Part shown: piece by piece, positions 1-33,724 of the stretch | Layout: each line of letters begins with the position of its first letter | Numbering within the stretch: the stretch's first letter is position 1 | IMG/VR virus record: IMGVR_UViG_3300035698_035432 | Span: 1-33,724 of that record | Source: a virus | Strand: one strand, 5' to 3' | Length of the DNA stretch: 33,724 nt | The notes under the pieces: model-generated | Databases searched by the model: none | Told to the model about the DNA's origin: nothing | Seen by the model: only the letters and a program-made list of their open reading frames with translations | Translations under genes and position numbers: made by a program

Positions 1-132
1 ATCCAGACGGCTCGGTTCCTGAAGGTGCTCCGGCGCCTCTTCGAGAAGAAACTGCCGTGCCGTTCCACGGAAGTACTCTTTCGATCGCGGCGGCACCGGC
101 AGCACCGCCTCATCAAGATACAGTGTCCCCAT
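1..132 (-). CDS. N-terminus of probable ImmA/IrrE-family metallopeptidase, cut by window edge
   Basis: Forty-four codons run leftward off the window from an ATG at 132 whose A is the last base of the upstream XRE gene's TAA stop (TAATG overlap), so the two are translationally coupled. The visible peptide begins MGTLYLDEAV and continues with a helix-like segment (TARQFLLEEAPEHLQEP) of the kind seen at the N-terminus of ImmA/IrrE proteins. Members of that family are zinc endopeptidases that cleave a partner XRE repressor to relieve immunity. The HExxH zinc motif would lie outside the window, so the family call rests on the N-terminal pattern and on the neighbour being an XRE repressor. It could instead be an unrelated small protein. 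Confidence 0.5.
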   Translation of the reverse strand, partial: MGTLYLDEAVLPVPPRSKEYFRGTARQFLLEEAPEHLQEPSRLD

Positions 133-491
133 TAGTCTTCTTCCTCCAAAATCGCCTTGATCCTTTCCGCCAACTTGGACGACAGGCTGTTAGTTTCCAC
201 TCTTCTTGCGAAAGCCGTGACGGCCTCGCCTACATGTTCCGGCTGCCCCATGATGTCGATCTCCAAACGTCGGGACATCCGCGACCGACGTTCAAGCTCT
301 TCGACCGTGATTCCGGGTATCGCCTGGGCCAATGCCTCCCAATACTTCCCTCTGAAGGGCTTCTCGACGCCTCGCTCGACTGCTCCTAAGTAAACCGGCG
401 TCATACCCAGCATCGCGGCCACGACTCGCAAGCTAAGTCCAGCTTTGACGCGCTCGTCTCTGACATACCTTCCGAACGGATTCGCAGACAT
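132..491 (-). CDS. XRE-family helix-turn-helix repressor (immunity-type)
   Basis: A 119-residue protein starting MSANPFGRYV. An XRE/Cro-CI type helix-turn-helix occupies about residues 10-60 (RDERVKAGLSLR, then AAMLGMTPVYLGAVERG as helices 2 and 3). The C-terminal half (about 68-119) is helical and charged, without an S24 peptidase domain. The frame stays open upstream to 581, but the start at 491 is chosen because GGAGGT lies six bases before it and a good promoter covers 554-581, making the longer reading 5-prime leader. The gene overlaps a downstream probable ImmA-like peptidase, the usual partner that destroys such repressors. This pair is typical of mobile-element immunity modules. Whether it belongs to this phage or to the flank is not settled. 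Confidence 0.85.
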   Translation of the reverse strand: MSANPFGRYVRDERVKAGLSLRVVAAMLGMTPVYLGAVERGVEKPFRGKYWEALAQAIPGITVEELERRSRMSRRLEIDIMGQPEHVGEAVTAFARRVETNSLSSKLAERIKAILEEED

Positions 492-553
492 GCCTACCTC
501 CAACGTGCTTCCCTTTTCCAAGAAAAGAAAAGTTCTTTCCTTTCCTTCTAAGG

Positions 554-581
554 AGAATACGGTCCAATCCAGAAGTGTCAA
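554..581 (-). promoter_or_regulatory. sigma70-type promoter for the XRE/ImmA-like pair
   Basis: Read leftward, TTGACA (576-581) and TATTCT (554-559) are separated by 16 bases, close to the sigma70 consensus. Transcription would begin near 547 and give a leader of about 55 bases before the ATG at 491. An AAAG-TT-CTTT inverted repeat at 528-537 in the leader is a possible autoregulatory site, but that is inference. Confidence 0.7.
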
Positions 582-764
582 GTGAAACTGCTAGATATTG
601 TGGAACTGCCTCGCTACCCCCCCCAGATTTCGGGGGGAAGTAGTCCGTGCCGTTTCTGAGATCGGTGTCTATTGGTTAGACCGGTCACTGTCTGTTTGGT
701 GGTTGGAGGTAGCCATTGACGGGGTTGGGGCTTGTGTTGATGCTGGGGGGCAAGGGAGGTTGTC
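582..764. other. Intergenic region between divergent genes
   Basis: This 183-base gap holds no convincing ORF. It contains a run of eight C at 617-624 facing six G at 632-637, which could pair as a small hairpin, and an 8-bp palindrome GACCGGTC at 679-686. A TTGACG at 716-721 could be a -35 for the rightward gene, but no acceptable -10 follows at normal spacing. Confidence 0.5.
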
Positions 765-1148
765 ATGGTGGATGTTGTCGACGATCGGCCGCGGAAGGCT
801 TGTCCTTTTTGCGGGGAGTTGATTCTCGAGGTGGCCGTGAAGTGCCGCTACTGCGGGGAGTTTGTGGACCGGGAGCCTGAGCCCGAGCCGGATCCGGAGG
901 CCGAGGCTGTTGCGGCAGCCAAGCGGAAGGACGAGCTCGAGTCGTGGTGGACTCCTCTTATGTGGATTGCTGCGTTCGTGCCGTTCTTGGGGTTGCTCTT
1001 CGTCACCCTGGCTACTTCGGTGAACTACTGGATCTGGAAATACGAGTATCCGAAGAAAGCGAAGGCGATGAACTCTTTGGGGTGGCAGGTGATGATTCCG
1101 ACGACGATGGTGAGCGTCATCCTGTTCTTGCTTCTGACGCAGCTCTGA
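765..1148 (+). CDS. Zinc-ribbon membrane protein
   Basis: A 127-residue protein with GGGAGG upstream of its ATG. Residues about 13-31 form a double CxxC zinc ribbon (CPFCGE and CRYCGE). A short acidic E/P-rich linker follows, then two hydrophobic segments (about 66-86 and 106-126) predicted to span the inner membrane. This layout, an N-terminal zinc ribbon plus membrane helices, is common in small bacterial membrane proteins of unknown role. Codon use is slightly less G/C-biased than in the phage operon. It lies outside the recognisable Mu-like core, divergent from the XRE gene. It could be host flanking sequence or a left-end accessory gene such as superinfection exclusion; nothing in the sequence decides between them. 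Confidence 0.7.
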   Translation: MVDVVDDRPRKACPFCGELILEVAVKCRYCGEFVDREPEPEPDPEAEAVAAAKRKDELESWWTPLMWIAAFVPFLGLLFVTLATSVNYWIWKYEYPKKAKAMNSLGWQVMIPTTMVSVILFLLLTQL

Positions 1149-1152
1149 TCGC

Positions 1153-1201
1153 GAAAGCGGGAACTGAAAGCGGGAACAAGCGGGAACGGTTCCCGCTTTC
1201 A
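1153..1201. repeat. AAGCGGGAAC repeat cluster with inverted copy
   Basis: GAAAGCGGGAAC occurs at 1153-1164 and 1166-1177. A third partial copy AAGCGGGAAC at 1178-1187 is followed, after one G, by its exact complement GTTCCCGCTT at 1189-1198. The 13-mer at 1165-1177 also has an exact inverted partner at 1189-1201. No T-run follows on either strand, so a canonical intrinsic terminator is unlikely. The cluster lies just outside the repressor, where a Mu-like left end with transposase sites would be expected. It could equally be an operator array or a bidirectional hairpin for the zinc-ribbon gene. Confidence 0.8.
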
Positions 1202-1326
1202 CCTGTTACCCCGCGATGTCATGTGGTTAAGGCCGTTTCGGAGGCTATACGCGAACAACGGAAGCCAGCTCCCCGCCGCGCGGTCTTGTTCTGTTGCTAA
1301 TCTTGTTAACGTTGTGGCGGATGGCT
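1202..1326. other. Gap that may contain the phage left end
   Basis: There is no ORF here. A locally A/T-richer patch at about 1284-1315 carries the direct repeat TCTTGTT at 1284-1290 and 1301-1307, spaced 17 bases. Mu-like ends begin with TG; several TG dinucleotides fit (for example 1287 and 1292), but without the right end or target duplication none can be chosen. Confidence 0.3.
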
Positions 1327-1671
1327 CTACGACTTCATGTGTGTCAAGCCAGTCACGTATCCCAATATCTTGGCCCGAGAAACTCTGTCGCCGCCTATCC
1401 AGGCCGACACAAGGGCGTCCACCGCCGCAGCAAGCTCCACGTCCGTGATGTTCGACTCCGGGAACTTCGCCCCGTGTCCGAGTAGAAGCCAGTCAGCAGA
1501 CACTCCCGTTTGGGAGATCACCTTGGCCAAGAACGAAGCCTTGGGCTCACGTCCCTCCAAGTAGTTCCGCAGCGTCGACTCGGCCACACCCAGCTCCCGA
1601 GCGAACGAGAGCAGCTTCTTCTTTCCCATAAGTTCGCGAACGCGATGGGATATATCGCCTGAACCTCCCAT
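1327..1671 (-). CDS. c: Mu c-type phage repressor
   Basis: A 114-residue leftward gene. An N-terminal helix-turn-helix of the phage CI type spans about residues 18-64 (SFARELGVAESTLRNYLEG, then SADWLLLGHG). The rest is a short helical tail with no S24 self-cleavage domain, so induction through RecA-type autocleavage is not expected. It is the first gene of the Mu-like core and diverges from the Ner-like gene, as c does from ner in Mu. Its start codon lies inside a CTCCC-type operator candidate (1665-1678) and another candidate lies inside the gene (1503-1516), which suggests autoregulation. Its role is inferred to be maintaining lysogeny by repressing the early promoter. Confidence 0.85.
   Translation of the reverse strand: MGGSGDISHRVRELMGKKKLLSFARELGVAESTLRNYLEGREPKASFLAKVISQTGVSADWLLLGHGAKFPESNITDVELAAAVDALVSAWIGGDRVSRAKILGYVTGLTHMKS
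1503..1516. promoter_or_regulatory. Operator-like palindrome inside the repressor gene
   Basis: CTCCC-GTTT-GGGAG differs by one base in its spacer from the candidate at 1696-1709. Both are followed by A. An internal site could support looping with the two upstream sites. Confidence 0.5.
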
Positions 1672-1709
1672 ATAGGAGACCTTTCTTGACTTAGCCTCCC
1701 GCTTGGGAG
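1665..1709. promoter_or_regulatory. Two operator candidates between repressor and early genes
   Basis: The first site, at 1665-1678, is CTCCC-ATAT-AGGAG and overlaps the repressor start codon. The second, at 1696-1709, is CTCCC-GCTT-GGGAG and sits inside the putative early promoter. Their start points are 31 bp apart, about three helical turns, so both face the same side of the DNA. They are presumed sites for c and/or the Ner-like protein. Confidence 0.6.
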
Positions 1710-1714
1710 ACTCT
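1686..1714 (+). promoter_or_regulatory. Candidate early promoter
   Basis: TTGACT at 1686-1691 is a good -35. A weak -10 (GACTCT, 1709-1714) follows at 17 bases. The operator palindrome at 1696-1709 fills the spacer, so repressor binding would block polymerase. The weak -10 makes the exact element uncertain. Confidence 0.4.
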
Positions 1715-1779
1715 GTCTATCGAGTTACGAAATTTAGTCATTCGCCGCGAGCCGGCGACGAGGCACCAGGACCACGACC

Positions 1780-2007
1780 ATGACAACCCCCTTGGACAAA
1801 CCCGGCCTGAGCCCCAATGAAATTCGGGCGGAGCTCGTCCGGCGCGGCATCAAACAAACGTCCATAGCAGAAATGCTCGGAGTCACTGCCCCGGCGGTCA
1901 ACCAGGTCATCTCCGGCGTGCACACATCAGCTCGCATCCGCCAAGCCGTCGCCCTCCACATCGGAAGGCCGGTCGAGGAAATCTGGCCGACGGCTGAAGC
2001 TGCTTAA
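1780..2007 (+). CDS. ner: Ner-like DNA-binding regulator
   Basis: A 75-residue protein in the position and size class of Mu Ner, which turns down the early promoter and the repressor promoter during lytic growth. The helix-turn-helix is seen at about residues 11-62 (SPNEIRAELVRRG, SIAEMLGVTAPAVNQVISG). The family's typical ending (RIRQAVALHIGRPVEEIWP) is well conserved and resembles Ner and the host Nlp proteins. It diverges from c across a 108-bp control region. No strong Shine-Dalgarno precedes the ATG (ACCAGGACCACGACC upstream), so translation may be modest. Confidence 0.85.
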   Translation: MTTPLDKPGLSPNEIRAELVRRGIKQTSIAEMLGVTAPAVNQVISGVHTSARIRQAVALHIGRPVEEIWPTAEAA

Positions 2008-2013
2008 CAAGTT

Positions 2014-2033
2014 AGCCCGCCGGGGGGCGGGCT
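2014..2033 (+). terminator. GC hairpin after ner, attenuator candidate
   Basis: AGCCCGCC (2014-2021) and GGCGGGCT (2026-2033) form a perfect 8-bp stem with a GGGG loop seven bases after the ner stop codon. No T-tract follows, so it may slow or partially terminate transcription, or protect mRNA, rather than terminate fully. Confidence 0.55.
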
Positions 2034-2065
2034 CGCAACGTCTACATTATACAAGGAGCTAGACC

Positions 2066-2602
2066 ATGGACGAATCCCGACGCAACGACACGACGAACGC
2101 CCGACCCGGGGTGTCGGGTCGCAAGCTCCGAGGCCGAGACCTCAATCGCCACCAGTGGCGCGAGTTGTCGCTCGTACGCGCGACCGTTCCGCACCGCCGC
2201 CGGGGGGCGTTCATCTCGGCCATCGTCGAGCAGACCGGCCTCAGCCCGGCCACAGTGCAGCGCCGCCTCCAGGGTCAATTCCCTGGTCGACGCCGGCCGC
2301 GGGCCCCGATGTATCGCGGCATGACTCCCGAGCAACTCTCCGCTCTCGAGCGAGCGGTCAAGCGGACGCGGGGTCTAACGACGGGGCAGCGCCTCTGGTC
2401 GGAGACCCTGGGCAGTCCCGACAAGCCGTCCGTACGCACGGTGCGTCGGTGGCTCGCCGCCTGGCGTCGCGAGAAGTTCGCGCAACGTCAACTGGCGCTG
2501 CCGCTCGGGGCCCAGCGTGCGACCAGCGTGTCCGCCAGCGATAGGCGGGAACGTCGTCGCAATACGATGGACGCGCTCGTTCGCGCCGCCAAGGGGTGGT
2601 GA
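2066..2602 (+). CDS. Basic protein with HTH-like segments, early region, unknown function
   Basis: A 178-residue, strongly basic, arginine-rich protein with AAGGAG before its ATG. Two segments look like helix-turn-helix recognition units: about residues 50-70 (AIVEQTGLSPATVQRRLQG) and about 118-134 (PSVRTVRRWLAAWRRE). That suggests DNA binding, but I do not recognise a named family. It is the first of four genes lying between the Ner-like gene and transposase A, where Mu has none, and it shares the TGATG stop-start overlap at 2600-2604 with the next gene. A role in early regulation or transposition is conceivable but not shown. Confidence 0.75.
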   Translation: MDESRRNDTTNARPGVSGRKLRGRDLNRHQWRELSLVRATVPHRRRGAFISAIVEQTGLSPATVQRRLQGQFPGRRRPRAPMYRGMTPEQLSALERAVKRTRGLTTGQRLWSETLGSPDKPSVRTVRRWLAAWRREKFAQRQLALPLGAQRATSVSASDRRERRRNTMDALVRAAKGW

Positions 2603-3087
2603 TGGTCCGTCGTACGAAGGACAGCCGCCAGGGTGACCTGATGGGGTTGCTCGAACGATTGCACGAGGAACCGCCGGCACCTGATCCGGGGACGCTTCAC
2701 GTCGATGCTCGGCTCCGCGCCGCTCTGTCAGGAGCGTTGAAACGGTTCGCGGGTGACCGATTCGAGGTGGCGGCTCGCATGTCGCGGTTGATGGACGTCG
2801 AGGTGACCCGTTGGCAGCTCGACGCCTGGACCGCTGAAAGCAAGGACGGCCATCGATTCCCCGCCGCATATCTGCCGGCGTTCTGCGTGGCCGTCGGCGA
2901 CTGGACTGCGCTCGAGCTGCTCGCCGATGCCAGCGGGCAAACCCTGTCCACAGATCGAGATGTCGACGTCGCGGCGCAGGTCGGACGGCTCGAGGCGCAG
3001 ATCCGACGCGAAGAGGCTGAGCTGCGAGAGAAGCGAGCGCAGCTACGGCGCGCGGTCAAGACGTGGCAGTCGAAGGAGGACCGATGA
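2602..3087 (+). CDS. Conserved early-region protein of Mu-like phages, unknown function
   Basis: A 161-residue protein. The ATG at 2602 is preferred over a GTG at 2596 because it overlaps the upstream TGA. The middle section (about residues 40-110) contains the pattern RMSRLMDVEVTRWQLDAWT followed by HRFPAAYLPAFC, which recurs in early genes of Mu-like phages and looks like a small helical DNA-binding fold. Residues about 125-155 form a charged heptad-like coiled coil (VGRLEAQIRREEAEL onward), suggesting oligomerisation. The role is unknown. It overlaps the next tiny ORF by ATGA. Confidence 0.75.
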   Translation: MVRRTKDSRQGDLMGLLERLHEEPPAPDPGTLHVDARLRAALSGALKRFAGDRFEVAARMSRLMDVEVTRWQLDAWTAESKDGHRFPAAYLPAFCVAVGDWTALELLADASGQTLSTDRDVDVAAQVGRLEAQIRREEAELREKRAQLRRAVKTWQSKEDR

Positions 3088-3176
3088 ACTGGGGCGAGCT
3101 CTTTGAATACGGCGAGTGTCTGCTGTTCGTCGCGTTGACGCTGGTGCTGATCTTCGTGTTGCACGTGGGGTGTTGA
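3084..3176 (+). CDS. 30-residue single-span membrane peptide
   Basis: A short ORF starting MNWGELFEYG, with GGAGGA four bases upstream of the ATG. It overlaps the previous stop (ATGA) and abuts the next start directly (TGA then ATG at 3177). Residues about 12-28 (CLLFVALTLVLIFVLHV) are a clean hydrophobic span. Perfect spacing on both sides and a strong ribosome site argue that it is translated. Its function is unknown; an early membrane-acting peptide is possible. Confidence 0.6.
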   Translation: MNWGELFEYGECLLFVALTLVLIFVLHVGC

Positions 3177-3899
3177 ATGGCTCTCAGCGCACGACACGCC
3201 GAGCGGGCTCGGCAGTGGTCTCGCAAGCACAAGCGCGTCGACTCGGACAAGCCCCCCCGCCGCCGTCCGGTCGTCTGTCGCCCATTTCGTGGCACCGATG
3301 CGCCACAGGCCGGCCGCCACGACGGACTCGTCTACCTGCCCGCACGCGCGCTCGTCGTCCACCTGACGCGCAACGGCTGGGCCGTCACTGAAATCGCCGA
3401 GCGTTTGGGAGCCGACAGACGCCTGTTGGACGTCGTAGTGGCCACGGGATCCGCACCGTCCGGGCTGGCCCATTCGCTGGCCGAGCTACTGTACGAGCCG
3501 ATCCCGAACGTCTCCGTGCCGGTCCGAGCTGCGGACTGCTTCTCAGTCCGACCGGAGGTCAATCTCTGGGCCGCCAACTTCGCCGTATCTCCTGCTGTAT
3601 TGATGGCGGTCTGGAGTGCCGAGTGCCTCCGTGCGGAAGGTTCCTGCCTGCGCCTGAGTCCCCCTCATGGATGGTCGTCGCTGCGCGGGCGCCTCAGCGC
3701 GTGTCGCCGCCACGGCAATCCCGCGAGTGCTCACGATGTCGTGTTTCTGCGGCTGGACAAGGGAAGCAACGTTCAGCGCTGGAAAGAGGCCGCTCAGGAT
3801 TTGGAGGCGCAGCAGTACGTCGAATGGACGCTCGACATGCAGCAGATCCATTCGTTGCCGGAGCTCCCCGAGTCCGCTGTCATTTGCGGGGAGGCTTGA
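3177..3899 (+). CDS. Unknown early protein with an HTH-like segment
   Basis: A 240-residue protein immediately before transposase A, overlapping its ATG by one base. The N-terminus is basic (residues 1-35). A helix-turn-helix-like stretch occurs at about 63-85 (LTRNGWAVTEIAERLGADRR). The middle holds several cysteines and a CRRHG element (about 178-182), but no complete zinc-binding pattern is obvious. I do not recognise the family. Tight coupling with A suggests co-expression early in infection; a role as transposition accessory or regulator is inference only. Confidence 0.7.
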   Translation: MALSARHAERARQWSRKHKRVDSDKPPRRRPVVCRPFRGTDAPQAGRHDGLVYLPARALVVHLTRNGWAVTEIAERLGADRRLLDVVVATGSAPSGLAHSLAELLYEPIPNVSVPVRAADCFSVRPEVNLWAANFAVSPAVLMAVWSAECLRAEGSCLRLSPPHGWSSLRGRLSACRRHGNPASAHDVVFLRLDKGSNVQRWKEAAQDLEAQQYVEWTLDMQQIHSLPELPESAVICGEA

Positions 3900-5902
3900 T
3901 GGTGGCGGCCGAAAGCCTGAACGCTCGAGACTTGAGCAAACGTCTGTCTGTGACTCCGCGAGCCGTGAACAAGCGCGCATCCGCTGAATCCTGGGCCTAC
4001 GACGAGCGCCCAGGCCGCGGCGGCCGCAAGCGCTTCTACCTAATCGACCAGCTCCCCGCAGACGTCCAGGCGGCTGTGTTGGCTCCGTACCGCGACAGCG
4101 CGCCAGAGCCCCGGCCCGTACGAGCGGAAGCCGTGCTGCTCCAGTCCTCGGACGCCGAGCGCTCCGTTGCCGCGGAGCGAGCGGCCCTCCTCGACGAGCT
4201 GGACGAGTTCCTAGCAGCACATGCCGGCGAGCTCGCCGGGCGCACCAAGGCGACGAAGCTGTGGGCCGAGGACCGTGCGCTGTCCCCGGCGACGCTGTAC
4301 CGCTGGCGCAAGGCGCGCAAAGCGGCCGGCACGGCCGGACTCTGCCGACGTTACGCCCGCATGGGACGCCAGGCGTCCTGGTCCGACGAGGCGAAGCGAC
4401 ATCTGCGGGCGCTGTGGTTGCACCAGAACAAGCCGTCGCAGCAATGGGCGATTGACCGGCTGCGATTCAAGGCCATCGAACACGAGTGGTCGCTGCCGGG
4501 CGACCGCACGCTGCGCCGCTATTTGGACAGCATCCCGGCGCCCGTACGGATCCTGCTACGCGAAGGCGAGACGGCGTTCCGGACGCAGTGTTTGCCGTAC
4601 CTGGAGCGCGACTATGATGCGCTCCAGCCCAATGAGATATGGAACTCGGACCATTGCCGACTCGACGTCTTCGTTCGAGATGCCGAGGGCCGCGTGTTCC
4701 GCCCCTGGCTGACGGGCTGGCAGGACATCGCGAGTCGCCGGCTCGTCTCGTCGATGCTCGCGTATCAATGTTCGAGCGATACGATTGCAGCCACCTTTGT
4801 CCAGGCCGCCCGGAAGCACGGCCTGCCCGGCGTCAGCTATCAGGACAACGGCCGCGACTACTCCAGCAAGCGCCTTGCCGGCGGCTACGACCGGTTCCGT
4901 CAGACCAAGTTCGCCAAGACGAAGACAGACGAGGAGATGCACGGGCTGTACAAGCTCCTCGATATCGAGGCGGTTTTCGCGCGACCCGCGCACGGCCAGG
5001 CCAAGGCGATCGAGCGTTTCTTCCATTCGAGCAAGGAGCAGTTCGAGAAGTCCCTGCCAGACGGCTACATCGGGGGCTCACCGGCCGAACGGCCCGAAGA
5101 CGCGGACGCTGCCATCAAGGCCGGCAAGGTCCACGACTTCCTCGAGATTCAGCAGCTCTGGGCGGAGTGGGTGGAGAAGGTCTACCACCGCAAACCGCAC
5201 AGCGGTCGCGGGATGGCGGACCGTACGCCCAACAAGGTGTGGAACGACTGGCTGGCGCAGGGCGGGCAGCCCCGAATGGTCGGCGCGGCCACGCTCGCGT
5301 TGCTCTTGCAGCAGTCGCGCGAGGTCAAGCTCGGGCGCCAGGGACTCACGGTTTCCCGCCGTCACTTCTGGTCGGCCGAGCTGCTCGAACTCGCCGAGCT
5401 CGGAGACACCCTGGTCGCTCGCTACGACGAGTCGGACCTTTCGCAGGTGTGGGTTTTCACACGCTCGGGCCAGTACTTGTGCGAGGCGCCCGTCGTCGAG
5501 CGAACCGCCTACCGGGACAAGGACGCGCCGGCCGCAGGCCGACAGCGCGAGAAGGCCGTCGAGCAGCTCACGACGGCTCTGGTGCAGGAGGTCCGCGAGG
5601 ACCGCAAGGGGATGGATGTCCGCGAGCTCGTCCTCGGTGTCGTGACGGACGACGAGGAGTGCGAGACGAGCGACGTCGTCCAGCCCGTACGCACTGCGTT
5701 GGATGCTCCGGCCCGCAAGATTGCGAAGCGGTCGGGTGCGACGAAGGCCGAGCGTAAGGCGGCGCAGCGCAAACGGAAGAAGGACCGCGAGCAGGCCGAA
5801 CGGATCTTGATGTCCACGCCGCTGGACGAAGAACCCGAGACGGAGAAGACGGACGCGTGGGCGTTGATGGCCCGCGTGGCGGATTTAGGAGGGCTGGACT
5901 GA
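3899..5902 (+). CDS. A: Mu A-type DDE transposase
   Basis: A 667-residue protein, close to the 663 of Mu A. The ATG at 3899 overlaps the upstream TGA; an open frame back to 3623 is overlap with the previous gene. Residues about 8-60 match the N-terminal winged-helix of Mu transposase (LNARDLSKRLSVTPRAVNKR, then KRFYLIDQLP). The catalytic triad is visible as D251 (WNSDHCRLDVF), D316 (YQDNGRDYSS) and E372 (KAIERFFHSSKEQF). The spacings of 65 and 56 residues almost equal those of Mu A. The basic C-terminus (about 600-640, KAERKAAQRKRKK) corresponds to the region that contacts B and ClpX in Mu. It pairs the phage ends and performs strand transfer. A RBS-led gap of 61 bases separates it from B. 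Confidence 0.97.
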   Translation: MVAAESLNARDLSKRLSVTPRAVNKRASAESWAYDERPGRGGRKRFYLIDQLPADVQAAVLAPYRDSAPEPRPVRAEAVLLQSSDAERSVAAERAALLDELDEFLAAHAGELAGRTKATKLWAEDRALSPATLYRWRKARKAAGTAGLCRRYARMGRQASWSDEAKRHLRALWLHQNKPSQQWAIDRLRFKAIEHEWSLPGDRTLRRYLDSIPAPVRILLREGETAFRTQCLPYLERDYDALQPNEIWNSDHCRLDVFVRDAEGRVFRPWLTGWQDIASRRLVSSMLAYQCSSDTIAATFVQAARKHGLPGVSYQDNGRDYSSKRLAGGYDRFRQTKFAKTKTDEEMHGLYKLLDIEAVFARPAHGQAKAIERFFHSSKEQFEKSLPDGYIGGSPAERPEDADAAIKAGKVHDFLEIQQLWAEWVEKVYHRKPHSGRGMADRTPNKVWNDWLAQGGQPRMVGAATLALLLQQSREVKLGRQGLTVSRRHFWSAELLELAELGDTLVARYDESDLSQVWVFTRSGQYLCEAPVVERTAYRDKDAPAAGRQREKAVEQLTTALVQEVREDRKGMDVRELVLGVVTDDEECETSDVVQPVRTALDAPARKIAKRSGATKAERKAAQRKRKKDREQAERILMSTPLDEEPETEKTDAWALMARVADLGGLD

Positions 5903-5963
5903 GCGGCCGGCAGGGGAGTGCAAACGGCCGCCCAGCCCACCCCAGGCAACAGGAGGAAAGTAG

Positions 5964-6956
5964 ATGACCCAGGCACACCAGGCAAGGACGGAAGATTGGA
6001 CCGCTGAGCGGATTCAGGAGGTTCGCGCTCGGCTCGACGAACACATGCGCACCCACGACGTGTCGCGGTCGGATGTCGGTACAGCTATCAGCATGAGCAA
6101 ATCGACCGTCTCGATGTGGATGCGCGACTGCTACAACGGCAGCGGTAGCGCAGTCGCCGGCAAGATTGAGGGCTACCTCGGAGAGTACGACGCGCAGCTC
6201 AAGACCACGCTCGTCGCTCCGAAGGTCGCTCAGCCGAAGACGTTCATCGCAACGACGGCAGCGAGCCAGGTCCTGATGACGCTGAAGTACTCGCGCAAAA
6301 TGCGAGATATCGGCGTCGTGTACGGCGATCCGGGCACCGGCAAAACGTACGCGTTGCGGCACTACCAAGCCCAACACCCCAACGAGGTCGTGCTGGTTAC
6401 GGCTGCTCCGCACCACCGCCGCCCGGCGTCGATTATCGCAGACCTGGCAGAGGCGGTCGGGATGCCTCCGATTCGAAGAAACCGGCAACTGCGCGGCATC
6501 TTCGCGGACCTGGTCGCTGCCCTGGTCGGTCGCGATCTTCTCATCATCGTCGACGAAGCGCAGCACCTGAGCCTTGCGGCGCTCGAGGAGCTGCGGAGCG
6601 TGCACGACGCCGCCGACATCCCGCTCGTCCTGGCAGGCAACGAGGACGTCTACGACCAATTGCACGGCCGTGGGCAGGCCGCGTTCGCGCAGCTGTTCAG
6701 CCGGGTGTCGCTCGTTGCTCGCATCGAAAATCGTCTCACCGTCGGCGACATCCGGGCGATTGCGCGCTGGCACGTGGGGCACGAGCTCGACGACGACTCG
6801 ATCGAATACCTGCTGAAGCTCGGCCGCAAAGCCGGTGCGTTGCGCGCGGTCGCCAAATGCACCCGCCTCGCGGCTGTGTTGCTCGAAGGAAATCCCGACT
6901 TGGACACGCTCGCAGCCCTGGAGGGCGCGAGCACGATGATGATGCCCGCGGCCTGA
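5964..6956 (+). CDS. B: Mu B-type AAA+ ATPase, target-DNA activator
   Basis: A 330-residue protein with AGGAGG before the ATG. An N-terminal helix-turn-helix lies at about residues 30-60 (VSRSDVGTAISMSKSTVSMWM). The ATPase core has a Walker A at 121-128 (GDPGTGKT) and a Walker B at about 193-198 (LLIIVDE, followed by AQH). The C-terminal domain is helical. Mu B polymerises on target DNA in an ATP-dependent way, delivers targets to the A transpososome and provides target immunity. Gene position directly after A is as in Mu. Confidence 0.96.
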   Translation: MTQAHQARTEDWTAERIQEVRARLDEHMRTHDVSRSDVGTAISMSKSTVSMWMRDCYNGSGSAVAGKIEGYLGEYDAQLKTTLVAPKVAQPKTFIATTAASQVLMTLKYSRKMRDIGVVYGDPGTGKTYALRHYQAQHPNEVVLVTAAPHHRRPASIIADLAEAVGMPPIRRNRQLRGIFADLVAALVGRDLLIIVDEAQHLSLAALEELRSVHDAADIPLVLAGNEDVYDQLHGRGQAAFAQLFSRVSLVARIENRLTVGDIRAIARWHVGHELDDDSIEYLLKLGRKAGALRAVAKCTRLAAVLLEGNPDLDTLAALEGASTMMMPAA

Positions 6957-6967
6957 GGAGAGAGACG

Positions 6968-7474
6968 ATGGCAAGACACCGAATCGACAGTGAAATCACG
7001 ACGCTCAAGAGCTGGGACGAGGTCGACCAGGCCGTGCGCGAGATCGGCGAGCACGACGCTCGGATCGAGCACGCCGAGGCGAAGCTCACGAAGCAGGTCA
7101 ACGAGCTCAAAGAGAACGCGGAGAACACGGCGCGGCCGTGGCAGGAGAACCGCGAGCTGCTGCTCCGCCAGGTCGAGGAGTTCTGCAAGCGGAACAAGCG
7201 CGACTTCGGCGGGAAGAAGAGCCTCGAGCTCAACTACGGGGTCGTTGGCTTCCGGCGGTCGACGCGGCTCCGCGTCAAGAAGGTGGCTGAGACGCTGGCC
7301 GAACTGAAGCTGCGGGCCATGGAAAGCTGCATTCGCATCAAAGAGGGCGTCAACAAGGACGCACTGGGAGAGCTCGACGACGAGACGCTCGGCGAACTCG
7401 GCGTCACTCGCAAGATCGTCAACACGTTCTATGCGGAGCCGGACCGGGAGCAGGTCCAGGCGGTGGAGGCGTAA
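6968..7474 (+). CDS. gam: Gam-like host-nuclease inhibitor
   Basis: A 168-residue protein with GGAGAGAGA upstream of the ATG at 6968. It has the layout of Mu Gam. The first half is a long charged coiled coil (about residues 15-80, including HDARIEHAEAKLTKQVNELK), followed by the conserved GKKSLELNYGVVGFRRST segment (about 83-100). The C-terminal half is helical (KKVAETLAEL onward). Gam dimers bind linear double-stranded ends like a bacterial Ku and block RecBCD-type exonucleases, protecting transposing or incoming DNA. It overlaps the next gene by TAATG. Confidence 0.93.
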   Translation: MARHRIDSEITTLKSWDEVDQAVREIGEHDARIEHAEAKLTKQVNELKENAENTARPWQENRELLLRQVEEFCKRNKRDFGGKKSLELNYGVVGFRRSTRLRVKKVAETLAELKLRAMESCIRIKEGVNKDALGELDDETLGELGVTRKIVNTFYAEPDREQVQAVEA

Positions 7475-7722
7475 TGGATTTTCGAAAGGAATTCAAAGAG
7501 CGCCTGCGCGGCGCATCTGATGTCGGGGCACAGCACGCGCTCAAACAGGCGTACGAGTGTGAGCAGACTCTCCAGAAGGCACGCGCGAAGGTCGACACGA
7601 CGGGCGCCTGCGCTGTCCCGCAAGAGGAGCTCCTCGAGCTGCTGGACGCAGCGAAGACCTGCGCGCACGAGGCTGTGTACGCGCTCGGGCTGGCTCAACT
7701 GATGACCGGCGAGGAGGGCTGA
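7474..7722 (+). CDS. Small helical protein, unknown function
   Basis: An 82-residue acidic protein starting MDFRKEFKERL, coupled to gam by a one-base TAATG overlap. It is predicted helical through most of its length, with two cysteines (C28 and another in KTCAHEAVYAL). I recognise no domain. Its place in the early operon behind gam suggests co-expression with replication genes. Confidence 0.7.
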   Translation: MDFRKEFKERLRGASDVGAQHALKQAYECEQTLQKARAKVDTTGACAVPQEELLELLDAAKTCAHEAVYALGLAQLMTGEEG

Positions 7723-7723
7723 C

Positions 7724-7978
7724 ATGGCACTTCCCGCGACCAATCGTGACCACGTCGAGACGTCTCTTCGGGCGACTCGGAGCGAGCTGTCGGTCGTGCG
7801 CATCCTCAACCACAACGTCGCGAACAAGCTCAGAGATTGCGAGCTGCTCATGCGCCGGGGTGCTCCGGTGGATGACGTGCTCGGCGAGGTGGAGCCGCTG
7901 CTCGACGAGACGCTGGAACGGGTGCGGGCGATGCGTGACCCGGAGGACCCGATCCGCGGCGCGAGCGAGAGGGGCTGA
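7724..7978 (+). CDS. Small helical protein, unknown function
   Basis: An 84-residue protein beginning one base after the previous stop. Sequence such as RSELSVVRILNHNVANKLRDCELLMRRG and LLDETLERVRAMRDPED predicts two or three amphipathic helices. There is no recognisable motif. It is translated in tight sequence with its neighbours, as shown by the one-base gaps on both sides. Confidence 0.7.
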   Translation: MALPATNRDHVETSLRATRSELSVVRILNHNVANKLRDCELLMRRGAPVDDVLGEVEPLLDETLERVRAMRDPEDPIRGASERG

Positions 7979-7979
7979 G

Positions 7980-8420
7980 ATGGCGAGCGGCACCGACAGA
8001 CTCCGCATGGACGACGTCTACGAGACGTTGCCGCGGGGCGAACGCTGGACCGCGGTGCAGCTCGCCGAGGCCGTGGAACTCCGTGGCTGGGCGTGCGCGG
8101 ACTCGACGGCTCTGGCCATCGTCCGCGAGCTGCATGATCGCGGCTACATGGAGCCGGCCGGCGACTGGCACGGCGACACGCTGTGGCAGCGAAGCGAGGT
8201 GGAGCCCGCGCGTCGCCGTGGGCGCTACGTGCTGGACGCTCCGACCGAGGCCGAACGGCTGGCCGCCCGGATCGCCGAGTTGCGGGCGGAGCTCGCCGCT
8301 CGCCAGAAGACGACGTGGGTGTGGTGCTACACGGCCGGTCAGGCCATGGCGGCCGAGGTGCATGAAGCCCGCGGGTGTACCTGCAGGGCGTTGGTGAGAA
8401 AGCCGGGAAAGGCAGCGTGA
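7980..8420 (+). CDS. Winged-helix-like protein with C-terminal coiled segment
   Basis: A 146-residue protein; the ATG at 7980 follows the preceding TGA by one base. Residues about 10-65 look like a winged helix (MDDVYETLPRGERWT, TALAIVRELHDRGYMEP), then a short helical coil with LAARIAELRAELAARQ at about 92-108. The C-terminus carries three cysteines (WCYT, GCTCRAL). DNA or nucleoprotein binding is plausible; the family is not recognised. A GC hairpin five bases after the stop may end or attenuate this transcript. Confidence 0.7.
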   Translation: MASGTDRLRMDDVYETLPRGERWTAVQLAEAVELRGWACADSTALAIVRELHDRGYMEPAGDWHGDTLWQRSEVEPARRRGRYVLDAPTEAERLAARIAELRAELAARQKTTWVWCYTAGQAMAAEVHEARGCTCRALVRKPGKAA

Positions 8421-8424
8421 GGTC

Positions 8425-8444
8425 GGCCCCTCTGCGGAGGGGCC
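8425..8444 (+). terminator. GC-rich terminator-like hairpin
   Basis: GGCCCCTC (8425-8432) and GAGGGGCC (8437-8444) form a perfect 8-bp stem around a TGCG tetraloop just after a stop codon. The following TTCC is a poor U-tract, so partial termination or attenuation is likelier than a full stop. Confidence 0.6.
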
Positions 8445-8502
8445 TTCCGTGGAGCTCGTCAGCGCGGCTGGCGGGCTGCACGGAAGGAGGCGCAAGCCAA
8501 CG

Positions 8503-8925
8503 ATGGGACAGGACAGACAGCAGCTCGCGCTCGATTGGAGCCGGCCTACCGCGGTGGAGACACCGAAGGGGCTCGGTCTGTCGGACGAAGAGCGGCGAGT
8601 GCTGGGCGTCCTGGAGCGTCACCGTGGGCGAGACGCGGCGATATCCGCGCCTCAGTTTGCGGCGGCAGCCGGCATTCCCGAGCGGCGTCTGCGCGACGTG
8701 TTGCGCCACCTGGTCATTGCGCACCAGGTGCCGATGGGTTCGAGCCCGGGGACTCCGGCCGGCTACTACCTGATCGTCTCCGACGACGAGCGGATTCGCA
8801 CGCGAGAGTCACTGTTCGGCCGGGCCCTGCGCATCTTGCAACGGGCTCGGGCTTACGACCGCAGCGGCTACGCCTCGCGGCTGTGCGGGCAGATGGAGAT
8901 CGAGCTCCAGGAGGATGAGCGATGA
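8503..8925 (+). CDS. Winged-helix-like protein, unknown role
   Basis: A 140-residue protein. The ATG at 8503 is chosen because AAGGAGG lies about 12 bases upstream; the frame is open further back. Residues about 26-90 read as a winged-helix domain (DEERRVLGVLERHRG, ISAPQFAAAAGIPERRLRDVLRHL), with a Gly/Pro turn and YYLI beta wing. The C-terminal 50 residues are helical and end in an acidic tail. Such proteins are common in phage early operons; the specific job is unknown. It overlaps the muramidase start by ATGA. Confidence 0.7.
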   Translation: MGQDRQQLALDWSRPTAVETPKGLGLSDEERRVLGVLERHRGRDAAISAPQFAAAAGIPERRLRDVLRHLVIAHQVPMGSSPGTPAGYYLIVSDDERIRTRESLFGRALRILQRARAYDRSGYASRLCGQMEIELQEDER

Positions 8926-9782
8926 GTCTGGTGCTGCAGGTCGGAGACAACGGGCAAGAGGTGCGGCGGCTGCGCGAGTACTTGTGTGGAGCCGGCAGCT
9001 CGCTGGACGCGCGCTACACGACCTGGCTGGCAAAGCAGGTGCGGGAGTTCCAGGCTACCCACGACCTCGCCGTGGACGGCCTCGCCGGTCCACAGACACA
9101 GCGTGCGCTCGGTATCGAGGTGCTCGACGGACTCGACGTCAGCCACTACCAGAGCGACGGCAACCGGCCGATCGACTGGGCGGCCTGTCGTGCGGCCGGG
9201 ATTCGCTGGGCCTACATCAAGGCCACCGAGGGCAGGACGATTGCTGATGCCTGGGCGGATCGCAACCGTGCGGGTGCGCTCGGGAACGGCGTTGTGCCGG
9301 GGCTGTATCACATAGCACACCCCGAGAACAACGACGCCGCTACAGAGTGGGAGTGGTTCCGGCTCAATGCCGGGATGCGCGTGGGTTGGGGGAGCCGTCA
9401 CTACTGCGAGCTCCCGCCAGCGCTCGACATCGAGCAATGGGACTGGCGCCACAGCGCCACCGTGCCAGAGCGGATCGAGTGGCTGGCCGAATGGGGCATG
9501 CGCGCTGCGGATTGGGGCGGGGCTCGGCCCGTTCTGTACGTGGGGGCGTCATTCCTCAAGCACATGCTGCAGGGTGGCGACCGCCTCGTCGACATCTACG
9601 ACCTCTGGATATCTCGATACTGGCTCGCACGCATTTCGGACCCGCGCTACACGGGCGACTGGGACGAGTGGACGCTGTGGCAGTGGACCGGGGATGGCAC
9701 ATGTGACGGCGTCGACGGGCGGGTCGACCGGAACTACATGGCGGGCGGGCAGTTCGGCCGGCTGTTGGGGAGGGCTGCGTGA
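8922..9782 (+). CDS. Endolysin: peptidoglycan-binding domain plus GH25 muramidase
   Basis: A 286-residue protein. Residues about 5-65 are a PG_binding_1 repeat (VGDNGQEVRRLREYL, REFQATHDLAVDGLAGPQT). Residues about 68-280 are a GH25 lysozyme, with LDVSHYQS (D72), WAYIKATEG (92-104), the catalytic DxE in ALDIE (D169, E171), and WQWTGDG near the end. GH25 enzymes cut the N-acetylmuramyl-1,4-N-acetylglucosamine bond. There is no signal peptide, so release should depend on a holin; a probable one lies at 10762. Its position among early/middle genes, upstream of GemA and of a terminator, is unusual for a lysis gene. Confidence 0.93.
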   Translation: MSLVLQVGDNGQEVRRLREYLCGAGSSLDARYTTWLAKQVREFQATHDLAVDGLAGPQTQRALGIEVLDGLDVSHYQSDGNRPIDWAACRAAGIRWAYIKATEGRTIADAWADRNRAGALGNGVVPGLYHIAHPENNDAATEWEWFRLNAGMRVGWGSRHYCELPPALDIEQWDWRHSATVPERIEWLAEWGMRAADWGGARPVLYVGASFLKHMLQGGDRLVDIYDLWISRYWLARISDPRYTGDWDEWTLWQWTGDGTCDGVDGRVDRNYMAGGQFGRLLGRAA

Positions 9783-9973
9783 CCAGGCTGCGTGCAGTGG
9801 TTGTGCTCATCGGGCTTTGCCTGACGTTGTCGTCCTGCGCCCCCGGCACGCTGACGTTGCGCCTGTCTGGGTGGGGCATCAATGCAGAGGCGCAGTGGGT
9901 GCCCGCCGAGAAGTACTCCGCCAACTCGGACGACGTCGGCGAGTGGCCGAAGGACTCCGGAGAGGAGCAGTAG
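9779..9973 (+). CDS. Small lipoprotein, lysis-associated candidate
   Basis: A 64-residue protein with a GTG start overlapping the muramidase stop (GTGA). A short basic N-terminus and hydrophobic stretch (AVVVLIGLCLTL) lead to an LSSC lipobox, with C20 as the lipidated cysteine. The mature part is about 45 residues and acidic. Location directly behind an endolysin suggests an outer-membrane spanin-like or lysis accessory role, but it lacks the proline-rich character of Rz1, so this is inference. Confidence 0.7.
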   Translation: MTRLRAVVVLIGLCLTLSSCAPGTLTLRLSGWGINAEAQWVPAEKYSANSDDVGEWPKDSGEEQ

Positions 9974-9974
9974 C

Positions 9975-10412
9975 GTGGGACTCAATCGGTCGCAATACGC
10001 CGTGCTCCACGTCGCCAAGAAGGAGCTCGCCCTGGACGACGACACGTATCGAGACGTGCTCCACGGCGTGGCCGGCGTGCGCTCCGCGAAGGAGCTCGAC
10101 CAGGTCACGTTTCGTGCGGTGATGTCTCGGTTCGAGGAGCTTGGTTTCAAGGGGTCGAATCACCGGAAGGTTCGGCCGCGGACGCGCGCCGGGCGGCCGG
10201 ACCCGAACGCCATGGTGACGGGTGCGCAGATGCGGATGTTGCAGCACCTGTACGCCGAGCTCGGTATGACGACGTTGCCGCGGCAGAACGGGTTCAACAA
10301 GCGGGTGTGTGGACATGCCTGGCCTCAGACGCGGGCTGAGGCGTCACGGGTAATCGAAGCGTTGAAGAAGATGCGAGGGAGGGGATATGACGCTGGGCCT
10401 GCACATACCTGA
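9975..10412 (+). CDS. gemA: GemA-like (Mu gp16) regulatory protein
   Basis: A 145-residue protein with a GTG start preceded by AGGAG. The N-terminal pattern (QYAVLHVAKKELALDDDTYRDVL, then VRSAKELDQVTF and MSRFEELGF) is the signature of the GemA/gp16 family of Mu-like phages. A second segment (TGAQMRMLQHLYAELGM, about residues 75-95) is also typical. GemA has been linked to modulation of host gene expression and DNA supercoiling in Mu. It ends the early block together with a small HTH gene that overlaps its 3-prime end by 26 bases. Confidence 0.88.
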   Translation: MGLNRSQYAVLHVAKKELALDDDTYRDVLHGVAGVRSAKELDQVTFRAVMSRFEELGFKGSNHRKVRPRTRAGRPDPNAMVTGAQMRMLQHLYAELGMTTLPRQNGFNKRVCGHAWPQTRAEASRVIEALKKMRGRGYDAGPAHT

Positions 10413-10581
10413 GAAGCAGCTCTTTCGGATCGACGAAACGGCGACCTTGCTCGGCGTCAGTCGGTGGACCGTCCAGCGGATGCTGAACCGCGGCGAACTG
10501 CGTGCCGTCCGACGAGGTGCGCGCGCTCGGCGTGTCTTGCGCTCTTCCATCGTCTCCTATCTCGGATCCGCCCGTCCGTAA
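10387..10581 (+). CDS. Excisionase/AlpA-like HTH protein
   Basis: A 64-residue protein with GGGAGGG upstream of its ATG, nested into the end of gemA. It is a complete MerR/excisionase-type helix-turn-helix: RIDETATLLGVSRWTVQRML (about residues 14-33), then NRGELRAVRRGARARR, ending with a short helix. In Mu this position is followed by Mor, the middle-gene activator, which I do not find. This protein may fill a switch role, possibly acting at the paired repeats at 10612-10629; that is inference. Confidence 0.8.
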   Translation: MTLGLHIPEKQLFRIDETATLLGVSRWTVQRMLNRGELRAVRRGARARRVLRSSIVSYLGSARP

Positions 10582-10611
10582 CACTCCAATTTCACGAAGC
10601 AAATACGTTTA

Positions 10612-10629
10612 TGGTGCACCGTGGTGCAC
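10612..10629. repeat. Two TGGTGCAC repeats one helical turn apart
   Basis: TGGTGCAC occurs at 10612-10619 and 10622-10629, start to start 10 bp. The first lies in a perfect GGTGCACC palindrome. They sit in the gap between the early block and the lysis/morphogenesis operon, next to an A/T-richer patch, and are a candidate activator or repressor site. Confidence 0.55.
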
Positions 10630-10690
10630 GCTTCCATCGAGATTCCCATGATCTGATAGACCCTGACCGGGCCTGGGGGGCTTCGCCATA

Positions 10691-10740
10691 GTCCACCGCC
10701 GGGGCGGGTCTTCTCGACCTCGGCGGTGGACCCTCCTTTT
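10691..10740 (+). terminator. Intrinsic terminator closing the early block
   Basis: GTCCACCGCCG (10691-10701) pairs with CGGCGGTGGAC (10721-10731), an 11-bp perfect stem. The loop contains a further GGTC/GACC pairing, and CCTCCTTTT follows. This is the best terminator in the window and separates the GemA/HTH genes from the probable holin. Confidence 0.8.
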
Positions 10741-10761
10741 GTTCCCCCCAAAGGAGTCACC

Positions 10762-11154
10762 ATGGACGTCGTCAAGCTCATCCTCGAGTTCGTTCTGCCC
10801 ATCGTCGCTTCGATCGCCATCGCCGCGCTGACCCCCGTCGCCGTATGGGCCGGCCGCAAGCTGCAGGAGAAGCTCCACCTCGAAACCGAAATCGCGCTCG
10901 ACGCTCAGTTCGCTCGCATCGCCGAGCAGGCCGTGTACTACGCCGAGGAGAAGGGCCGAGAGTGGGCCCGAGACACGGTCCCGTTTGAGGGCAGTGACAA
11001 GCTGTCGGCGGCGCTCGAATACGCCAACGCTCGCCTGGAAGAAATGGGCCTCGTCGCTGCATCCAGCAACGCGCTCAAGCAACTCATCGAGGGAAAGCTC
11101 AACCAGGAGCGCCCGTTCATGAGTGGCAAAGCCGGCGAAGCTCTTACCCAGTAA
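10762..11154 (+). CDS. Probable holin, LLH-like
   Basis: A 130-residue protein with AAAGGAG before the ATG. A single hydrophobic segment at about residues 4-30 (LILEFVLPIVASIAIAALTPVAVW) is followed by a long helical cytoplasmic domain with RIAEQAVYYAEEKGREWA and an ALEYANARLEEMGL segment. This matches the plan of LLH-family phage holins: N-terminal span, conserved AV..AEE helix and C-terminal helix pair. A holin would permeabilise the inner membrane to release the signal-less muramidase at 8922. The distance from the endolysin and the intervening terminator mean the two are probably transcribed separately. Confidence 0.7.
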   Translation: MDVVKLILEFVLPIVASIAIAALTPVAVWAGRKLQEKLHLETEIALDAQFARIAEQAVYYAEEKGREWARDTVPFEGSDKLSAALEYANARLEEMGLVAASSNALKQLIEGKLNQERPFMSGKAGEALTQ

Positions 11155-11192
11155 CAGCACTGCAACGGGCCTAGTGCCCGAGGAGAATCACG

Positions 11193-11630
11193 ATGCGCTC
11201 CAAGTTTTACACCGTCGTCGCGTTGCTCGCACTCGCCATCGTTTCCTTCGCCGTCGTAGCGGACCTCGGCCCGACGGGCTGCACGTCCAGCGGGACGGTG
11301 AACCCGGAGATCGTGGAGCCCACAGTCGCAACCGTACAGCTCAGCTGTGAGGGCCTGGCGCTGTGGTGTGACGGTGACACGCCGTTGCTCGGCGAGGCGG
11401 CGTGCCAGTGGCTGGTACCTGGGTGCCAGCTCGCCGGTGTCGCGGTGGCCCAGATCCTCAACAACCTTTCGAAGAGCAAGGGGATGCCGGGCGAACTGCC
11501 GCCAGGCTTCCTGTCTTCGAGCGAATTCGCCCACGCGTGTTTCGTGCAGCCGATCTCTGGGTGTGACGAGGCGACTGCCGCGTACGGCGCCGGGTTCGAC
11601 GTGCGCCTGGTCTTTGGTCTCGGCCAGTAA
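11193..11630 (+). CDS. Secreted cysteine-rich small protein
   Basis: A 145-residue protein with GAGGAG upstream of the ATG. Residues 1-22 form a signal peptide (RSKFYTVVALLALAIVSFAV). The mature part has seven cysteines (30, 52, 59, 71, 78, 116, 124), consistent with disulphides in the periplasm. The GPTGC around C30 is not a good lipobox. No family is recognised. Its place in the lysis block suggests an envelope role such as lysis assistance or superinfection exclusion. Confidence 0.7.
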   Translation: MRSKFYTVVALLALAIVSFAVVADLGPTGCTSSGTVNPEIVEPTVATVQLSCEGLALWCDGDTPLLGEAACQWLVPGCQLAGVAVAQILNNLSKSKGMPGELPPGFLSSSEFAHACFVQPISGCDEATAAYGAGFDVRLVFGLGQ

Positions 11631-11639
11631 GGGGGCTCG

Positions 11640-11924
11640 GTGGACGGATCGAATTGGCTGCTACTCGTCCAGGTCGTCCTTACGGCCCTTGTTGGTCTGC
11701 TGTCGTGGTTTCTGAAGAGGGCCATCGACAAGCTCGAAAAGACGCAGGAGCGTCTGTCCGATCTGCGCATCTGCCTCGCGGACGAGTACGTCAAGAAGGC
11801 CGACCTCGGGCATGTCCACGCGAAGCTCAATGCCCTCGACGACGAGTTCGACGGGATGGCCATCCGCCAGGTGCGAATCGAAGAGCGCCTGAAGCAAGTG
11901 CACGCTGTAGGAGCTGAGTCATGA
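11640..11924 (+). CDS. Small membrane-anchored coiled-coil protein
   Basis: A 94-residue protein with a GTG start nine bases after the previous stop and a G-rich ribosome site. Residues about 5-24 (NWLLLVQVVLTALVGLLSWF) span the membrane. The remaining 70 residues are charged and heptad-like (KLEKTQERLSDL, HAKLNALDDEFDGMAIRQVRIEERL). This layout and position match DUF2730-like proteins of Mu-like phages and also fit an inner-membrane spanin. It overlaps the next gene by ATGA. Confidence 0.65.
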   Translation: MDGSNWLLLVQVVLTALVGLLSWFLKRAIDKLEKTQERLSDLRICLADEYVKKADLGHVHAKLNALDDEFDGMAIRQVRIEERLKQVHAVGAES

Positions 11925-12229
11925 GCGCCAGTCCGAAACTAACGCGGGGTCGGATCCTCGCGATTCTCAAGCACAATGCCCCCAAGCCGGTGACGGTAGA
12001 GCTGCTGTTCATTGCTCTCGACGAGCTCGAGTTCGACACACCGAAGGAGCGTATCGAGCAGCATCTCAAGTACCTCGAGGAACAGAGCTATCTCCGCGTG
12101 GAGCGGGGGTGGAACGAACTCGTCGGAGCCGAGTACTGCCGGGCGATCATTTCGCAAAAGGGCCTCGCTCTCGTCAACGGCGACATCGACGAGGACGACT
12201 GGGTCGACCCGCGAGGCTACGAGGGCTGA
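11921..12229 (+). CDS. VpaChn25_0724-family phage protein
   Basis: A 102-residue protein with a winged-helix appearance: RGRILAILKHNAPKPVTVELLFIAL (about 9-33), then RIEQHLKYLEEQSYLRVER (about 43-61), and an ISQKGLALVNGDID ending. This small family sits next to the small terminase in many Mu-like phages, as here. It may be a regulator or packaging accessory; function is not established. It shares a TGATG overlap with the next gene. Confidence 0.75.
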   Translation: MSASPKLTRGRILAILKHNAPKPVTVELLFIALDELEFDTPKERIEQHLKYLEEQSYLRVERGWNELVGAEYCRAIISQKGLALVNGDIDEDDWVDPRGYEG

Positions 12230-12750
12230 TGGGCAAGCGTAGCAAAGTGGACCAGCTCCCGGAGGCCATCCGGAAGCAGGTCATCCGGCTCGTCAAGGAC
12301 GGGGTGGAGTACCGCGATATCGAAGCCAAGCTGGACGAGCTAGGCCACCCGATTTCGAAAAGCTCGCTGCATCGGTGGGGCTCCAGCTTCCAGGAGCGCA
12401 TGAAGGCCACGGCGGACATGTACGCCCAGGCCGAGGCGTACATCGCCCAGGCTGGGACGGGTACCGCTCTCGACGAAGCGGCGCACCAGATGGCGGTCGA
12501 CCTCGCCATCAGAACCCTGATGGAGCTCGGCCCCAATGCGTTCAAGGAGGAGTCACCCGTCAAACTGCTTCAGGCCATCGGTCGTCTGGAGTCAGCGGGC
12601 GTGCAGCGCGAACGGCTGAAGATGGCCGATCGACGCGCGCGCGCCGAGCAAGTCGTCAAGGAACTCGACGAAAACCCGGAGGTGAAGAAGCACTTGCCTC
12701 TGGAAACTCGTCAGAAGATTCGCGAGCAAATCTACGGGATTGTTGATTGA
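12229..12750 (+). CDS. Small terminase subunit, DUF3486 (Mu gp27-like)
   Basis: A 173-residue protein starting MGKRSKVDQLPEAI. It opens with a helix-turn-helix-like DNA recognition part (about 10-50: EAIRKQVIRLVKDGVEYRDIEAKL, ISKSSLHRWG) typical of DUF3486. Helical regions of an oligomerisation domain and a basic C-terminus follow. The small subunit recognises the phage end region and recruits the large terminase for headful packaging. The next gene begins within its stop codon. Confidence 0.88.
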   Translation: MGKRSKVDQLPEAIRKQVIRLVKDGVEYRDIEAKLDELGHPISKSSLHRWGSSFQERMKATADMYAQAEAYIAQAGTGTALDEAAHQMAVDLAIRTLMELGPNAFKEESPVKLLQAIGRLESAGVQRERLKMADRRARAEQVVKELDENPEVKKHLPLETRQKIREQIYGIVD

Positions 12751-14132
12751 CGCAGTTGCCGCCAGCCCTACCGCTCTACCCGTACCAGGTCCGCTGGGTT
12801 ACGGACCAGAGCCGGTTCAAGATCATCAACAAGGCGCGGCAGATTGGTATGTCCTTTGGCGGCGTGTCGCTGGAGCCAGTGCTGGACGGACTCGACGATC
12901 CCCGTGCGACTTGGGTGCTGCTTTCGGCTGGCGAGCGGCAGTCCAAAGAGCTCATCAACCAAGTGCGAATGCACGCGCAAGCCGTGGGCGCTGCAGCTGA
13001 CTACTTCGAAGACGAGTTCCGTGGGGACGAGGGCAGCTACAAGCTCCTCGAGGTGAAGCTCCCGACGGGCGCCCGCGTCCTCGGACTGCCGGCCAACCCC
13101 GACACCGCACGTGGATTTTCTGGGCATGTGTGCCTGGACGAGTTCGCGTTCCACAAAGACTCCCGTGCCATCTGGAAGGCGCTGTTTCCCATCGTGTCGA
13201 GGGGCTTCAAGCTGCGCATCGTCAGCACGCCCAATGGCAAGAACAACATGTTCTACCAGCTGTTCACCGACGAGTCGGGCCGCTGGTCGAAGCATTTCGT
13301 GGACATCTACAAGGCGGTCGACGAAGGCTACCCCGCCGATATCGACGAGCTCCGTGAAGCCATCAACGATCCGGATGCTTGGGCTCAGGAGTACGAGTGC
13401 CAGTTCCTTGATGCGGCGACCGCGCTGCTGACGTTCGAGCTTATCGCTGGGTGTTCCGACCCCAACGTGATGGCGAGCGAGCCGGTACTCTCGGCGCTGT
13501 CGAGCCTGAGAAATCTGAGCCTCGGCATGGACGTAGCGCGCTCCGGACACCTTACGGTCCTGTGGTTGCTCGAGCGGGTCGGCGACGTGTACTGGACCCG
13601 CGCTGTTCAGGAGCTCCAGAACACCAGGTTCCGCGTGCAGCGTGACGTCCTCAATGGCTTGCTCGAACTGCCGGGGCTGTACGGCGCCTGCATCGACAGC
13701 ACGGGCATCGGAAATCAGATGGCCGAAGAAGCCACTGAGGATTTCGGGGCCAAGGTCGAAGGGGTCAACTTCAACCCCGTGACCAAGAAGGACATGGCGA
13801 CGCGCATTCTCCGCACGTTCCAGGACCGCCGCATCCGGATCCCGGAGGGCAATATCCTGCGCAACGACCTGCACTCCGTCAGCCGCGTGATCACTTCGAA
13901 GGGCAACATCAGCTACGCAGCTCCAGAGACCAAGGACGGACACGCAGACAGGTTCTGGTCTGTTGCGCTGGCGCTTCGTGCGGCGGCGGCCGAGGCGGGC
14001 CCGGTTCGCGTCGCTTGTCCAAGCACGATGGAAGGCAAGGCCTCTAGCTCAACGATGAAACCACGACGCCGGTTCTGGACTGGCATTGGTCGTGCGCGCC
14101 GCGCGCTTGAAGGCTACGAGGAGGTCGCTTGA
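12747..14132 (+). CDS. Large terminase subunit (Mu gp28-like)
   Basis: A 461-residue packaging motor. The only usable start is TTG at 12747, overlapping the upstream TGA, because a stop precedes it and the Walker A region begins before the first internal Met. The ATPase has a Walker A variant KARQIGMS (about residues 29-36) and a Walker B VCLDEFAF (about 128-135), followed by RIVSTPNGKNN. The RNase H-like nuclease shows acidic positions in LGMDVARSG, ACIDSTGIG and DGHADRFWS. It cuts DNA and pumps it into the prohead in an ATP-driven manner. The C-terminus is basic and ends coupled to the portal gene. Confidence 0.95.
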   Translation: MTQLPPALPLYPYQVRWVTDQSRFKIINKARQIGMSFGGVSLEPVLDGLDDPRATWVLLSAGERQSKELINQVRMHAQAVGAAADYFEDEFRGDEGSYKLLEVKLPTGARVLGLPANPDTARGFSGHVCLDEFAFHKDSRAIWKALFPIVSRGFKLRIVSTPNGKNNMFYQLFTDESGRWSKHFVDIYKAVDEGYPADIDELREAINDPDAWAQEYECQFLDAATALLTFELIAGCSDPNVMASEPVLSALSSLRNLSLGMDVARSGHLTVLWLLERVGDVYWTRAVQELQNTRFRVQRDVLNGLLELPGLYGACIDSTGIGNQMAEEATEDFGAKVEGVNFNPVTKKDMATRILRTFQDRRIRIPEGNILRNDLHSVSRVITSKGNISYAAPETKDGHADRFWSVALALRAAAAEAGPVRVACPSTMEGKASSSTMKPRRRFWTGIGRARRALEGYEEVA

Positions 14133-16873
14133 TGAACGGACACGACGTCAAGCGTGCGGCCCGCAACGAGGCAGGGCAGGCTCTCTATAAAGAGGTAGCG
14201 AGCCGATCCTCCGATCCCGATTTCATCGCGGGGCTCGAGTACCTGCCCAACCCCGATCGTGTCCTCACGAAACTGGGCTACCGAGCCAACGTGTTCGAGG
14301 ACATCCAGTCGGACGCCCATGTTTTCGCCCAGGTGCAGCAGCGGAAGTCGGCGACTCTGAGCGAGGAGTGGGTGGTCTCCCCGGCCTCCGGCAAGAGAGC
14401 AGACAAAAAGGCGGCCGAGCTGTGCCGCGACCTCTTCGGGCGCTTGAATCTCCGGCAAATCATGGCCGGCTTGCTCGACGCTCCACTGCACGGCCGGGCG
14501 TATGCCGAGGTCATGTGGGGCCGCGACGGCGGGCTCATCGTCCCGACGGCCGTCCACGATCGTCCGCAGCGCCGATTCTCGTACGCTCCTGGTGGCGAGC
14601 TCCGACTGCTCACGCAGCAGGACATGACCGAGGGCGAGCCGGTGCCGCCTCGCAAGATCCTCCAAGCACGACAGTTCCCGACCTACGACAATCCGTACGG
14701 CGAGGCCGCACTCAGCCGCTGCTTCTGGCCGTGGACCTTCAAGCACAACGACCTGAAGTTCTGGGTCATCCTCGCCGAGAAATGGGGCGAGCCGTTCTTG
14801 TGGGGCAAGGTCGCGCGCGGGGCCACGGAGAAGGAGATCGCGGATCTCCTCGACGCCCTTGTGCACATGCGCCAAGACGGCGCGGGTGTGAGTCCGGGCG
14901 ACGGCAGTGTCGAAGTACTCGAGGGTAGCGCCAGCGCCAAGGGCGACATGCACGCGACTCTGGTCAAGGCGATGAACGCCGAGCTCTCGAAAGCGCTCAT
15001 CGGCCAGACGCTCACGGCCGAGGTTGGCGACAAGGGGAGCTACTCCGCCGCGAAAGAGCACCAGAATGTGAGGGCCGATCTCGCCGACTCGGACCAGGAG
15101 ATCGTGGGCGAGACGCTGAGCGAGCTGTGCTCCTGGATGACGGCGCTCAATGTGCCTGGTGCTCGGCCTCCGCGGTTCGAGTTCATCGACGAGGAAGCAC
15201 ATGCAGAGTGGCTCACGCATATCTCGGGCGCCGTCAAAGTCGGCGTCAAAGTGCCGTTGGCCTGGGCGCACAAGAAGCTGTCGATTCCGATCCCGAACGA
15301 GGGTGAGGACGTCCTCGAGGCGACACCAGATGTCGCACCGACCATCGCTCCTGGGTCCGAGTTCGCGCGGCGGACGCCGCGTCGTTTGCCTGGCCTGACC
15401 GAATTCGCGACAGCACCGGACGATGCGAACGAGCGCCTGGCGCGGGCGGCCATCGACGAGGCGAGTGAACACCTCGACGCTATTGCCGACACGCTGGGCA
15501 TGGTCGCGGCGCAGTCTCCGTCATACGAGGCGCTGCGCGGCAACCTGGCCCGTGGCTTGGAGGTTCTGCCTGTCGAAGAACTGGCCGACGTCGTCGGTCG
15601 CACCTTGTACACCGCCGAGCTCAACGGCCGGCTGTCCGTTGAGGCTGAAGCGGCCGAGGACATTGAGTTCGCGGATGCTCCCGCCGGCACGGTGTTCCAG
15701 CCGTTACCGTTCCGAGAGGCGATCCGGGCCTTCAATCAGAAGGTCACGCTCGCTCCGAGCGAGTTCAAAGGCCTGGCGATCGTCGCTCGTTCGGCGGGAT
15801 TCTCCGTCGCGGGGGACCTGTCGATGCGCTCTCTCGAGAGCGTTCGTTCGGCCATCGACCAGGCATTGAACGACGGCACAACCCTCGACGACTTCCGCGG
15901 CAAGGTGCGAACGATCGTAGCCGACGGAGGGGCGTCGCCTCTTGGCGACTACCACGTCGAGACCGTGTTCCGGCAGAACGTCCTGGGCGCCTACTCCGCG
16001 GGCCGCTACCGGCAGATGCGCTCGCCCCATGTCCTCAAGGCACGGCCGTACTGGCAGTACCACACGGTGGGCGACGACGACGTGCGCCCCTCGCACCGTG
16101 CGCTGGACGGCCGCGTGTTCCGCGCGGACGACGGCGTATGGGACGACATCTATCCGCCGAACGGCTACCGCTGTCGATGCAACGTGACGACGCTGAGCGA
16201 GCGTCAGCTACAGCGGCGCGGGCTGAAGGTCGAGCAGGGCTCGGACGTGCTCGGCAACCCCGTCGAGCTCGACGGGCAGATCGTCCAGGTCCGGCCCGAC
16301 GATGGCTGGAACACCAACCCCGCGAAGGACTTGTGGACCCCGGACACCTCGCGGTTCCCGGAGGCAATGCGCTCGGAGTTCGTCCGGCGTCGTGAGCTGT
16401 GGAGCGGGCCTCGAGGGACCCGGACGATCGTCAACTCAAGCGACGAGACGAAGCGTCTTCGCGAGTGGCGCGACCAGACCTTCGCGGACGATGCGGACCT
16501 CGAAGCCATCGCACGAAACTACGGTGTCGAGCACGCCGAGCTGGACCGCGTGAAACGGTACCTGTTCAGCGCCGACGACACGCTTGACGCCTCCAACGTG
16601 GAGATGTGGGAGCTCTTGCGTCGGGGTGAGGGCCATCCGGCCATGCGCAGTTTCCTCACGCACGAGCTGCGCGAGAGCGAGCTGTGTGAGCAGCTCGGCA
16701 TCGACTTCCGGAATGCAGCAGCGACACAGGCCGCACGGCTGTCCGGCGGGATTCACGAGCGAACGCTCTCCGAGTTGGGGCACTCGCCGTTCGAGCTCTT
16801 CCCGCCGGTCGTGATCAAGAAGCTGTCGCGGGAGTTCAACCCCTCATACCTCAAGTACTGGGGGACGAAATGA
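14132..16873 (+). CDS. Fused portal (DUF935) and MuF minor head protein with extra C-terminal domain
   Basis: A 913-residue single frame. Residues about 20-400 are a DUF935/Mu gp29 portal, with SATLSEEWVVSPAS, QFPTYDNPYGEAALS and WVILAEKWGEPFLWGK. Residues about 420-735 are MuF/SPP1 gp7-like, with the diagnostic RPSHRALDG (652-660), a D..W segment, and PPNGYRCRCN (675-684). In Mu these are two genes (gp29, gp30/F). Residues about 765-913 form an additional helical domain with HELRESEL at 844-851 and an ending FNPSYLKYWG. I do not recognise this domain; MuF proteins of other phages often carry C-terminal toxin or enzyme domains. No frameshift or internal stop separates the parts. Confidence 0.92.
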   Translation: MNGHDVKRAARNEAGQALYKEVASRSSDPDFIAGLEYLPNPDRVLTKLGYRANVFEDIQSDAHVFAQVQQRKSATLSEEWVVSPASGKRADKKAAELCRDLFGRLNLRQIMAGLLDAPLHGRAYAEVMWGRDGGLIVPTAVHDRPQRRFSYAPGGELRLLTQQDMTEGEPVPPRKILQARQFPTYDNPYGEAALSRCFWPWTFKHNDLKFWVILAEKWGEPFLWGKVARGATEKEIADLLDALVHMRQDGAGVSPGDGSVEVLEGSASAKGDMHATLVKAMNAELSKALIGQTLTAEVGDKGSYSAAKEHQNVRADLADSDQEIVGETLSELCSWMTALNVPGARPPRFEFIDEEAHAEWLTHISGAVKVGVKVPLAWAHKKLSIPIPNEGEDVLEATPDVAPTIAPGSEFARRTPRRLPGLTEFATAPDDANERLARAAIDEASEHLDAIADTLGMVAAQSPSYEALRGNLARGLEVLPVEELADVVGRTLYTAELNGRLSVEAEAAEDIEFADAPAGTVFQPLPFREAIRAFNQKVTLAPSEFKGLAIVARSAGFSVAGDLSMRSLESVRSAIDQALNDGTTLDDFRGKVRTIVADGGASPLGDYHVETVFRQNVLGAYSAGRYRQMRSPHVLKARPYWQYHTVGDDDVRPSHRALDGRVFRADDGVWDDIYPPNGYRCRCNVTTLSERQLQRRGLKVEQGSDVLGNPVELDGQIVQVRPDDGWNTNPAKDLWTPDTSRFPEAMRSEFVRRRELWSGPRGTRTIVNSSDETKRLREWRDQTFADDADLEAIARNYGVEHAELDRVKRYLFSADDTLDASNVEMWELLRRGEGHPAMRSFLTHELRESELCEQLGIDFRNAAATQAARLSGGIHERTLSELGHSPFELFPPVVIKKLSREFNPSYLKYWGTK

Positions 16874-17075
16874 TCTCAGTGATGAACGGAAGGTCAGGGG
16901 CAGCGTCCCAGCGGGCGGCGAACGCCAGGCTCCAGCGGGCATCGTCGTGCTGGATTGTGCACTCGATCATCCCGCCGGCTTTGGGCATGGCGCGGTGCAC
17001 GACACCCTCACGCCCGTCGCTCGTGCGGACACGACGGTCGATGAGGTCGGCGGCACGGTCTAGTTGCTTACCCAT
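16851..17075 (-). CDS. Small antisense ORF in the head operon, moron candidate
   Basis: A leftward 74-residue frame in the 228-base gap between the MuF and protease genes, overlapping the MuF stop by 23 bases. The ATG at 17075 has GGGAG eight bases upstream. The peptide reads like a small beta protein (LIDRRVRTSDGREGVVHRAM, IECTIQHDDARWSLAF). Third codon positions are mostly G or C in this frame, as in the neighbouring genes, whereas the rightward frame over the same bases is Ser/Arg-rich and looks like a shadow. No family is recognised. It is the only leftward gene candidate in the structural operon. Confidence 0.5.
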   Translation of the reverse strand: MGKQLDRAADLIDRRVRTSDGREGVVHRAMPKAGGMIECTIQHDDARWSLAFAARWDAAPDLPFITEIISSPST

Positions 17076-17101
17076 TACGACGGCTCCCATTGGAGGCACG
17101 A

Positions 17102-18115
17102 ATGCCTAGCAAGTCGGACGGACGTTGGTTCGAAGTATTCAGAGCGGGGTCGTATCCGCAGCGAGACGTGTCCGAGGCCGAGGTCCAGGCGCTAGTCGAG
17201 AACTACGAGCCGACCTGGCGAGACGCGCCGGTCGTGGTGGGGCACCCCAAGAACGACTCCCCGGCCTACGGCTGGGTGAGCGCGCTCAAGCGGAGCGGGG
17301 CTGTGCTCTTGGCGCAGTTCCGCAATCTGGTCCCGGAATTCGTCCAGGCCGTCCGCGACGGTCGATACGAGAAACGCTCCATCAAACTCGTGGAGACCGA
17401 CCGCGGGCTGTACCTCGGCCACGTCGGTTTCCTCGGCGGTGTGGCGCCGGCCGTGCCTGGTCTCGCGCCTGTCCAGTTCAACAACGACGAGGGCGTCGAA
17501 TACGAGTTCGAGCCCACAGAGGAGGTCAATATGAGTGATCAGCAGACGACCATGGGGCTCACTCCGGAGCTCCAGGCAGCGCTCGACCGGCAGCGCGACG
17601 CGATGCGGACGGAGTTCGCCGAGCAGCTCGCAGCCAAGGAGTCCGAATTCGCAACGAAGCTTGAGACCAAAAACGCCGAGTTCGCCCAGCGACTGGGTGT
17701 CGAGCGTGCGGCCCGAGAGCGTGCGGAAATCGATGCGGACCTCGACCGTCGCGAGCAGGCCGGCACGCTGGCCCCGGCTCTGCGAAAAGCGGGACTCGCC
17801 GAATTCATGTTGTCGCTCGACGACAGCAAAGGCGACGCGATCGAGTTCGCGGCCGAGGACGGCGCGAAGAAGGTTTCGCAGCGCGGCTTCGCGGCTGGAC
17901 TGCTCGACATGCTGCCGAAGGCCGTCGAGTTCGCCGAAATCGCGGGCTCGTCGACCGACCCCGGCAAATCGACGCGCAGCTTCAGCGGCATCGATACCGA
18001 CGGCGAGGCCGTCGACAGTGAGTCGGCCGAACTCCACGCGCGAGTGGCCGAGTACCAGAGCAAACACAGCGGCGTCTCCTACGAGGAGGCTTTGAGCGTG
18101 GTGCAGGCCGACTAA
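17102..18115 (+). CDS. Head maturation protease (Mu gpI-like)
   Basis: A 337-residue protein with GGAGG before the ATG. Residues about 8-135 are the Mu-like prophage I protein domain (WFEVFRAGSYPQRDVSEAEV, VVVGHPKNDSPAYGWV, RYEKRSIKLVE, LGHVGFLGGVAPAVPGL). After residue 144 the chain becomes a long coiled coil (EQLAAKESEFATKLETKNAEF onward). This is the protease-plus-scaffold arrangement of Mu gpI: the N-terminal protease trims the prohead and itself, and the C-terminal part guides shell assembly. A strong internal start at 17531 would give free scaffold. The family is recognised from the ensemble; I do not assign the catalytic residues. Confidence 0.9.
   Translation: MPSKSDGRWFEVFRAGSYPQRDVSEAEVQALVENYEPTWRDAPVVVGHPKNDSPAYGWVSALKRSGAVLLAQFRNLVPEFVQAVRDGRYEKRSIKLVETDRGLYLGHVGFLGGVAPAVPGLAPVQFNNDEGVEYEFEPTEEVNMSDQQTTMGLTPELQAALDRQRDAMRTEFAEQLAAKESEFATKLETKNAEFAQRLGVERAARERAEIDADLDRREQAGTLAPALRKAGLAEFMLSLDDSKGDAIEFAAEDGAKKVSQRGFAAGLLDMLPKAVEFAEIAGSSTDPGKSTRSFSGIDTDGEAVDSESAELHARVAEYQSKHSGVSYEEALSVVQAD
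17531..18115 (+). CDS. Nested scaffolding protein (Mu gpZ-like) from internal start
   Basis: In frame with the protease, an ATG at 17531 is preceded by AGAGGAGGT at 17518-17526, one of the best ribosome sites in the window, four bases from the start. It would yield a 194-residue protein, MSDQQTTMGLTPELQ onward. This is the coiled-coil scaffold half without the protease, exactly the gpI/gpZ arrangement of Mu. Overproduction of the nested scaffold relative to the protease is expected for prohead assembly. Confidence 0.8.
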   Translation: MSDQQTTMGLTPELQAALDRQRDAMRTEFAEQLAAKESEFATKLETKNAEFAQRLGVERAARERAEIDADLDRREQAGTLAPALRKAGLAEFMLSLDDSKGDAIEFAAEDGAKKVSQRGFAAGLLDMLPKAVEFAEIAGSSTDPGKSTRSFSGIDTDGEAVDSESAELHARVAEYQSKHSGVSYEEALSVVQAD

Positions 18116-18138
18116 TCGGCAGTGCCCGGAAGGGATAG

Positions 18139-19422
18139 ATGATGGCTACGTACATCTCCGTTCTTCAGACAACGGTACCGGCTGCGGGCGACATCCCCCG
18201 GCACCGCTTCGTCACTACGGCAGGCTTGATCGCGAAGGCGGGAGAGGCTTCGTACGGTGTTTCCCTCTTCGAGTTCGCGCTCGGTGAATCGTGCACGATC
18301 GTCGCTTTGGGCACCGCGATCGTCGAGTCGGGTGGGGTGCTGGCCAAAGGCCAGCAGGTTCAGTCGGACGAGCTTGGCCGCGCGATCGGCGCCGGCGGCG
18401 GTCTCGTGCTCGGTCGTGCTCTCAACGCCGCGACCGAATCTGGCGAAGAGGTCGAGGTGCTGATCGAGATGGGCGGCCACGAGGGCGTTCGTCTGGTCGA
18501 GAACCTTTCGGCCAGCGCCGTGCGCTGTCGGTTCGTCGCAGACGGCGACCCGCGGCTGTCGCAGGGGCCCGCCGTGGCTCTGCATGCGGCCGATGCGGCG
18601 GAAAGCGTTCTCGTTCGCTACCAGGGCTTGGCCCTCGTCGAAGCCGGAGGTGCGGTGTCGGTCGGCGCGGCTGTCCAGGCCGACGCGAACGGTCGGGCCA
18701 TCCCGGCCGCGGGCGGCGTCATCCTGGGTTACGCCCAGCAGGCGGCGTCGGAGCTCGGCGACATGATCCTTGTGGCGCTCGGGAGCATCGACTCGGGCGA
18801 GCAGTTCACGGCGGACGGCGATTTGGAATCGGTGCGCTTCGTGGGCTGGGACGGCGCCGTGTGCCCGGCGAGCTCGCGAGCAATGGGCGTCAATGCCCAG
18901 GACGTCGACGACAGCGAGACCGCGCTGGCTCGTGTCGCGGGCGAGTCTCTGATGGAGGCCGGCGGCGTCATCGCGGCCGGCGGCCTCGTAGAAGTCGGTT
19001 CCGCCGGCAAGGGCGTGGCTGCGCAGAACGGTCACGTGGTCGCGCAAGCGCTCGAGGCGGCCTCCGCCGACGGCGACATCATCCGAGTCGTCCTGCTCGG
19101 GGACGTGGACCGCGATCTCCTGGAGCTCACCGCGACCGCGACCATCGTGGCCAACCGGTTCGTCACGGACGCCGGAGCGCAGTGCGGTGCCGGGTCCGCG
19201 GCGGGTGGCGTTGCCGCGAACGCGGGAGAAACGGGCGCGACCATCCATACCCGGTTCGCGGGCGTCGCGTACGTCGAGGCCGGTGCCGCCATCGTGGCGG
19301 GGGCCGACGTCGAGTCGGACGCTTCGGGTAAGGCCATCACCAACGACAGCGGGGAGGCGCTCGGCGTCGCGCTCGACGCAGCCGCTGCCGACGGAGACAT
19401 CATCCGGGTCAAGCTCGACTGA
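18139..19422 (+). CDS. Capsid cement protein with four tandem DUF2190-like domains
   Basis: A 427-residue protein (ATG 18139; an ATG at 18142 is also possible) with GGAAGGG upstream. Four copies of a roughly 95-residue unit are visible at about 21-113, 116-217, 229-321 and 336-427. Each carries the pattern EAGGxVxxGxxVxxDxxGrAI, GGxxLGxAlxAA, GDxIxVxL. DUF2190 proteins decorate and stabilise the outside of tailed-phage capsids, and are usually single-domain proteins of about 100-130 residues. The fourfold fusion is unusual. It lies directly before the major capsid gene, separated by a hairpin. Confidence 0.85.
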   Translation: MMATYISVLQTTVPAAGDIPRHRFVTTAGLIAKAGEASYGVSLFEFALGESCTIVALGTAIVESGGVLAKGQQVQSDELGRAIGAGGGLVLGRALNAATESGEEVEVLIEMGGHEGVRLVENLSASAVRCRFVADGDPRLSQGPAVALHAADAAESVLVRYQGLALVEAGGAVSVGAAVQADANGRAIPAAGGVILGYAQQAASELGDMILVALGSIDSGEQFTADGDLESVRFVGWDGAVCPASSRAMGVNAQDVDDSETALARVAGESLMEAGGVIAAGGLVEVGSAGKGVAAQNGHVVAQALEAASADGDIIRVVLLGDVDRDLLELTATATIVANRFVTDAGAQCGAGSAAGGVAANAGETGATIHTRFAGVAYVEAGAAIVAGADVESDASGKAITNDSGEALGVALDAAAADGDIIRVKLD

Positions 19423-19437
19423 GCGACCTGAACGACC

Positions 19438-19455
19438 CGGGGGCGTGAGCCCCCG
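19438..19455 (+). terminator. Hairpin between cement and capsid genes
   Basis: CGGGGGC (19438-19444) and GCCCCCG (19449-19455) pair around a GTGA tetraloop. There is no T-tract and the capsid ribosome site follows at once, so it is more likely an attenuator or mRNA-stabilising element that sets cement-to-capsid ratios. Confidence 0.5.
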
Positions 19456-19472
19456 CGGGAAAGGACAGCCAC

Positions 19473-20393
19473 ATGAGTGGGCATCTCAAGAAGCTCAGAG
19501 TCGTAGACCCGGTCCTGTCGAAGTTGGCTCAGGGCTACAGCAACGCACAGTTCATCGGGAACAACGTTCTCAAGGTCGTCCCGATGGCCAAGGAGGCTGG
19601 GGAGGTACCGACCTTCGGCGATGAGGCGTTCGTCATTGAGGACTCAGAGAGAGGGGTCGGCGGCCAGCGCAAGCGGATCAAAACGAACCCGGCCAACATG
19701 ACCCCGGTCGTGCTCCATGAGCACTCTCTCGAAGACGTCGTCGACGATCGCGAGAAAGAGGAAGCCTTCTACAACATCGCCCAGCGAAAGCAGCGCGTCG
19801 TCCAGAACAAGCTCGGCCTGGAGCTGGAAGTAAAGCAGGCGACCGTCTTGATGTCGGCGTCCACTTACGACGCTAGCAACAAGACGTCGCTGTCGGGCAA
19901 TCAGCGGTGGGACATCGAGCACGAGGACTCGAATCCCATCGCGGTTCTCAACGCGGCTGCCGGGGTAGTGCGTGGTCGGATCGGGCGCAAGCCGACCGAC
20001 CTCACCATCGGTGATGCGGCCTGGGCGGTGCTGCAGAATCACCCGGCGTTGCGCAATCGTCTCGGTGCGTCGGACATCAAGCTAGTCACGGTCGAGCTAT
20101 TCATCTCCCTGTTTCCGTGGCTCAAACGCGTTCACATCGGTGAGGCCGTGTACAAGTCCGGCTCGTTGAAGAAGGACGTCTGGGGCAAAAACGTTGCCCT
20201 TACGTACGTGCCGGATCATCCGGCCGAGGAAGAGCCGGCGTTCGGCTACACCTTCCGAAAGTCCGGCCGGCCGCGAACCGTCAAGTACCGCGAGGAGCGG
20301 GTCAACGGCGACGTGATCGGCGTCGAGGATATGTACGAGGTGAAGGTCGTCGGCAAGGGCGCCGGCTACCTGATTCAGGACGTCATCTCGTAG
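19473..20393 (+). CDS. Major capsid protein
   Basis: A 306-residue protein with AAAGGA upstream. Features of an HK97-fold capsid protein of the Mu-like type are seen. A basic N-arm (SGHLKKLRVVDPVLSKLAQGY) is followed by an E-loop-like segment (GVGGQRKRIKT) and a long spine helix (REKEEAFYNIAQRKQRVVQNKLGL, about 90-113). Later come P-domain-like stretches (IGRKPTDLTIGDAAWAVLQNHP) and an A-domain ending EDMYEVKVVGKGAGYLI. Position after scaffold and cement genes and before connectors supports the call. It differs in detail from Mu gpT. Confidence 0.9.
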   Translation: MSGHLKKLRVVDPVLSKLAQGYSNAQFIGNNVLKVVPMAKEAGEVPTFGDEAFVIEDSERGVGGQRKRIKTNPANMTPVVLHEHSLEDVVDDREKEEAFYNIAQRKQRVVQNKLGLELEVKQATVLMSASTYDASNKTSLSGNQRWDIEHEDSNPIAVLNAAAGVVRGRIGRKPTDLTIGDAAWAVLQNHPALRNRLGASDIKLVTVELFISLFPWLKRVHIGEAVYKSGSLKKDVWGKNVALTYVPDHPAEEEPAFGYTFRKSGRPRTVKYREERVNGDVIGVEDMYEVKVVGKGAGYLIQDVIS

Positions 20394-20394
20394 C

Positions 20395-20409
20395 GGCCGT
20401 GAGGCGGCC
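20395..20409 (+). terminator. Short hairpin after the capsid gene
   Basis: GGCCG (20395-20399) and CGGCC (20405-20409) pair around TGAGG directly after the capsid stop codon. The stem is short and lacks a T-run. It probably protects the abundant capsid message or weakly attenuates read-through. Confidence 0.4.
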
Positions 20410-20455
20410 TGTAACGCTCCGCTCCGGCGGACGCCCGCAGGTCGCCTCGCGGCTC

Positions 20456-20496
20456 GTTTGAACGCGTTTGAACGCGTTTGAACACGATTTGAACAC
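20456..20496. repeat. Four tandem GTTTGAACRC repeats
   Basis: GTTTGAACGC at 20456-20465 and 20466-20475, GTTTGAACAC at 20476-20485, and an 11-base variant GATTTGAACAC at 20486-20496 form a tandem array with a period of one helical turn. It lies 14 bases before the next start codon, inside the 116-base capsid-connector gap. A protein-binding array, an mRNA element or a slippage-prone repeat are all possible. Confidence 0.75.
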
Positions 20497-20509
20497 GGAG
20501 GGTGGATAG

Positions 20510-20947
20510 ATGGCCGGCTACTGCACGAGCGACGACATCGCGAGGCGCATGCGACCCGACCTGTTCCTGCGGCTCACGGACGAGGACGGGGACGGCCAGC
20601 CGGACGCTGCCGTACTCGCCACGGTGATTGAGGCGTCGAGCGACCTGGTCGACGGCTACTGCCAGAAACGATACGCCGTTCCGTTCAGCCCGGTTCCCCC
20701 CGTCGTCCAGCGCTTGACGGTCGACCTGGCTATCTACGAGCTCTACGCGCGACGCGGCATCGACGAGGATTCGGCGGACAAGGCTGTCGTCGACCAGCGC
20801 AAGGCGGCCATCGAGTTTTTCATGGGCGTTGGTGCCGGACGTTTGGCGATCGGCACCGGCTCCGTCGAGCCTCACAACCCGCCGTCTTCCGTCCGTGTCC
20901 ATTCTCGGCCGCAGGTGTTCACCGAAGAGCTGATGGGGAAGTTCTAG
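20510..20947 (+). CDS. DUF1320 head-tail connector (Mu gp36-like)
   Basis: A 145-residue protein with GGAGGG upstream. The DUF1320 pattern is clear: CTSDDIARRM (about 5-14), LTDEDGDGQPDAAVLATVIEASSDLVDGYCQKRYAVPF (about 22-59), then VQRLTVDLAIYELYARR (about 66-82) and a flexible C-terminus with RPQVFTEELM. These proteins act as adaptor or stopper between the portal neck and tail. The gene starts immediately after a tandem repeat array. Confidence 0.9.
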   Translation: MAGYCTSDDIARRMRPDLFLRLTDEDGDGQPDAAVLATVIEASSDLVDGYCQKRYAVPFSPVPPVVQRLTVDLAIYELYARRGIDEDSADKAVVDQRKAAIEFFMGVGAGRLAIGTGSVEPHNPPSSVRVHSRPQVFTEELMGKF

Positions 20948-20948
20948 G

Positions 20949-21434
20949 ATGGCTGGCTTCAAGGTCGATACGGGCGCGTACCTGGTCGGAGAATGGTCCG
21001 ACTTCGACGCGGCCGTGCATCGACTGAGCAAGCTCGATTTCCGAGGCCTCCACGAAGATCTCGGGGAGACACTGCTCGAAGCAACCGAGCGGCACTTTCG
21101 TGAGGAGACCGGACCCGACGGGCCCTGGGAACGCTCGGCCGCAGCGGCCGGTCGCGACCGTACGAAGAGTGGGCGCAAGCGCAAGCATGGCGGCAAGACC
21201 CTGCAGGCGACGAGTCGGCTCAAGCAGTCCATCAACTACGACGCCGAAGCGGACCACGTCGAGGTCGGCTCCAACGTTGTCTATGCCGCCATCCATCAAT
21301 TCGGCGGGAAGACAGGCCGCGGACACGCGGTCGAGCTCCCCGCTCGTCCCTACCTTTATATAGAAGGTGATTCCGAGCTCGAGCAGGATCTCCATGATGT
21401 CGTTCACGAGCGGCTGCGGGAGGTGATGGGATGA
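20949..21434 (+). CDS. Phage virion morphogenesis / tail completion protein (Mu gpG-like)
   Basis: A 161-residue protein starting one base after the previous stop. It carries the Phage_tail_S signature: an ATERHFREETGPDGPWERS region (about 45-60), a basic disordered stretch (RTKSGRKRKHGGKTLQ), then VYAAIHQFGGKTG and LPARPYLYIEGD (about 113-140). It completes the head-tail junction in Mu-like phages. In Mu the corresponding gene lies before the protease, so its location here among connector genes is a rearrangement. Confidence 0.88.
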   Translation: MAGFKVDTGAYLVGEWSDFDAAVHRLSKLDFRGLHEDLGETLLEATERHFREETGPDGPWERSAAAAGRDRTKSGRKRKHGGKTLQATSRLKQSINYDAEADHVEVGSNVVYAAIHQFGGKTGRGHAVELPARPYLYIEGDSELEQDLHDVVHERLREVMG

Positions 21435-21928
21435 TCGCCGCCTGCACCCAACGCATCAAGGAGCTTCTGCTCGCGTCCGGAGTACCCGAACGCGCCATCG
21501 GACTCGACGCGACTGCCGAAAGCCGACACGTCGTCTTGCCGTCCGCCGTCATCTGCGCGGGCATTGACAAGGTGACGCCGTCAGGGCGTCTGGTTTCCTC
21601 TGAGCTCGACGCCGAAGCCGGCGTGCGGCGTTACGTCACGAAGCGGTCCGAGCGTGACCTGGCCTTTGGGTTGATTGTCCACCACAAAACCCAGGCGGCA
21701 GCCGAGACGATCACGACCGCGGTTCTCCATGGACTGCTGGACGGTTTCGAGCACGAGGGCCAGCCCATCGGCTGCCACACCTCAAGTACCGACTGGCTCA
21801 AAGAGAGAAGCGTGTCGAGCGACTACCGCAAAGCGGTCGTGGCCTTCACGTTCGAGGGCGGCATCTATCGCACTCGCGAGGTGCCCGTACTGCAGGACCT
21901 CCGAACGGAGGGAGAGAGGCTGACATGA
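21431..21928 (+). CDS. Head-tail/tail terminator-like protein (Mu gp37-like position)
   Basis: A 165-residue protein, ATGA-overlapping both neighbours. A helical start (AACTQRIKELLLASGVPERA) is followed by alternating beta segments (RLVSSELDAEAGVRRYVTKR, DLAFGLIVHHKTQAAAETI) and VVAFTFEGGIYRTREVPVLQD. This alpha-beta plan and the slot between virion morphogenesis and sheath genes match tail terminator or gp37-like proteins, but the sequence signature itself is weak. Confidence 0.6.
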   Translation: MIAACTQRIKELLLASGVPERAIGLDATAESRHVVLPSAVICAGIDKVTPSGRLVSSELDAEAGVRRYVTKRSERDLAFGLIVHHKTQAAAETITTAVLHGLLDGFEHEGQPIGCHTSSTDWLKERSVSSDYRKAVVAFTFEGGIYRTREVPVLQDLRTEGERLT

Positions 21929-22164
21929 GCGACAAGAAGGCTTCGGCGCCCAAGGCGCCCGACAAGAAGGCCGCCGCGCTCGAGCCCACCATTGAGGAGC
22001 ACGCCAGCTCTCTCCAGGTGGAGCCGGGCATCCTCGCCGCGCTCAAGCGGGCGAACAACTTGGGCGCCGGCAAGCGCATGGCGCGGGCAGAGTTCGACAC
22101 TCTCGTCCGGGGCGTCCTCGACGGGCCGCTCAATCAGCGTCGGCCGAGCAAAGGGGGTAAGTGA
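21925..22164 (+). CDS. Small protein before the sheath (Mu gp38-like position)
   Basis: A 79-residue protein, ATGA-overlapping its upstream gene and ending in TGATG at the sheath start. The first 25 residues are Lys/Ala/Pro-rich and probably disordered. The rest is a small helical unit (GILAALKRANNLGAGKRMARAEFDTLVRGVL). It occupies the place of Mu gp38, a small protein of unknown role. Function is unknown. Confidence 0.65.
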   Translation: MSDKKASAPKAPDKKAAALEPTIEEHASSLQVEPGILAALKRANNLGAGKRMARAEFDTLVRGVLDGPLNQRRPSKGGK

Positions 22165-23549
22165 TGCCGCTGCCTGATTTCACAAACGTGATTCGTTCGA
22201 ACGGCCTCGGTATCAACGGCGACTCGTTCGAGAACGTCCTCGCCGTCATCGGCTGCTGCTCGCTCGGCACGGCAGGCGACATCGTCGCCTTGTCCGATCT
22301 CGAAGAGGTGGCCGGAGCGCTGGGCACTGGCCCGCTCGCGGACTTCGTGGCGGACGCCCTCGGCGCCCGCGCGCCGCTGGTGCTCGCCTGTCGCGCCGAG
22401 TCCGTGACCGGTGCCAACGGCGAAGTCACCGAAGAAAAGACCGGAGACGGCACCGTAACGCCGAGCGGCGTTCCGCTCGACGATTACGATGTCGTCATCG
22501 AGATACTGAGCGACGGTGTCCTCAACGCGGCGACCTTCCGCTACTCACTGGACGGTGGCGACACTTGGTCGGACGCGCAGACGGTGCCGACCGACGGCGT
22601 CTACGAGATTCCGAACACGGGGATCACCGTGACCTTCGCGTGTACGGAGGGCTTCGACGACGGCGACCAATTCGAGTGGGCCGCGGCCGACACCGGCATG
22701 ACCCTCGCTACGATGAACGCGGCCATCGAGGCGCTGCGCGCTTCGTCTCAGCGCTTCTCGCTGCTCGGGGTGGCCGGCGAGTCGCTGTCCCCCGCCTGGA
22801 CGGCGCTGGACGGCAAGGCCGAGTTGTTCGCGGGAGACCACAAGTTCTTGCGCGTGATCTGTGAGGGGCCTGCAGCCAACGAGGACGAGACGGTCGCCGA
22901 GTGGGTGGACATGTGCCTCGAGGACGCCGACGGTTTCGCGTCGAACCGCGTCGGTCCGGTCGCGGCTCGCGGGCTCATCATCGACCAGCTCACAGGGGCG
23001 CAGGTCGAGCGCAACCTCGCCGGCATCTACGCCGGTCGGCTGTGCGCGTTGTCGTCCGTCCATACGTCCCCGGCCGAGGTGGCCCAGGGCTCCGTGTCGA
23101 ACATCGTCGAGCTCCGCCCGGCGGGTCTGACCGAGGCTCAGATCACCCAGCTCGACGCAGCTCGGTACGTCACGTTCCGGACGATCTCCGACCTCGACGG
23201 GTACTACGTAACGAACGGCCGCCTCATGGCCGCCACAACGAGCGACTTCCAGTACATCGAGCTCGGCCGCGTCATGGACAAGGCGGCGAGGCTCAGCCGT
23301 ATTGCGGGGCTGCAGCTGCTGCAGGGTGACGCCGACGACCGCGGCCAGGCCGCGCTCAAGAACGTCATGAAGGGGCCCCTCCGACGGATGCGTCAGACCG
23401 GAGAAATCACCGACTTCGAGGTCGTGATCCCCGCCGGGCAGGACGTGCTCGCGAGCGGTCGACTGTCGACCAAGGTGCGTATCCAACCGGTCGGCAAGCT
23501 GCGTTGGATCGAAAACGACATCGGGTTCTACAACCCGTACAGCGGATGA
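22164..23549 (+). CDS. Contractile tail sheath protein (DUF2586-like)
   Basis: A 461-residue protein. The N-terminus (FTNVIRSNGLGINGDSFENVLAVIGCCSLG) and the conserved C-terminal third are sheath-like: LDGYYVTNGRLMAATTSDFQYIELGRVMDKAAR (about 349-380) and LRRMRQTGEITDFEVVIP (about 413-430). An inserted beta-rich region at about 75-180 would project outward. The sheath contracts to drive the tube through the envelope; the next gene is the tube. It starts within the previous stop (TGATG). The DUF2586 assignment is by pattern and context. Confidence 0.85.
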   Translation: MPLPDFTNVIRSNGLGINGDSFENVLAVIGCCSLGTAGDIVALSDLEEVAGALGTGPLADFVADALGARAPLVLACRAESVTGANGEVTEEKTGDGTVTPSGVPLDDYDVVIEILSDGVLNAATFRYSLDGGDTWSDAQTVPTDGVYEIPNTGITVTFACTEGFDDGDQFEWAAADTGMTLATMNAAIEALRASSQRFSLLGVAGESLSPAWTALDGKAELFAGDHKFLRVICEGPAANEDETVAEWVDMCLEDADGFASNRVGPVAARGLIIDQLTGAQVERNLAGIYAGRLCALSSVHTSPAEVAQGSVSNIVELRPAGLTEAQITQLDAARYVTFRTISDLDGYYVTNGRLMAATTSDFQYIELGRVMDKAARLSRIAGLQLLQGDADDRGQAALKNVMKGPLRRMRQTGEITDFEVVIPAGQDVLASGRLSTKVRIQPVGKLRWIENDIGFYNPYSG

Positions 23550-23559
23550 GGAGGGCGTC

Positions 23560-24003
23560 GTGATCAACGGACGCGTCTACGATTTTCAGGCGATGGGTGT
23601 GAGCTTGTTCGGCGGTCTTCTCCAGGAGGACCTGACCGCCATAGACTACAGCGATCAGCAGACCAAGGAACACGCCCACGCCATCTCCAGCGCTGCCGCT
23701 CGTGGCATCGGTCGAGGGCGATACACAGCCTCCGGGCAGCTCAAGATGCTCCGCGAAGGCTTCGAGGATCTGTTGCGCGCGATCAGCGCGGCCGACGGCG
23801 GATCCAAAACTCTCTACGGCATCCAGTTCGAGGCCACCGTGTCCTACGGCGACGACGAGGCAGCTCTCGTTACGGACGAGCTCCCGCTGTGTGAGTTCAC
23901 GAAGATCGCGTCGGGCGCGAAGGAAGGGGACACCAAGAACGAGGTGACCCTCGATTTCATCATCATCGACCCCATCGTCTACAACGGCGTGTCCGCGGTG
24001 TAA
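23560..24003 (+). CDS. Tail tube protein
   Basis: A 147-residue protein with a GTG start and GAGGAGGG upstream. It reads as a beta-barrel tube subunit: INGRVYDFQAMGVSLFGG at the start, KEHAHAISSAAARGIGRGRYTASG in the middle, and TKNEVTLDFIIIDPIVYNG at the end. Size and position immediately after the sheath are as for Mu gpM and related myovirus tube proteins. It forms the inner conduit for DNA. Confidence 0.85.
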   Translation: MINGRVYDFQAMGVSLFGGLLQEDLTAIDYSDQQTKEHAHAISSAAARGIGRGRYTASGQLKMLREGFEDLLRAISAADGGSKTLYGIQFEATVSYGDDEAALVTDELPLCEFTKIASGAKEGDTKNEVTLDFIIIDPIVYNGVSAV

Positions 24004-24027
24004 GCGCGGAGCTCAGGAGAATCCCCC

Positions 24028-24411
24028 ATGGACAAGACCAACCCAGACACGACGACGCAGGCATCCTCGAGGACGGCGACGATCGACCCCTACGAGAGCG
24101 ATATCAAGCGGCGCCTGGACGCGGGCGAGAAGCTGGTCCATGCAACCGGCCATGACCTCGACACGGACCAGAACTACGACATGGTCTACGTCCGGCCGTC
24201 TGCCAATCACCTCGCTCGCTACATGCAGATGTCGCAGAGCCAGAACGCGTTCGCCGCGGGGAAGAGGTTGTGCTTGGACCTTACGGTCAAGCCGACCAAA
24301 CAAGAGCTGCGACGGCAGTTCGAGCGCGAGCCCGGCCTCGTCGTGAGCCTGACCGGCGACATGCTTCAGTCCGTAGGCGGGGGCATCAATTTCGAGCGAG
24401 CAGCCTTGTAG
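24028..24411 (+). CDS. Tail assembly chaperone, short form (Mu gp41-like)
   Basis: A 127-residue protein with AGGAG upstream, lying between tube and tape measure, where tailed phages place the chaperone pair. The sequence (LVHATGHDLDTDQNYDMVYVRPSANHLARYM, ELRRQFEREPGLVVSLTGDML) is mixed alpha/beta. Like other such genes it is followed by an out-of-frame continuation reached by a shift near its 3-prime end (see 24384-24611). The short form should be the abundant product that coats the tape measure. Confidence 0.7.
   Translation: MDKTNPDTTTQASSRTATIDPYESDIKRRLDAGEKLVHATGHDLDTDQNYDMVYVRPSANHLARYMQMSQSQNAFAAGKRLCLDLTVKPTKQELRRQFEREPGLVVSLTGDMLQSVGGGINFERAAL
24376..24384 (+). other. Candidate -1 frameshift region in the tail chaperone gene
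   Basis: The zero-frame codons GGC GGG GGC hold a run of five G at 24379-24383, nine codons before the short form's stop. A -1 shift here enters the frame open to 24611. It is not a perfect X-XXY-YYZ heptamer, so the exact slip point is uncertain. Confidence 0.45.
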
Positions 24412-24611
24412 ACGAGGAGCTGGGGCGGCTGCGAGAGGACTACTTCGCCCAGCTCCAGCTTCTCGTCGCCGTGGAGTTCGGACGCCCGTTGGCTGAGGTC
24501 GAGGGCCTGGAGTTCACGGAGCTCGCCAGCCTAGCTGCGCGAGCGCATTGGCTCGAGGAGCGTCGGGTGTCCGTCATTGAGGCTGCGATCCGCAGGGTAC
24601 TGAGAGGGTAG
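24384..24611 (+). CDS. Frameshift extension of the tail assembly chaperone
   Basis: About 75 codons in the -1 frame relative to the short form. They read HQFRASSLVDEELGRL and continue with a helical acidic domain (EDYFAQLQLLVAVEFGRPLAEV, EFTELASLAARAHWLEERR). No ATG, GTG or TTG with a ribosome site lies at the start of this frame, so it is probably made only by frameshifting. It ends four bases before the tape measure start, as expected for the T-type part of G/GT chaperones. Mu is reported to use a -2 shift for the equivalent gene. Confidence 0.6.
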   Translation, partial: HQFRASSLVDEELGRLREDYFAQLQLLVAVEFGRPLAEVEGLEFTELASLAARAHWLEERRVSVIEAAIRRVLRG

Positions 24612-24615
24612 CGTC

Positions 24616-26673
24616 GTGTTCGGAGGCATGTTCAAAGCTGGTTTGATGCTGTCGTTGGCGGACCGGATCTCGGGGCCCATGCAGCGCGTGATCGGCAACA
24701 TGTCCAAGATGCAGGCCGCCACGGACAGGCAGAACAAGCGGCTTGTGACGATGGGCACGCGCATGTCCAAGGTTGGCGGCGGCATGACGAAGTTCGGTGC
24801 CGTCGGGACCGTGGCATTCGGTGCCGCTCTCCGCCCCGTCATGACGATCGAAGACGAACTCGCGAAGGTGCAGACCGTCGCGGCGGGGACCCTGGGATCC
24901 GTTGAGGCCGACGTCAACGCTGTCAAAGAGGCAGGATTCGCATGGGGGCGCCAGCACAAACAAGGTGCGGCGCAGTTTATCGCGACCAGCTACGACATGA
25001 TTTCTGCGGGATTGGACACGCGAGCCGCCATCGAGGCGACGCAGACGTCTATGACCGTAGCGACCGCGACCATCGGCAAGAACCGGGAGTCGGCGCAACT
25101 GCTATCCAGCGTCTACCTCAACATGGGCGACCGCATGGCGCCGGTCGCTGACGAGATGGGACGCATTGGCGACCAGATTACGAAGACGCAACAGCTCTTC
25201 AAATTCGCGGATCTGGGACAGCTCGCCGAGGGCCTGAAGTACGGGGTGCCCGCCGCGAAGGTCGCCAACCTGTCGTTGGACCAGCTGCTCGTGGCTGTCG
25301 GCCAGCTCAACAACGCGGGGCTCGAGGGAGGCCAAGCCGGCACGGCATTCGCTGCGTCGCTCCGGCAAATGGACAAGGCCGCGGGTGCGCTGGGATTCAC
25401 CGTCGTACGCACGTCGGACGGTTCACTCGACCTGGTCGCCACACTCGACAATCTGAAAGGCACAGTCGGTTCGTTTGCGTCGATGTCCGCCGAGACTCGC
25501 ATGGCGCTCCAGACCGCGTTCGGCGATGAAGGGCTGCGGGCAATATCGGCGATGGTCGACAAGACGGGCGAGATGCGAACGCAACTCGACCAGGTCGCTC
25601 AGTCTGCCGGGGCGGCAGCCAAGGCACAGGCCATCATCGAAGGGCGCGGCAGCGGGCGACTCCATGTCCTGAAGAACAAGGCAATTGAGATGCTGTATCG
25701 GGTCGGCCTCAAGGCGCTGCCGATCCTCGAGCGCTTGCTGCCTGTCATCGAGAAGGTAGCCGACAGTGTGCTGGGGTTCGTGGAGGCCAACCCAGGCCTT
25801 GCCGAAATGGCCGTCAAGATAGGCCTCATCGGGTCGATGGCGAACCTCGTGCTGGGGCCCATCCTCAGCTTGGGTGGCGGCATCATGCAGCTCGTCGGCA
25901 AGACGGGCCTTCTGTCCAAGGGCATGGGTCTGTTCGGTCTCCGTGGGGCCGCGGGCGCAGGACAAGCCGCAGCTGGCGTTGGCAAGGTGTCAACTGCCGC
26001 CACCGCCGCTGGCGGTCGCATGGCCGCAGCTTTCGGCAGAGTTGGTGGAGGCCTGAAGACTCTCGCCGGCACCCTCGCCGGCAAAGTTGCCTTGGCCGTC
26101 GGAATGTTCATCACCGCGTCTCGCGTGTTGGGTCCGATAGGCCGGCGTCTGATTGGTAACGCCGACATCAGCGCCAGCACCAACCGGGCGCAGGAATTGG
26201 AGGCCCGAGCGGCGTCATCGCTAGGTCGCAAACAGGTAAGCCACGAGGACAAGCTGCGGGCCCAAGAGATGATGGAGCGCGGCGCCTACCTCCGAGCCCG
26301 CTCTCTCGATATCGCCCACGACGTGCGGCACGGCAGCGGCTTCGGCGGAGACATCAACGGCGAGATGTACGGAGGGGTGCTTGGCGGCGGTGCGCCGGCC
26401 AAAGCACCCAGGCAAATGTACGTTGGCGGGCGGGGTGCGGTCGACGTCGTGCGTCCTCCGGGGGGGAGACCCGCGGGGCTTCAGTCCGCGGGAGCTGCCG
26501 GCGAAACTCTGCGGGTCCAGGACAAAGACTCCCGTGACATCCAACAGCGGATGGTCACGCTCCTTGAGGAGATGGCTCGCCAGAATCCGGAAATCACAGT
26601 GAACGTCGAGCAGACGGGTGCAACGGACGGGTCCTTCGTCGGCCAAGCCGCCCGGGCGGGAGCGACACCGTAA
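24616..26673 (+). CDS. Tail tape measure protein (TP901 type)
   Basis: A 685-residue protein with a GTG start. Residues about 70-350 match the TP901 tape-measure core (EDELAKVQTVAAGT, AAQFIATSYDMISAGLDTRAA, LNNAGLEGGQAGTAF, MALQTAFGDEGLRAISAMVD). Residues about 396-515 are hydrophobic and Gly/Ala-rich (IGLIGSMANLVLGPILSLGGG, VALAVGMFITASRVLG), typical of the part that enters the inner membrane during ejection. The chain length sets tail length. It overlaps the next start by TAATG. Confidence 0.93.
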   Translation: MFGGMFKAGLMLSLADRISGPMQRVIGNMSKMQAATDRQNKRLVTMGTRMSKVGGGMTKFGAVGTVAFGAALRPVMTIEDELAKVQTVAAGTLGSVEADVNAVKEAGFAWGRQHKQGAAQFIATSYDMISAGLDTRAAIEATQTSMTVATATIGKNRESAQLLSSVYLNMGDRMAPVADEMGRIGDQITKTQQLFKFADLGQLAEGLKYGVPAAKVANLSLDQLLVAVGQLNNAGLEGGQAGTAFAASLRQMDKAAGALGFTVVRTSDGSLDLVATLDNLKGTVGSFASMSAETRMALQTAFGDEGLRAISAMVDKTGEMRTQLDQVAQSAGAAAKAQAIIEGRGSGRLHVLKNKAIEMLYRVGLKALPILERLLPVIEKVADSVLGFVEANPGLAEMAVKIGLIGSMANLVLGPILSLGGGIMQLVGKTGLLSKGMGLFGLRGAAGAGQAAAGVGKVSTAATAAGGRMAAAFGRVGGGLKTLAGTLAGKVALAVGMFITASRVLGPIGRRLIGNADISASTNRAQELEARAASSLGRKQVSHEDKLRAQEMMERGAYLRARSLDIAHDVRHGSGFGGDINGEMYGGVLGGGAPAKAPRQMYVGGRGAVDVVRPPGGRPAGLQSAGAAGETLRVQDKDSRDIQQRMVTLLEEMARQNPEITVNVEQTGATDGSFVGQAARAGATP

Positions 26674-27503
26674 TGGGTACGTCGTTCGAGACCATCTCCA
26701 GTGCTGGCGCGATCCGTCTCGGGGGCATCGATCTGCCAGGTCACGAGCAGGCCATCCGTGTCGAGGGTACGGTCTTCCGTCGCAACAACAACGTTCCCGG
26801 CCGCTCGGGAGCGTACCGGCAGCCTTTGGGATACGAAGATGCGACCGTGGCGTTGCGCCTTCTGTTTCTGGACAACGAAGCGGGCCGCACGGAACTGACG
26901 CAACTCTATCAGATGGAGTCGCTGTTCAAGGCCGTCGACAGCTCCGCGAAACCCGAAGTTGTTCGCCTCGTCAACGCCCATACCGCAGCGCGCGGGATAG
27001 TCCACGTCGTGTGGAGCCGCCTGTCGAGCCGAGAGAGCGTCGACCGTGGGGGCATAGAGGCCACCATCGAGTTGCTGCAGCACCGACCCGAAATCATCGA
27101 AAAGGAACTCGCGGCGATCCGGGCCAAGAAGTGGCTCCAGGAAAAGACCGACGAGTTGGCCAGCGAGACGGCGACGTTCCTCACGAACTTCGCGGGCGGC
27201 CACTATGTGGGCCCCGCGGTCCAAGGTGTGGCGGACAGCGTGACGGGGTCTGCTGCGTGGCAGCAGCTGTCCAGTGGTTGGCAGTACGCTTCCGCCGACA
27301 TCAGCGGCGGGGAGTCGGGCACGTGGAAGACGAGTCAGTTGGAGGCGGACTACAACCTGCAGTACGCGGAACAGCAGCGAGCGGAGCAGCGGCGCGCGCA
27401 GGAGCAAGCAGTCTCAGACAGCGCGCGAGTGCGAGCGGAGCGCCGCGCAGAAGATGCCGAAAAATGGCGTAAACAGAGAATGGAAAATCTGCTGCTTCGG
27501 TGA
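26673..27503 (+). CDS. Putative baseplate/tail protein in the Mu gp43 (N) position
   Basis: A 276-residue protein coupled to the tape measure gene. Residues about 10-170 are beta-rich (AIRLGGIDLPGHEQAIRVEG, NVPGRSGAYRQPLGYEDATVAL). The last 60 residues form a very charged helix rich in Gln/Arg/Glu (YAEQQRAEQRRAQEQAV onward), likely a coiled coil. In Mu this slot holds the DNA circularisation protein N, a baseplate component. Sequence alone does not confirm homology; a baseplate role is inferred from order. Confidence 0.6.
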   Translation: MGTSFETISSAGAIRLGGIDLPGHEQAIRVEGTVFRRNNNVPGRSGAYRQPLGYEDATVALRLLFLDNEAGRTELTQLYQMESLFKAVDSSAKPEVVRLVNAHTAARGIVHVVWSRLSSRESVDRGGIEATIELLQHRPEIIEKELAAIRAKKWLQEKTDELASETATFLTNFAGGHYVGPAVQGVADSVTGSAAWQQLSSGWQYASADISGGESGTWKTSQLEADYNLQYAEQQRAEQRRAQEQAVSDSARVRAERRAEDAEKWRKQRMENLLLR

Positions 27504-27531
27504 CTGAGGACACGCAAGGGACGGGAGCACT

Positions 27532-28332
27532 ATGAGCGAGTTGTTGCGACACACCCCAGACTGGGACGTGAAAATCGGCGATTGGTCCGTGGACCGACTG
27601 CTCGAGTTGCGCCTTGTGTCGGGTCGTTCGCAACCGCTGGCCTCGTGCACGTTGGCCATCGACAACACCGACGGGCGTACGGGGTCTGTGGACCCTGGGA
27701 CGCTCATCGCCGTCGGTCTCGGAGACCGAACCACGGCCCTGCGGCCGGTGTTCGCCGGGCAGATTGATCGGTCGAGTCCGTCTCATCGCCTCGAGCTCGA
27801 GGCGCGCGACCAGATGCTCCAGCTACACCGACTCACCGTGACCCGCCAATGGCTCCGAGTCACTCCTCAAGAGGTCGCTCGACAGCTCGTTCGCGAGGCG
27901 GGAGTCCAGGCGACGATCTATGGTGGCGAACTTCCCCGCAGGCACGCCGTTGTGTCAGCGGGCCGGACCGCGCTGCAGGTGCTGCAGGACATGGCCGCCA
28001 CGTGGGGACTCGACTGGGACCTCTACTGCGACGGGATGGGCGCCATTTGGTGGGGCCCGTGGGACGAGTCGCCCAGAGCCCGTCAGTCGATTGAGGCTGG
28101 CCCGGTGACCTATCGCTACGGCGAGGACCTCCTGGAGCTCGAGCCGGCCGAAGACGGCGAGCGCGGCCGGGCGAGATGCAAACTGTCTCCGGAGATTGAG
28201 CACTCGACGGTCTGCTTGCTCGCGGACTCGCGCTACTGGCAGCGTCGAATGCTCGCGCGGATCGAACAGGTGCGCCATTACGTCGGTGAGGCGGGGTCGC
28301 ACACCGAGTTCTATTGGAGCCCATTGATATGA
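27532..28332 (+). CDS. Baseplate hub protein (Mu gpP / phage late control D-like)
   Basis: A 266-residue protein with GGGAG upstream. The beta-rich plan and several segments (VDRLLELRLVSGRSQPLASCTLAIDN, LRPVFAGQIDRSSPSHRLELEARDQM, VARQLVREAGVQATI, ALQVLQDMAATWGLDWDLYCDG) match hub proteins of the gp27/gpD family. These form the trimeric centre of the baseplate onto which the spike docks. It overlaps the spike gene by ATGA. Confidence 0.85.
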   Translation: MSELLRHTPDWDVKIGDWSVDRLLELRLVSGRSQPLASCTLAIDNTDGRTGSVDPGTLIAVGLGDRTTALRPVFAGQIDRSSPSHRLELEARDQMLQLHRLTVTRQWLRVTPQEVARQLVREAGVQATIYGGELPRRHAVVSAGRTALQVLQDMAATWGLDWDLYCDGMGAIWWGPWDESPRARQSIEAGPVTYRYGEDLLELEPAEDGERGRARCKLSPEIEHSTVCLLADSRYWQRRMLARIEQVRHYVGEAGSHTEFYWSPLI

Positions 28333-28871
28333 AGATGAGCGAACGCGACCGACAGGCCTTCGAGGCTCTCGTCCGGCGCTTGGCGCCGACGCCACTGCCG
28401 ACGGTATTGGCTCGGGTAGTGGAGAGCCCTCCTACCTCGGCCGGCACGGCCGACGCGCTCCGGCCGCGCTACGTCGTGGCTGTTCAGGTGCTCGGGCCCG
28501 ACGGCTCGGACGATCTCGAGTGGCCCGTGCTGCACGAGGTGCCGGTCTCCCACTTGTGGGCTGGTCAGGGCACGGGCGTGTGGGCTCTGCCGGCGGAGGG
28601 GAGCATCGTCCGTCTCGACTGGGACTACGGGGACGCCTGCCGCCCCTGCGTGGTCGGGATCGTGCAGGACGGTCAGGACGTCCCCGAGCATGCCCAGGGG
28701 GAGCTCATCGTGACCCAGGGTGGCCAGGTCCGCTTGCGAATCCTGTCTGACGGAACGGTCGAGCTGGGCGGAGGTGTCCAGCTGCCGAGTGGTGTCGTTC
28801 GGCAGTGCGACGTGTGTGCGCTTACGGGCGTTGGCCACGCCGCCGCAAGCCAGGAGGTCAAGGCGCGATGA
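28329..28871 (+). CDS. Baseplate spike/assembly protein (Mu gp45, gpV-like)
   Basis: A 180-residue protein. After a helical N-terminus (MSERDRQAFEALVRRL) an OB-fold-like section follows (VLARVVESPP, WPVLHEVPVSHLW, GVWALPAEGSIVRLDW). A C-terminal beta-helix needle is suggested by GELIVTQGGQVRLRILSDGTVELGG. The end, CDVCALTGVGHAAASQEV, resembles the tips of gpV/gp45 spikes. It would puncture the outer membrane at the tail tip. Confidence 0.85.
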   Translation: MKMSERDRQAFEALVRRLAPTPLPTVLARVVESPPTSAGTADALRPRYVVAVQVLGPDGSDDLEWPVLHEVPVSHLWAGQGTGVWALPAEGSIVRLDWDYGDACRPCVVGIVQDGQDVPEHAQGELIVTQGGQVRLRILSDGTVELGGGVQLPSGVVRQCDVCALTGVGHAAASQEVKAR

Positions 28872-29065
28872 CGTCGGCGGAGTACATGGCCGAGGTCGCC
28901 CTTGCGGCGCTCCCCGAACAGGCCGCGAGTGAGGGCGTCGAGATCGATTTGGACAACGCTCCGATGTCGAGGGCCTTGCTCAAATCCATCATGATCGGAG
29001 TCTACGCAGGGATGCAGCTTCTCGATGACATCACGGGCCAGCCGCCCAGCGTGGGGCACCGATGA
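28868..29065 (+). CDS. Small baseplate-region protein, unknown
   Basis: A 65-residue helical protein whose ATG overlaps the spike stop and whose stop overlaps the next ATG. It has the acidic segment EGVEIDLDNAPMSRALLKS and a weakly hydrophobic helix (IMIGVYAGMQLLDDI). No family is recognised. Tight coupling on both sides supports translation. Confidence 0.6.
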   Translation: MTSAEYMAEVALAALPEQAASEGVEIDLDNAPMSRALLKSIMIGVYAGMQLLDDITGQPPSVGHR

Positions 29066-29478
29066 CAGCTCATCTCGGAACCGACATAGCCCTGTCAGAG
29101 GCCGGTGACGTCGTCGTCTCGGCGTCCGGCGACGTGCAGCTCGTCACGGGTCGGGCTTGTCTGGCCCAGGACCTGGCGTTGCGATTGGGGACACCTCGCG
29201 GCGGCTTGCTCGACCACCTGGCGTATGGCTGTGACGCCGTCACGCTGCTGCAGAGTGATGACGCCGATATCAACCGATTGGACCTGCAGCTGCAGCTCGA
29301 GGAGTCCTGTCGGGCGGACCCACGCGTCGACCGCGCCTCCGCGACGGTTGAGACCTGGGGACGCGATAGTGTCCGCGTCCGACTGTCTGTATGGCCGCTC
29401 GACGACGACGACAACCCGCTGAATCTCGTCATCGGATATGGCGTGGACGGCGTCACCACGGAGGTGCTGTATGGCTGA
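29062..29478 (+). CDS. Baseplate wedge protein, gp25/gpW-like (Mu gp46)
   Basis: A 138-residue protein. The core shows the gp25-like wedge fold: GDVQLVTGRACLAQDLALRLGTPRGGLL (about 29-56), INRLDLQLQLEESCRADPRVDRASA (about 72-96), then VRVRLSVWPLDDDDNPLNLVIG. gp25/gpW proteins link the hub to the baseplate J-like protein and start sheath polymerisation. Its 3-prime end overlaps the next gene by eight bases. Confidence 0.88.
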   Translation: MTAHLGTDIALSEAGDVVVSASGDVQLVTGRACLAQDLALRLGTPRGGLLDHLAYGCDAVTLLQSDDADINRLDLQLQLEESCRADPRVDRASATVETWGRDSVRVRLSVWPLDDDDNPLNLVIGYGVDGVTTEVLYG

Positions 29479-30655
29479 GCCCAACTGGCGAGCGCTCGTC
29501 GGAGCACGGACGCACACAGAGCTCGTGGAGCGGGCTCTGACTGAACTCGCGGACAGTGGCACGGCCATAACCAACCTCAACGTCGGAGGGCTGTGGCGCA
29601 CGCTCACGGAGTTCGCCATGCGCCCACTAGCTTGGGTCTGGGACGACCTGGCGACTTTGCTCCGCAACGGCTATCGCCGCTATGCGGACGCCCCGTATAT
29701 CGACCTCGCGATGGACGACCTCGGCCTCGAGCGGCTCGAGGAGCTCGCGACCGTTGGACAACTCCGGTTCGTGCGGACGGCCGGCGGCTCAGGGAACGTC
29801 GTAATTCCAGCTGACGTCGTGGCTGCGACGCAAGTGAGCGCCAGCGGAGAAGTGCTCAGGTACTTGGTTACCACGCAGACCGTCCTCGTCGACGGCGATG
29901 ACTGTGTGCTCGTGCCGATAGAGGCGGAGACGGTCGGAGCGGCCTACAACGTATCTGCCGGCCTGATCACGGAGTTGTCGACGCCCATCGTGGGGATCGG
30001 CAGCGTCACAAACGACGAGGATTGGATCACGACAGAAGGACGAGACGAGGAAGACACCGAAGCGTACCGAGCTCGCGGGGACAACCGCTGGCCTCAGCTG
30101 AGCCGCGGAGCGACAGCGGACGCCTACAAAGGATGGGCCCTTGATGCGGGTGCTGTGTCGGCATCCGTCGACGACCTCCACCCTCGCGGTCCCGGCACGG
30201 TAGACGTCGTGATCACGGGGCCAGACGGCATGCCATCGTCGGCGCTGCTAGCGGCCGTCCAGGCCTACATTGACGACGGCCGAGCGCCCCAGTGCGTAGA
30301 TGTCCTCGTCAGAGCTCCGAGCGCGCTGTCTATCGATGTCGTCCTTGCCATCGTCGCCCACCCCGACACGGACGACGCTCGCGTCGAGGCCATGGAGACC
30401 GAGGGGGCCGCGCGTGTCGTGGCGTTCTTCGACGGCGCCGAGGCTGGCGAGCTCGCCGACGATGAGTCGGCCGTGACGGGCCTGGGTTCAGGCGACGACT
30501 TTGCCCTCGGCCGACTGCTCGGCCTGGTCGCGAAGATGCGCGACTTGTATGACGTCGAGGCGCCGGACGGCCAGGCGTCGGTCAGCGTGGCTGCGGACGA
30601 GCTCGCCGTGCTTGGCGGCGTGACAGTCAGTGTCACGCGGGCGGGAGCGCGCTAA
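29471..30655 (+). CDS. Baseplate J-like protein (Mu gp47)
   Basis: A 394-residue protein, ATG at 29471. It has the baseplate J plan: a helical N-part with GLWRTLTEFAMRPLAWVWDDLATLL, a beta domain GQLRFVRTAGGSGNVVIPAD (about 97-116), the conserved TEGRDEEDTEAYRARGDNRWP segment (about 193-213), and PGTVDVVITGPDGMPSSALLAAVQAYIDD (about 236-264). It forms the wedge periphery that triggers sheath contraction. It overlaps the next gene by TAATG. Confidence 0.92.
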   Translation: MAEPNWRALVGARTHTELVERALTELADSGTAITNLNVGGLWRTLTEFAMRPLAWVWDDLATLLRNGYRRYADAPYIDLAMDDLGLERLEELATVGQLRFVRTAGGSGNVVIPADVVAATQVSASGEVLRYLVTTQTVLVDGDDCVLVPIEAETVGAAYNVSAGLITELSTPIVGIGSVTNDEDWITTEGRDEEDTEAYRARGDNRWPQLSRGATADAYKGWALDAGAVSASVDDLHPRGPGTVDVVITGPDGMPSSALLAAVQAYIDDGRAPQCVDVLVRAPSALSIDVVLAIVAHPDTDDARVEAMETEGAARVVAFFDGAEAGELADDESAVTGLGSGDDFALGRLLGLVAKMRDLYDVEAPDGQASVSVAADELAVLGGVTVSVTRAGAR

Positions 30656-31374
30656 TGAGTACGCTCGCCGATGCCATGTGGGCCCTGCTCCCGGCGCCCC
30701 TGCGTCGCTCGCGCGGGGAACTCTGGCGCTGGGTGGAAGTACTCGCTGCCGCGTATGGCGAGGCGTTCGATGCTATCGCCGCCCCGGCGCGCAATCGGCA
30801 CCCGATCTCGTGTGCAGATGGTGTCCTGCCCATCCTGGGTGAAGATCGAGAGCTGCCTCAGTTGCCGGGCGAGTCGCTCGACGAGTGGCGGCTTCGGTTG
30901 CGACAGGCTTTCGCGTTGCACCAGGAGGGCGGCACCAACGCAGGGGTGGAGCGCGTACTGCGGGTATTCGGTTTCGAGGACCCGGCGGTGTACGAGCACC
31001 GACAGGACGCCGTCCGCTACAACGGGTCTCACAGCTTCGACGGGGAGTGGACCTACGGCGGCTGGTGGAGCTGGGCCCACTTCTCCGTGCTCCTCGAAGC
31101 CGTGGCGGGCGGCGTCTCGGCCGAGCTGCTCGCCACGGTCCGTGCGGCCATCCGCAAACACAAGGCCGGTCACGCGGTGCTCGCCGAGATCCGGCTCACG
31201 CAGCCGGCCATGGAAGACACGGTTTCTGTCGGCGATGAGCTCGAGCTTGGGGTCAGTGTCGACCTGGAGGACGACTGGGGCTGGTCGGGAGCGCGATACG
31301 ACGGGGCATGGCCGTTTGACGGTCTCATGAAGTACTCGACGAGCAACGACGAGCTCGTCGTCACAGTGAGCTAG
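30655..31374 (+). CDS. Tail protein I-like baseplate protein (Mu gp48 position)
   Basis: A 239-residue protein. It starts TLADAMWALLPAPLRRSRGELWRWVEVLAAAYGEAFDAI and continues with LPQLPGESLDEWRLRLRQAFALHQEGGTNAGVERVLRVFGFED, a pattern of tail protein I / gp48 proteins. Residues about 115-145 contain SHSFDGEWTYGGWWSWAHF. The C-terminus is beta-rich with a repeat of the FDG element (WPFDGLMKYS). It connects the wedge to the fibres. Confidence 0.8.
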   Translation: MSTLADAMWALLPAPLRRSRGELWRWVEVLAAAYGEAFDAIAAPARNRHPISCADGVLPILGEDRELPQLPGESLDEWRLRLRQAFALHQEGGTNAGVERVLRVFGFEDPAVYEHRQDAVRYNGSHSFDGEWTYGGWWSWAHFSVLLEAVAGGVSAELLATVRAAIRKHKAGHAVLAEIRLTQPAMEDTVSVGDELELGVSVDLEDDWGWSGARYDGAWPFDGLMKYSTSNDELVVTVS

Positions 31375-31383
31375 GGGGACGCG

Positions 31384-31821
31384 ATGAACGCGACCGAGCA
31401 GATTCGAGTGCGCGGCGAGCTGGAGATCGAGGTGCGGCGCAAGGGCGTCCTGATCGAGCGCTGGGCGGGCGCCAACGTGGTGACTGAAGCCGGCAAGGAC
31501 CGCATCGCTGAACGAGCCGGCGGCCTTGGCGAGCCGATCTCTCGAATCGGGATCGGCGAGGACGGGACTGCCGCCACGCCGCAGGACACAGCCTTGGTCA
31601 ACAGCTACGCCCAGGATGTTGACAGCGTCGGCGCCGTCGCGGGTCAGCGCGTGCGGTTTGCGTTCGACATCGGTGCGGGCCAGGGAACTGGCACGGTGAT
31701 CCGAGAGTTCGGGCTGCTGACCGCGGATGGCGTCATGTGTGCTCGCCGCGTGAGGACCAACCCCATAACCAAAGACGCGGACACGACGGTGTCCGGACAG
31801 TGGACGCTCATCCTGAGCTGA
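31384..31821 (+). CDS. Tail-fibre-associated protein
   Basis: A 145-residue protein with a G-rich ribosome site. It matches a recurrent phage tail protein pattern: WAGANVVTEAGKDRIAERAGG (about 28-48), ISRIGIGEDGTAATPQDTALVN, VRFAFDIGAGQGTGTVIREFGLLTADGVMCARR, and VSGQWTLILS at the end. Such proteins lie before receptor-binding proteins and probably attach fibres to the baseplate. Confidence 0.75.
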   Translation: MNATEQIRVRGELEIEVRRKGVLIERWAGANVVTEAGKDRIAERAGGLGEPISRIGIGEDGTAATPQDTALVNSYAQDVDSVGAVAGQRVRFAFDIGAGQGTGTVIREFGLLTADGVMCARRVRTNPITKDADTTVSGQWTLILS

Positions 31822-31833
31822 CGGAGGTGGACG

Positions 31834-32211
31834 ATGGCCAACGTGCCAGAGACAGGCCTGTGGGCGGACGGGGTCTATCAGCTTGAACCGAACGACCCGG
31901 CCGAAGGCGGCGAGGGCGGTCTGGCGAACCTGCAGGCTACGCAACTTGCAAACCGCACGAAGTGGCTCAAGGCGAACAAGGTGGAAATGCTGTCCGCCCA
32001 CCCTTCAATGGCCGGACCGGACGGCGTTGTCGTCACACACAATCTGGGGTCGACCGGATACAGCGTGTCCGTCGTGGCGCTCGCTGACCCCGGTGGAGAC
32101 CTGGGGGAGGTCTGGGCGACCAAGGGTGAGGATACGGTGACCATCCACAACTCGGGCGGCTACCGCGGACAGTGCGAGACCGTGCTGTACTACTCGCCCG
32201 CGGCGTTGTGA
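31834..32211 (+). CDS. Short tail-fibre N-terminal-like protein
   Basis: A 125-residue protein with GGAGG upstream. The N-terminus (GLWADGVYQLEPNDPAEGG, LQATQLANRTKWLK) is typical of phage tail-fibre proteins that start by docking to the baseplate. The rest is a small beta domain (VVVTHNLGSTGYSVSVVALADPGG, DTVTIHNSGGY). It is far shorter than a full fibre, so it may be an adaptor for the large protein that follows. Confidence 0.7.
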   Translation: MANVPETGLWADGVYQLEPNDPAEGGEGGLANLQATQLANRTKWLKANKVEMLSAHPSMAGPDGVVVTHNLGSTGYSVSVVALADPGGDLGEVWATKGEDTVTIHNSGGYRGQCETVLYYSPAAL

Positions 32212-32221
32212 GGAGGATTCG

Positions 32222-33724
32222 ATGAGTATCGCAGTGTTGAGCTTCAAGGCCCTGGCTGACCGCATCCTGTCCGGCATGCGAGTCGTGCCGGTGGATGACG
32301 GACAGGGCAACGTGTCCGAGATGGTCTTCGTCCCGCGATTCACGGTCCCCGCAAACTCGCTTCTGGATGAAACCTGGCCCTCGGCCGACCTGGACCTCGG
32401 CGGGTTTCTCGTCGACCGCTACTCGTGCTCCCACCCAGACGCCACGCAGAGCACGCGAGGCATCGGGACCAATCCCACGGTGGCTGCCGATTCGTCGTCG
32501 GATATCGCCGTCTCCCGTGCAGCGGTCGTACCATGGACGGATATTGCCATCGAGAACGCCGCGAAGGCCTGCGCCAACCGCAAGGTATTCGGTGGCCAGA
32601 GTTGCCACTTGCTGGCACCGCGCGAATACGCAGCCTTGGTGCTGTTGCTGTGGTTGCTGGGCGCTCCCGTCCGCGGCAATACGACCAGCGGCCGGGACGT
32701 GCGAGACGACAACGTCTGGGCAAACAACGGAGTGCCCGATCCCATCGCGCCGGGCCGTTGTCTCGTCGGCACCGGCCCGGCGAGCTGGAGCTCGACCCAG
32801 CAAGCTGCCGCGATGGCTGACCTTCTCGGCAACGTCTGGGAGATGCTGGACATGCCGGTCGAAGATACGGTCTACACCCACCGGATGGCGGCAGCTCTCG
32901 ATGACGCAGCCGGCATTGTCGCCGGCGACACGTCGATCGATCTCGGCGGAGTCCAGGATCTGAGCAACTGGCCGGCCTCGAACGGGTGCATCTACATCCA
33001 TCCGGAAGGGTCGAACGCCGAGGAGACCGTCGAGTACGGCACGCTGACGGACAACGGGAACGGGACCATCACGCTTTCCGGCTGCAGCCGTGGAGCAAAT
33101 GGCTCGACTGCTGGCCCCCACTCCGACGACGCAGTCGTCGAGTGTCTGGTCGAGAAGTGCATCATGCCCGGTGGAGCTCGTGGAACGGTAGACAGTGGCC
33201 TAGACAACACGACCGACCCGGTGACCTTCACCCGCAAATCGGACTTGCTCCAGGGTCCGGGGGGAGGCGTTCTGACCGCCGGAGACGTCGTGGACTGCGA
33301 CGGTGAGCTGCTCGAAGTGACCGGCGTCGCCGGGACGAGCATAACCGCGGCGCGTGGCTACAACGGCACGACGCCCGCCAGTCACGCTGACGGCGCGGTG
33401 TTCGCGCGCATGTCGCCGGGCGGAGCGCTGACAGGAACGGGGCTCACAACCGTACAGGGCCGCATCAGCGGCCTTTCGGACGATCCCATTCTGCAGTCGA
33501 TGGCCATGCCGTCGGCGCTTGTTGAAGCCTCTGAGGAGGGTGAGCTCGGCGGCGACACGTGTCGCATCGACGGACACTGCGGTGCCATAGGTGTGTCCGT
33601 CGTCAGAGGCGGGGCATACGTCCTCGTCACCGGGGAGCGAGCCTACTCAGGATTCTGCCTCCGCACGAGCGGCCAAGGCCCATCAGTGGGGTTCCGGGCT
33701 GCCTTCACGCTAGTCGACTGCTAA
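32222..33724 (+). CDS. Receptor-binding candidate with C-type-lectin/FGE fold, DGR-target-like
   Basis: A 500-residue protein with AGGAGG upstream. Residues about 60-210 look like the first part of an FGE-sulfatase/C-type-lectin fold: FLVDRYSCSHPDAT, PWTDIAIENAAKACANR, LLAPREYAALVLLLWLLG, GRDVRDD, DLLGNVWEMLD. Residues about 415-500 complete it, with VRGGAYVLVT, AYSGFCLR and VGFRAAF. Two related 70-residue beta modules (about 239-310 and 330-397, each with SRGANGS/RGYNGT and an H-x-D-x-A-V ending) are inserted between. This layout occurs in phage variable receptor-binding proteins (Mtd-type) whose C-terminus is rewritten by DGRs, and also in non-variable FGE-like tail proteins. The window ends at its TAA. 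Confidence 0.8.
   Translation: MSIAVLSFKALADRILSGMRVVPVDDGQGNVSEMVFVPRFTVPANSLLDETWPSADLDLGGFLVDRYSCSHPDATQSTRGIGTNPTVAADSSSDIAVSRAAVVPWTDIAIENAAKACANRKVFGGQSCHLLAPREYAALVLLLWLLGAPVRGNTTSGRDVRDDNVWANNGVPDPIAPGRCLVGTGPASWSSTQQAAAMADLLGNVWEMLDMPVEDTVYTHRMAAALDDAAGIVAGDTSIDLGGVQDLSNWPASNGCIYIHPEGSNAEETVEYGTLTDNGNGTITLSGCSRGANGSTAGPHSDDAVVECLVEKCIMPGGARGTVDSGLDNTTDPVTFTRKSDLLQGPGGGVLTAGDVVDCDGELLEVTGVAGTSITAARGYNGTTPASHADGAVFARMSPGGALTGTGLTTVQGRISGLSDDPILQSMAMPSALVEASEEGELGGDTCRIDGHCGAIGVSVVRGGAYVLVTGERAYSGFCLRTSGQGPSVGFRAAFTLVDC
33605..33712 (+). other. Possible DGR variable region at the tail protein C-terminus
   Basis: Residues 462-497 run from the RGG element to GFRAAF, about the length and bounds of DGR variable regions in C-type-lectin targets. 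Four consecutive codons TAC GTC CTC GTC all fit an ancestral AAC changed only at its A positions, and other NNC codons follow (TGC, CGC, AGC, GGC). In GC-rich DNA NNC codons are common, so this is suggestive only. The template repeat and reverse transcriptase would lie beyond the window. Confidence 0.4.

Follow-up and report, generated by a model that had tools for sequence, protein, structure and literature searches.

The last gene of IMG/VR record IMGVR_UViG_3300035698_035432, whose 33,724 bases form the window analysed here, encodes a split formylglycine-generating enzyme (FGE)-type lectin tail protein. It belongs to a family of proteins targeted by diversity-generating retroelements (DGRs), and very probably to the part of that family without a DGR, where it would serve as an ordinary, fixed receptor-binding protein. 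We read the protein as fixed because it lies on a DGR-less branch of its family and because its C terminus bears no trace of a DGR.

Genomic context of the tail protein

The window is a Mu-like phage. It has a MuA-like transposase gene (3623..5902, plus strand; PHROG 310, E 4e-112), which marks the phage as transposable, a match to MuB, and head and tail genes that follow the Mu-type order; its earlier description as a transposable phage is thereby confirmed. The Mu-type contractile tail operon (22161..31821, plus strand) encodes sheath, tube, tape measure, N, D, V, W, J, I and the product of gene 31384, and is syntenic with those of the Mu-like phage G013 and of Myxococcota prophages. A tail-fibre-like protein gene (31834..32211, plus strand) lies directly upstream of the FGE gene and is a conserved neighbour of it in relatives.

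Fold of the tail protein

The FGE gene (32222..33724, plus strand) encodes 500 residues and closes both the tail operon and the record. The N-terminal part of the FGE fold (residues 15–215; 32264..32866, plus strand), with GNVWE at residues 203–207, is identified by PHROG 2889 (E 6e-18, residues 15–210), by tblastn and by comparison with the structure 5VF4. An insert with Rcc01698_C-like repeats then interrupts the fold at about residues 215–430 (32867..33511, plus strand). The protein ends in RGGAYVLVTGERAYSGFCLRTSGQGPSVGFRAAFTLVDC, which includes the C-terminal FGE strand region (33605..33703, plus strand), RGG starting at 33605 and GFRAA running to 33703. This region is the site of the variable region (VR) in DGR-bearing homologues; here it is without the framework derived from a template repeat (TR) and has indels relative to the family.

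Pfam FGE-sulfatase is matched by 14 of the 17 aligned family members, the window protein itself falling below threshold. The best solved relative is 5VF4 (family profile E 5.6e-24), which is TaqVP, the DGR variable protein of a Thermus aquaticus prophage (PMC6328139). The predicted model of the window protein also finds 5VF4 (E 2e-6), with low TM-scores (0.25–0.29 by query). The AlphaFold model is weak at the C terminus (pLDDT < 50 for residues 437–487), and we therefore make no structural claim about the lectin loops. The fold assignment, resting on PHROG 2889, the FGE-sulfatase matches of the family and 5VF4, together with the insert at residues 215–430, nonetheless means that the structural observation of the earlier note, a split FGE/C-type-lectin fold ending in RGG...GFRAA, was sound.

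The protein thus has the FGE-type C-type-lectin fold of DGR target proteins. With its insert, this fold is encoded by the gene that follows the tail fibre gene and closes the Mu-type tail operon. The earlier proposal of a receptor-binding candidate at the end of the tail operon holds as regards position, the gene being the last of that operon; receptor binding itself is the putative part of the proposal. We suggest that the protein forms the distal part of the tail of this Mu-like transposable phage, most likely its receptor-binding tip.

Absence of DGR components from the record

The motif RGG...GFR characterizes FGE folds in general, whether a DGR is present or absent. Finding it in an FGE/lectin fold encoded last in a tail operon is insufficient to call a DGR target. 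Nor do the codons help. TAC GTC CTC GTC had been interpreted as AAC changed only at adenines, but any NNC codon can be derived in this way, and NNC makes up 43% of the codons of this phage. When 31-codon segments were resampled from it, 51% held a run of at least four NNC codons and 26% a run of at least five. Such runs are so common that the codon argument carries no weight.

No reverse transcriptase (RT; PF00078, E 0.001) was detected in the 33.7 kb record. A near-copy of 33560–33724 was likewise absent from both strands of the record when mismatches at template adenines were forgiven, the best matches being at chance level. One tblastn match to RT at 14825–15007 (minus strand, E 2e-4, 61 residues) lies antisense within the portal/head gene and is unseen by PF00078; we attribute it to chance. 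Scans of viral contigs with single proteins, either the window FGE protein or baseplate J, returned no matches, and a search for a second copy or reads of the window phage that might display adenine-restricted variation found none.

DGR-bearing members of the family

Most of the full-length homologues found are DGR targets, as is the closest solved relative, so that the link drawn earlier to a DGR-target family is well founded. The nearest phage records are those of VHML orf35 and VP58.5 gp18, matched by tblastn over residues 17–215. Their N-terminal halves are about 30% identical to the window protein and their genes too adjoin a tail fibre gene. As a positive control, the VRs of orf35 and gp18 were compared with their TRs, giving 6 and 11 differences per 90 positions, respectively, all at TR adenines. 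An RT lies downstream of both genes, with an annotated Avd also in VP58.5; these are DGR targets with an RT, whereas the window record has none.

A profile search yielded 22 full-length homologues with a DGR directly downstream and with VR/TR differences almost only at TR adenines. They comprise 13 viral members and 9 in Bacillota genomes, some being near-copies of one another. VR, TR and Avd are found downstream in all 22, and RT in all except L101; among whole viral records, 13/19 carry an RT. Four of the records bear MuA (L012, L023, L025 and L026), and in each of these the FGE tail gene at the right end is followed by a complete DGR. Right-end DGRs therefore do occur in transposable phages that carry this tail protein.

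Several family members show peculiarities of their own. L101 has VR, TR and Avd, and tblastn finds no RT within 8 kb downstream; its RT may be broken. The DGRs of L064, L122 and L133 are oddly spaced, with VR and TR about 3 kb apart in L064 and 1.6 kb apart in L133, and with the TR upstream of the target gene in L122. The protein of L010 (1247-2785) has a core nearly identical to that of L011, and its VR has 0 non-adenine mismatches per 60 against a family TR. The 1.76 kb downstream of it contains no TR or RT and instead an amidase-like gene; a DGR may act on L010 from a distance or as its second target.

Comparison of the 3' end with family template repeats

The last 150 bases of each gene were compared with the TRs of other members (21 family TRs in the case of the window), forgiving mismatches at TR adenines. 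The VRs of DGR-bearing members show 0–8 non-adenine mismatches per 60 against another member's TR. The 3' end of the window gene has 19 per 60 against its nearest family TR, and DGR-less relatives have 16–20. Random window segments give at least 15, with a median of 20.

The family TR encodes the peptide RGGNWNNGSNARSGFALNLNNPPSNTNINIGFRAA. In the alignment, the family framework NW..GS.AR.GFAL.L..P is missing from the window C terminus, which also has indels. A VR that matches family TRs except at TR adenines is thus not present in the window, and its 3' end was not shaped by a TR of the family type.

DGR-less relatives and placement of the window

Nine relatives have the FGE gene and are without a DGR: L020, which is the Mu-like phage G013; the Myxococcota prophages L108 (identical to L135) and L144–L148; and the viral records L150 and L152. 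Neither RT (by tblastn) nor Avd nor a VR–TR pair was found downstream of their FGE genes in 1.8–10.8 kb of DNA, or in 0.2 kb for L020 and L148, which are accordingly weak negatives. The whole records of G013 and L135 also contain no RT. A multi-gene Mu-type tail operon was read beside the FGE gene in each of these relatives apart from L146, itself a short contig, and for L020 synteny with the window was read across its whole 37 kb record. The separate contig L142 (G020:C320) of the Myxococcota metagenome-assembled genome (MAG) that carries the L108 prophage encodes a DGR-type RT and Avd, with no match to the L108 tail gene. Considered as a trans-acting DGR for L108, it was rejected, since its 16–17 non-adenine mismatches per 60 are background.

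In a maximum-likelihood tree of family cores, from which VR columns were left out, all 20 DGR-bearing rows fall on one side of a single branch (support 84/91), and the window and the nine DGR-less rows on the other. The window pairs with L020 (98/93). An earlier tree, smaller by two rows, gave this pair support of 100/98, and in it the division between DGR-bearing and DGR-less rows needed two changes. The single highest identity of the window FGE protein, 44–46%, is to the DGR-bearing members L012 and L009. Several DGR-less rows sit on long branches, and for this reason the tree support for placing the window on the DGR-less side is good but not conclusive.

The C termini of the DGR-less members are strongly divergent and contain indels. 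It is conceivable, if unlikely, that in the DGR-less lineage this end of the protein changes fast by a mechanism other than a DGR, for example recombination between prophages. The preferred reading of an ordinary fixed protein is compatible with an ancient loss of the DGR, or with an ancient gain on the opposite side of the branch that divides the family.

A recent loss would be another matter. The window protein shares its scaffold with DGR-bearing members, and L010 shows that a VR matching a family TR can stand without a flanking RT or TR. A protein whose lineage had recently lost its DGR would be left with a frozen VR, and should therefore keep the VR framework, as L010 does with 0 non-adenine mismatches per 60; in the window the figure is 19. 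The absence is, in addition, common to a broad set of divergent relatives. We consider recent loss very unlikely.

The right end of the record

The final base of the record is also the last base of the TAA of the FGE gene (33722..33724, plus strand); the left end does not fall on a gene boundary. Only one other record was seen to end exactly on the FGE stop, the DGR-less L135. This record has the same sequence as the L108 prophage, with one side cut precisely on the FGE stop and the other at the contig end (8788-29470 of 29470). Because both records end on the FGE stop and the left end of the window is off a gene boundary, the window is most simply read as another provirus that, like L135, was trimmed where its last phage gene ends, with nothing of the phage immediately downstream. 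Host genes do follow closely in relatives. An alpha-2-macroglobulin family gene lies about 180 bp past the FGE stop in L108 and a dockerin protein gene about 150 bp past it in L144; in L147 and L145 the distances are about 300 bp and 540 bp, to genes for a secreted cysteine-rich protein and a MurJ-like protein, respectively, both as read from sequence. The FGE gene would then be the last gene of the window phage, with the phage end and host DNA just beyond.

The arrangement of the right end also bears on the proposal of the earlier note that the phage, were a DGR confirmed, would switch host tropism by mutagenic homing. For this, Avd, TR and RT would have to lie just past the end of the record and rewrite 33605–33703. 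That 22 full-length homologues are so arranged, four of them in MuA-bearing phages, and that the nearest relative of solved structure, TaqVP, is itself a DGR variable protein, lend the idea some substance. However, the provirus records of the DGR-bearing relatives L023, L025 and L026 retained their RT, whereas L135, which ends on the stop codon, is DGR-less. The window groups with DGR-less relatives, its VR framework is missing and its 3' end is at background against all family TRs. Moreover, the W to Y replacement and the indels within 33605–33703 are unreachable by adenine changes to a TR of the family type. An active DGR is highly improbable, and with neither TR nor RT in the record the claim of tropism switching is not supported.

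The FGE/SUMF1 fold might suggest an enzyme, formylglycine-generating or EgtB-like, in place of a binding protein. This is scarcely credible for a gene that adjoins a tail fibre gene and closes a tail operon, in a family in which DGR diversification hits the region matching the FGE active site, as suits binding over catalysis (PMC6328139). A fixed receptor-binding protein remains the preferred reading. Such a protein would bind its host receptor through fixed lectin loops, and these loops would vary by ordinary mutation and recombination only.

Relation to known systems

TaqVP (5VF4; PMC6328139) is the best match to the window protein family by both sequence profile and fold. Its C terminus is a VR, and TR, Avd and RT follow its gene, whereas the window gene has no VR framework and its record no DGR. 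The L108/L135 prophage (Myxococcota MAG VGRB01000011) and G013 share with the window a syntenic Mu-type tail operon, a split FGE gene as its last gene and the lack of a DGR. Their FGE proteins are, however, only 34–39% identical to the window protein, and each has a divergent C terminus. Transposable phages with a DGR are already known, namely Hankyphage (PMC6199706) and Mushu (PMC5883640). In both, RT, TR and VR are present; the window record, in contrast, has neither RT nor TR. The DGR target of Mushu is a Hoc-like decoration protein (PMC5883640).

A single tail-protein family thus holds both DGR-diversified and DGR-less members, a ready-made comparison in which the phage architecture is the same. 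Such a comparison asks what is gained by mutagenic homing of a receptor-binding protein, and what happens without it.

Two further features of the window lie outside the tail region. Portal and gpF-like head morphogenesis domains share a single 914-residue ORF at 14129-16873; in the Alteromonadaceae phage B23 these domains are encoded by two genes. The early region, distant from the tail genes, encodes at 8922-9782 a lysozyme-like protein whose start, judging from its sequence, is peptidoglycan-binding. In L150 it is instead the gene after the FGE gene that encodes a peptidoglycan-binding protein.
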